Source of the DNA: a virus
DNA length: 25,883 nucleotides
Virus record (IMG/VR): IMGVR_UViG_3300048586_000265
Coordinates: 1 to 25,883 of that record
Reading direction: 5' to 3' (one strand)
Shown: one piece after another, positions 1 through 25,883 of the stretch
How the letters are laid out: each line of letters opens with the position of its first letter
Position numbering within the stretch: the first letter of the stretch is position 1
Notes under the pieces: generated by a model
What the model was told of the DNA's origin: nothing
Databases searched by the model: none
Seen by the model: the letters and a program-made list of their open reading frames with translations, nothing else
Made by a program: the position numbers and the translations under genes

Positions 1-143
1 CCTGAGGGGGGTGGGGGGGGGGGGGCGTCACAGCCGGGTTGACGTCCCGAAGGCCGCCGAGCCAGTCGTCGTACTTGCCGACCTCGACGCCCTTGGCCTT
101 CAACTCGGCGTACACCATGAAGGCCAGGTCGTCCACCCCCGGC
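1..143. repeat. Left copy of 143-bp terminal overlap
   Basis: This stretch recurs at 25741-25883. Positions 18-143 are identical (126 bases). In the first 17 bases the two copies differ at positions 6, 7, 11 and 17, and in each case this copy has G. That pattern looks like poly-G read-end error, so the right copy is the more trustworthy one. The overlap implies a circular assembly of 25,740 bp. Confidence 0.9.
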
Positions 144-262
144 CCCTGTGCCAGGTCCGAGATGCGCATCTTGGACCGACGCTCCCAGGCCACCATGCCC
201 CAGGGACCGATCTCGATGCGCTCGTTCCCATCGCCGGTATCGTACTCGACGGTGATCCTCAC
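1..262 (-). CDS. Tail assembly chaperone, 5' part (gene crosses the contig join)
   Basis: This is the N-terminal part of the tail assembly chaperone, the lambda G/GT-type protein that coats the tape measure before tail tube polymerisation. It starts at GTG 262 behind a GGGAGGAG ribosome site and lies just after the major tail protein gene, the usual place. The protein begins VRITVEYDTGDG and runs through NPAVTPPP into a proline run. It continues at 25766 and below on the right end of the window. There the zero frame stops at 25724 (92 residues in total), and a -1 shift on the C run gives a 134-residue G-T product. The left copy of the C run is corrupted by G errors, so use the right copy for this segment. 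The family call rests on position, size and the frameshift, not on a recognised domain. Confidence 0.8.
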   Translation of the reverse strand, partial: MRITVEYDTGDGNERIEIGPWGMVAWERRSKMRISDLAQGPGVDDLAFMVYAELKAKGVEVGKYDDWLGGLRDVNPAVTPPPPHPPQ

Positions 263-296
263 GGGGGCTCCTCCCGTAGTTGACAGTTGGTTGCGG

Positions 297-701
297 TCAG
301 GCTGCGGGCGGGGCGAAGTCGAGCACGCCCGAGATGCCGAACTCGGCCGAGCAGGTCATCGCGTCATCCGCCGGGATCTCGGTCGAGAGGCTGGTCACGA
401 TCGCCGAGCCGGTCCACTCGTCGCCGTTGGGGCCGCTGATCGTGAGGTCACCGGGCGTGCCGCTGGCAAGGGCCGCCTTCAACGCGGCGTAGAACCCACC
501 GCCGACCGTGTTGCCGTCGTACAGGAAGTCGCACGAGACCGAGGACTCGATGCCCTGGCTGATCGTGACCGACCCGCCGAGGGTCTGGATGGTGTTGGAC
601 GAGCCTGCCTCGTCCACAGTGGCGCTGGTGATCTGCGCCGTGCCCTCGTTGGACCCGAAGGCGAAGGTCACCTGCTTGCCGGTGATCGCGGTGGTGGTCA
701 T
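297..701 (-). CDS. Major tail protein
   Basis: A 134-residue protein beginning MTTTAITGKQ, rich in Thr, Ser, Gly and beta-prone stretches, as expected for a tail-tube subunit. It lies between the tail terminator-like gene and the frameshifted tail chaperone, the conserved position of the tube protein in siphoviruses. The start at 701 is 3 nt past the stop of the upstream gene, with an AGGAG-like site inside that gene's end. A longer open frame upstream (to 1046) is out-of-frame shadow of the preceding genes. The protein would polymerise as hexameric rings around the tape measure to form the non-contractile tail tube. The assignment is by context and composition. The protein is shorter than many tube proteins (about 150-250 residues), so a tail-tube fold should be confirmed. 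Confidence 0.75.
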   Translation of the reverse strand: MTTTAITGKQVTFAFGSNEGTAQITSATVDEAGSSNTIQTLGGSVTISQGIESSVSCDFLYDGNTVGGGFYAALKAALASGTPGDLTISGPNGDEWTGSAIVTSLSTEIPADDAMTCSAEFGISGVLDFAPPAA

Positions 702-703
702 CG

Positions 704-1072
704 TCAGTCTCCTACGAGGGTTGAGATGGGAACATCGATCTGGTAGAACTCGGCCTGGCCCAAGCGCTCGAGCCTCGGGGGCTCGATGGGCCCGGTTGGA
801 GTGAACACCGACAGCAGCGGCCAGAGCAAGTCCTCGAGCCGCTCCTGTGCTGGCCGGTTGCCCCCAGAGGGGCCGACCATGATGCTGACCCGCAGGTTCA
901 CTCCGGTCTGCCCGAAGGTCTTGCCACGCAGCACCCAGGGCACCCCAGCCGAGACCACGAAACAGGGCACCGTGGGGTTCTCGGGCGGGGCCGGGTACAC
1001 CTGGACCCCCGGCCCCGCCAGGGGCTCCAAGAGGCCCACGGCCCACTGGCGGGCCTCGCCCAGTGGGGTCAC
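704..1072 (-). CDS. Tail terminator / tail completion protein
   Basis: A 122-residue protein starting VTPLGEARQWAVGLLEPL. The GTG start at 1072 shares a 4-base GTGA overlap with the stop of the connector gene, which indicates translational coupling. It has an amphipathic N-terminal helix, a central beta segment (NLRVSIMVGPSG) and a C-terminal strand region (FYQIDVPISTLVGD). This alpha/beta layout and the size resemble minor tail protein U / tail-terminator proteins, which cap the tail tube and join it to the head. It sits between the head-tail connector and the major tail protein, which fits that role. No residue-level signature is diagnostic, so the call is mainly positional. Confidence 0.6.
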   Translation of the reverse strand: MTPLGEARQWAVGLLEPLAGPGVQVYPAPPENPTVPCFVVSAGVPWVLRGKTFGQTGVNLRVSIMVGPSGGNRPAQERLEDLLWPLLSVFTPTGPIEPPRLERLGQAEFYQIDVPISTLVGD

Positions 1073-1410
1073 GCGATCACCACCGAGCCGTGCTCGCGGC
1101 AATCCTCGATCAGCCCCATCACTCGGCCGGACAGGCCCGGGCCGAGCAGGTGCGGGCCGGTCATCGGCTGGTAGTCCAGACTGTTCATCTGGCCGCCGGG
1201 TGCGGTGCGCGAGACGTAGATCTGGACCGCCACGGCCAGGGCCGCCTCGCGGTCCCAAGCGTGGTCGTCGTGCGGCCCCTTGGCCTCCGACAGCCAGCGC
1301 CTGACGGTGTTGTCGGCCGCCACGCAGGCCTGGGTGTACGGGGTCGGGTCGAGGTCGACCGGCAGGTCGAGGGCGGCCAGCAACTCGGGCTCGGTCACCA
1401 GCAGCGCCAC
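1069..1410 (-). CDS. Head-tail connector (adaptor) protein
   Basis: A 113-residue protein beginning VALLVTEPELLAALDLPVDL. GTG 1410 is chosen because AGGAGG stands 4 bases upstream. The sequence is mainly helical (YTQACVAADNTVRRWLSEAKG, then REAALAVAVQIYVSRTA) and ends in a short variable tail. This is the layout of HK97 gp6-like / phage QLRG-type adaptors that form a ring under the portal. It is the first gene after the capsid, separated from it by a strong hairpin, and overlaps the next gene by 4 bases. The longer frame reaching 2904 is an antisense-like shadow of the capsid gene and is rejected. Confidence 0.65.
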   Translation of the reverse strand: MALLVTEPELLAALDLPVDLDPTPYTQACVAADNTVRRWLSEAKGPHDDHAWDREAALAVAVQIYVSRTAPGGQMNSLDYQPMTGPHLLGPGLSGRVMGLIEDCREHGSVVIA

Positions 1411-1428
1411 GATGCCTCCTCGATGTTT

Positions 1429-1470
1429 CCCTCGGGGCCGGGCCGGAGCAGCCTGGCCCGGCCCCGAGGG
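1429..1470 (-). terminator. Hairpin terminator after capsid gene
   Basis: Two perfect 16-base arms (1429-1444 and 1455-1470) enclose a 10-base loop, about 15 bases past the capsid stop. There is no long U tract, only AAACA-type sequence after it. This is typical of GC-rich actinobacterial terminators. It would let capsid mRNA outnumber the connector and tail messages. Confidence 0.75.
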
Positions 1471-1484
1471 AGCGGTGGGGTCGA

Positions 1485-2645
1485 TCAGGGAGTGGCGGCC
1501 TTCGAGCACTCCACGATCGCCTCGGGGCGGGTCACGATCGACTTCATCCGGGCCTCGGCGAGCAGGCGCAGGATGTTGCTGGTGAACTCGCTCGCGTGGC
1601 TGTCGGTGATGTAGAGCGAGGTCACCTGGCGGTCGAACAGCGTCATGCCTGCGTTGAAGTCGCCGACGTACGCCGTCCCGGCCGCGACGGCCCCGGCCGG
1701 GACCACCGTGAGACCCCAGACCGGCGACTCGCGACGCGCACCGTTGAGGGTGAGCGTGAGCAGGTCGATGTCGATCTCGGCGTAGTCCAGCGGGTTGACC
1801 ACGACCGTGCGGGGCTGGAACCCCGCCATCTGGCACTCGGCCACGCCCACCCGGATGGCCCCGAGCAGCGTCTCGTGCTCGGCGGTCGGCAGGGTCGCGG
1901 CCACCAGCGCGGCGGCAGCGTCGGCCTCGGCCTTGGCCCGAACACCGTCCAGGAGCGCACCCGAGACGATGGCCCGCGCGCGGGCGATGTCCTCGAGGGC
2001 CTCGCGGGTGATCGGAATGTGGTGCGCGATCTTGTCGAGCGTCCCGGCGCGCAGGGCCGGAGCGTAGGTCGCCTCGGGCTTGACCGCACCCTCGAGGACG
2101 ACCCCCGCGACCGGGGCCGACAGCGGCCACTCGATCCAGTCGATCGAGTTGGACGAGACGGGCTCGTAGCCCAGCGCGTCCAGCAGCGGGGTGGTGCGGA
2201 CCGGCAGAGCCGCATCCCGGACACGGGCGACTCCGGGCAGGCGGTTGCCCGAGCCGTCCTCGGTCTTGATCAGCGCGTAGGACGACTCGAACACGCCCGA
2301 GTTGCCCGCCGGGGCCTTGGCGTAGTTGGCGAAGATCTCGCTGTTGACGAACGCGTCGGCGAGGCTGGTGGACTCGGGCTCGGTCACCTGGACCGAGGCG
2401 AACTCGCGGGTGGCCTGGTCGAACTTGGCGTCCAGGGCCTCGGCCTCCATGCGAGCCATCTCGGTCTTGGTCAGGTCGGCGATCCGGGCGTCCAGGTCGC
2501 TGGCGCTCTTGACCAGGGCCTCGAGGTTGGACGACTCGGCCTCGGACAGGTCGCTGCCCGACTCCATCTTCGCCAGGAGCGTGTCGGCGCTCTTGCGGGC
2601 CGACTCGCGCTCGTCGCGAAGACGCTTGATCAGTGCCTTGCTCAT
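1485..2645 (-). CDS. Major capsid protein, HK97 fold, with fused N-terminal scaffold domain
   Basis: A 386-residue protein starting MSKALIKRLRDERESARKSA behind a GGGAGGG ribosome site. Residues 1 to about 80 are charged, heptad-like coiled coil (LRDERESARKSADTLL, then LEALVKSASDLDARIADL). This matches the delta/scaffolding domain that the prohead protease removes after assembly. The remainder carries HK97-type capsid features, including the segment VRTTPLLDALGYEPVSSNSI, a PEATYAP region of the E-loop/spine type, and a C-terminal P-domain-like TSLYITDSHASEFTSNILR. It follows the protease gene, as usual, and is followed by a strong hairpin. Length fits the family. The longer upstream frame in the same phase (to 3002) is noncoding shadow. 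Confidence 0.93.
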   Translation of the reverse strand: MSKALIKRLRDERESARKSADTLLAKMESGSDLSEAESSNLEALVKSASDLDARIADLTKTEMARMEAEALDAKFDQATREFASVQVTEPESTSLADAFVNSEIFANYAKAPAGNSGVFESSYALIKTEDGSGNRLPGVARVRDAALPVRTTPLLDALGYEPVSSNSIDWIEWPLSAPVAGVVLEGAVKPEATYAPALRAGTLDKIAHHIPITREALEDIARARAIVSGALLDGVRAKAEADAAAALVAATLPTAEHETLLGAIRVGVAECQMAGFQPRTVVVNPLDYAEIDIDLLTLTLNGARRESPVWGLTVVPAGAVAAGTAYVGDFNAGMTLFDRQVTSLYITDSHASEFTSNILRLLAEARMKSIVTRPEAIVECSKAATP

Positions 2646-2755
2646 TGTGCCCTCCCAGGGCTCGGTTGACGGAAGGTTGCCACGTCGGCCGGTGCCGTCC
2701 ATCGCGGCCGGGTGGGGGGCTCGCCAGCGTGGGCGGGGGGGCCACTCGTCGCGGG

Positions 2756-2807
2756 CCGGGGGGGGCCTGCTGGGTAAATCGTAGCAGACCGCCCCCGGCG
2801 CTGTCAC
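2756..2807 (-). promoter_or_regulatory. Hairpin with embedded promoter-like sequence upstream of capsid
   Basis: The 158-bp gap between protease and capsid holds a hairpin with 16-base arms (2756-2771 and 2783-2798, 14 of 16 paired) and an 11-base loop. On the minus strand, GTGACA (2807-2802) and TACGAT (2783-2778) are 18 bases apart, a plausible -35/-10 pair overlapping the hairpin. The same arrangement occurs before the terminase gene. It may end protease transcripts and start capsid transcripts. The promoter call is inference. Confidence 0.5.
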
Positions 2808-3358
2808 GAACGCAGCGCGTCCAGCCGGGCCCGCATGGCCGCAGGATCGATGACGTAGCCAGAGGCCGCCACCGAGACCACCCGGGCGTCCCGACCCAGC
2901 GCACCGAAGGTGACCACGCTGAACTCGCGCAGCCGGGCCTTCGTGTGGAGGATGGTGGTGCGGCCCGAGGCCTCGTCGCGCTGCTCGGTCCAGGTGCCCC
3001 ACTCGAACCCGACCGAGATCTCGTCCACGATCCCTTCGCGCAGCAGCGCGAGGGCCTTACGGGCCTCGGGGATGTCCTCGTGCTCGCTGATCTTGGCGAC
3101 GAACCGCAGGTGCTCCTCGGAGTCGGTCAACTTGGTTGCCCGGCCGATCGGGGAGTCGGTGTCGTGCTGCCACAGGACCGCGACCCGATTGGGGGCCTTG
3201 ACCTGGGCCGAGAAAGCCCCGGGGGCCACCCTCTCGGCCAGCCGGGGGCCCCGGGGCACGTCCACGTTGTAGGCCACCGCGATGCCCGAGATGACCCCAG
3301 GAGTGGCCTCCTCGCTGGTGTCCAGGGCCGCCCGGAGGCTGGTCCACTTGTCCTTCAT
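2804..3358 (-). CDS. HK97-family prohead protease
   Basis: A 184-residue serine protease that matures the capsid by clipping the scaffold domain. The start is ATG 3358, overlapping the portal stop by 4 bases (ATGA). The expected fold markers appear in order: GVISGIAVAYN near residue 20, RVAPGAFSAQV, then VLWQHD near residue 62 with the catalytic His, and DEISVGFEWG near residue 113 with the catalytic Ser. A third acidic residue probably lies in the following LREFSVVTFGA strand. Length is typical for a stand-alone caudoviral prohead protease. It lies between portal and capsid, the canonical order. Confidence 0.93.
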   Translation of the reverse strand: MKDKWTSLRAALDTSEEATPGVISGIAVAYNVDVPRGPRLAERVAPGAFSAQVKAPNRVAVLWQHDTDSPIGRATKLTDSEEHLRFVAKISEHEDIPEARKALALLREGIVDEISVGFEWGTWTEQRDEASGRTTILHTKARLREFSVVTFGALGRDARVVSVAASGYVIDPAAMRARLDALRS

Positions 3359-4566
3359 GACTCCTCCTCGGGTGACCCTTCGGCCGGGTCGGCCGGGGGG
3401 GCTGGTGCCGCCGACGCTGGCATCGGCGGCAGGTTCTCGGACTGGCGGATCTCATCGATCGTGAGTGCGCCGATGTCGGATGCGATCTTGTAGGTCTCCC
3501 AGCGATTCTTGGTCTCGGACCGCAGCAGCGAGTCGAGGCTGAATCGGACGGTGACCTCACGCGGGAAGCAGGAGGACAGCCCAGTCTCGATAGCCGCGAT
3601 GTATCGGCCGAGCGTGACCTTGATGAAAGTCGCCCACTCGGTCTCCATGTTGGCGTAGACCCGGGACTCGCTGGGCACCCCGAGCAGGTACGGCGGGACC
3701 CCCACGATGTCGGAGGCCAGGCGCAGGTGGAACTCGCGGGTCGGGATCATGGACAGGTCGTTGCTGTTGAACGAGACCGGGCTGAACGAGGCCTTGCCCA
3801 TCACCGCGTAGCCATCCGTGCGAACAGCCTTCAAGAACCCGGCCTTCACCGCATCGGCCTCGGCCTGGTTCAGATCGACATCGAGGCTGACGATGCCGAC
3901 CGGCTGGCCGCTGTTCATCAGCACGTACTGGCTATTCTCGGTCGCGACCATCAGACGCAACTCGCGCTGGTACCGGTCCAGCACCCCCTGCCCCATGCGC
4001 TTACCGGCTCGAGCCCCCACCACCATGTGGAGCATGTCGGGGACCTCGACCTCGGACCAACCGTTCTCGCCGACCACCTGGTAGGTCTTGACGACCCCGT
4101 TCTCCTTGGTGCCGTAGGACACCTTCTCGGCATCGAACAGGGGCAGGCGCAGCGGGAAGCCCCGGTAGTCGCTGACCTCCGGGCCTCGGTAGGCGAACGC
4201 GTCGCCGTACCAGACCAGCGAGGAGGCCACGGCCGAGATCCAGGCGTCCCGGCCATGCCAGTACGGGTCGGGATTGCGCAGCAGCGGCGGGGTGGCCAGG
4301 CGCTCGGTCGAGCGGATCTGATCGGGCTGCTCCTGGTTGCGGTACAATGCCAGTGGCATCTGGGCCATCACGCCCGCGATCAACTCGACACCACGGCCGA
4401 TCCCGGGCAGGCCTGCGGCCTGCTCCTGAGTCACTGTGCCGACGTCGATCGAGTCGTTGACGATGCCAGGCCAGGGGGTGAACGCCGAGCGCCACCAGTC
4501 CCCATCCGAGCCGAACTCGACCCGGGACCCGCTGGCCGGGCGGCCGAACAGATCAAGCAGACCCAT
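3355..4566 (-). CDS. Portal protein
   Basis: A 403-residue HK97-type portal protein. It forms the dodecameric ring at one capsid vertex through which the terminase pumps DNA. It starts MGLLDLFGRPASG and contains family-typical stretches: GIGRGVELIAGVMAQMPLALYR near residue 55, NPDPYWHGRDAWISAVASSLVWYGDAFAY near residue 98, and ANMETEWATFIKVTLGRYI near residue 310. The C-terminal 20 residues are Pro/Ala/Glu-rich and probably disordered. The start overlaps the end of the small membrane-protein gene by 14 bases, and the stop overlaps the protease start. It is slightly short for the family but appears complete. Confidence 0.93.
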   Translation of the reverse strand: MGLLDLFGRPASGSRVEFGSDGDWWRSAFTPWPGIVNDSIDVGTVTQEQAAGLPGIGRGVELIAGVMAQMPLALYRNQEQPDQIRSTERLATPPLLRNPDPYWHGRDAWISAVASSLVWYGDAFAYRGPEVSDYRGFPLRLPLFDAEKVSYGTKENGVVKTYQVVGENGWSEVEVPDMLHMVVGARAGKRMGQGVLDRYQRELRLMVATENSQYVLMNSGQPVGIVSLDVDLNQAEADAVKAGFLKAVRTDGYAVMGKASFSPVSFNSNDLSMIPTREFHLRLASDIVGVPPYLLGVPSESRVYANMETEWATFIKVTLGRYIAAIETGLSSCFPREVTVRFSLDSLLRSETKNRWETYKIASDIGALTIDEIRQSENLPPMPASAAPAPPADPAEGSPEEES

Positions 4567-4711
4567 CGGTACGGTCCTCCTGTGCCTCGAAGATCAGCCC
4601 GACCAGTACCAGCGCGAGCCCCAGCGCGATCAACCCGGCCCAGGGGGCCAGCATGGCGAACCCGGCGGCGACCAGCAGCAGGCCGAGGACCTGGACCACC
4701 AGAACGATCAC
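4553..4711 (-). CDS. Small hydrophobic membrane protein between terminase and portal
   Basis: A 52-residue protein starting VIVLVVQVLGLL. GTG 4711 forms a GTGA overlap with the terminase stop, and the 3' end overlaps the portal start by 14 bases, so it is embedded in the packaging operon. Residues 1-41 contain two hydrophobic segments split by the short turn APWAG, suggesting a two-pass membrane hairpin. The tail is acidic and hydrophilic (EAQEDRTDGSA). I do not recognise a family. It resembles small membrane proteins found beside phage structural genes, but its role is unknown. Confidence 0.6.
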   Translation of the reverse strand: MIVLVVQVLGLLLVAAGFAMLAPWAGLIALGLALVLVGLIFEAQEDRTDGSA

Positions 4712-6579
4712 GCGACAACCACCTTCGGTCGGTCCTGCCGCTGGGCCCACCAGACGGCCAGGGTCGCGGCCTTGGCTCCCTCGGTCGGCCCCTCCGACTT
4801 GGTGGTCGAGATCCGCATCGCCTCGCCATACGTCTCGACCACCGCACCGATCACCTGCTCGGCCAGCAACTGCGACCCATCATGCCGGAGTGTACCAGCC
4901 TCGACCATCGGGCGAACAGTGGCGACCGCCGCAGCCAGGTCGGCATCTCCGATGAAGATCACCTGACGCACCCCCGCGATCCGGGGCAGGCGGCCCCTCA
5001 GGATCTTGGGCGCCAGGACGGTACACCCGCCGAGGGCCGCTTGCTTGATCACGTGCTCGAGGGCAGACCGGAACGAGATCTCGTCGGCCACCAGGCTGAC
5101 CCCCACCCGCTCCTCATCGAGCACCCCAGCAACGGCCACATACCAGCGGGCTTGCTTGGGCTCGGGATAGATCACGACCGCGCGGTTGGCCGCCGTCCCG
5201 GTCGGGATCATCAGGGCCGGGTCGGCCAGGGCCGCCCAAGCCTCGGGGTCGGCCATCGTGGGCAAGGTGACGTCGAGGTTGGGCCAGATATTGAGCCACT
5301 GTTCGGCGAATCCGTCCTTGCCGACCTTGCTGGCGATGAAGTCGCGTCGGCGCTGGTCCCAGTGGGGGCTGGCCATCCGCTGCTGCCGCACGTCGTGCGG
5401 CTCGTTGTCGGCAGCCGACCACTCGAGCAGCAGGGTCTGGTCCGGCTTGCTGATCTCGGCGATCGCCTCGGCCCTCGCGTCTACCATCAGACGAGTGGCC
5501 TTGCGGTGCGCGGTCGAGATCAGCATCAGCACGGGCTGCTCGCGCTCGGCCATCGTCGGGGTGATCCCCTCCTCGATGTGGAGCGGGTCGATCGACCAGG
5601 CCTCGTCCACCATCGCCATCGAGGCTGAATAGCCATAGACGGCCTCCTGCGCACGGATCAGCCAGCGCCCCATCTCACCGCCGCACTCGACCGCCCACTT
5701 GCCGTTTGCCCCCACCGCGTGCCACAGGGCCCCCGACCGCTCCATCATCGAGGCCCAGTTGCGGGCCGGGCGCTGGATCTCGTCGGCGATCGTCAGGTCC
5801 TTGGCGATGTGGAGCACCAACTGCTGCTCGCCGAGGGTCTCCCACTGGCTGATCCGGTCCAGCGAGATCTCGCGCAGCCCGACGCTCTTGCCGACCTGCC
5901 TGCTGGTCGAGAGCACCACGCGAGACCAGACCAGCACGCCGTCCTCGTCGTGTTCGTACATGCGCACGATCAGCAACTTCTGCCACCAGCGCAGGCTCTT
6001 CGCCTTCACAGGGACCATCGGGTCGGCCGCACGGCGGCTCTCGATGCGCTCAATCGCAGCCCAGCCATACGAGCCGACCGCACGAGGATGCGCATCGGTC
6101 ATCAGCCTCGGCCAGGTCGCATGCTCGGGCACGTCGAGCAGATCGGCCATCCACTCGACCTCGAGCCACTGGTCCGGGACCGCCCCGCCGACCGCCACGA
6201 ACGGCCCGTCCGGGGTTGAGATACTTGAACGTTCAAGGGGGAGTGTGTCAACCTGGGGCACAGGGGTCGACGTTTCGTTTCGAAAAAGCCGAGTTGACGC
6301 TGAGTTGCGCCTAACCGCCTGCTGAAGCCTGGCTCCGTGCCTGCTGTTACACCTGCGGTGGGCAACGACCAACCGGTCGTCTCCGTCTGGCAGCAGATCC
6401 CCACCGAGCATCAGCGGGTCGAGATGGTCGGTGGTCGGTCCGTCAGGGTGGGTGGAGGAGCGCAGGCTGTAGTCGATGGTGTCACCGCATCGGTAACAGA
6501 ACAGGCCTTCGGCCTCGGCCTTGTCCAGATAGGCCGAGGCCCGGGCCTTCCACCCGGGCTGGCGGTGCTTGTTGGCCAT
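4708..6579 (-). CDS. HNH endonuclease-terminase large subunit fusion
   Basis: A 623-residue protein starting MANKHRQPGWKARAS at ATG 6579 behind GAGGAG. Residues 1-90 form an HNH domain: CYRC (28-31), DHLDP with Asp51-His52, and VVAHRRCNSRHG with His74, Cys77, Asn78 and His81. A linker of about 40 residues follows, then the terminase ATPase: Walker A SRQVGKS (226-232), Walker B MAMVDEAW (321-328) and the coupling motif LISTAHR (353-359). The C-terminal half should be the RNase H-like headful/cos nuclease, although the usual Asp of its first strand is not obvious in AVVIYPEPKQ. HNH proteins are known partners of terminases in cos phages, normally as separate genes. Here the two are one frame. 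No small terminase subunit is seen. Confidence 0.9.
   Translation of the reverse strand: MANKHRQPGWKARASAYLDKAEAEGLFCYRCGDTIDYSLRSSTHPDGPTTDHLDPLMLGGDLLPDGDDRLVVAHRRCNSRHGARLQQAVRRNSASTRLFRNETSTPVPQVDTLPLERSSISTPDGPFVAVGGAVPDQWLEVEWMADLLDVPEHATWPRLMTDAHPRAVGSYGWAAIERIESRRAADPMVPVKAKSLRWWQKLLIVRMYEHDEDGVLVWSRVVLSTSRQVGKSVGLREISLDRISQWETLGEQQLVLHIAKDLTIADEIQRPARNWASMMERSGALWHAVGANGKWAVECGGEMGRWLIRAQEAVYGYSASMAMVDEAWSIDPLHIEEGITPTMAEREQPVLMLISTAHRKATRLMVDARAEAIAEISKPDQTLLLEWSAADNEPHDVRQQRMASPHWDQRRRDFIASKVGKDGFAEQWLNIWPNLDVTLPTMADPEAWAALADPALMIPTGTAANRAVVIYPEPKQARWYVAVAGVLDEERVGVSLVADEISFRSALEHVIKQAALGGCTVLAPKILRGRLPRIAGVRQVIFIGDADLAAAVATVRPMVEAGTLRHDGSQLLAEQVIGAVVETYGEAMRISTTKSEGPTEGAKAATLAVWWAQRQDRPKVVVA
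6224..6237. other. Perfect 14-bp palindrome in the HNH-TerL linker
   Basis: The sequence CTTGAACGTTCAAG is its own reverse complement. It lies in an unusually AT-rich stretch for this genome (about 6220-6320), which encodes the linker between the HNH and ATPase domains. It could be a protein-binding or packaging-recognition site. Its function is not known. Confidence 0.4.
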
Positions 6580-6594
6580 GCTGCTCCTCGTGGT

Positions 6595-6635
6595 CGGGGC
6601 CGACCGGTGTTGGCATTGTACACCGGTCGGCCCCG
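6595..6635 (-). terminator. Perfect 16-bp hairpin between dUTPase and terminase genes
   Basis: Arms 6595-6610 and 6620-6635 pair perfectly around a 9-base loop. The hairpin lies just after the dUTPase stop, so it should end the nucleotide-metabolism transcript before the late operon begins. Confidence 0.8.
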
Positions 6636-6644
6636 GTCGGTCAC
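6615..6644 (-). promoter_or_regulatory. Candidate late promoter upstream of terminase
   Basis: On the minus strand GTGACC (6644-6639) and TACAAT (6620-6615) are separated by 18 bases. They fit a sigma70-type -35/-10 pair. TACAAT sits in the hairpin loop and arm, and transcription would begin roughly 30 bases before the terminase ATG. The same design precedes the capsid gene. This is inference from consensus matching. Confidence 0.5.
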
Positions 6645-7066
6645 GCTCCGGACGAGCCGAACCCGTTGTGGCCCCTGGGGGTCTCGGGCATCTCGCCTTC
6701 GACCGGGACCACGGCCTGGGCGACGTTGAGCATGGGGATCGCCTGGCAGATCCGCTCGCCATCAGTCAGGGTGACGGCCTGGTCGGTCAGGTTGCGGACC
6801 ACGCCGAACAGCGGACCGGTGTAGCCGGGGTCGATCACTCCCGGGTTGAGCATCAGGCCCCGGTTCTTGAAGGTCGAGGACCGGCCGATCAGCAGCAGCC
6901 AGCAGCCGGTCGGTGCCTTGAGCCTGGTACGCAGCGGGATGCTGGCGAAGGCATGCGGCCCGATCCAGTGGTCTCCCTCGACGGCCAGGTCGAACCCGGC
7001 ATCGTCGTGGTAGGCCCTGGTGGGGGCCTGGCCCTGATAGATCATCCTGCCACCATGACGGGTCAT
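6641..7066 (-). CDS. dut: dUTP diphosphatase (trimeric dUTPase)
   Basis: A 141-residue enzyme hydrolysing dUTP to dUMP and pyrophosphate, which keeps uracil out of DNA. All five trimeric dUTPase motifs are visible: AGFDLAV near residue 24 (motif 1), GRSSTFKNRG near 76 (motif 2), GVIDPGYTGPL near 90 with the catalytic Asp and Tyr (motif 3), GERICQAIPM near 115 (motif 4) and RGHNGFGSSGA at the end (motif 5). ATG 7066 overlaps the previous stop by 4 bases and has GGAGGAG upstream. An internal ATG at 7045 is possible but has no better ribosome site. It is the last gene of the four-gene nucleotide operon and is followed by a strong hairpin. Confidence 0.93.
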   Translation of the reverse strand: MTRHGGRMIYQGQAPTRAYHDDAGFDLAVEGDHWIGPHAFASIPLRTRLKAPTGCWLLLIGRSSTFKNRGLMLNPGVIDPGYTGPLFGVVRNLTDQAVTLTDGERICQAIPMLNVAQAVVPVEGEMPETPRGHNGFGSSGA

Positions 7067-7440
7067 GTCTGCTGCTCCTCCAACCAGGCCAACGCCTGCT
7101 CGATGGTCTTGACCTGCGGGATGTCCATGAAGGTGAGGGCCCAGGACGGCGCGATGTCGCCGACCACCAGGGCCCGCACCCCGCTCTGGGCCGCCTCCAC
7201 GATCTCGGCCACGACTCCGATCGACAGCCGGTTGGCGTCCACCAGGGCCAGGACGACATCGACCTTGCGGATCACGGCGTGGTTGGCCGCTTGAAGGCCG
7301 GGGACCAGTGGGGCACCCTCACCGACCGACCAGGCCCGGGCCGGGTCGAAGATCACGTGGCCGTGGGTGAGCAGGGCCCGGCGGGCGTCTGCGGTGTCCA
7401 GGGGGCCCTGATCGATCGGGTGGGCCAGGTAGATCAGCAT
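7063..7440 (-). CDS. Nucleoside 2-deoxyribosyltransferase-like protein
   Basis: A 125-residue protein starting MLIYLAHPIDQGPLDT. The N-terminal strand-loop YLAHPID and the later VDVVLALVDANRLSIGVVAEI (residues 60-80) match the layout of the nucleoside 2-deoxyribosyltransferase-like Rossmann fold. In that family YLAxP begins the nucleoside site, and a Glu in the G(T/V)xxEI segment (here Glu79) is the nucleophile. Such enzymes exchange or hydrolyse deoxyribonucleosides or nucleotides. Length is close to the family minimum. It overlaps the MazG-like gene by 7 bases and the dUTPase by 4, so it belongs to the purZ-dut operon and may tune purine deoxynucleotide pools. Fold call moderate; substrate unknown. 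Confidence 0.6.
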   Translation of the reverse strand: MLIYLAHPIDQGPLDTADARRALLTHGHVIFDPARAWSVGEGAPLVPGLQAANHAVIRKVDVVLALVDANRLSIGVVAEIVEAAQSGVRALVVGDIAPSWALTFMDIPQVKTIEQALAWLEEQQT

Positions 7441-7895
7441 GCCGGGCCGCAATCGTGCTCGGCCCCGAGGCCCGGGAAGGCCCCTCCGAGGCCCTGGGAG
7501 CCCGGGGTGGCCCCAGAGGGCCCGGGCGGGCTCTCGTGGCCTCCCGTGGCCCTTCCTGGGCCGGGAAGGGGCACTCCCGGCCAGCCGCCTGCCTCCCGGA
7601 TCCGCTGGACCATCCTCACGTACACCCCCAGGTCCAGCCAGGAGTCGTCGCTGGGCATCCGGCCCTCGTGCCAGGCCGCCTCGATCCTGGCCATCTTGCC
7701 GACCGCGTAGGCCAGACAGCCCAACTCGGCGTGCTGGGCGTCGGTCAGGCCCTCGCGCCCGGCCATGTGAGCCAGCGAGCGGCCCATCTCGACCAGATCG
7801 CGGGCCCCGTACTCGACCGCCTTGGCGACCACCATCTCGATCTCGGACTCGGCCTTGGCCCGCCACCAGCCAGCCAGGGCCTGCTCGGCGCTCAC
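7434..7895 (-). CDS. MazG-like nucleotide pyrophosphohydrolase, MazZ candidate
   Basis: A 153-residue protein starting VSAEQALAGWW. The GTG start overlaps the purZ stop (GTGA). Residues 1-105 are all-helical, with Glu57 in AQHAELGCL, then AVGKMARI and PSDDSWLDLGVYVRMV (81-95). An acidic helix followed by a DxxxD-type helix is how phage MazG-like and related all-alpha NTP pyrophosphohydrolases bind Mg. In Z-genome phages the MazG-family enzyme MazZ turns dGTP into dGMP, the PurZ substrate, and the direct coupling to purZ suggests that job here. The last 45 residues are a Pro/Gly-rich tail encoded by a GC repeat that also occurs in the PrimPol gene. The classical EExxE motif is not clear, so the enzymatic call is tentative. 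Confidence 0.5.
   Translation of the reverse strand: MSAEQALAGWWRAKAESEIEMVVAKAVEYGARDLVEMGRSLAHMAGREGLTDAQHAELGCLAYAVGKMARIEAAWHEGRMPSDDSWLDLGVYVRMVQRIREAGGWPGVPLPGPGRATGGHESPPGPSGATPGSQGLGGAFPGLGAEHDCGPAC
7533..7553. repeat. GC-rich repeat copy in MazG-like tail
   Basis: A 21-base stretch, core CTCGTGGCCTCCCGTGGCCC, recurs in the same orientation at 10761-10781. It sits in a longer GGCC/GGGCC-rich segment (about 7440-7565) that encodes a low-complexity Pro/Gly tail. Confidence 0.7.
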
Positions 7896-8938
7896 TGAGC
7901 CGCCCCCATCTCGAACATGGTCCCCGGGCCGGTCCCGACCAGGGCCACCTTGGCCTGGGTCTGGTCCTCGATCATCCAGATCAGGTCCGACAGGTCCTTG
8001 GGCAGGTCCGAGTGCCAGCGGGTGCCGGACAGACCCGCGACCTGCGGGAACAGATGATCGGCCATGGTCAGCGCGATCCGGGCGACCGGGGCCCCACCGT
8101 TGGCCACCACGGCCTCGGCGGCCAGGTCCCGGTCCCAGGCCCCGACCCGGCGGGGCTTGCGAGTCACGGTGGTCAACTCGACCGGCAGACCCAGGGCCTC
8201 CCAGGTGGTCTCGCCACGCAGGGGGCCGCTGTTGCCAGCGACCCGGATCGGGTTGGGCCTCATCGCGACGTAGACCTCGAGGTCGGCCACGTTGGCCTGC
8301 CAGGGGCTCAGGCCCGCCATGGCCAGGAAGTCGATGGCCCGGCAATCGCTGCTCGTACACTGGGGGTAGAACCCGGCATGGAGCCCGAGCCCGTAGCCCT
8401 GGGTGCCCTCGATGATCACCCGGCCGCCATCGGTCAGGACCTCGTTGAGCACCACGCTGGCCTCGGTCGAGCCACCCCACAACTCGGCGGTCCGCATGAT
8501 CCGGTCGGCCCTGGCGGCCCCGATGCCCTTGCCGGTCGAGCCCACCTTGGCCGTGAGGGCCGCCTGCGCCTCGGCGACCTGGTGGCGGCCGGGCTCGAGC
8601 ACCGTCGCCTGCCAGTCGATGGTGAGCCGGTCGCGCACCTTGAACCCGGCACCCTCGAGCATCTCGATCTCGTGCTCGAGCACCGACCCGTCGATCTCCG
8701 ACCCGGCTGCGATCACCAGCAGCGCCTCGGGGTCGGTGACCGCCGCGACCGGGACGGTGCGCAGGGCCCAGACCCGTCCGGTCGGGTCGGTGGCCGAGTG
8801 CCCCGCGTTGGGACCCGCCACCCTCACGACCGCCGTGGGACCGCTGGGGTGAGGCTGGCGGCTCAGGTGCGCGACGACCGCGCCCTTGCCCTCCGAGCCG
8901 AACTGGCCGCCGACGACGACCTGGATCTTTCCACTCAT
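7892..8938 (-). CDS. purZ: PurZ-type adenylosuccinate synthetase homologue (2-aminoadenine synthesis)
   Basis: A 348-residue PurA-superfamily enzyme, the short archaeal/phage form (bacterial PurA is about 430). The P-loop is GGQFGSEGKGA (residues 10-20): Ser15 replaces the catalytic Asp of GDEGKG in PurA, the established PurZ hallmark. Other family blocks are AGPNAGHS (41-48), STGKGIGAA (134-142), EGTQGYGLGLHAG (177-189), TSSDC (195-199) and KPRRVGAWD (261-269). PurZ condenses dGMP with aspartate to N6-succinyl-2-amino-dAMP, which PurB cleaves to dZMP. ATG 8938 follows AGGAG. The gene leads a coupled operon with MazG-like, deoxyribosyltransferase-like and dUTPase genes and lies next to the putative origin. 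LTMADH (290-295) keeps an Asp where PurA binds guanine, so GTP use (PurZ0-like) is possible. Confidence 0.9.
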   Translation of the reverse strand: MSGKIQVVVGGQFGSEGKGAVVAHLSRQPHPSGPTAVVRVAGPNAGHSATDPTGRVWALRTVPVAAVTDPEALLVIAAGSEIDGSVLEHEIEMLEGAGFKVRDRLTIDWQATVLEPGRHQVAEAQAALTAKVGSTGKGIGAARADRIMRTAELWGGSTEASVVLNEVLTDGGRVIIEGTQGYGLGLHAGFYPQCTSSDCRAIDFLAMAGLSPWQANVADLEVYVAMRPNPIRVAGNSGPLRGETTWEALGLPVELTTVTRKPRRVGAWDRDLAAEAVVANGGAPVARIALTMADHLFPQVAGLSGTRWHSDLPKDLSDLIWMIEDQTQAKVALVGTGPGTMFEMGAAQ

Positions 8939-9010
8939 CTCGCTGCTCCTGTCTCGTGGTGCTGGGCCGCTATCCTAGCGTGCCCAGGGTCTGTGTATCC
9001 AGGCTGGCCT

Positions 9011-9186
9011 GTGTCCGCCCGCTCTGGTGTCCGTGTCCGTGTCCGGTGTCCGCCAGCAGATCCCGTGCCCGGCGGTGACGGCGTGTGTCCACCGTGACAC
9101 CCCCCCCCGAAGGGGGGGTCACGTGGACACGCCTCGCCGCACGATGTCCAAAGAAATAATGGACACGAGTGGACACGAGTGGACAC
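9011..9186. other. Candidate replication origin with iterons and hairpin
   Basis: The 277-bp gap between PrimPol and purZ has ten copies of one hexamer. GTGTCC occurs at 9011, 9027, 9033, 9039, 9046 and 9085, and its inverse GGACAC at 9125, 9161, 9171 and 9181. Between the two sets is a hairpin of about 19 bp (9085-9130, two single-base bulges, 6-base loop) and the only AT-rich patch here, AAAGAAATAAT (9150-9160). The last three inverse copies form 10-bp direct repeats. Iterons, a cruciform and an AT-rich patch beside a replication gene fit an origin. Promoter elements for purZ may also lie here. Confidence 0.6.
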
Positions 9187-9215
9187 GGGCCCTCGTGGGA
9201 GCGGTCCCATGGGGG

Positions 9216-11360
9216 TCATGGGAGGACCAGCCCGTCGTCTGCTCCACGCAGCCGACCGGTGTTCATCGCCCCCCGGACGGCCCCTTCGAGGGCCCGTACG
9301 CCACTCCTTCCGCCGTTCTCCTTCGCGGCCTCGGACCAGGCCACCCGGCCCGCCTTCGTGCCCGGCGAGAAAGGCTCAGGGTGGCGGGCAGCGACCAGCC
9401 CGACCAGGATCTCGATGTCGGCCTGGTCCTTGTCGCGGCGCTCGCGCTCGGCCTTGGTCGAGACGGTCCCGGAGACCAGCCCGAGCAGACGGCCTTCGGG
9501 CTCGTAGGCCAGCGGGGTCTCGGCCACCAGCACATCACGTCCCACGGCGGCGAAGGTCCGGTTCAGCGGTGCGCTGAACAGGGCCTCGAGGTCGTCGGCG
9601 GGCTCGGTGTCCTCGTCCTTGCGATCCAGCCTCCACAGGGCGTCGGGCCAGCCCTCGAAGGCCGAGGCACCCCGGGCCCGGGTCGCCGAGTGGCCGTGGT
9701 GGTGGACCACCAGCAGGTCGGCCCCGACATCGGCGGCCAGGGCGTCCAACCCGGCCAGGACCACCGCAACCTCACTGTTGCTGTTCTCGTCCATCCCGAG
9801 CCCGGCCAGCACCGGACCCAGCGGGTCGACCACGATCACTGAGCAGCCCCGGTCGGTCAGGGTCTTGCGCCAGCGGTCCCGGGCCTTGTCCGAGCGCAGG
9901 TCGAAACTGGCGGCCCGACCTCGCATCGGCACCAGGTGGATCCGGTCGGTGGCCTGCCGGTCCAGGCCGAGTGAGGAGTGCCAGTCGTGCTGCTGGCGCA
10001 GGCTCATCTCGATGTCGAATACCACGATCGACCCGTCGATCGGGGCCACGTCGAACCGGCCCAGGAACGGCTCGCCGGTCAACAGGCTGCGCTCGATGTT
10101 GAGCACCATGGTGGTCTTGCCCGCCTTTGCGCTGGCCGTCAGCAGCACCTTACCGCCACTCGGCCACAGGTCCTCGATCCGCCAGGCGACATCCTCGGGC
10201 GGGTGCTCGAGCAGGTCGGTCAGCCTGACCGGTTCAGGGTGGACCAGCGCCAGGCCCAGGCGCTCGGCGTCGTACTCGCGGGCCTCCCGGTCCAGCCGGA
10301 ACTGTTCGGCCCGGCGCACGACCGCCTGGGCCCACAGGTCGCCCGAGGGCTCGGGAGGGGCCTCGGTGGGCTCGTCAGCGGCGGTCCCGGGCTCGGCGAC
10401 CGAGCCGCAGCAGGACCACATCAGCGGGTCGGCGACCTCGATCTTGTCCAGTGCCTGCTCGACCGCCCGCTTGAACTCTTCGAACACCCCGGCCCGGTCG
10501 TCGCCCATGGCTTCCAGGAACCCGTCACGGATCAGGGCCAGTGCGTCGTTGCGCCCCGAGTGGCCCTCGGCCCACCCGGCGATCACGGCCCAGACCCCCT
10601 TGGTCATCGCGTCATGCCTGCTGCCCTCGACCATGCCCTCGATGGCCCGGGCGGCCTGCCGGGACAGGTACTCACACGGAGGACCACCCACGGGAGGCCC
10701 AGGAACGGCCACGGGAGCCCCTGGGGCGGCCCCGGGGCCCGCTGGCACCCGGGAGGCCCCCTCGTGGCCTCCCGTGGCCCTCCGTGGGCCTCGCAGGGCC
10801 AGCAGGGCGCTGGCCACCACCAGCGGCAGGACCGGCAGACTGGCGACCGGGGGCAGGAATTCCAGCACCGCACCGGTCCGCTGGTCGATCGCTCGGTACT
10901 CGGCTTGCGCGTCGGGGTTCCACGAGCCCGGGGCCATCGAGTAGCGGTGGCCGAACCGCAGGATCTCACCAGCACCGAACCCGGTAGGCAGGTCGGCCTG
11001 ATCGACCGTCTCGGGCAGCCGGTACAGCCAGTGGCCGCCCTCGTCGGCCCGAGCGTTGATCACCACTGTGGCTGGCAACTTCGAGCGCAGGGTGTCCCAG
11101 CGGATCGAGTCGCCCCCCTTGTACAGATCGACGTCCAGCGCGATCACCGAGACCGGGTAGCGCACCCCGAGGTTGCCCCAGCGCTCGGGGTCGGCCTCCA
11201 CGACCGCGTACCAGTCGGCGAACGAGGGCAGCGGATTCTTCTGCCCCTGGAACCCCCCGGGCTCGGGGGCCTTGGCCTTGGTGGCCAGCGGGATCGGGCC
11301 GTAGCCGTGCTCGGCCAGGGCCAGCGCCCGGGCCATCAGGTCCGGGTGGATCTCATTCAT
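9216..11360 (-). CDS. Bifunctional PrimPol (AEP) and RepA-like helicase/ATPase
   Basis: A 714-residue replication protein starting MNEIHPDLMARALALAEHGY behind a GGAG site. Residues 1 to about 185 form an archaeo-eukaryotic primase/polymerase domain: IALDVD (74-78) gives the catalytic Asp76 and Asp78, and EGGHWLYR has His110. A GC-repeat linker follows (about 190-230). After a helical PriCT-like segment (about 235-330) comes a RecA/RepA-type ATPase: Walker A ASAKAGKT near 408-415, VVFDIE near 446-450, the strand VIVVDPLG near 507-512 and VVHHHGHS near 553. The protein could prime and unwind at the adjacent origin. No other DNA polymerase is encoded, so either this protein or host Pol III copies the genome. 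In cyanophage S-2L a PrimPol also serves a Z genome. Confidence 0.88.
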   Translation of the reverse strand: MNEIHPDLMARALALAEHGYGPIPLATKAKAPEPGGFQGQKNPLPSFADWYAVVEADPERWGNLGVRYPVSVIALDVDLYKGGDSIRWDTLRSKLPATVVINARADEGGHWLYRLPETVDQADLPTGFGAGEILRFGHRYSMAPGSWNPDAQAEYRAIDQRTGAVLEFLPPVASLPVLPLVVASALLALRGPRRATGGHEGASRVPAGPGAAPGAPVAVPGPPVGGPPCEYLSRQAARAIEGMVEGSRHDAMTKGVWAVIAGWAEGHSGRNDALALIRDGFLEAMGDDRAGVFEEFKRAVEQALDKIEVADPLMWSCCGSVAEPGTAADEPTEAPPEPSGDLWAQAVVRRAEQFRLDREAREYDAERLGLALVHPEPVRLTDLLEHPPEDVAWRIEDLWPSGGKVLLTASAKAGKTTMVLNIERSLLTGEPFLGRFDVAPIDGSIVVFDIEMSLRQQHDWHSSLGLDRQATDRIHLVPMRGRAASFDLRSDKARDRWRKTLTDRGCSVIVVDPLGPVLAGLGMDENSNSEVAVVLAGLDALAADVGADLLVVHHHGHSATRARGASAFEGWPDALWRLDRKDEDTEPADDLEALFSAPLNRTFAAVGRDVLVAETPLAYEPEGRLLGLVSGTVSTKAERERRDKDQADIEILVGLVAARHPEPFSPGTKAGRVAWSEAAKENGGRSGVRALEGAVRGAMNTGRLRGADDGLVLP
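10761..10781. repeat. GC-rich repeat copy in PrimPol linker
   Basis: Same 21 bases as 7533-7553, in the same orientation. It sits in a GGGCC/CCACGGG-rich segment (about 10680-10800) that encodes the Pro/Gly/Ala linker between the primase and helicase halves. Confidence 0.7.
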
Positions 11361-11383
11361 GCTGCTCCGATCGGGGGGTGGGG

Positions 11384-11423
11384 CTCGCCCGACCCCCGGC
11401 GGTGGGTCCGGGGGTCGGGCGAG
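11384..11423 (-). terminator. Perfect 16-bp hairpin after the ssDNA-binding-like gene
   Basis: Arms 11384-11399 and 11408-11423 pair perfectly around an 8-base loop. It lies directly after the stop at 11430 and before the PrimPol start at 11360. It probably limits read-through into the replication gene. Confidence 0.75.
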
Positions 11424-11429
11424 GGTCGG

Positions 11430-11942
11430 TCAGGACTTGGCCAGCAGGGCGGCCAGGTCGGCGGCCTCATCGCTGGCCGGGGCCGGGGTGGCCGGGGCCT
11501 GCGCGAACAGGTCCTCGACCGCCGCGATGGCCGGGGGCTCGTAGGCCACGGTGAACAGGCGCGGGGCCTTGAACCCCTTCTTGGGGGGCTCGCCCTCGCC
11601 GGACCACACGATCGCGACCCTACCGCCCGGCTCGGGCTTACGGGCCTTGGCCTTGTTCAGCGCCTCGCGCAGCGCGGTGAACATGTGGCCCCGGACGAAC
11701 ACCCGGCGCTCGCCATCGTCGCCCTCGATCCCCGGGTCGATCTGCCCGGTCGCGATGGTCAGGATGACCTCCATCTTGGGCCGCCCGTCGTCCCAGGTCA
11801 GCAGGTCCCCGGTCTCGAAGTCGCGGGCCTGGCGGGCCTCGGCCTTGGTGATCGGGCCGACCACCTTCTGCCCGAGGGTCTCCCACTTGACCGCCGGGGC
11901 ACCGCCACCAGCGAACAGGTCATCCAGCGTGTCGTTGCTCAT
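11430..11942 (-). CDS. Putative single-stranded DNA-binding protein
   Basis: A 170-residue protein starting MSNDTLDDLFAGGGAPAVKW behind AAGGA. The centre has alternating strands of the OB type: GQKVVGPITKAEA, PKMEVILTIATGQ, ERRVFVRGHMFTALREAL and GRVAIVWSGEGEPP. A flexible Ala/Pro tail follows (QAPATPAPASDEAADLAALLAKS). It sits directly upstream of the PrimPol-helicase with a hairpin between them, where an SSB is expected. The C-terminus lacks the strongly acidic tip (DDxPF) of bacterial SSB. Call by context and strand pattern; it could be another OB-fold replication accessory. Confidence 0.5.
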   Translation of the reverse strand: MSNDTLDDLFAGGGAPAVKWETLGQKVVGPITKAEARQARDFETGDLLTWDDGRPKMEVILTIATGQIDPGIEGDDGERRVFVRGHMFTALREALNKAKARKPEPGGRVAIVWSGEGEPPKKGFKAPRLFTVAYEPPAIAAVEDLFAQAPATPAPASDEAADLAALLAKS

Positions 11943-11968
11943 GTTCGTGTTCCTTGTCTCTTGTTCGG

Positions 11969-11993
11969 CCCGGCCGCCACCTTGACGGCCGGG
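11969..11993 (-). terminator. Short hairpin upstream of SSB-like gene
   Basis: Arms 11969-11976 and 11986-11993 (8 bp, perfect) with a 9-base loop. The hairpin starts 5 bases past a TAG at 11998-12000. Its position just after that stop gives some support to the overlapping frame that ends there. Confidence 0.55.
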
Positions 11994-12082
11994 AGTCCTA
12001 GTTGTTCCAGGGCATCGCCGACCACAGCGGGTCGGCCATGCCCAGTGCGAACGAGCCCGCCATCAGGGCCGCGATCGCGAGC

Positions 12083-12223
12083 CTACGAGTGATCTTCCCA
12101 CGAGTGGCCGACCGGCCGCCGGGCGTGGCACTCGGGGCAGAAGAAACCCGGGTCGTGCTCGGGCGGGTAGCAGACCTGGCAGGCCTGCCCAGCGCATCCG
12201 TGGGTCGGTCGGTCCACAGCCAC
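12083..12223 (-). CDS. Small zinc-ribbon protein
   Basis: A 46-residue protein starting VAVDRPTHGC. The pattern CQVC (15-18), then CPEC (29-32), is a two-knuckle zinc ribbon, followed by HARRPVGHSW. GTG 12223 lies 7 bases after GGAGG, within 2 bases of the exonuclease stop. Third-position GC in this frame is about 85 per cent, better than in the competing frame. That other frame begins at ATG 12225 with the same ribosome site and runs to 11998 (75 residues), ending in a membrane-like segment ITRRLAIAALMAGSFALGM. The zinc-ribbon frame is preferred, but a +1 shift joining the two, or dual coding, is not excluded. Function unknown. Confidence 0.55.
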   Translation of the reverse strand: MAVDRPTHGCAGQACQVCYPPEHDPGFFCPECHARRPVGHSWEDHS

Positions 12224-12224
12224 A

Positions 12225-13022
12225 TCAAGACCTCCACGCGATCTCGCGGCTCGAGCGCCAGGCACGCACCCGCACCGAGTGCTGGGCCATCTCCCAGCCG
12301 GTCGAGATGTCCAGCCAGACCAACTCGCACCGAGCCTGGCCCTGGGGCAGCCAGATCATCAGGGCCCGATCCTGGTCCACGTGCTCGGACAGATCGACCG
12401 TGCGCTGGTCGGTGCTCGTGTCGTAGACCGTGCCGTGGGCGTAGACCGCACACTGGACCGAGGCCGAGTGCGGGTAGGCCGCCGCATGCGTGCCGGTCTT
12501 GATGTCTGCGATGAAGGTTCCCTCGTCGGTGCGCACCAGCCGGTCGAACGACCCGGCCGTGCGGATCGAGTCGCAGACCACGAAGGTCTCGCGGGCCAGC
12601 ATCTGAAGGCCCTCGGTCGCCTGGCGGTAGGCGGCCAGGTCGGCGGCCACTTCGCCCGAGACCCCGAGCGCCTCGATCGGCTCGCCATCATCGACCCGCT
12701 CGGTCAGCGCGTGGAGTGCCGTGCCCATGTTGGCTGCGGCCTGCGACTCGGCCGCCTCCATCGCCTGCTCGGCAATCTCGTTCAGGGCCGCCTTGTCACC
12801 AGGGTCGACCGACGCTGCCAGGGCCCGCAGGTCGGCCCGGCGGGCCAGCCCGATGATCACCTGGCGCTGCTTCCAGGCCATCAACCCGTAGGTGTCGGTC
12901 AGGGTCGTGGCCAGGGTCGAGGCCCGGGTGTAGGCGACCCGCTTACCGCCGGTTGCCGGGACCAACAGCGGTCGGCCCCAGCGGTCCCGGGGCGGCCCGG
13001 CGAAGGCCGCATCCAGGCTCAC
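12225..13022 (-). CDS. RecB/Cas4-family PD-(D/E)XK exonuclease
   Basis: A 265-residue nuclease starting VSLDAAFAGPPRDRWG. GTG 13022 overlaps the previous stop (GTGA). Active-site elements occur in RecB order: GTALHAL with His104, GSFDRLV with Asp160, FIADIKTG with Asp173 and Lys175, and the downstream QCAVY (190-194), a QxxxY motif. Such enzymes act as 5'-3' exonucleases in phage recombination and replication, or in degrading host DNA. The protein lacks an obvious four-Cys iron-sulphur cluster of Cas4. It belongs to a coupled run of genes from the resolvase-like nuclease through PurB. Confidence 0.82.
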   Translation of the reverse strand: MSLDAAFAGPPRDRWGRPLLVPATGGKRVAYTRASTLATTLTDTYGLMAWKQRQVIIGLARRADLRALAASVDPGDKAALNEIAEQAMEAAESQAAANMGTALHALTERVDDGEPIEALGVSGEVAADLAAYRQATEGLQMLARETFVVCDSIRTAGSFDRLVRTDEGTFIADIKTGTHAAAYPHSASVQCAVYAHGTVYDTSTDQRTVDLSEHVDQDRALMIWLPQGQARCELVWLDISTGWEMAQHSVRVRAWRSSREIAWRS

Positions 13023-13303
13023 TGGTCGCCCTCGAAGGTCAGCGGCGTGCGCAGGCCGGGGGTGGTCGCGACCCAGGCCAGCCGGTCTGCGTCCGAGTCG
13101 AAGTAGTGGACCAGCACCTTGGGGTTGGTCTGGGACCAGGCCGGGTCCACCAGGACCACGGCGTAGTTGCTGGCGGGCAGGTTGACGCTGTAGACCTGGG
13201 TGCCGTCCACGTCCCCGAGATGGGTGATGTGCGGGGCTCCTGCCAGGCACGCCAACACCAACTCGCGGCTGGTCGGCCGGTTGACGTCGCTGCGTCGGAT
13301 CAT
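13019..13303 (-). CDS. Hypothetical protein between PurB and exonuclease
   Basis: A 94-residue protein starting MIRRSDVNRPTSRELVLACL. The ATG overlaps the purB stop by 4 bases, and its own stop overlaps the exonuclease start. The N-terminal helix is followed by strands QVYSVNLPASNYAVVLVD and KVLVHYFDSDADRLAWVA, suggesting a small alpha/beta fold. I do not recognise a family. Tight coupling on both sides says it is really translated. Confidence 0.7.
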   Translation of the reverse strand: MIRRSDVNRPTSRELVLACLAGAPHITHLGDVDGTQVYSVNLPASNYAVVLVDPAWSQTNPKVLVHYFDSDADRLAWVATTPGLRTPLTFEGDQ

Positions 13304-14520
13304 GAGTGCTGCTCCTTGTTCGATTCGGCCGGGCGTGAGCCCAGCAGGCGGGTGATCTCGGCCAGGTGGCCGAGGTCGGGTCGAAGGTCGAGGTCGTCCA
13401 CCCGCACGGCCGGGTCGGCCGCCATCTCACGGGCGGCGGCGTACGAGACCCCGGCCCGCTGGATCTTGGTCAGCCTGGCGTGTGCGCTGGTGTTGCGGGC
13501 GGTGGCGATGTTGCGGGCCATCTGCTCGGTGTTGAACACCAGGTCGGTGACCAGCCGGGTCATCAGGTTCAGCAGATAGCCGGTCGTGTTGGCCATCTGC
13601 CCGACCAGCAGCCGCTCGACCGAGGAGTGGCTGATGTCCCGGTCATGCCAGGACGCCACGTTGGCCCACAGGGCGGTCGAATCGGCCACCACCACCCGGG
13701 CCAGCCCGCAGGCCCTCTCGGCCTCGATCGGGTTGCGCTTGCCCGGCATGGCCGAGGAGCCCGCGCGGCCCTCCGAGGCCCCTTCTCGGGCCTCGTCGAT
13801 ACCTTCCTGGGCCCACAGCCGGATCTGGACCGCCACGGCCTCGCAGGCGGTGGCCAGCCCGGCCAGGGTCGCACCCCAGGCGGCCAGCGAGTCGCGGGGG
13901 TAGATCTGGCTGGCGACCCGGGCTCGAGGCAGGCGCAGGTGCTCGGCGGCCCGGTCGGCCACGTCGGGACTGATCTCGTGGTGCCCGCCCGAGGGCCCAC
14001 CGATCTTGGCGACCTCGACCCACTCGCAGGCTTCCTGGAACCGCAGCACGCAGCGACTGACCATCAGGGCCAGGTCGAGCAGGCGGTGGCCCAGCGTGTC
14101 GATGACCGCTGACTGGCCGTGGGTCCGAGCCAGCCTCGGAGTGTCGGCATGCTCGGCCGCTCGGGCCAGCAGCGCCTCGCGCAGCCGGAACCCCTCTTCG
14201 ATCAGCACGTGGTTGACCTCGCGCAGCCGCAGGGCCAGGCCCGTGTCGGTGACGTCGCTGCTGGTCAGCCCGATGTGGACGTGCTCGAGCCCCCAGGCCA
14301 GCAGGAACCCGACGACCTCGTGGCCGCACTCGGCCGTGGCGGCCTGCCATGCCTCGACGCTGGGGGCTGGGGCCTCGAAGGCCTGCTCGGCCCAGGCCAC
14401 CGGGATCTGCCCGTGCTCAGCCTGCGCCAGCAGGACCGCACGCTCGACCGCGCACCAGGTATCCAGCACGGCCTCGGGGCACAGGTTGATCTCGACGGCG
14501 GGGTGGGTGTAGGGGCTCAT
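13300..14520 (-). CDS. purB: Adenylosuccinate lyase (phage-encoded PurB)
   Basis: A 406-residue member of the fumarase/aspartase superfamily. It starts MSPYTHPAVEIN. Family blocks in order: GLTSSDVTDTGLA near residue 82 (substrate-binding SSDV), RTHGQSAVIDTLG near 131 (catalytic His region), KIGGPSGGHHE near 170, and the signature loop GSSAMPGKRNPIEAE near 254 with the catalytic Ser. The enzyme splits succinyl-AMP to AMP and fumarate. With PurZ present, it would convert N6-succinyl-2-amino-dAMP to dZMP. The TSSDVTDT and MPGKRNP details favour ASL over argininosuccinate lyase or fumarase. ATG 14520 overlaps the upstream nuclease stop. Cellular PurB is usually 430-480 residues, so this is a compact form. 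Confidence 0.92.
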   Translation of the reverse strand: MSPYTHPAVEINLCPEAVLDTWCAVERAVLLAQAEHGQIPVAWAEQAFEAPAPSVEAWQAATAECGHEVVGFLLAWGLEHVHIGLTSSDVTDTGLALRLREVNHVLIEEGFRLREALLARAAEHADTPRLARTHGQSAVIDTLGHRLLDLALMVSRCVLRFQEACEWVEVAKIGGPSGGHHEISPDVADRAAEHLRLPRARVASQIYPRDSLAAWGATLAGLATACEAVAVQIRLWAQEGIDEAREGASEGRAGSSAMPGKRNPIEAERACGLARVVVADSTALWANVASWHDRDISHSSVERLLVGQMANTTGYLLNLMTRLVTDLVFNTEQMARNIATARNTSAHARLTKIQRAGVSYAAAREMAADPAVRVDDLDLRPDLGHLAEITRLLGSRPAESNKEQHS

Positions 14521-14852
14521 CGGCCAGCGTCCTTCAACAGGGCGGCCAGACGACCGGCCGGGAGGATCGCGTACCACTGGCCCACATCGGTGGACCCCCG
14601 GCGCTTGGCGATCACGAACCCGGTATCCGCCTTGGCGTTGGAGATCTCGGCCTCCAACTCGGCCAGCCACCCGGCCAGGTCTACCTTGGCGGTGTTCTTG
14701 ACCTCGATCACGACCCCGGGCAGCCCGGCGATGTCGCCCTGGTCGGCCGCCCCGGTCAGGGCCCGACGCTCGGCCGCCAGCCAGCCCTGGTCGCGCAGCC
14801 AGGCGACCACCGCCGACTCGCCCGCCGTGCCCTTGCGCTTGCTCCTGTTCAT
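14517..14852 (-). CDS. PD-(D/E)XK nuclease, Holliday-junction-resolvase-like
   Basis: A 111-residue protein starting MNRSKRKGTAGESAVVAWLR. The motif order matches archaeal-type (Hjc-like) resolvases and related phage nucleases: an N-terminal Glu in GTAGESAV, then DQGDIAGLPG with Asp, and GVVIEVKNT with the E-x-K pair. Length is right for Hjc-like enzymes. The ATG at 14852 follows GGAGCAAGGG. An open frame extends further upstream but over the hairpin and gap, so it is rejected. The stop overlaps the purB start by 4 bases. It may resolve branched replication intermediates or trim DNA for packaging. Confidence 0.78.
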   Translation of the reverse strand: MNRSKRKGTAGESAVVAWLRDQGWLAAERRALTGAADQGDIAGLPGVVIEVKNTAKVDLAGWLAELEAEISNAKADTGFVIAKRRGSTDVGQWYAILPAGRLAALLKDAGR

Positions 14853-14879
14853 ACCCTTGCTCCCTGGTCTCTTGTTCGT

Positions 14880-14916
14880 CCCGGGTGGGGTGGCTTCCCC
14901 ACCAGCCCCACCCGGG
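14880..14916 (-). terminator. Hairpin between HicA-like and resolvase-like genes
   Basis: Arms 14880-14890 and 14906-14916 pair over 11 bp, with three more inner pairs possible. It lies in the 111-bp gap after the HicA-like stop (14964). A weak -10-like TACGGT lies on the minus strand at 14928-14923, so a promoter for the downstream operon may overlap it. Confidence 0.6.
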
Positions 14917-14963
14917 GCCCGTACCGTAGCACACCCCGTGCCCGGCCGTCTAGCCCTAGTCAT

Positions 14964-15170
14964 TCATACTTGAACGCCCCGCCGTCTCAGATCGGCCCGC
15001 AGGTTTCGGCTGGCTCGGCCGGTGCTGCTGCTGGCCACCGTGATCAGCGACCCGTCCGGCAGGCGAAGGGCCCAGTGTCTGGTCCTGCGCTCGAGCGTAC
15101 ACCCCGCCCCGAGGGCGGCCCGGACCAGGCGCTTCATCTCCTGGTCCAGGCCCCCCAGCGGATTGGCCAT
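14964..15170 (-). CDS. Small HicA-like protein
   Basis: A 68-residue protein starting MANPLGGLDQEMKRLV. The layout resembles HicA/YcfA-type small dsRBD-fold proteins: helix, then GCTLERRTRHWALRLPDGSLITVASS (three strands; the family has a key His where His32 lies), and the ending NLRADLRRRGV. HicA toxins cut mRNA, but no HicB partner is adjacent, so this is probably a solitary phage relative. ATG 15170 overlaps the previous stop by one base (TGATG). Confidence 0.55.
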   Translation of the reverse strand: MANPLGGLDQEMKRLVRAALGAGCTLERRTRHWALRLPDGSLITVASSSTGRASRNLRADLRRRGVQV

Positions 15171-15709
15171 CAGAGCGCCGCCCGCTCGGCCGCCTGGGCC
15201 AGCAGACCCTCGACGTAGGCGACCGCCTCAGCCTTGGTCTCGATCCCCTCGACCCGCATGGCCGCCACCAGGGTCGAGACCAGCAGGGTCTCGACGTGGT
15301 GGGGGGCCGCTGCCGCCCGCCGGGCGGCCTGGGCGTCGAGGTCGGCCTGGTGGGTCTCCCAGGTGCGGTGGACCTCGGCCGGGGCCACCAGGGTGCGGAC
15401 CCACTCGCCCTCGCTGTTCATGGTCTGGGCGGGCAGGCCGCCCGGGATCGCGACGACCTCGACCCAGGTCTCACCCTCCCCGACCGAGTAACGGGGGGTC
15501 TCGACCGGGCGGTTGGCCCGGGTGACGTAGGCGAGCCCGGCCAGGGTGTCCCGGCCCGGGTAGGCCGCCTTGACCCAGGTGCGGACCAGGACCGCCGGGG
15601 TCTTTTCGGTGAACCGGACCCGGCGGGCCCGGACCCGGGGCTCGACCCCGTAGGCCAGTTTCCCGGTGGCCGCGTACTCGGTGCCGATCTTGATCTCGTC
15701 GCGCTTCAT
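15170..15709 (-). CDS. Hypothetical protein, actinophage early type
   Basis: A 179-residue protein starting MKRDEIKIGTEYAAT, with AAGGAG 6 bases before the ATG. The N-terminal half is basic and strand-rich (RVRARRVRFTEKTPAVLVRTWVK). A helix-rich C-terminal half follows (THQADLDAQAARRAAAAPHH, then AEAVAYVEGLLAQAAERAAL). The plan recalls small early proteins of actinobacteriophages, but I can name no function. It is coupled to the HicA-like gene. The frame's upstream extension to 15865 has no ribosome site and is rejected. Confidence 0.75.
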   Translation of the reverse strand: MKRDEIKIGTEYAATGKLAYGVEPRVRARRVRFTEKTPAVLVRTWVKAAYPGRDTLAGLAYVTRANRPVETPRYSVGEGETWVEVVAIPGGLPAQTMNSEGEWVRTLVAPAEVHRTWETHQADLDAQAARRAAAAPHHVETLLVSTLVAAMRVEGIETKAEAVAYVEGLLAQAAERAAL

Positions 15710-15744
15710 TGCCGCTCCTTCGGTGGTGGGGTGGTCGGGGGGTC

Positions 15745-15948
15745 TCAGGCCTGGGCCTTGCGGGCCGCGCGGCGGATCGCCTTGGCGCTCATCACGCCGC
15801 CGCAGGGCAGGCGGTAGAAGCCGGGGTCGGGGGTCTCGGTCCAGACCATCTCGCCGTCGATCCACTGGCCCACCCGGCTGGTGTTCTCGGCCAGGGTCCC
15901 GGCCTCGAGCATCGCGAGGATCTCGGCGGGGGTGTGGGTGCTGGTCAT
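15745..15948 (-). CDS. Hypothetical small early protein
   Basis: A 67-residue protein starting MTSTHTPAEILAMLEAGTLA, with GAGGAG 8 bases before the ATG. It has an N-terminal helix, a Trp-rich middle (GQWIDGEMVWTETPDPGFYRL) and a basic helical end (AKAIRRAARKAQA). It follows one of the TATAAC repeat elements (15988-16033), which probably drives it. No family recognised. Confidence 0.65.
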   Translation of the reverse strand: MTSTHTPAEILAMLEAGTLAENTSRVGQWIDGEMVWTETPDPGFYRLPCGGVMSAKAIRRAARKAQA

Positions 15949-15987
15949 GGTGGCTGCTCCTCTGATCGGTTCTGGCTGGACAGGTTC

Positions 15988-16033
15988 GTTATACCCACCC
16001 CGGCCCGGGTTCAAACCTCGGGCCGGGTGTGGG
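15988..16033 (-). promoter_or_regulatory. Hairpin-TATAAC repeat element, copy A
   Basis: On the minus strand TTGAAC (16014-16009) and TATAAC (15993-15988) are 15 bases apart. They are embedded in a long imperfect inverted repeat (15993-16033). Three further copies keep the 15-base spacing. Each lies upstream of a small gene, here the 67-residue one. Confidence 0.6.
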
Positions 16034-16038
16034 CTCGG

Positions 16039-16257
16039 TCACAGGTTCTCGGCTCGCCACTGGGCCGCGTACTCGGTGGCCGGGAATCGGCCGTCGCGCT
16101 GGAAGGCCTCGACCGCCGAGTGGAGGTTGTCGCTGGGGCGGCCCCCGGTCAGGTTGCCGATCGTCCAGGCCTCGCCCATCAGGGCCTCGATGGTCTCGGG
16201 GTCGGTGATCCCGGCGCGGTCCAGGACGGCCTGCTGGCGGGGGTGGAGGGTTCGCAT
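16039..16257 (-). CDS. Hypothetical small early protein
   Basis: A 72-residue protein starting MRTLHPRQQAVLDRAGITDP, with AAGGAG upstream. Mostly helical: a GITDPETIEALMGEAWTIG helix pair, then SAVEAFQRDG and a C-terminal YAAQWRAENL. It lies directly after the TAGACGTCTA element at 16307-16338. Its stop is just before the copy A hairpin. No family recognised. Confidence 0.65.
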   Translation of the reverse strand: MRTLHPRQQAVLDRAGITDPETIEALMGEAWTIGNLTGGRPSDNLHSAVEAFQRDGRFPATEYAAQWRAENL

Positions 16258-16306
16258 CGTGTCTGCTCCTTGATCGGGGGGCCGGTCCGTCCCGGCCTCA
16301 CATGAT

Positions 16307-16338
16307 TATTCAACCATAGACGTCTACCCCTGAACAAG
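16307..16338 (-). promoter_or_regulatory. TAGACGTCTA promoter/operator-like element, copy 1
   Basis: A 32-base element shared with 17989-18020 and 18991-19022. It has a perfect 10-bp palindrome TAGACGTCTA (16317-16326). On the minus strand TTGTTC stands 18 bases ahead of TTGAAT, possibly a promoter with an operator in its spacer. It overlaps the end of the upstream gene and precedes the 72-residue gene. Confidence 0.5.
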
Positions 16339-16677
16339 TCGGACCCTCTGGTCGATCACCCGGCAGCGGTGCTCGGGCAGGACCAGCAGCCCCGGCCGCC
16401 GGGGGCTGGCCGCCGTGCGCCACTCGATCCGGCCGCCGTGGATCGAGGGTAGGCCCCAACTCGGCCAGCCCAGCAGCCACAGGGCCGCCTCCCCGACCAC
16501 GCTCAACGGCACGGGGTCGAGATCGACGTCGAGCCCGGCCGAGTCGGCATCGAGCCCCGAGACCACGCCCCGGCCGCACTTGGGGCACCTGCGGGCCTGG
16601 GGGGTTCGGGACGTGTGGCGCTGCGTGAGCACCCCCGCCGAGACCAGCCGGGCCAGGACCGGCCCGGGAAGGCTCAC
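16324..16677 (-). CDS. Hypothetical zinc-knuckle protein
   Basis: A 117-residue protein starting VSLPGPVLARLVSAGVLTQR. GTG 16677 overlaps the previous stop. It has a CPKCGRGVVSGLDAD segment near residue 31, which is common in small actinophage proteins, and a later Cys in LPEHRCRVIDQ that could complete a metal site. The stop lies inside the TAGACGTCTA element. Function unknown. Confidence 0.7.
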   Translation of the reverse strand: MSLPGPVLARLVSAGVLTQRHTSRTPQARRCPKCGRGVVSGLDADSAGLDVDLDPVPLSVVGEAALWLLGWPSWGLPSIHGGRIEWRTAASPRRPGLLVLPEHRCRVIDQRVRLVQG

Positions 16678-17027
16678 GAGGGGGTCTCCGAGGCCCTCTT
16701 GCTGGCTCGGCGTGCCTTCGGCCCCAGCGGGGCCGGGATGACCTCGAAGATGCCTCCCCGGCCTCCGACGCCCAGCCCGGACTCCCAGACCTTGGTGGCA
16801 GCGTCAGCGGTGGCGTACGGGCCGAAGATCAGCGGCCGGTTGAACCCGGTCGCCTCGCGGACCACCAGCACGTACCGGGTCTTGGAGTGGTCCTCGGCCG
16901 TGACCACGGCATGCGCCATGATCTCGCAGAACGCGTCGAGGTCGCCAGCCACCAGCGCCTCGCGCCCCGCCGGGATGGCGGCCCGCACGGCCTCCCGGTG
17001 GGCCTTCAAGACCCTGGGGTTGCTCAC
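16674..17027 (-). CDS. Hypothetical protein
   Basis: A 117-residue protein starting VSNPRVLKAHREAVRAAIPA. GTG 17027 overlaps the HTH gene stop by 4 bases (GTGA), and its own stop overlaps the next start. The first half is helical. The second half (RYVLVVREATGFNRPLIFGPYATADAATKVW) has strand-turn-helix segments, and the tail is basic (KARRASKRASETPS). No family recognised. Coupling to the HTH gene suggests co-regulation. Confidence 0.7.
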   Translation of the reverse strand: MSNPRVLKAHREAVRAAIPAGREALVAGDLDAFCEIMAHAVVTAEDHSKTRYVLVVREATGFNRPLIFGPYATADAATKVWESGLGVGGRGGIFEVIPAPLGPKARRASKRASETPS

Positions 17028-17230
17028 AGCCGACCCCAGGTGCTCAGCACCTTGTACACCGTCGCCCGGCTCATCCCGGCGGTCTCGGTGATGACCGTGC
17101 GGTTGAACCCGGCATCGTCGGCCGCGACCAGGGCCTGGTCCAACTCGGCTCGAGCCTCGTCCATCTTGGCCTGCGCACGCGACAGGGCCCGGGCCTTGCT
17201 GGCCAGGTCCCGCAGGATCGCCTCGTTCAT
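17024..17230 (-). CDS. Small HTH DNA-binding protein
   Basis: A 68-residue protein starting MNEAILRDLASKARALSRAQ, with GAGGGAG upstream. Residues 4-37 are a heptad-like helix, probably for dimerisation. Residues 44-64 (RTVITETAGMSRATVYKVLST) form a helix-turn-helix, with AGMSRATVY as the turn and recognition helix, much like resolvase/Hin or small transcription-regulator HTHs. It is the only clear regulator in the early region. It may bind the repeated elements nearby, which is inference. Confidence 0.72.
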   Translation of the reverse strand: MNEAILRDLASKARALSRAQAKMDEARAELDQALVAADDAGFNRTVITETAGMSRATVYKVLSTWGRL

Positions 17231-17257
17231 GTCGTCTCCCTCGGTGGGTATCGGGGC

Positions 17258-17281
17258 GGGGGCCGCCGGGTGGCGGCCCCC
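17258..17281 (-). terminator. Hairpin before the HTH gene
   Basis: A perfect 10-bp GC stem (17258-17267 with 17272-17281) closed by a 4-base loop. It lies directly after the stop of the 187-residue gene at 17293 and before the HTH gene. Confidence 0.7.
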
Positions 17282-17292
17282 GGGTCGTGCTG

Positions 17293-17856
17293 TCAGCCCT
17301 CGATCAGGGTGTACTGGAAGGTCGTGGCCTTGGCCCCGCTCTTGGTGGTGTAGTGGAACTCGTCGCCAGCCTCGACCGTGCCCTCGTAGACCCAGCGGCC
17401 GACCTTGGCCTTGACGGTCGGCTTGGCGGTGGTCTTGGGCTTGTGGCCGCCGACCGGCTTGCCGTTGGACTTGACCGGGCGCTTGGCCCCGGCGGCCACG
17501 GCCTCGGCAAACCCGAACTGGCTGGCGTAGGTCAGCGGGTCGGTGGTCTTGGCCATGCCGCCGTCGAGGACGGTCACGTCGCCGTTGAGCCGGGCCGCCG
17601 TGATCAGCAGGCCCTTGACCCGGGCGTCGTGGCCGGGGGCGAAGGTGCGCTTGGTCTCCTGGTCGCACATGGTCTCGAGGTAGACCCAGCCCGCCTCGTC
17701 GCCGATCACTGTGTCCAGGTAGGCGCGGTGGTTGCGCGGCAGGGCCTGGGCGTTGAAGGGCTTGTCGGTCTCGGCCGGGATGTCGATTCGGATCTGGCCG
17801 CACAGGCAGGGGTGGGTCTTGCTGGCGGTGCTCGTCTCGATCGTGGTGCTGGTCAT
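17293..17856 (-). CDS. Hypothetical early protein
   Basis: A 187-residue protein starting MTSTTIETSTASKTHPCLCG, with AGGAGCAGAC before the ATG. A CLCG knuckle near residue 17 could bind metal. A basic low-complexity linker (KRPVKSNGKPVGGHKPKTTAKPTVKAK, about residues 124-150) separates the main domain from a C-terminal strand-rich segment (GRWVYEGTVEAGDEFHYTT). The linker may contact nucleic acid. It is preceded by both repeat elements (17898-17945 and 17989-18020), so it is probably strongly expressed early. No family recognised. Confidence 0.75.
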   Translation of the reverse strand: MTSTTIETSTASKTHPCLCGQIRIDIPAETDKPFNAQALPRNHRAYLDTVIGDEAGWVYLETMCDQETKRTFAPGHDARVKGLLITAARLNGDVTVLDGGMAKTTDPLTYASQFGFAEAVAAGAKRPVKSNGKPVGGHKPKTTAKPTVKAKVGRWVYEGTVEAGDEFHYTTKSGAKATTFQYTLIEG

Positions 17857-17897
17857 GTCTGCTGCTCCTTGATTGGTGGGTTGTCGCTTGCGGTTCG

Positions 17898-17945
17898 GTT
17901 ATACCCCCTCGGGCCGGGTCTCAAACTCGGTGCCGATGTGGGCTC
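17898..17945 (-). promoter_or_regulatory. TATAAC repeat element, copy B
   Basis: Minus-strand TTGAGA (17924-17919) and TATAAC (17903-17898), again 15 bases apart. In this copy the inverted-repeat arms have diverged and no longer pair well, while the two boxes and their spacing remain. That favours a promoter over a terminator role. Confidence 0.55.
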
Positions 17946-17988
17946 GATCACGTTCTGTGCTGGTGGGCCGGGGCGGCCCGCCGAGGGC

Positions 17989-18020
17989 TATTCAACCATA
18001 GACGTTTATCTGTGGTCAAA
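17989..18020 (-). promoter_or_regulatory. TAGACGTCTA-like element, copy 2
   Basis: Variant copy with TAGACGTTTA in the centre. The -35-like box is TTGACC (18019-18014), a better consensus match than TTGTTC in the other copies, at the same distance from TTGAAT. Confidence 0.5.
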
Positions 18021-18038
18021 CGGGCCCCCGGCTGGGGG

Positions 18039-18224
18039 TCAGCGCCCGGTGGCCCGGTGGCCGTGGGCCGCCCGGTCGGCCTGGACTCGCGACCAGAACC
18101 CGTACTTGCGGGTCCCGCAGGAGCAGGCGTAGGACCAGGTGGTGGTCTTGCGCCCGGCCTGGGTCTGGCGCTGGTGCTCGCTGATGGCGGTGTTGTGGGC
18201 GAAGAGGTTGTCGGTGTTCGGCAT
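18039..18224 (-). CDS. Hypothetical small protein
   Basis: A 61-residue protein starting MPNTDNLFAHNTAISEHQRQ, with AAGGAG 7 bases before the ATG. The ACSCGTRKYGFW segment (about residues 33-44) looks like half of a zinc knuckle in a basic context, and the end is basic (RAAHGHRATGR). It is preceded by repeat copy C. Function unknown. Confidence 0.65.
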   Translation of the reverse strand: MPNTDNLFAHNTAISEHQRQTQAGRKTTTWSYACSCGTRKYGFWSRVQADRAAHGHRATGR

Positions 18225-18262
18225 GGTCGCTGCTCCTTGGTCGGTTTGTTGCTTGCGGTTTG

Positions 18263-18308
18263 GTTGTACCCACCCCGGCCCGGGTTCAAACCCGAGCCGG
18301 GTGTGGGC
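18263..18308 (-). promoter_or_regulatory. Hairpin-TATAAC repeat element, copy C
   Basis: Minus-strand TTGAAC (18289-18284) and TACAAC (18268-18263), 15 bases apart. The long inverted repeat (18268-18308) is nearly identical to copies A and D. It precedes the 61-residue gene. Confidence 0.6.
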
Positions 18309-18312
18309 CGTG

Positions 18313-18639
18313 TCACCCGGTGGTGACGTTGCGGCGGTAGTTGACCGCCGTCTTGGTCGCGGCCAGCGCGTCGGCGATGTCGTCCACCACCAGGGTCTTG
18401 CCGGTCGGCAGGCTGACCATCGCGTCGCGCAGGGTCTGGGCCATCTCGACCAGCGCCGAGCCGACCGCCCAGTGGGCCACGCCGTACTCGAGCGTCATGG
18501 CGTCGATCTCGAGGCTCAGGTCCCGAGCCCGGTCGAGCAGGTCGGCCGATCGGGTCCCGGCCCGCAGGAACAGGCGGGCGGTGGCGATGGCCTGGCGGGC
18601 CTCGAAGGTGTTCAGGGTGATCCCGACGATGTTCGACAT
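18313..18639 (-). CDS. Hypothetical helical protein
   Basis: A 108-residue protein starting MSNIVGITLNTFEARQAIAT, with AAGGAG before the ATG. It is almost wholly helical (EARQAIATARLFLRAGT, ADLLDRARDLSLEIDAM, VGSALVEMAQTLRDAM), with a short strand KTLVVDDI. The frame continues upstream through copy D of the hairpin repeat, but that part is noncoding. No family recognised. Confidence 0.7.
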   Translation of the reverse strand: MSNIVGITLNTFEARQAIATARLFLRAGTRSADLLDRARDLSLEIDAMTLEYGVAHWAVGSALVEMAQTLRDAMVSLPTGKTLVVDDIADALAATKTAVNYRRNVTTG

Positions 18640-18678
18640 GGTGGCTGCTCCTTGAATCGGTTCTTGCTGGACGGGTTC

Positions 18679-18724
18679 GTTATACCCACCCCGGCCCGGG
18701 TTCAAACCCGAGCCGGGTGTGGGT
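18679..18724 (-). promoter_or_regulatory. Hairpin-TATAAC repeat element, copy D
   Basis: Minus-strand TTGAAC (18705-18700) and TATAAC (18684-18679), 15 bases apart. The inverted repeat spans 18684-18724 with arms of about 19 bases, one mismatch and one bulge. It precedes the 108-residue gene. Confidence 0.6.
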
Positions 18725-18728
18725 TCGG

Positions 18729-18941
18729 TCACTCCGGGCGGTGGGTGACCAGCACGGGGGTCTCGGGGTTGAGCACGATCTCGGCCATCTGGCCAGCGTT
18801 GGGGGCGTCCATCCAGACCGTGATGATGATCCCGTCCTGTCGCTCGTTGGGCTGGGCGTCCTCGACCATCAGCGGTCGGGCGGTCAGCCCGTGAATGTGG
18901 ATCGTGTCGGCGGCCTGGATCTGGTCGGCGGTGGTCAGCAT
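18729..18941 (-). CDS. Hypothetical small protein, first gene of the early region
   Basis: A 70-residue protein starting MLTTADQIQAADTIHIHGLT. Strand-rich: QAADTIHIHGL, GIIITVWMDA, AEIVLNPETPVLVTHRP. It looks like a small beta-barrel similar to short actinophage early proteins. It lies just downstream of TAGACGTCTA element copy 3, which suggests that early leftward transcription begins here. No family recognised. Confidence 0.68.
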   Translation of the reverse strand: MLTTADQIQAADTIHIHGLTARPLMVEDAQPNERQDGIIITVWMDAPNAGQMAEIVLNPETPVLVTHRPE

Positions 18942-18990
18942 CTGCGCTCCTGGTGTCTCGGCGGCCGGGTCCGTCCCGGCCTCACGAGAC

Positions 18991-19022
18991 TATTCAACCA
19001 TAAACGTCTACCCCTGAACAAG
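18991..19022 (-). promoter_or_regulatory. TAGACGTCTA-like element, copy 3 (start of early region)
   Basis: 32 bases almost identical to copy 1, with TTGTTC and TTGAAT 18 bases apart on the minus strand and a TAGACGTTTA centre. It sits between the late-operon terminator and the first early gene, the expected place for the first early promoter. Confidence 0.55.
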
Positions 19023-19033
19023 CCGGGACACGG

Positions 19034-19066
19034 CTCGGCCCCCGCCAGGAGCCAGCGGGGGCCGAG
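19034..19066 (-). terminator. Terminator of the late operon
   Basis: A perfect 12-bp stem (19034-19045 with 19055-19066) and a 9-base loop, directly after the holin stop at 19074. It separates the late lysis genes from the early region. Confidence 0.8.
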
Positions 19067-19073
19067 GGTCGAG

Positions 19074-19319
19074 TTAGGCGAACGGGTCGTCCGGTGGAGG
19101 CTTCTGCTCGGGTGGCCGCCGCTCATTCACCCCGGCCTGGTGGCCCAGATAGGTGGCAACGCCACCGGCCAGGACACCGCCGACCGTGGCCAGCAGGTTG
19201 GCACCCGTATCACTGATGAGGTCGGTCCACGGAGTTGCCGAGATGACCAGGGCGGTGGCCCACCCACCAGCGACAAAGGCCGCCAAGACGAACGCCGTGC
19301 GCCCCGCCCAGTCGTTCAC
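19074..19319 (-). CDS. Holin
   Basis: An 81-residue protein starting MNDWAGRTAFVLAAFVAGGW. It has two membrane segments (about residues 8-27, FVLAAFVAGGWATALVIS, and 40-60, NLLATVGGVLAGGVATYLG) joined by a short polar turn. The hydrophilic Pro-rich tail is ERRPPEQKPPPDDPFA. This is a typical small holin that permeabilises the host membrane to release or activate the endolysin. ATG 19319 overlaps the endolysin stop by 4 bases, and a terminator follows. Confidence 0.85.
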   Translation of the reverse strand: MNDWAGRTAFVLAAFVAGGWATALVISATPWTDLISDTGANLLATVGGVLAGGVATYLGHQAGVNERRPPEQKPPPDDPFA

Positions 19320-20119
19320 CCTCGGGTCTGCCGGTCCGAGCGGACCGAGGCCGCGTGGGTGGCGTACAGGACGTCGACCGCCGTGCGCTGGTCGCGCTCG
19401 CCGTTGCCGTTCTCATCGATGTACTCGCGCCAGGTGCTGTTCCAGACGATCTGCGCCGCGCGCCTGGCGATACGCTCGACGTCGTTGTCACTGATGCTCA
19501 CGTTCGAACCTCCTGATCCGCCCCCTGCTGGGGGGTTGGTGGTCCCGCCGAGGCGGTACTTGCGGGTGTTGGCTCGCAACTCGTCGCCCGAGTAGCGAGT
19601 GTCAACCTTTCGTCCCCGGGTGGGGAGCGGGAAGCCACCGACCGGGGCGGTGCCATCCGTCCAGTCGCGGTGGTTGATCTCGTTGGCGGCCGGGACTCCG
19701 AGCGAGACCAAGGCCGCGTTGATCCGGCCGAGGCTCTCCATCTGCGCGGCGGTGAAGGTCCGGCCCTGGCCGAGGTCCTCGACCTCGTTCTGCCAGGCCA
19801 CCAGGTGGAGCGAGTCGCGGCCCGCGATCCCGGGCCAGGGACCGCCAGTGCCAGACCCCCAGCAGGACCGGGTGGACAGCAGTTGGACCAGGCCATCCCG
19901 CTGGATCAGGGTCTGGGTGAACGGGAAGGTGCCACCCGGGTTTTGAAGGTGACGCAGGCTGTTGGTCCCGGCCGTGTGGTGGTCCACGATCGCGCGCAGG
20001 CCTGAGGACCACGGGCGGCCTCGAGACCCGGCCAGGAGCGGGGCCACCACGAAGCGCACGCCGTGTCGGCGGAACGCGCTCTGGATGGCAGAATCGGACG
20101 GGCTGGGAAACGCGGTCAT
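19316..20119 (-). CDS. Endolysin: N-acetylmuramoyl-L-alanine amidase (Amidase_2)
   Basis: A 267-residue enzyme that cleaves the bond between MurNAc and the stem peptide. The catalytic domain spans about residues 15-190. IVDHHTAG (44-51) carries the first zinc His, INHRDW (148-153) the second (His150), and GRKVDT (169-174) the third ligand, Asp173, typical of the family. The C-terminal part after the GGTTNPPAGGGSGG linker (residues 191-205) is a 60-residue helical segment with DNDVERIARRAAQIVW. That resembles the tail domain of actinophage endolysins and may bind the wall. There is no signal peptide, consistent with holin-dependent export. It is coupled to the acidic 55-residue gene upstream and to the holin downstream. 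Confidence 0.92.
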   Translation of the reverse strand: MTAFPSPSDSAIQSAFRRHGVRFVVAPLLAGSRGRPWSSGLRAIVDHHTAGTNSLRHLQNPGGTFPFTQTLIQRDGLVQLLSTRSCWGSGTGGPWPGIAGRDSLHLVAWQNEVEDLGQGRTFTAAQMESLGRINAALVSLGVPAANEINHRDWTDGTAPVGGFPLPTRGRKVDTRYSGDELRANTRKYRLGGTTNPPAGGGSGGSNVSISDNDVERIARRAAQIVWNSTWREYIDENGNGERDQRTAVDVLYATHAASVRSDRQTRG

Positions 20120-20283
20120 GCGGACTCCTCCGGCTGGGCAGCCCCATCCATCTCGAAGGCTGGATCGCTGGTGTCATCTGCCACCGGGTCGGGCTCGGCA
20201 TCCTCGACCCAGACGGCCTCGATGCCGAGATCCTCGCTCAGGTCGAACGGTGCCTCTTCGGTAATCTCGAACGTTTCATCCAT
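20116..20283 (-). CDS. Small acidic protein before the endolysin
   Basis: A 55-residue, strongly acidic protein starting MDETFEITEEAPFDLSEDLG and ending AAQPEESA. ATG 20283 is 5 bases after GAGGAG, and its stop overlaps the endolysin start by 4 bases (ATGA). It has no hydrophobic core pattern and is probably disordered. Function unknown. The coupling and ribosome site argue that it is expressed. Confidence 0.65.
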   Translation of the reverse strand: MDETFEITEEAPFDLSEDLGIEAVWVEDAEPDPVADDTSDPAFEMDGAAQPEESA

Positions 20284-20292
20284 GGTCGCTCC

Positions 20293-20853
20293 TCATCCAT
20301 GCCAGAACTGCGGGCTGACGACCAGCCCCGGATAGTTGACCGCCCGCTGGTTCGCGGCGGCCCGCCCGGCCTGCTGGGCGAACAACTCGACGGTGAGCGG
20401 CTGGGTGTCGTCGGTGATGGTGACCAACTGGCTCATCCCGCCCTGCTCGGTGCCCAGCCACGGCGAGGCGGCAGAGCCCAACTTGTAGAGGGTGTGGCCG
20501 ACCGGGGAGCCAGCAGCCAGAGTCGCCCCACCGGAACACTGGATCGCGGCCCGTACGTCCCCAGCGGTAGTGGTGGCGATCAGCCAGGCGTGGAAGGTCA
20601 CCAGCACCCGGGTGCCGACCGGCAGGGGACCGCCGAGCGTGACGAAACAGCGGGTGGTGGGAAGCGGGGCCCACGACGTGGCGGTGATATCGGGATTGGG
20701 GTTGCCCGGCAGATGGCTGCGTGCCTGTGCCCCAGGAAGAGCGAACCATTCGGCCATGGCACGGACACTGGCGGCCAGCCAGTCGTGGTGTTCGAAGTGC
20801 CCGGGCTGGCCGGGTGCGGGGCCCGGGGCCTCCGGCTGGGGCAGGATCGTCAC
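20293..20853 (-). CDS. Minor tail-associated protein, unknown
   Basis: A 186-residue protein. GTG 20853 is preferred to GTG 20859 because it forms the GTGA overlap with the minor tail stop used throughout this genome, and AGGAG then sits 5 bases upstream. The N-terminus is Pro/Gly-rich (PQPEAPGPAPGQPGHF). The body is strand-rich with TTRCFVTLGGPL, RVLVTFHAWLIATTT and QLVTITDDTQPLTVELF, like a beta-sandwich decoration or tail-fibre domain. It follows the large minor tail protein and precedes lysis, where baseplate or fibre accessories usually lie. Function is inferred from position only. Confidence 0.6.
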   Translation of the reverse strand: MTILPQPEAPGPAPGQPGHFEHHDWLAASVRAMAEWFALPGAQARSHLPGNPNPDITATSWAPLPTTRCFVTLGGPLPVGTRVLVTFHAWLIATTTAGDVRAAIQCSGGATLAAGSPVGHTLYKLGSAASPWLGTEQGGMSQLVTITDDTQPLTVELFAQQAGRAAANQRAVNYPGLVVSPQFWHG

Positions 20854-23492
20854 GTCCACTCCTCGATCGTGATCCGCAGGCGAGTGGTCCCGCCCTTGAA
20901 CGAGCCGTAATAGGTCAGCGCCGTGCTGGGGGCCGGTCCGATCGCAATCCCCTTCATGGTACCAGACTGGATGATGGCCTTGACAGCACTCGTGATGTCG
21001 AACCAGCCTGTGGCGTAGCGGGCCATGGTGAACCGCTTCAAGTCATCACTCACACCGCTGCCGGTCCAGGTCGCGGGCTCGCTGGCCTTCGAGTGCGAGC
21101 CGACCACGGCCTGCCCACCAGCGGCCGACCCGAAGTGTGCGTTGTTGAGGTAGACCTCGACCTTGGTGACGGTGGCCCCGGCCGGGATCGAGTAGTTGAA
21201 CCCGACCAGAGACCGCTGGTTCCCGTTGGTGCCCGAGTAGTAGCCCTGGTACAGATCGTTCGTATCCGAACGCTTGGAGCCATCCGACCGGTAGCAGGCC
21301 TCCCAGGCCCGGGTGGCCTCGATCGTGCGGCTGGTCTTGGCCAACACGTCGACCGAGACCGGGCTCGAGGTCGCAGGGGCGAAGCCGGAATTCGGCACCA
21401 GGACCGCCCGCCAGCGCCAGGCCCGGGTGGGGCTGTTGGCCGACCAGGCCCACGCGGCCTTGCCCCCGCTGATCGCCGAACTGGACACGGCCTCCCAGGC
21501 CCCGCCGTCCAGCGAGCGCTCGAACGAGACCCGCCCGGAGACCGAGGAAGGGGTCACCGTGGCCGTGAGAGTGGCGGTCTGGCCGTTCCGCACCGGGTTC
21601 GGGCTCACGGTCAGGGAGACCGCCGTAGAGGTCACCTGGGTCACATCGACCACGACCTGCGTGCTGGATGGCAGCAGCAGGCCCGAGCCGACAAACTCGA
21701 CCGTCAGCACCCGGCGGCCCACGCCCAGGTTGGCCAGCGGGATGCTGAATGCTCCCGAGTTGGCGCTGGTGGTGCCCGAGTTGAGCCTGGTCGAGCCCTC
21801 CATCACCCGCACCGTCTGGCCCCCAGCCGGGCCGTCGGGGGTCGTCAGAGTGCCCGTGATCGTCGCGGTCGAACCGAACTGGATCGAGCCCGGCCCACTC
21901 GCGGTGATCGAGGTCGCGGTCTTGTCGGCCGGACGCCAGCGGGTGGGATCCGAGACCGCGACCTGGAAGTCGTGGACCAGCCGCCCGCCGTCCTCGCGGC
22001 TGTACTCCTCGCGCCAGCCCTCAACGAACCAACGCGCCGAGCCCCCCGATGCGGCAGGCTCGGTCGTAACCCCCTTGGTCTCGATCACCGACCCGACCGC
22101 CAGCGACATCAGGGCCGCCCACTGGGCATCCGACAGGATATCGGCCCAGACCAGGACCTGGGGGGCTTCCCAGGACGGGAAGGCCCAGCGCTGGATCACT
22201 CCGGCCACGAAGGTCTGGACATCCGCCAGGTTGGCCAGCGGGGTCTCGATGTCGGTGTGGCGCAATCCGAACCTGCTGACACTCTCGGCGCTGCTGGCTC
22301 GGTACCAAGGGCGGTCCCCACCGTCAGGCGCGGTGCCGTAAGTCGCGGTGATGTCGTTGACCAGCACGTCGATCTGCTGGGCCCACCCGACGCCATCGAG
22401 GATCTCGTAGTCATCCAGCACCAGAGACGACGCACCAGCCCCGGCGGCCCGGACGCTGGCAGGCTCGTAGACCGCCACCCCATCCCGGCGCTCGACCACC
22501 AGGGCCCCAAGGGCGCTGGCCATCTGACGCAGGATGTCCAGCACCGGAGACCGCTCGGCGGCCCGGGCCACCAGGCCCCAGGCCTCGCCGGTCCCGACCA
22601 GCCCCGGGCCCGCGTCGGCCACGACCCGGGCCACCCGGGCGGCCTCGGACTCGGCAGGCCAGTCGGCGGTGCCAGACGGGGTGGCAGCGAGGGTCGCCAT
22701 CTCGCCGACGCAGGTGATCTCGGTCTGGACCAGGCGGCCCTCGCGGCTCGGGGCCAGCGCACCGACTCGACCAGTGAAGCGCCGCGACTCGACCACGGCC
22801 CCGCCGGTCTCGATCCAGGTGTCCTCCCAGATATCGTCCCAGACCCCGTAAGAGGTCCGAAACTCGACCTGGATCGGCATGCCGACTTCGATGCGGTAGT
22901 CACCAGCGCCGTAGGCCAGGGTCAGGTCGCCCAGCCAGCCGAAGGTCAACGAAGCAGCATCGGGCTGGTTGCCGACATCAGACCGCCCGTACTGGATCGT
23001 CAGGGGCAGGACGACCCTGAACGGGTCCAGGAACGAGACCCCCGGGACCACCATCAGCGGGACACGCTCACCGGCTTGCGAGGCCGTCAGATCGAAGACG
23101 GTCAACTCGCGCACGAGCGTGCTGGTGGCCCCGGGGGCCGGGGCTGACTCGATGCCGAAGGTGTCCGGGCCAGCCGAGACGGTGAATTCCCACCAGACCT
23201 CGACATTCTGCCCGGCCCGGGCCCAGGCGCTGGCCTGGGTGAAGGGCTGGACCATCCGCACATCGACCGTCGAATCGACCGTGATCTTGGCCAGGTACCG
23301 ATGGCCGACCACCCAGGTCAGCGGGTGGAACGCGCACTGGGTGTTGTCCGGGCTCTGGGTCGGAGCGGGGTTCCAGTCCAGACGCAGCCCCTCGGACTCG
23401 GCCGAGACCGTCCCGCCTGGGAACCCGTACCCGAACCCGGCCCAGCCCCAGGCGCTCGGGTTGGCCAGCGCACCAGCCAGCAGGTCGATCAC
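20850..23492 (-). CDS. Large minor tail protein with Ig-like domains
   Basis: An 880-residue protein starting VIDLLAGALANPSAWGWAGF. GTG 23492 overlaps the tape measure stop (GTGA). The first 510 or so residues contain a carbohydrate-binding-like jelly-roll (about 15-140) and a baseplate/tail-tip region (about 150-510, with IQVEFRTSYGVWDD and WREEYSREDGGRLVHDF). Two Ig-like domains follow: about 519-610 (SITASGPGSIQFGSTATITG, Big_3-like) and about 614-720 (SLTVSPNPVRNGQTATL). The last 160 residues (TRAWEACYRSDG, then GNQRSLVGFNYS, ending RITIEEWT) resemble a DNRLRE-type beta domain. It probably forms the tail tip and binds the host surface. Much of the receptor-binding function must lie here, as no other fibre gene is present. 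Confidence 0.8.
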   Translation of the reverse strand: MIDLLAGALANPSAWGWAGFGYGFPGGTVSAESEGLRLDWNPAPTQSPDNTQCAFHPLTWVVGHRYLAKITVDSTVDVRMVQPFTQASAWARAGQNVEVWWEFTVSAGPDTFGIESAPAPGATSTLVRELTVFDLTASQAGERVPLMVVPGVSFLDPFRVVLPLTIQYGRSDVGNQPDAASLTFGWLGDLTLAYGAGDYRIEVGMPIQVEFRTSYGVWDDIWEDTWIETGGAVVESRRFTGRVGALAPSREGRLVQTEITCVGEMATLAATPSGTADWPAESEAARVARVVADAGPGLVGTGEAWGLVARAAERSPVLDILRQMASALGALVVERRDGVAVYEPASVRAAGAGASSLVLDDYEILDGVGWAQQIDVLVNDITATYGTAPDGGDRPWYRASSAESVSRFGLRHTDIETPLANLADVQTFVAGVIQRWAFPSWEAPQVLVWADILSDAQWAALMSLAVGSVIETKGVTTEPAASGGSARWFVEGWREEYSREDGGRLVHDFQVAVSDPTRWRPADKTATSITASGPGSIQFGSTATITGTLTTPDGPAGGQTVRVMEGSTRLNSGTTSANSGAFSIPLANLGVGRRVLTVEFVGSGLLLPSSTQVVVDVTQVTSTAVSLTVSPNPVRNGQTATLTATVTPSSVSGRVSFERSLDGGAWEAVSSSAISGGKAAWAWSANSPTRAWRWRAVLVPNSGFAPATSSPVSVDVLAKTSRTIEATRAWEACYRSDGSKRSDTNDLYQGYYSGTNGNQRSLVGFNYSIPAGATVTKVEVYLNNAHFGSAAGGQAVVGSHSKASEPATWTGSGVSDDLKRFTMARYATGWFDITSAVKAIIQSGTMKGIAIGPAPSTALTYYGSFKGGTTRLRITIEEWT

Positions 23493-25117
23493 CAGGCCAC
23501 CGCCCGCTTGGCCCCGTACACCCGGCCCTGCCGCCCGTCCTGAGCGGTGAGCAGCGCCCGGATCTGGCGTGCGGTGCTCTCCGGGTCCAGGGCCCCGTAC
23601 ACGTTGATCTGGGGGCCCCCTCCCGAGGCCGCCGTGGGGCCTCCGAGGCCATAGGCGGCCACCCCGGGCACTCCGTACCCAGCAGCGCTCGCGGACCGCC
23701 CGAAGATGCCCCCGATGGCCCCGCCGACCGACCCCAGGATGCCGCCCAGCCCGTCCTTCACCGTACGGATCAGATCGATCAACGGCTGAAGGATGCCCTT
23801 GATCCGGGAAACGGCGTTGGAGATGGCCGACTTGATCGAGTCCCACACCCGCCGGACCACGGCCAGCAGGTCGTCCCAGTGGTTGATCAGCAGGCCCAGG
23901 GGAGTAACGGCGAACAGCCGCTTCATCCAGTCCCAGACGGTCAGGATCGCCGACTTCATGCCGGACCAGACGCTGCGCACCACGGCCAGCATCTTGTTCC
24001 AAGCCGCGATCAGCCAGTTGACCGCCGACGAGACCCCGGTCTTGACCTTCTCCCAGACGGCCAGCACGACCTTGCGGAAGGTCTCGTTGTTCTTCCAGAG
24101 CCAGACCAGGGCGGCCACCAGGGCAACGATCGCGATAATCACGATGCCGATCGGGTTGGCCGCCATGGCCGCGTTCCAGGCCCACTGGACGGCGGTGGCC
24201 GCCATCTGTGCGGCCTTCCACGCGACGGTGGCCGCCTGCCAGGCCTTCATGCCCACGTTGACCGCGACGATCGCTCCGGCGAGCGCACCGAGCCCGAACA
24301 CCAACCCGGTGACCACGCCGCTGTTGTCCCGGACCCAACCGGCGAACGAGGACAGCAGCGGGAGTGCGGCCTCGAGGATCGGCAGGAAGGCCTGCCCCAT
24401 CGTGGCGCTGGCGTCCTTGGTCTTGGCCTCGAGGATGCGCTGCTGGTTGGCTGCCCCCTCGCTGGTGCGCTCGAAGTCACCCTGCGCGTCGGCGGTCTGC
24501 TTCATGATGACCGACTGGGCCGCGAGAGTCTTCTGCTGCGGGGTCAGTGCGTTCTTGGTGGTGTCAACGATCCCCATGGCCAGGGCTTCCTGGCGCAGGG
24601 TCGCGTCGTCCAGCATGACCCCGTACTTGCGGATCGGCTCGGACTCGCCACGCAGGGCGGCCCCCAGGGCCTGAATCGCCTCATCGGTAGTCGTGTTGTT
24701 GAACGAGGCCAGGTCGGTGGCCAACTCAGTGAGATCGGTCGAGAAACTCCCCAGGTCCTGCCCGGTCAGGCCCGCGCCCTTGCCGAAGGTGGCGAAGGTC
24801 GAGGCGGCCGACAGGGCCTGCTCCTGGCTCATTCCGAACGAGTCGGATGCGGTCTTGGCCCAGTCCTTGATCGCGGCCGACGCGTCGCCGAAGATGACCT
24901 CCGACTTGCTCGCGGCCTCGTTCAGGTCGCTGGCGTCCTGAGCGGTCTTGTACGCCAGCGCGCCCAACCCGGCGAGGGCGGCCGTGGCTGGCACGAACGC
25001 AGCCTCGAAGGCCTTGCCCGTCTTGGCCCAGCCACCCTCGGCACGCTGGATGTCGGCCAGCGAGCGATCGACCCCCTTGGGGTTCCACTCCGATACGATC
25101 GGGACGACGATCGCCAT
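23489..25117 (-). CDS. Tape measure protein
   Basis: A 542-residue protein starting MAIVVPIVSEWNPKGVDRSL. It sets tail length; at about 1.5 angstrom per residue it implies a short tail near 80 nm. Residues 30-260 are the long helical TMP core (KTAQDASDLNEAASKSEVIF is a hallmark segment). Residues 262-340 hold hydrophobic segments for membrane passage (VTGLVFGLGALAGAIVAV, then IGIVIIAIVALVAALVWLW). A series of Trp-spaced amphipathic repeats follows (VWEKVKTGV, VWSGMKSAI, VWDWMKRL, VWDSIKSAI). The Gly-rich tail ends VYGAKRAVAW. ATG 25117 overlaps the previous stop by 1 base. Confidence 0.93.
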   Translation of the reverse strand: MAIVVPIVSEWNPKGVDRSLADIQRAEGGWAKTGKAFEAAFVPATAALAGLGALAYKTAQDASDLNEAASKSEVIFGDASAAIKDWAKTASDSFGMSQEQALSAASTFATFGKGAGLTGQDLGSFSTDLTELATDLASFNNTTTDEAIQALGAALRGESEPIRKYGVMLDDATLRQEALAMGIVDTTKNALTPQQKTLAAQSVIMKQTADAQGDFERTSEGAANQQRILEAKTKDASATMGQAFLPILEAALPLLSSFAGWVRDNSGVVTGLVFGLGALAGAIVAVNVGMKAWQAATVAWKAAQMAATAVQWAWNAAMAANPIGIVIIAIVALVAALVWLWKNNETFRKVVLAVWEKVKTGVSSAVNWLIAAWNKMLAVVRSVWSGMKSAILTVWDWMKRLFAVTPLGLLINHWDDLLAVVRRVWDSIKSAISNAVSRIKGILQPLIDLIRTVKDGLGGILGSVGGAIGGIFGRSASAAGYGVPGVAAYGLGGPTAASGGGPQINVYGALDPESTARQIRALLTAQDGRQGRVYGAKRAVAW

Positions 25118-25602
25118 CAGCGCCTCACCAGCCTGGTGTTGGCCTGGTCGGCCACCCGATCGACGGCCTCGAGCACGGCCTTCTGGACCTCGGGCATCTT
25201 GCGCTGGGCAGCGGGCCAGACCGACCGGCTGGCCCCGCCCCAGCGGGCCGACAGGGCGGCCGACAGCCGGGAGGCGCTGGCCGCTCCGGCCATGTCGTAG
25301 ATCGAGGCCCCGGCCCCCGCCAGGACAACCCGAGCCAACGGCCAGGTGGTCTTGGTGCGGGGCCGCCTGCCGCCCACCTTGACCGAGACCTTGGTGCCGC
25401 TCTTGGTCCACCCAGTGCGCCCCGAGTGGCCGAACCCGGACAATGGGGGGCTGCCCGGAAGCGAGGACCGGATCTCGGCGGCCATCGGCTCAGCCGCTGA
25501 CCGGATCTGCTTCATGGCCTCACGGTACAGGGCCGGGTCGAGTGACCGCAAGACCGCGAGGGTCTCCTTGACCCCGTAGACCGAGGGAGTGCTGGCGCTC
25601 AA
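25117..25602 (-). CDS. HK97 gp10-like tail completion protein
   Basis: A 161-residue protein. It starts at TTG 25602, which overlaps the frameshifted chaperone stop (TTGA) and follows AGGAGGAAG. The sequence has the basic helical start and the loop IRSSLPGSPPLSGFGHSGRTGW common in gp10-like/HK97 tail-joining proteins. It ends in a helix ARWGGASRSVWPAAQRKMPEVQKAVLEAVDRV. gp10-like proteins normally lie between the connector and the major tail protein. Here the gene is between the chaperone and the tape measure, so a tail assembly role specific to this lineage is possible. Fold call moderate. Confidence 0.55.
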   Translation of the reverse strand: MSASTPSVYGVKETLAVLRSLDPALYREAMKQIRSAAEPMAAEIRSSLPGSPPLSGFGHSGRTGWTKSGTKVSVKVGGRRPRTKTTWPLARVVLAGAGASIYDMAGAASASRLSAALSARWGGASRSVWPAAQRKMPEVQKAVLEAVDRVADQANTRLVRR

Positions 25603-25883
25603 CGCTTCCTCCTGGTCGCCTGGTTCCGCTTGTTGATCACGTCCACCATCGTGGCCAACATACCGGGGTCAAGGTCGAGCAGCGCTGACGGCGAGATCCC
25701 GGTCTCGACCGCCAACTCCACGATCAGTCGCTCGACGGTTCCTGATCGGGCTGGGGCGGGGGGGGCGTCACAGCCGGGTTGACGTCCCGAAGGCCGCCGA
25801 GCCAGTCGTCGTACTTGCCGACCTCGACGCCCTTGGCCTTCAACTCGGCGTACACCATGAAGGCCAGGTCGTCCACCCCCGGC
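25599..25883 (-). CDS. Tail assembly chaperone, 3' part with -1 frameshift (continues at left end)
   Basis: This continues the gene that starts at 262. The zero frame ends QPDQEPSSD with TGA at 25726-25724. A -1 shift on the slippery heptamer C CCC CCG (25763-25757) instead gives APARSGTVERLIVELAVETG and ends NKRNQATRRKR at the TGA 25601-25599. The shifted product has 134 residues and the unshifted one 92. The extension is helical with a basic end. Without a shift the distance between start and this stop (404 bases) is not a multiple of three. Programmed -1 slippage between G and G-T is a hallmark of siphovirus tail chaperones, in which the T extension binds the tail tube protein. Confidence 0.82.
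   Translation of the reverse strand, partial: AGGGRPGLHGVRRVEGQGRRGRQVRRLARRPSGRQPGCDAPPAPARSGTVERLIVELAVETGISPSALLDLDPGMLATMVDVINKRNQATRRKR
25741..25883. repeat. Right copy of 143-bp terminal overlap
   Basis: Matches positions 1-143, with four differences in the first 17 bases. This copy has the normal mixed sequence there, where the left copy has G. It joins the two ends of a circular assembly. Confidence 0.9.
25757..25763 (-). promoter_or_regulatory. Programmed -1 ribosomal frameshift site
   Basis: The minus-strand heptamer C CCC CCG fits the X XXY YYZ rule, and both tRNAs can re-pair one base back. It sits in an 8-C run (25765-25758) about 30 bases before the zero-frame stop at 25724. 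Confidence 0.75.

Follow-up and report, generated by a model that had tools for sequence, protein, structure and literature searches.

A predicted PurZ0 gene set for 2-aminoadenine DNA, with a phage lyase homologue, in a closed 25.7-kb tailed phage genome

The locus and its genome

The window, by which we mean the whole 25,883-nt stretch analysed, is the entire IMG/VR virus record IMGVR_UViG_3300048586_000265, and its main features are collected in Table 1. The gene that we call purZ0 heads an operon of four translationally coupled genes with overlapping starts and stops, purZ0-X-dmtZ-dutZ. The same order is found in the phages Ghobes, Archimedes, Galactica, and Hiyaa and in most of the 91 PurZ0 loci that we compared, with dmtZ and dutZ fused in some of them.

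A 143-bp match between the two ends of the record closes the genome at ~25.7 kb, and its sequence indicates a complete tailed phage genome rather than a fragment. When joined, the ends (1-262 and 25599-25883) meet at a C/G run within a gene that shortly precedes the tail genes. Two frames run on into each other there, a pattern known from tail assembly chaperones that use a programmed frameshift.

Table 1. Coordinates of the features discussed (positions within the window)
Feature	Position	Strand	Basis or remark
Terminase large subunit with N-terminal HNH domain (residues 11-96), single frame	4708..6579	-	Protein scan
dutZ-like, dUTPase fold, expected dATP and dGTP hydrolase	6641..7066	-	ATGA overlap with dmtZ; ATG at 7066
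dmtZ-like, NDT-family dAMP hydrolase / dR5P transferase to Z base (predicted)	7063..7440	-	ATG at 7440, inside the end of X
Gene X, 153 aa, uncharacterised all-helical protein	7434..7895	-	GTG at 7895 overlaps the purZ0 stop
purZ0, N6-succino-2-amino-dAMP (dSMP) synthetase (predicted)	7892..8938	-	Families, PDB, tree, pocket residues
Iteron-like array of GTGTCC (25 sites in the genome, 10 of them in these 176 bp)	9011..9186		Gap between primase-helicase and purZ0
PrimPol (AEP) + AAA_25 helicase, 714 aa	9216..11360	-	Only polymerase-like gene found
Exonuclease, PD-(D/E)XK	12225..13022	-	PHROG 466
purB, adenylosuccinate-lyase homologue, 406 aa, expected dSMP to dZMP	13300..14520	-	Families, motifs, tree
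Right-end copy of 143-bp terminal overlap	25741..25883		Matches window 1-143; 126 bp exact

The purZ0 product and its relatives

The purZ0 open reading frame (8938-7892, minus strand) starts with ATG and encodes 348 aa, with the motif QFGSEGKG placing Ser15 at the position of the catalytic Asp of PurA (Asp13). The preliminary description had read the gene as a 348-residue PurA homologue with GSEGKG in place of GDEGKG, and not as a decayed PurA; both points are borne out, and chance can be set aside as well, the frame having no internal stop and most of its pocket residues being the same or conservatively changed. The product matches Pfam Adenylsucc_synt (8.4e-39), the NCBIfam PurZ model NF038379 (326.6 bits, above its curated cut-off of 300), and PHROG 1211 (2-aminooxy adenylosuccinate synthetase; 2.9e-81); it misses the PurA equivalog cut-offs by far (148 bits versus 396 for TIGR00184). 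Its best PDB match, at 306 bits, is 7vf6, which is the PurZ0 of Gordonia phage Archimedes (PMC12884076), followed by archaeal PurA (167 bits), phiVC8 PurZ (113 bits), and S-2L PurZ (71 bits).

In a maximum-likelihood tree of 91 proteins, built by a quick method with SH-aLRT support only, the purZ0 product falls within the 47-row PurZ0 clade (support of 100), which takes in seven named PurZ0 phages, among them Wayne, Ghobes, Galactica, Hiyaa, and Archimedes. PurZ forms a clade of its own (support of 100), archaeal and bacterial PurA fall outside, and the closest partners of the purZ0 product are the proteins of two environmental loci, L095 and L046 (support of 98). A phylogeny with PurA, PurZ0, and PurZ, as the preliminary description had proposed, thus gives no clustering with cellular PurA, and the absence of the catalytic Asp of GDEGKG likewise separates the protein from canonical PurA. 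The name PurZ given to it earlier stands for the wider PurZ group but not for the member: its position outside the PurZ clade, its Asp294 (see below), and the 306 bits to 7vf6 versus 113 to phiVC8 PurZ make it a PurZ0. Its interpretation as a PurZ-group enzyme in a Z-phage gene set (Z being 2-aminoadenine) is thereby supported at the level of sequence.

We mapped onto the protein the dGMP-pocket and phosphate-contact residues published for S-2L PurZ. Ser15 and Thr256 are present as in PurZ and PurZ0, and the remaining residues are identical or conservatively replaced (Tyr21 by Phe), with two exceptions at the S-2L Y203 and T53 sites, where other PurZ0 proteins vary too; the S-2L ATP-base contacts N305, F306, and Q308 are changed, likewise in other PurZ0 proteins. 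At the base site of the nucleotide donor, the protein has Asp294 where PurZ has Asn or Gln (Asp in 47 of 47 PurZ0 rows, Asn in four and Gln in one PurZ, Asp in 9 of 9 archaeal PurA rows and in all PurA rows checked). According to the S-2L PurZ paper, Gln or Asn at this site conflicts with a 2-amino group, and Asp294 therefore fits the use of GTP. GTP is the predicted donor of this phage's PurZ0. PurZ0 is said to use GTP in its original description. One sentence of PMC12884076 reverses the order of ATP and GTP, and the introduction of the same paper assigns ATP to PurZ.

Although expected of PurZ, and present at the Asp13 site in all 47 PurZ0 rows, Ser cannot serve as the diagnostic mark that the preliminary description took it for, since it recurs in paralogues on bacterial chromosomes. 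GTDB genomes, scanned for relatives of the purZ0 product, gave 351 stretches encoding them, and the 80 of these that were kept hold nearly exclusively bacterial chromosomal proteins of ~350 aa with GSEGKG, a family that falls outside the PurZ0 clade in the 91-protein tree. In all seven bacterial genomes checked, a canonical PurA is encoded beside the GSEGKG paralogue. The earlier inference holds here because phylogeny and gene context agree with it; from Ser alone, it would fail in a bacterial genome.

The bacterial GSEGKG paralogue has features of its own. Phage PurZ adjoins this widespread family in the tree, and the paralogue sits in a conserved cassette, seen in L098, L102, L133, L137, L172, and ~75 further GTDB loci (at ~8001-9000 of each). 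Upstream lies an RNase_H_2-DUF429-AAA kinase fusion, with related proteins in ~63 of 79 loci, and the downstream neighbour (~67 of 79 loci) resembles dCTP deaminases and has a hydrophobic stretch like a membrane segment.

Companion genes and the phage lyase

Tyr6, Asp12, Gln13, Pro57, Asn77, Glu103, and Trp124 of Ghobes DmtZ have been shown or modelled to matter (PMC12884076), and they align with Tyr4, Asp10, Gln11, Pro, Asn, Glu, and Trp of the dmtZ-like product, in which all catalytic residues (Tyr, Asn, Glu, and the equivalents of Asp12, Pro57, and Trp124) are present. Among the 50 matches listed, spread over 325, the dutZ-like protein scores 89 to 118 bits with PurZ0 phages and 66 bits with the best other phage, and within this set its closest matches are Dut proteins from PurZ0 phages. 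DutZ hydrolyses dATP and dGTP, and DmtZ is a dAMP hydrolase that is also able to move deoxyribose phosphate onto Z; every PurZ0 genome at NCBI has dutZ and usually also dmtZ (PMC12884076), and this phage carries both.

Gene X, searched with a profile built from it, directly follows purZ0 in 90 of 91 PurZ0 loci, the sole exception being Wayne, which has DUF5664 in its place; this family, carried by Arthrobacter PurZ0 phages, did not turn up in the genome analysed here. None of 38 X members matches a Pfam family above cut-off. The AlphaFold model of X is a confident four-helix structure (pLDDT of 92, pTM of 0.81) that finds nothing significant in the PDB (best E value of 1.9; the MazG-like DR2231 at 4.3) and, among viral models, retrieves PurZ0-phage homologues first and then weak DUF6378 and nucleotide-modification-associated matches (E values of 0.06 to 0.5), such that the modelled fold hints weakly at a DUF6378/MazG-like type. 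X could hypothetically supply dGMP or act as a partner of PurZ0. MazZ, MazZ-2, DUF550, and DUF5664 were considered as homologues of X and set aside, since HHalign gave no match (best probability of 0.6%).

The phage purB lies apart from the operon in this genome. The purB product matches TIGR00928 at 5.4e-76, which is below the cut-off of that model, and retains the catalytic RTH and SSxMPxKRNP motifs. Its signature loop (13760-13720, minus strand) reads SSAMPGKRNP, most other PurBs that we saw having SSxMPHKxNP; Gly at this loop position also occurs in some other lyases of the superfamily.

Relatives of PurB and of the primase were reached through alignment-based and family-based searches. 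Viral contig searches with this PurB alone confirmed nothing, and those with the primase alone gave weak helicase matches only. In the phage collection, 35 of 50,697 records match purB, 11 of which are Streptomyces and Gordonia PurZ0 phages; starting from PurZ0 loci instead, 26 of the 35 records reached contain a lyase-family match. The 30 phage rows of the PurB tree form one clade apart from the sampled cellular PurBs (support of 99), within which this phage's PurB groups with L095 and L046 (support of 97), its partners in the PurZ0 tree as well. Over 32 loci, distances among the PurB proteins follow those among the PurZ0 proteins (r=0.88, Mantel p ~0.0005; r=0.67 for X with PurZ0), and purB appears to co-evolve with purZ0, although common ancestry of the phages in their entirety would push the correlation up too. 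In one group of loci, purB starts less than 300 bp from purZ0 in the same orientation, either overlapping X or following it closely, and in another, it adjoins purZ0 on the opposite strand.

Most environmental PurZ0 records that we examined thus bring a lyase of their own that is linked to purZ0 and co-evolves with it, whereas the published accounts credit the step from dSMP to dZMP to the host, stating that post-PurZ enzymes were not found on phage genomes or naming the bacterial PurB (PMC8342488, PMC12783734); in the 2026 PurZ0 paper, PurB goes unmentioned (PMC12884076). The link between purB and purZ0 may be new to the searchable literature, but this is not certain. Together, the operon and the phage purB are stronger evidence for the interpretation than the Ser on which the preliminary description relied, and it left both unused.

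The nearest PurZ0 relative, at ~62 to 63% identity, is L095 (CAIOKD010000330.1), a contig binned into a Verrucomicrobia genome. Its X, dmtZ, dutZ, and purB genes and a homologous primase mark the contig as probable phage sequence within the bin, which holds two lyase-family matches, one of them on the purZ0 contig.

Replication genes and the proposed route to Z

The closed genome contains no match to DNA_pol_A (DpoZ, PF00476) and none to the YfbR-like HD family of DatZ (PF12917). Among the proteins scanned (some small frames lie outside the scan), PHROG yields no polymerase besides the primase, the others being structural, lysis, exonuclease, or RusA-like proteins or without assignment. Of the AEP motifs, the PrimPol retains DVD at motif I and the motif II His; at motif III, presumably the position of the third metal ligand, it apparently has Glu where Wayne and Ghobes have Asp. 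With motif III apparently altered, its polymerase activity is uncertain. The L095 primase likewise has Glu in motif III, and its motif II His is apparently missing too. A pol I is present in 18 of 35 PurZ0 records and was not found in the other 17, many of the records being fragments, and all seven named PurZ0 phages examined have an annotated DNA polymerase of the pol I type. Only one of ten relatives checked, a large record, has an end overlap, so most of the other PurZ0 records that lack a polymerase may be fragments.

Next to the primase gene, the GTGTCC array has six sites on the plus and four on the minus strand and includes a strong hairpin around 9080-9134 (-42.5 kcal/mol, z of -3.1), making it a candidate origin of replication or operator.

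Taken together, this complete ~25.7-kb tailed phage very probably uses the PurZ0 route to make the Z of its DNA; we infer the enzyme activities and the presence of Z in virion DNA from sequence. DutZ, possibly with X, would convert dGTP to dGMP and dATP to dAMP; PurZ0 would join dGMP and aspartate at the expense of GTP to give dSMP; the phage PurB would split dSMP into dZMP and fumarate; and host kinases would raise dZMP to dZTP. DmtZ would destroy dAMP and could rebuild dZMP from free Z, adenine would be kept out by draining the dATP pool, without DpoZ or DatZ, and the genome would be copied by the phage PrimPol, a host polymerase, or both. Counting against this reading are the annotated polymerases of the seven named PurZ0 phages, for which no counterpart was found here, the apparent change in PrimPol motif III, and the missing DUF5664.

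Since only a PrimPol-helicase was found, and neither DpoZ nor DatZ, control of the nucleotide pool is probably what excludes adenine, as it does in cyanophage S-2L. The main competitor, which we regard as unlikely though worth weighing, is that the pathway works but Z replaces A only partly, virion DNA being an A/Z mix in a phage that has no Z-selective polymerase. The missing DpoZ and DatZ matches fit such a mix, as does the fact that DmtZ and DutZ can merely lower the dATP pool; however, hydrolysis of dATP is enough for S-2L, with its non-selective PrimPol, to exclude A (PMC8065100), and DutZ and DmtZ do an equivalent job in PurZ0 phages (PMC12884076). The fullest version of the PurZ0 reading, in which a 25.7-kb genome combines its own dSMP lyase, a near-universal partner X (perhaps a dGTP pyrophosphohydrolase or a PurZ0 subunit), and replacement of A by Z through pool control alone, without a Z-selective polymerase, is tentative, and we would give it slightly less than an even chance. 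The phage purB, gene X, and the absence of DpoZ and DatZ matches go beyond the searchable published picture. A closed genome of this size with the pathway and no DpoZ found offers a compact set for the minimal needs of a Z genome and bears on whether pool control alone suffices outside S-2L.

Other explanations fare worse. It is very improbable that the purZ0 product belongs to the bacterial GSEGKG family and was acquired for another purpose: that family shares the Ser and, in nearly all members, the Thr of the 256 site, but it lies outside the phage clade that holds the purZ0 product, its best member is 38 to 39% identical to the protein versus 62% for the nearest PurZ0 relative, and the cassette partners (the RNase_H_2-DUF429-AAA fusion and the DCD-like membrane protein) were not found in this genome. 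Equally improbable is an artefact of assembly, with the missing polymerase on unassembled sequence. IMG/VR labels the record linear, and the first ~17 bases of the terminal overlap are noisy, yet the exact 126-bp match falls within one continuous structural gene region; the L095 contig carries a homologous primase, while the 3.0-Mb bin that contains it, surely incomplete, has no DNA_pol_A match, nor do several independent 33- to 35-kb relatives (L017, L028, L050, and L024 records). That the protein is an ordinary adenylosuccinate synthetase acting on IMP, boosting host purine synthesis together with PurB, can practically be dismissed: its PurA fold and the phage purB would suit this role, but Ser replaces the catalytic Asp, the TIGR00184 score is far too low, dmtZ and dutZ share the purZ0 operon, and the PurA clades lie outside in the tree.

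Among known Z phages, the closest parallels to the proposed PurZ0 route are Galactica and Hiyaa of Streptomyces and Archimedes and Ghobes of Gordonia, whose purZ0 is ~47 to 57% identical to that of this phage and which share the purZ0-X-dmtZ-dutZ order, a phage purB, and the GTP-type Asp. Their genomes, however, are 45 to 83 kb and encode DNA polymerase I (DpoZ-1 type), where this phage has 25.7 kb and no pol I found, and dmtZ and dutZ, separate here, are joined in a single fusion in Galactica and Hiyaa. Arthrobacter phage Wayne, whose DutZ, DmtZ, and DUF5664 have been assayed (PMC12884076), shares the PurZ0 clade and a DmtZ and DutZ with matching catalytic residues, but it replaces X by DUF5664, has a DmtZ-DutZ fusion and a DNA polymerase gene, and has no purB that we could find. 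Like this phage, S-2L has no pol I and a PrimPol as its only polymerase-like gene, and the dATP hydrolysis by which it excludes A is what we propose here; its gene set, in contrast, is PurZ (ATP type), DatZ, and MazZ rather than PurZ0, DutZ/DmtZ, X, and purB, and the two PrimPols differ in domain make-up. With Vibrio phage phiVC8 (PurZ, DatZ, DpoZ), the phage would share the key reaction at 34% identity, whereas phiVC8 PurZ has Asn instead of the GTP-selecting Asp, the other accessory genes differ, and the lyase step comes from the host.

Follow-up and report, generated by a model that had tools for sequence, protein, structure and literature searches.

The segment from 9011 to 9186 of the virus DNA analyzed here (IMG/VR record IMGVR_UViG_3300048586_000265, a fragment of 25.9 kb, called the window throughout) is very probably a phage replication origin, in which iterons flank a hairpin and an AT-rich patch directly 3' of the gene for a PrimPol-helicase, PrimPol-AAA, that is presumably its initiator. 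A first-pass annotation had suggested an iteron-type origin downstream of PrimPol. Comparison of sequences supports that suggestion in two ways: similar clusters recur in genomes selected without regard to repeats, and the same scan recovers the known origin of phage Sfi21. We infer that the element fires as an origin, that PrimPol and not another protein binds it, and in what order opening and priming occur. The features under discussion are as follows.

7892..8938, minus strand: purZ-like gene for a 2-amino-adenylosuccinate synthetase (phrog_1211, loop GSEGKG), downstream of the element
8935..9219, minus strand: 94-aa ORF running through the repeats, judged non-coding (GC3 of 0.60, against 0.89-0.95 in real genes)
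9011..9051, plus strand: left iteron array, GTGTCC at 9011, 9027, 9033, 9039 and 9046
9083..9132, no strand assigned: GC-rich hairpin or cruciform, one iteron per arm (9085 plus, 9125 minus)
9141..9166, no strand assigned: AT-rich patch in the small inverted repeat TGTCCA-AAGAAATAA-TGGACA, a candidate melting site
9161..9186, minus strand: right iteron array, GTGTCC at 9161, 9171 and 9181, spaced 10 bp apart
9216..11360, minus strand: PrimPol (PF09250) fused to an AAA_25 helicase, 714 aa, presumed initiator and primase, upstream of the element

The repeat cluster and its surroundings

Every called gene of the window lies on the minus strand. Besides PrimPol and purZ, the window encodes a portal protein, terminase, capsid, exonuclease, RusA, dUTPase and a PurB-like lyase. 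The loop GSEGKG in the purZ product, at a place where host PurA carries an aspartate, fits its identification as PurZ from sequence. Genes for the PurB-like lyase and the dUTPase (13300-14520 and 6641-7045) accompany purZ; neither datZ nor mazZ was recognized among those window genes that were tested, and the fragment therefore seems to lack part of the pathway for 2-aminoadenine. Within PrimPol, codon usage falls to the non-coding level over residues 181-215 (about 10716-10820), a proline/glycine-rich stretch, which points to a linker or to a local frameshift from sequencing. No close relative of this phage was found in the phage records, genome contigs or viral contigs searched: the DNA search of phage records returned only a 66-bp match in purZ, the viral contigs held only distant relatives of PrimPol or PurZ, and no PrimPol was seen in the relative found through a neighboring gene.

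The first-pass count of six GTGTCC and four GGACAC copies proved exact to the base. The former start at 9011, 9027, 9033, 9039, 9046 and 9085, and the latter, which are GTGTCC read on the minus strand, at 9125, 9161, 9171 and 9181; the iteron core is GTGTCC(A/G). GTGTCC occurs 25 times in the window, against 26.6 expected from composition, and ten of these copies are packed into the 176 bp, a more extreme cluster than any other hexamer forms in the window. It also ranks top in a k-mer scan over k = 6-9, with a score of 14.2 compared to a best of 9.1 from 20 Markov-simulated genomes, and no 176-bp stretch in 60 simulated genomes held more than three copies. Chance clustering is thus as unlikely as had been claimed, and the possibility that the hexamer is equally frequent elsewhere is excluded. 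The symmetrical layout is likewise as described, with all six plus-strand copies to the left and all four minus-strand copies to the right, a sorting with a probability of 0.0095 under random orientations. Around the AT patch itself (9141-9160), six plus iterons lie on one side (9011-9090) and three minus iterons on the other (9161-9186). The end of the nearest iteron is 30 bp past the PrimPol-AAA stop codon, which places the element, as had been stated, directly downstream of the replication gene and so immediately 3' of the presumed initiator gene.

The first-pass annotation had named a GC-skew minimum elsewhere as an observation that would speak against an origin. The skew does reach its window minimum elsewhere, at 15.3 kb. 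As a refutation, this fails, because all window genes lie on one strand and the known Sfi21 origin also lies away from the GC-skew extremum of its genome. Skew is uninformative here; we dropped it as an origin test, and it lends the origin reading no support.

The central hairpin had been described as a cruciform of about 19 bp. The hairpin is real; the length is not, as the arms cover about 9083-9107 and 9112-9132, somewhat longer than claimed and with bulges. The rest of the window has at least five GC-rich hairpins like it (984-1019, 1428-1471, 6595-6635, 11384-11423 and 19034-19066), several of them intergenic, and these five are likely terminators of the U-less kind. The one at 11384-11423 sits between PrimPol and the gene upstream of it. 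With similar structures at several other sites, the hairpin was dropped as an origin-specific signature. The hairpin at 9083-9132 may itself be a transcription terminator, a role that could coexist with origin function. A stronger version strikes us as unlikely: that the hairpin, GC-rich and U-less, simply terminates or attenuates transcription between PrimPol and purZ, while the repeats either lengthen it or are there by accident. In its favor, the minus-strand RNA, transcribed in the direction of all called genes, closes its stem with a very stable cUUCGg loop, the fold of 9060-9200 on that strand (z = -4.4) is more stable than 200 of 200 shuffles, and the window has the other strong hairpins, including the one before PrimPol. 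It leaves unexplained, however, the eight further iterons outside the stem and the recurrence, documented below, of differently spelled iteron arrays 3' of primases, and no T-run follows the stem.

The patch at 9141-9160 is, as claimed, the only AT-rich one in the gap. Over the 40 bp that begin at 9141 the AT content is 55%, compared to 30% for the window, and the patch is short, most relatives reaching 63-78% AT. The 94-aa ORF that crosses the gap has ATGA overlaps with both neighbors, as in a tight operon, and the repeats could in principle belong to a real gene there. We give this explanation almost no credence: the low GC3 listed above is joined by a codon score of -0.86, the level of out-of-frame reading, and no Shine-Dalgarno-like sequence precedes the ATG of the ORF, which was rejected as a coding candidate. 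The gap between PrimPol and purZ is non-coding.

Clusters at the 3' ends of primase genes

The scan was checked against a phage with a known origin. The top-ranked cluster in the Sfi21 genome, AGTAAC at 34504-34754, coincides with a feature of its record at 34487-34784, annotated "origin of replication, 302 bp non-coding region, phage inhibitory sequence". This origin lies directly 3' of PrimPol (PF09250 + PriCT_1) and a D5-type helicase, and the element has been described as an independent origin upon infection (PMC6356513).

Twelve comparison genomes, the window included, were picked by homology of primase, helicase or purZ, blind to repeats. The strongest k-mer cluster falls within 200 bp past the primase/helicase stop in nine: the window, TinyDot, Hibiscus, Reyja, Wayne, BCJA1c, Lugh, prophiFSQJ01-1 (first 50 kb scanned) and Javan377. 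Just past the PrimPol gene of TinyDot, CCGTGGACAC arrays of both orientations surround an AT-rich tract, and the TinyDot iteron is near-identical to that of the window. Wayne is a purZ phage with its top cluster at the primase stop; in Archimedes, also a purZ phage, the PrimPol 3' end is free of clusters and the top cluster lies elsewhere. The top cluster of Olihed is at +1060, and the cluster at the primase 3' end of Castelnaud ranks third.

The same position is favored in viral contigs. In the interval from -100 to +450 bp of the PrimPol stop, the top cluster is found at 32 of 74 TinyDot-family loci (3.6 expected) and, for the Wayne family, at 15 of 19 (0.9 expected). The nominal p-values of 1e-22 (TinyDot-like) and 1e-16 (Wayne-like) are inflated, the loci being related and some near duplicates. 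At the other 42 TinyDot-family loci the top cluster lies outside the tested interval, sometimes about 1.2 kb away or within a longer ORF. Spellings across the viral-contig loci include GGGGACA, GGTGGAC, CGCCACC, TACTCA, GGAGGAAC, GTTACA and CTTACC, and because they differ so widely, inheritance of one repeat fails to explain the recurrence. Position and two-sided layout persist between relatives while iteron spelling turns over. Hibiscus and Reyja, for example, are alike in position and symmetry, with iterons CGTGGACA in the former and CCTGGAA in the latter.

Two groups of loci deserve separate mention. In six of them (L080, L081, L086, L088, L089 and L092) the GGAGGAAC clusters lie at about +1250 bp relative to the end of PrimPol, and their relative L101 has the same repeat right at the stop. 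Eleven others (L098, L099, L105, L108, L114, L115, L117, L121, L129, L131 and L135) have PrimPol ORFs of 1541-1913 aa, with an iteron-like cluster inside the ORF (e.g. CCCGTCAC in 8-10 copies) just past the usual PrimPol end. Such a cluster could be an origin enclosed in a gene fusion, or else it encodes a repetitive linker of the protein.

A search from the DNA side, in which viral contigs were scanned for three consecutive GTGGACAC copies and protein information was ignored, gave 19 loci; L040 and L049, with many evenly spaced copies, were set aside. Six of the 19 arrays lie directly 3' of a primase-helicase gene. The upstream genes encode VapE (L031 and L034), PrimPol plus VapE (L037, where 301 bp separate gene end from array start), a DUF5906 protein with a weak RFX-like DNA-binding match (L041), or TinyDot-like proteins (L035 and L039). 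At L032, the array is beside such a gene.

Several arrays are spanned by annotated "hypothetical proteins": TinyDot gp58 (L050 37236-37586), Hibiscus gp55 (L051 36175-36447), Reyja gp57 (L052 37863-38093) and prophiFSQJ01-1 gp38 (L056 20411-20755). These four are probably translations of putative origins rather than genes.

The recurrence bears on two further explanations for the repeats in the window. They might form the operator array of a repressor or activator controlling purZ, given oppositely oriented hexamers upstream of a gene whose start is 73 bp from the nearest repeat, and a 10-bp spacing on one side that suits cooperative binding on one face of the DNA. This seems highly improbable, since arrays in relatives stay 3' of the primase whatever gene comes next, the best-studied example, that of Sfi21, is an origin, and a scan for promoter-like sites of sigma-70 types found none. 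A single-strand initiation (ssi), partition or packaging site, rather than a double-strand origin, is slightly less improbable. Hairpins with flanking repeats also occur at ssi and centromere-like sites, and the window has both hairpin and repeats; in the families tested, however, the association is with primase-helicase genes and not with terminase or partition genes.

The PrimPol C-terminus as candidate reader

The PrimPols of Hibiscus and Reyja, whose iterons differ at the same place, share 95-96% identity over primase and helicase and 72-75% at the C-terminus. AlphaFold2, run on an 11-sequence alignment, predicts with high confidence that the TinyDot-like PrimPol C-terminus is a winged helix (pLDDT 95), in which residues 94-97, at the start of the recognition helix, form a variable motif. 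This motif is SRDR in all five PrimPols with GTGGACA iterons (TinyDot, Hibiscus, L065, L035 and L039) and in none of nine with other clear iterons, which carry SKDR, SADR, GRDK, ARDR, SAPQ or SKHR. Such a split has one chance in 2002, a figure uncorrected for relatedness. L061 and L062 have SRDR and no clear iteron. In permutation tests on two families, proteins with a common iteron have better conserved C-termini (p = 0.018 and 0.027); in the Wayne family, covariation of C-terminus and iteron is not significant (p = 0.25). TinyDot and Hibiscus have a common iteron although their C-termini are merely 37-39% identical. In one family of relatives, the model and the covariation support a predicted C-terminal winged helix with a recognition helix that follows the iteron. 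A search of PDB folds with the L065 winged helix gave weak matches only (e.g. winged-helix proteins DtxR/IdeR), none below E = 0.001.

An apparent domain swap is seen at L073 and L074, where the PrimPols are 85% identical in the helicase part, 22% identical at the C-terminus, and accompanied by unrelated iterons; the DNA-reading domain would have been exchanged together with the putative origin.

The PrimPol of the window lacks SRDR, and its helicase is AAA_25, unlike that of TinyDot. Its C-terminus gave a poor single-sequence model (pLDDT 48), which was discarded as too poor for use, and for that reason we infer only by analogy that this C-terminus reads the iterons. A precedent exists in the plasmid protein PolpTN2, whose C-terminal winged helix, part of a PrimPol, has been suggested to recognize the origin (PMC5862659).

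Known systems, proposed mechanism and meaning

The closest described layout is that of the SaPI/PICI pri-rep-ori module, where the origin lies immediately 3' of the initiator gene and two iteron sets flank an AT-rich region (PMC6092414); a 2018 paper called this layout, iterons around an AT patch 3' of the initiator, unique to PICIs. The window element resembles it in lying 3' of the presumed initiator gene with iteron sets on both sides of an AT patch, and differs in the GC-rich hairpin between the sets. Its carrier differs as well. PICI satellites depend on helpers for virion proteins, whereas the window has portal, terminase and capsid genes of its own and belongs to a tailed phage; it encodes PrimPol (PF09250) + AAA_25 and not a PICI Rep. 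By analogy, then, the element would work like a PICI origin in a carrier that is no PICI.

The Sfi21 origin of 302 bp (PER element) is similar in being non-coding, 3' of a PrimPol/primase-helicase, and composed of iterons, AT tract and hairpin. It differs in its iteron (AGTAAC), its PriCT_1 PrimPol with separate D5-type helicase, and its AT-rich genome; the window protein, PF09250 + AAA_25, has no D5 match and falls outside the Sfi21-type primase-helicase families, and no sequence common to Sfi21 and the window was seen. Gordonia phage TinyDot likewise has a PF09250 PrimPol, and right after it come GTGGACAC/GTGTCCAC arrays of both orientations that enclose an AT-rich tract. However, its helicase half is DUF3987-like rather than AAA_25, its 14 iterons lie in two blocks, and the order of its arrays relative to the gene is reversed; its record carries no origin annotation.

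For SCCmec Cch2, putative-origin repeats are bound specifically by the C-terminal domain of the helicase (PMC7581432). There too the repeats lie directly downstream of the helicase gene of a mobile element; that element is a staphylococcal cassette, its helicase has no fused PrimPol, and the repeats are of 5 nt, AAGTG. Start motifs have been described for other PrimPols, GTG for pRN1 ORF904 and GTGA/GTGG for NrSPol of the deep-sea phage NrS-1 (PMC8718748). The window iteron contains GTG, but those motifs are single-strand priming sites, and the match is no rule because iterons of other relatives (CCTGGAA, GTTACA) lack GTG.

We propose that an initiator, most likely PrimPol-AAA acting through its C-terminal DNA-binding domain, would bind both oppositely oriented iteron sets. 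Either the AT patch or the hairpin would then serve as the loading site for the helicase ring of PrimPol-AAA, and synthesis would be primed at the element by the PrimPol domain at the N-terminus. By analogy, the iterons might double as priming sites (they contain GTG, and GTGG in one orientation); this stays a possibility for the window because the iterons of Reyja and Wayne are without GTG, which led us to reject iterons as universal PrimPol priming sites. Three hydrogen bonds join 2-aminoadenine to T (PMC8342488). If this base is present in the genome, the AT patch would be expected to melt less easily, and the hairpin would weigh more.

What the comparison suggests is a known kind of origin in an unexpected carrier, and by implication a kind much wider than described. 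Judged from sequence, a PICI-like layout is common in ordinary phages, a generalization that may have been stated before, our literature search having covered open-access papers. We see about even chances for a broader proposal: that most bacterial phages with PrimPol/primase-helicases share one origin type, placed 3' of the initiator gene, in which iterons spelled differently from phage to phage flank an AT core on both sides and are recognized by a winged-helix domain at the C-terminus of that initiator, and that its recognition helix and the iterons change together as a private origin code. The pairing of iteron and recognition helix would then be a testable specificity code.

Phage genomes rarely carry annotation of a replication origin. 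Here, in many of the phages examined, a candidate origin came out of a simple scan of the sequence behind the primase gene, which also hit one known origin, and some annotated "hypothetical proteins" just past primase genes are probably translations of putative origins. The presence of a PICI-type layout in ordinary phages bears on the relationship between satellites and phages: if the proposal is true, the layout called unique to PICIs would be a general phage design.

Follow-up and report, generated by a model that had tools for sequence, protein, structure and literature searches.

The window analysed here is an entire virus record of 25,883 bases, in which a 714-amino-acid open reading frame fusing a PrimPol to an AAA_25 ATPase lies beside a set of genes predicted to make the adenine substitute diaminopurine (Z). 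The features are given below by position.

1-143: left-hand copy of the terminal overlap, matching 25741-25883 at 139/143 positions
in 1485-3002, minus strand: capsid
2804-3358, minus strand: protease
3355-4566, minus strand: portal
4708-6579, minus strand: terminase
6641-7066, minus strand: DutZ homologue of dUTPase fold, predicted dATP/dGTP pyrophosphohydrolase
7063-7440, minus strand: DmtZ homologue of NDT fold, predicted dAMP hydrolase or deoxyribose-5-phosphate transferase to Z
7434-7895, minus strand: 'GapZ', an all-helical protein of no assigned family, found conserved just behind purZ in PurZ0 phages
7892-8938, minus strand: PurZ of the PurZ0 type, with a QFGS motif in which Ser replaces PurA Asp13
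9216-11360, minus strand: PrimPol fused to an AAA_25 ATPase
11430-11942, minus strand: phrog_1911 protein, function not assigned, in the replication block
12225-13022, minus strand: PDDEXK-type exonuclease (phrog_466, PF12705), in the replication block
13300-14520, minus strand: PurB-like adenylosuccinate lyase, predicted to convert dSMP to dZMP; likely start MSPYTHP
14517-14852, minus strand: Holliday-junction-resolvase-like protein (phrog_244)
15936-16041, 16245-16342, 17844-17951, 18212-18316, 18627-18732 and 18933-19038: repeated blocks
19316-20119, minus strand: amidase
23489-25117, minus strand: putative tape measure
25741-25883: right copy of the terminal overlap, which points to a circle of about 25,740 bp

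The record appears to be the complete circular genome of a tailed phage, about 25.74 kb in length, because the 143-base overlap of its ends is accompanied by tail-chaperone frames that cross the joined ends. The four mismatches in the 143 bases all fall within the first 17, beside a G run. When the ends are joined, the reading frames of the tail chaperone have the putative major tail protein on one side and the tape measure on the other, and the two overlapping frames that span the circular junction fit a frameshifted tail chaperone. Read along the minus strand, the order is terminase, portal, protease, capsid, putative major tail protein and tail chaperone up to the junction, and then tape measure, tail, amidase, small genes, the replication block, the Z cassette and terminase again; the major tail, chaperone and tape-measure names come from sequence reading and gene order, without a family match. 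Since the record looks complete, the absence of a gene from it counts. The junction (1-40, 25740-25770) coincides with a G/C run in the tail chaperone locus, whose overlapping frames would need a frameshift, and this homopolymer may be both the slippery site and the cause of the assembly break there. Neither an Rfam family nor a tRNA was found in the window. The repeated blocks, about 40-95 nt long and 60-90% alike, precede small early genes; some of them carry a GGTTCAAACC core with G+C-rich inverted arms, and no sigma-70-like promoter or terminator was found at the blocks.

The fusion protein matches the Prim-Pol family over residues 12-164 (PF09250, E 1.6e-10, 42.1 bits vs a cut-off of 22.8) and AAA_25 over residues 381-558 (PF13481, E 1.5e-29), with the Walker A stretch from residue 409. 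In alignment with other phage PrimPols, residues D76, D78, H110 and E132 fall at conserved positions, and we take them to occupy the AEP motif places. Its likeness to known proteins is distant: the PrimPols of named PurZ0 phages match only the PrimPol domain (E 1.1e-6), blastp against the S-2L PrimPol gave no real match (best E 0.23), a comparison with PDB sequences gave nothing useful, and a search with the whole protein returned 13 loci, which match its ATPase part. The six named PurZ0 phages encode PrimPol proteins of 831-902 amino acids that carry PriCT_1 and/or DUF927, or no second domain, in Pfam; AAA_25 was found by Pfam in none of them, and all six also encode Pol I. Motif I, DxD, reads ExE in the PrimPols of the PolA-less contigs G005, G007, G009 and G011, and DVD in the window. 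A 94-amino-acid ORF without a Pfam match lies between PrimPol and purZ (8935-9219, minus strand), and G011 has a 121-amino-acid ORF in the corresponding place.

Downstream of the fusion lie purZ, gapZ, dmtZ and dutZ, all with open frames and each overlapping the next (6641-8938). The best solved relative of the window PurZ is PDB 7vf6 (E 2.2e-90), the PurZ0 of phage Archimedes (PMC12884076). A 29-row tree places the window protein among 23 PurZ0 rows, separated with a 100/100 split from six PurZ rows of DatZ-bearing phages, with modest branch support inside the PurZ0 part, and the motif Q[FY]GS is present in the window PurZ and in 28 of the 29 rows, G035 being no match to the pattern used. Profiles made without the window recovered its PurZ (E 1.3e-133), PurB (E 1.3e-51), DmtZ (E 5.4e-16) and DutZ (E 1.7e-40), so the Z pathway that a sequence-only reading had assigned to this DNA is borne out at the level of homology. 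The phage therefore appears to have a PurZ0-type pathway, and its DNA would be expected to contain Z. Of the 15 PolA-less records with purZ, a small and non-random sample, 14 encode a PurB of their own; among named PolA-bearing phages it was seen in 3/6, within the stretch examined, and in G035 none was found.

The two genes at the end of the cassette bear on how adenine might be kept out. In the window DmtZ, Y4, D10, P33, N53, E79 and W100 correspond to Y6, D12, P57, N77, E103 and W124 of Ghobes, the six residues highlighted in PMC12884076 as a Tyr/Asn/Glu triad with Asp12, Pro57 and Trp124 (Ghobes numbering), and five of these six are invariant in an alignment of eight rows. An AF2 model of the protein (pLDDT 90) superposes on the deoxyribosyltransferase 7o62 (Z 16.0, rmsd 2.3, 123 aligned) and on human DNPH1 (Z 13.7, rmsd 2.7, 121 aligned). 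The window DutZ matches PF00692 (E 3.9e-20), and its 40 best matches of 325 phage records all come from Microbacterium, Micrococcus or Arthrobacter phages; it may be a plain dUTPase, as fold and motifs fail to separate dUTPase from DutZ. A dUTPase homologue of Wayne-like phages was suggested in 2021 to do the job of DatZ (PMC8599892), and DutZ and DmtZ of Ghobes and Wayne, both PurZ0 phages, were shown in 2026 to degrade dATP to dAMP and the latter to adenine (PMC12884076). Because the window proteins are homologous to these enzymes, the remover of dATP that had been supposed missing is very likely present and already has a name. The earlier proposal that an unknown early gene removes dATP thus survives in part: another early gene is the likely remover, and it need not be an unknown one, given the DutZ and DmtZ homologues at 6641-7066 and 7063-7440.

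The absence of DatZ and of a family-A polymerase, on which the sequence-only reading was built, was upheld by every search with a working control. The DatZ family (PF12917) had 0 matches in the window and 50 other records, while its control match in E. coli was found, and the HD family (PF01966) was found in 0/9 records searched. An HMM built from five phage DatZ proteins reached a best E of 2.6 across all window ORFs of at least 30 amino acids, and in leave-one-out controls with the same approach no left-out DatZ scored worse than E 2.5e-22; no HD or DatZ homologue is therefore found among the window ORFs. Nor did a MazZ relative turn up in the window with profiles of MazZ-2 and the SH-Ab 15497 protein (best E 5.8). 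A further dNTPase among the small early ORFs was considered and rejected, as Pfam and PHROGs scans, with some tiny ORFs left out, showed no HD, MazG or polymerase at a trustworthy score. Given that DatZ is absent from 51/51 records searched, its loss is the rule in the PurZ0 clade and no peculiarity of the window phage.

PolA has a different distribution. PF00476 is missing from the window and from 18/50 other records and present in 32/51, a proportion that is not a population frequency because the 44 of 109 IMG/VR loci that entered these searches were picked by length. An HMM built from six Pol I proteins of PurZ0 phages gave a best E of 1.6 in the window. As the genome profile search had missed the PrimPol of G010, which hmmscan finds at E 5e-13, the absence of PolA was rechecked by tblastn with six Pol I proteins: the best E was 0.43 on the window and 0.041 in any PolA-less record among the window and 17 whole IMG/VR records, and G035 matched at E 2.15e-105. 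Neither a family-B polymerase (PF00136) nor DnaE was found in the window; DNA_pol_B_2 also had zero window matches, but its control was likewise matchless everywhere. The fusion at 9216-11360 is thus the sole candidate polymerase encoded in the window, as had been claimed for it, and what is unusual about this phage is the missing DpoZ, not the missing DatZ.

The genome is not alone in this. Seventeen IMG/VR records were examined whole, 16 chosen as PolA-less and G035 as the nearest GapZ relative, with the PolA-less G036 and G037 left out. Three PolA-less records have ends that overlap convincingly: G009 (32,186 bases, overlap 123/123), G011 (34,080 bases, overlap 99/99) and G028 (32,957 bases, overlap of 129 bases at 98.4%); the end overlap of G017 is a tandem repeat and that of G038 spans 42 bases, and neither was counted as complete. 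PrimPol with AAA_25 and without PolA occurs as one protein in G010, G011 and G028 and as two adjacent ORFs in G009, and the order purB, replication genes, PrimPol, purZ, gapZ, dmtZ, dutZ is common to G009, G010, G011 and the window. Since these four records are also PolA-less with a PrimPol, a PrimPol-only PurZ0 genome is no accident of a single assembly. The contig of G035, whose GapZ is 69% identical to that of the window, carries PolA, so the loss of PolA is not uniform near the window phage, which speaks against a simple lineage story. Our literature search found no PolA-less PurZ0 phage in print.

The gene between purZ and dmtZ, for which we use the provisional name 'GapZ' coined in the present analysis, was recovered in the window by a profile made without it (E 3.5e-34). 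A search of IMG/VR with the GapZ alignment alone returned 28 loci, 26 of which have purZ just upstream; in L116 and L127, the remaining two, the stretch examined ends within about 400 bases of gapZ and contains no purZ, with dmtZ and dutZ following gapZ. GapZ occurs in 31 phage records, among them Microbacterium (18), Gordonia (6) and Streptomyces (5), and the genus counts equal those of PurZ. Wayne is without GapZ, its place being occupied by a protein with the domain called DUF5664 in PMC12884076. The main text of that paper makes no mention of the Ghobes GapZ accession, and a literature search found GapZ nowhere in print. The protein is modelled as four helices (pLDDT 89), and its invariant residues across 33 rows include K24, Y28, E56, K66, R69, D83, D87 and Y91. 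Its profile matched a phrog_474-like alignment in hhalign (prob 56, E 1.1e-4), and its identity with MazZ-2 was rejected at the sequence level (hhalign prob 0.4). A fold search against solved structures gave no match at E below 0.001, a second look gave Z up to 5.8, which is usual for helical bundles, with iMazG at Z 4.4 and within noise, and the profile returned chance rows only from PDB sequences. Our guess is that GapZ could be a further nucleotide phosphatase, perhaps MazG-like. In Burkholderia phage Bm1 and Ochrobactrum phage OH, proteins labelled 'phosphofructokinase' lie near purZ/datZ (L174:8398-9084, L175:5475-5975); they seem to bear little resemblance to a kinase and look more like small helical proteins of nucleotide metabolism, and the label may derive from PHROG 474.

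Among named Z phages, the closest in gene content are those of the Ghobes/Wayne type, which like the window phage have PurZ0, DutZ and DmtZ and no DatZ; Ghobes also shares PurB and a GapZ homologue adjoining purZ. They differ in encoding Pol I and a longer PrimPol protein without AAA_25, whereas the window lacks PolA and its genome measures about 25.7 kb. Phages of the phiVC8 / SH-Ab 15497 type (PurZ, MazZ, DatZ, DpoZ) share a PurZ, with a small gene immediately behind purZ, but encode DatZ and Pol I, and their PurZ falls on the other side of the 100/100 split. The cyanophage S-2L (MW334946; PMC8065100, PMC8342488) resembles the system proposed here in that PrimPol is the sole encoded polymerase and adenine is excluded by depletion of the pool; unlike the window it has PurZ rather than PurZ0, together with MazZ and DatZ, and its PrimPol is not recognisably that of the window by blastp. 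The S-2L PrimPol accepts both A and Z (PMC8065100), and PMC8342488 describes PolA in every Z phage then known except S-2L. For phage NrS-1, the PrimPol is held responsible for genome synthesis (PMC8718748), in passages that make no mention of Z DNA.

Taken together, the window is probably the complete genome of a small PurZ0-type Z phage that keeps adenine out through cleaning of the nucleotide pool, relying on neither DatZ nor a Z-selective Pol I. Under this scheme, DutZ and DmtZ would empty the dATP pool, with DmtZ releasing adenine from dAMP or passing its deoxyribose phosphate on for use in dZMP. PurZ0 would join dGMP and aspartate to form dSMP, with GTP as its expected source of phosphate, phage PurB would convert dSMP to dZMP, and host kinases would raise dZMP to dZTP, with GapZ possibly adding a nucleotide-phosphatase step. 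The genome could then be copied by a polymerase that needs no discrimination, the phage PrimPol being the likelier choice, with S-2L as precedent, and the host replicase the less likely one. We infer that the window PrimPol is the replicative polymerase by analogy with such precedents, and it may instead only prime.

In that second case, host DNA polymerase III would copy the genome and the exclusion of A would run wholly through the nucleotide pool, an account we hold to be somewhat improbable but far from negligible. When datZ, mazZ and purZ are expressed in E. coli, Z appears in chromosomal and plasmid DNA (PMC8342488); host polymerases thus accept dZTP, and for this reason the host replicase stays a serious rival. 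PurZ0 phages with PolA encode a PrimPol as well, which is not the sole polymerase there and may act as a primase. Against this stand the S-2L (PMC8065100) and NrS-1 (PMC8718748) precedents for PrimPol as the genome polymerase and the active-site carboxylates that the window PrimPol has kept. Whichever polymerase acts, replacement could be partial, phage DNA made without DatZ or DpoZ then mixing A and Z, as the earlier reading also allowed. This we consider rather unlikely. In its favour, the window encodes no selective polymerase, the kinetics of DutZ and DUF5664 indicate depletion and not strict exclusion (PMC12884076), and even DpoZ fails to block incorporation of A fully (PMC8599892). Against it, removal of dATP by DutZ and then DmtZ would take two steps and end with cleavage of the glycosidic bond, and the Z cassette is intact in PolA-less records.

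Two further explanations were weighed. The contig could be incomplete or misassembled, with DpoZ lost in assembly; the record carries no completeness value, its overlap has those four mismatches, and 25.7 kb is small beside the 39-83 kb of named PurZ0 phage genomes. The terminal overlap, the tail-chaperone locus across the joined ends, the conventional order of structural genes and three independent contigs with end overlaps but no PolA (G009, G011, G028) make such a loss very improbable. The slimmest chance falls to a purZ cassette that is a decayed remnant in a phage with ordinary DNA: the function of the cassette is predicted from homology, but its four genes are open and overlapping, the catalytic residues of DmtZ are kept, and relatives retain the whole purZ, gapZ, dmtZ, dutZ set.

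The clean-up by DutZ and DmtZ was already known, and the loss of DatZ is the rule in the PurZ0 clade; what is unusual is a PurZ0 genome without PolA in which PrimPol is the sole encoded candidate, and which, by its end overlap, is a very compact Z-phage genome. The analysis also singles out GapZ as an uncharacterised purZ-linked gene. A second group of phages beside S-2L, with PrimPol and DutZ/DmtZ in the place of DatZ, would make the sufficiency of pool cleaning against adenine directly testable. We suggest, tentatively and with more doubt than confidence, that several PurZ0 lineages dropped the Z-selective polymerase, and that DutZ, DmtZ and GapZ, the last as a new family of nucleotide phosphatases, suffice for an adenine-free genome copied by a non-selective PrimPol or host polymerase. 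If this is true, DpoZ would be an accessory, and not a requirement, of Z genomes.

Follow-up and report, generated by a model that had tools for sequence, protein, structure and literature searches.

Introduction

Does a phage predicted to place 2-aminoadenine (Z) in its DNA depend on its host for the lyase step that converts N6-succino-2-amino-dAMP (dSMP) to dZMP, or does it encode that enzyme itself? Published accounts, a 2026 study of PurZ0 enzymes among them, credit the step to host enzymes (PMC12884076, PMC8342488, PMC12783734), as the initial annotation of the locus studied here had noted. For phiVC8, host enzymes suffice in vitro, and no enzymes for this conversion were identified in the genome of cyanophage S-2L (PMC8342488). 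The question arises from a virus record in IMG/VR (25,883 bp, 70% G+C), analysed here at full length and called the window, which carries both PurZ and PurB genes. Direct terminal repeats of 143 bp and 97% identity (1..143 and 25741..25883, both plus strand) give a genome of about 25.74 kb, in line with the 25.7 kb first proposed.

Results

The purB open reading frame (14520..13300, minus strand) opens with ATG and spans 406 codons, encoding 406 amino acids. Its product matches Pfam Lyase_1 (E=2e-32) and, as its best NCBIfam match, TIGR00928 purB (E=6e-76); at 256 bits, below the trusted cut-off of 326 bits, it scores as a diverged member of this family. An AlphaFold model (pLDDT 87, pTM 0.84), poorly predicted in its C-terminal part, has the ADSL fold and finds its closest PDB structure in B. 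anthracis PurB (2pfm, TM 0.91). The catalytic histidines and signature-loop residues are present (H67, H82, H134, S255, S256, K261, N263 and E268), as are the motifs GLTSSDVTDT and GSSAMPGKRNP from which a full adenylosuccinate lyase had initially been recognized. By family match, catalytic residues and fold, the open reading frame is an adenylosuccinate lyase (PurB), whose predicted activity is that of an N6-succino-2-amino-dAMP lyase.

Active-site alignment, which the initial annotation had proposed, revealed catalytic residues that are unchanged and some positions at which Z-linked PurBs differ from cellular ones. In B. subtilis-like numbering, which we use for the alignment, H68, H141, S94, D96, Q212, R216, R241, E250, S262, K268, N270, E275, D302, S306 and E309 are invariant in 34 of 34 Z-linked PurBs. 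By contrast, R58, I62, G178, R368 and Q376 are conserved across cellular PurBs and for the most part in PurA-linked ones, yet the Z-linked proteins vary at these positions. The initial annotation's suggestion of a lyase adapted to the 2-amino deoxynucleotide may hold, but among the differing positions residue comparison assigned no contact to the 2-amino group. Bacterial PurBs of the Bacillus/Thermotoga type (1f1o, 1c3u, 2pfm) share fold and catalytic residues with the window protein at about 30% identity, whereas the Z-linked group departs from them at several positions fixed in cellular enzymes.

The window protein also carries substitutions of its own: firstly, the usual signature MPHKRNP has glycine in place of histidine (H267G), the sole case among the 34 Z-linked PurBs; secondly, R67 is replaced by glycine (R67G); thirdly, the N-terminal arginine R4, kept in 24 of the 28 Z-linked PurBs aligned there, is proline (R4P). 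These three changes make the activity of this particular enzyme less certain than that of its family. Changes at residues conserved elsewhere, together with the poorly predicted C-terminal part of the model, are what one might expect of a recently captured host gene or of a copy in decay that no longer serves a function, but we consider this very improbable: the catalytic residues are intact, purifying selection acts on its relatives, with dN/dS of about 0.04-0.3 where pairs are unsaturated, and the nearest relatives, at 40% identity, are PurBs of other PurZ phages rather than cellular enzymes. Moreover, M. tuberculosis PurB (9oo0) scores 143 bits against the phage profile, as compared to 326 bits for the Bacillus/Thermotoga type.

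The gene is embedded among nuclease genes, as originally described. Upstream lies a Holliday-junction-resolvase-like gene (14517..14963, minus strand; phrog_244, E=5e-25), whose stop overlaps the purB ATG; downstream, a small open reading frame (13019..13303, minus strand) has its start in overlap with the purB stop and is followed by a RecB/Cas4-like exonuclease (12225..13022, minus strand; PF12705, E=9e-7; phrog_466, E=4e-68) with a start placed from the junction. At both purB ends the overlap of first or last codon with the neighbouring gene takes the form ATGA.

PurZ (7892..8938, minus strand), a predicted succino-amino-deoxyadenylate synthase, bears the motif GSEGKG, in which serine replaces the aspartate of PurA (Asp13), and clears the NCBIfam PurZ cut-off (NF038379; 326.6 versus 300). 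It is 45-53% identical to PurZ0 proteins as compared to at most 34% for PurZ of the phiVC8 type, and we assign it to the PurZ0 group, not the PurZ group. Next in downstream order, with overlapping ends throughout, come a small conserved protein (7434..7895), a DmtZ-like protein (7063..7440) and a DutZ-like protein (6641..7066), all on the minus strand. The first is a homologue of Ghobes gp51 and Galactica gp66, and phages of Gordonia, Streptomyces and Curtobacterium likewise have a homologue immediately after PurZ0; it has neither a Pfam nor a PHROG match, a motif resembling MazG-like pyrophosphohydrolases was seen by eye, and an assignment to DUF5664 was rejected for want of Pfam support. The second belongs to the nucleoside deoxyribosyltransferase family by alignment and a weak match to PF05014 (E=0.006); Ghobes DmtZ itself likewise matches this Pfam family weakly, tblastn finds the window protein homologous to Wayne, Archimedes and Ghobes sequences, and DmtZ activity is predicted. 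The third is a dUTPase-family protein (Pfam dUTPase, E=4e-20), 45% identical to Wayne DutZ and 39% to Ghobes DutZ.

Among PurZ0 genomes, dutZ is found in 98 of 98 and dmtZ in 85 of 98, and in Ghobes and Wayne the DmtZ proteins are dAMP hydrolases/transferases and the DutZ proteins dATP/dGTP hydrolases (PMC12884076). By sequence match, the window has both companions. As in the PurZ0-DmtZ-DutZ system of Ghobes and Wayne, its PurZ0 gene is clustered with DmtZ-like and DutZ-like genes. The account of that system mentions no phage lyase and gives the conversion of dSMP to dZMP to the host (PMC12884076), whereas the window encodes PurB and lacks DpoZ. Like cyanophage S-2L (PMC8342488, PMC8065100), it couples PurZ with PrimPol as the only polymerase; S-2L, however, has a PurZ-type enzyme with DatZ/MazZ, whereas the window enzyme is of the PurZ0 type and is accompanied by DutZ/DmtZ-like genes and by PurB. 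From these genes we predict that 2-aminoadenine replaces A in the DNA of this virus of bacteria.

A single polymerase was found in the window, a PrimPol joined to an AAA helicase (9216..11360, minus strand); there is no DNA_pol_A match that would mark DpoZ-1 or DNA polymerase I. DpoZ-1 has been reported in PurZ0 phages (PMC12884076), as a common companion of these systems rather than a strict requirement. Of 41 PurZ0 records examined, the window included, 21 have no DNA polymerase I match and 37 have Prim-Pol; there may be a PrimPol-only group of PurZ0 phages, some of these records being fragments. Separately, repeats of 40-94 bp (families D1 and D3-D5) each recur several times among small open reading frames at 15939-19030, upstream of the replication genes.

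How widespread is a phage PurB among PurZ phages? Named phage records with PurZ/PurA-like matches number 211, and 11 of them (8 phages), all PurZ0 phages, also have a credible phage PurB. These are the Gordonia phages Ghobes, Sapo, Frizzle and Archimedes and the Streptomyces phages Galactica, Hiyaa, Spocter and Keanu, in which the gene is labelled 'PurB-like adenylosuccinate lyase' or 'adenylosuccinate lyase'. Like the window, they combine PurZ0 and PurB in one genome, and in Gordonia phages PurB is again part of a replication/recombination block, close to genes for primase-polymerase, exonuclease and resolvase. Their PurBs are 25-37% identical to that of the window and their genomes measure 45-83 kb; those inspected have DNA polymerase I, unlike the window. 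PurB was not detectable in PurZ0 phages of Arthrobacter, Microbacterium and Curtobacterium (Arthrobacter phage Wayne and Curtobacterium phage Parvaparticeps among them), which indicates that it is dispensable in some lineages. We discounted PurBs in 'phage' records of Listeria, Enterococcus, Staphylococcus, Microcystis and Acinetobacter as probably lying on bacterial DNA, a judgement based on one inspected neighbourhood, that of MaAM05 with its bacterial housekeeping genes, and on assemblies that were unannotated or fragmentary; Streptomyces plasmid PurBs lie in apparent biosynthetic clusters and do not adjoin PurZ.

A profile scan of IMG/VR returned 251 PurZ relatives, the best 80 of which were developed into loci; a scan with the window PurB as a single sequence gave no matches. 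PurB is present in 35 of 50 PurZ0 records drawn from the best PurZ0 matches (22 of 30 among those of at least 30 kb), and since many of the 50 are fragments, the true share among these records is at least 70%. With further loci and records counted, at least 48 IMG/VR records have both PurZ and PurB, one of them Hiyaa itself. The initial annotation had presented the co-occurrence as new; with PurB in 8 named PurZ0 phages and in most environmental PurZ0 records tested, many PurZ phages already carry it, and that novelty does not hold. Carriers are scattered over the PurZ0 tree, the best tree requiring 6 state changes, some of which are probably fragments merely missing purB. A link between PurB and the absence of DNA polymerase I is not claimed: the polymerase occurs in 9 of 23 PurB-positive as compared to 6 of 8 PurB-negative records (those of at least 30 kb plus the window; Fisher p=0.11), and the PurZ tree offers too small a number of independent changes for a test.

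In a protein tree of 79 PurBs, a branch with SH-aLRT 98 separates the 34 found in PurZ records from the other 45, of which 26 are cellular and 19 viral, 9 of the latter being PurA-linked. L143 and L179 were classed as PurZ-linked on finding PurZ in their records; the long rows L063, L173 and L161 (the last from a record showing no PurZ) were excluded, as was the E. coli outgroup, too diverged to place at 4 changes per site. The sampling is one without long actinobacterial PurBs, and long-branch attraction could have inflated the grouping of fast-evolving phage proteins. One exception stands out: L167 groups with cellular PurBs, yet its record (G064, 38.8 kb) has a distant Ser-motif PurZ-like protein (L304; GGQWGSEGKG in a 584-aa open frame). 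On other viral contigs (L165, L174, L183, L185-L187, L189, L190, L192-L201), PurB adjoins PurA (Asp motif, mostly GLQHGDEGKG), a phage pair for IMP to AMP.

Such pairs indicate that phages use PurB with canonical PurA for ordinary purine synthesis, and fold and catalytic residues in the window are those of an ordinary PurB. The gene might accordingly be one of general purine supply, an auxiliary metabolic gene acting on SAICAR and SAMP to yield more AMP rather than specifically on dSMP. We regard this as unlikely, because PurA-linked phage PurBs fall opposite the PurZ-linked ones in the tree, because the window showed neither PurA nor any further gene for purine synthesis, and because PurB tracks PurZ over long divergence: across 35 phages, PurB and PurZ distances correlate at r=0.886, as compared to 0.19 for the largest of 5000 permutations. 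In one lineage PurB lies directly downstream of PurZ, with gaps of 28-295 bp; in another the two are divergently adjacent.

Discussion

Together, these data favor a PurB dedicated to the phage and acting jointly with its PurZ0, a reading to which we give a probability of roughly three in four, with activity and substrate predicted from sequence. Since the phage has both genes, the branch from dGMP to dZMP can be phage-encoded, as the initial annotation proposed. PurZ0 would join dGMP and aspartate to form dSMP, PurB would remove fumarate to leave dZMP, and host kinases would then convert dZMP to dZTP, while the DutZ-like and DmtZ-like proteins adjoining PurZ probably lower dATP. The phage would likely gain a dependable draw on the first committed product in hosts that have little PurB or a PurB that handles the 2-amino deoxy substrate poorly.

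The co-occurrence of PurB with PurZ0 is known from annotation; it is the pattern that has been overlooked, and in a literature search whose scope left aside the original 2021 Science papers we found no publication reporting a phage PurB in Z phages. A bolder possibility, which we hold tentatively and rate somewhat below even odds, is that Z-linked phage PurBs form a separate enzyme lineage specialised for N6-succino-2-amino-dAMP, which was already there early in PurZ0 phages and co-evolves with PurZ0, such that the statement that the host supplies this step would be wrong for most PurZ0 phages. These PurBs would offer a defined enzyme family for probing selectivity on 2-amino deoxynucleotides, with possible use in engineering Z-DNA-making hosts, in which flux may be limited at the lyase step. 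For a large branch of phages, a PurB of their own would revise the accepted division of labour in Z-DNA synthesis.
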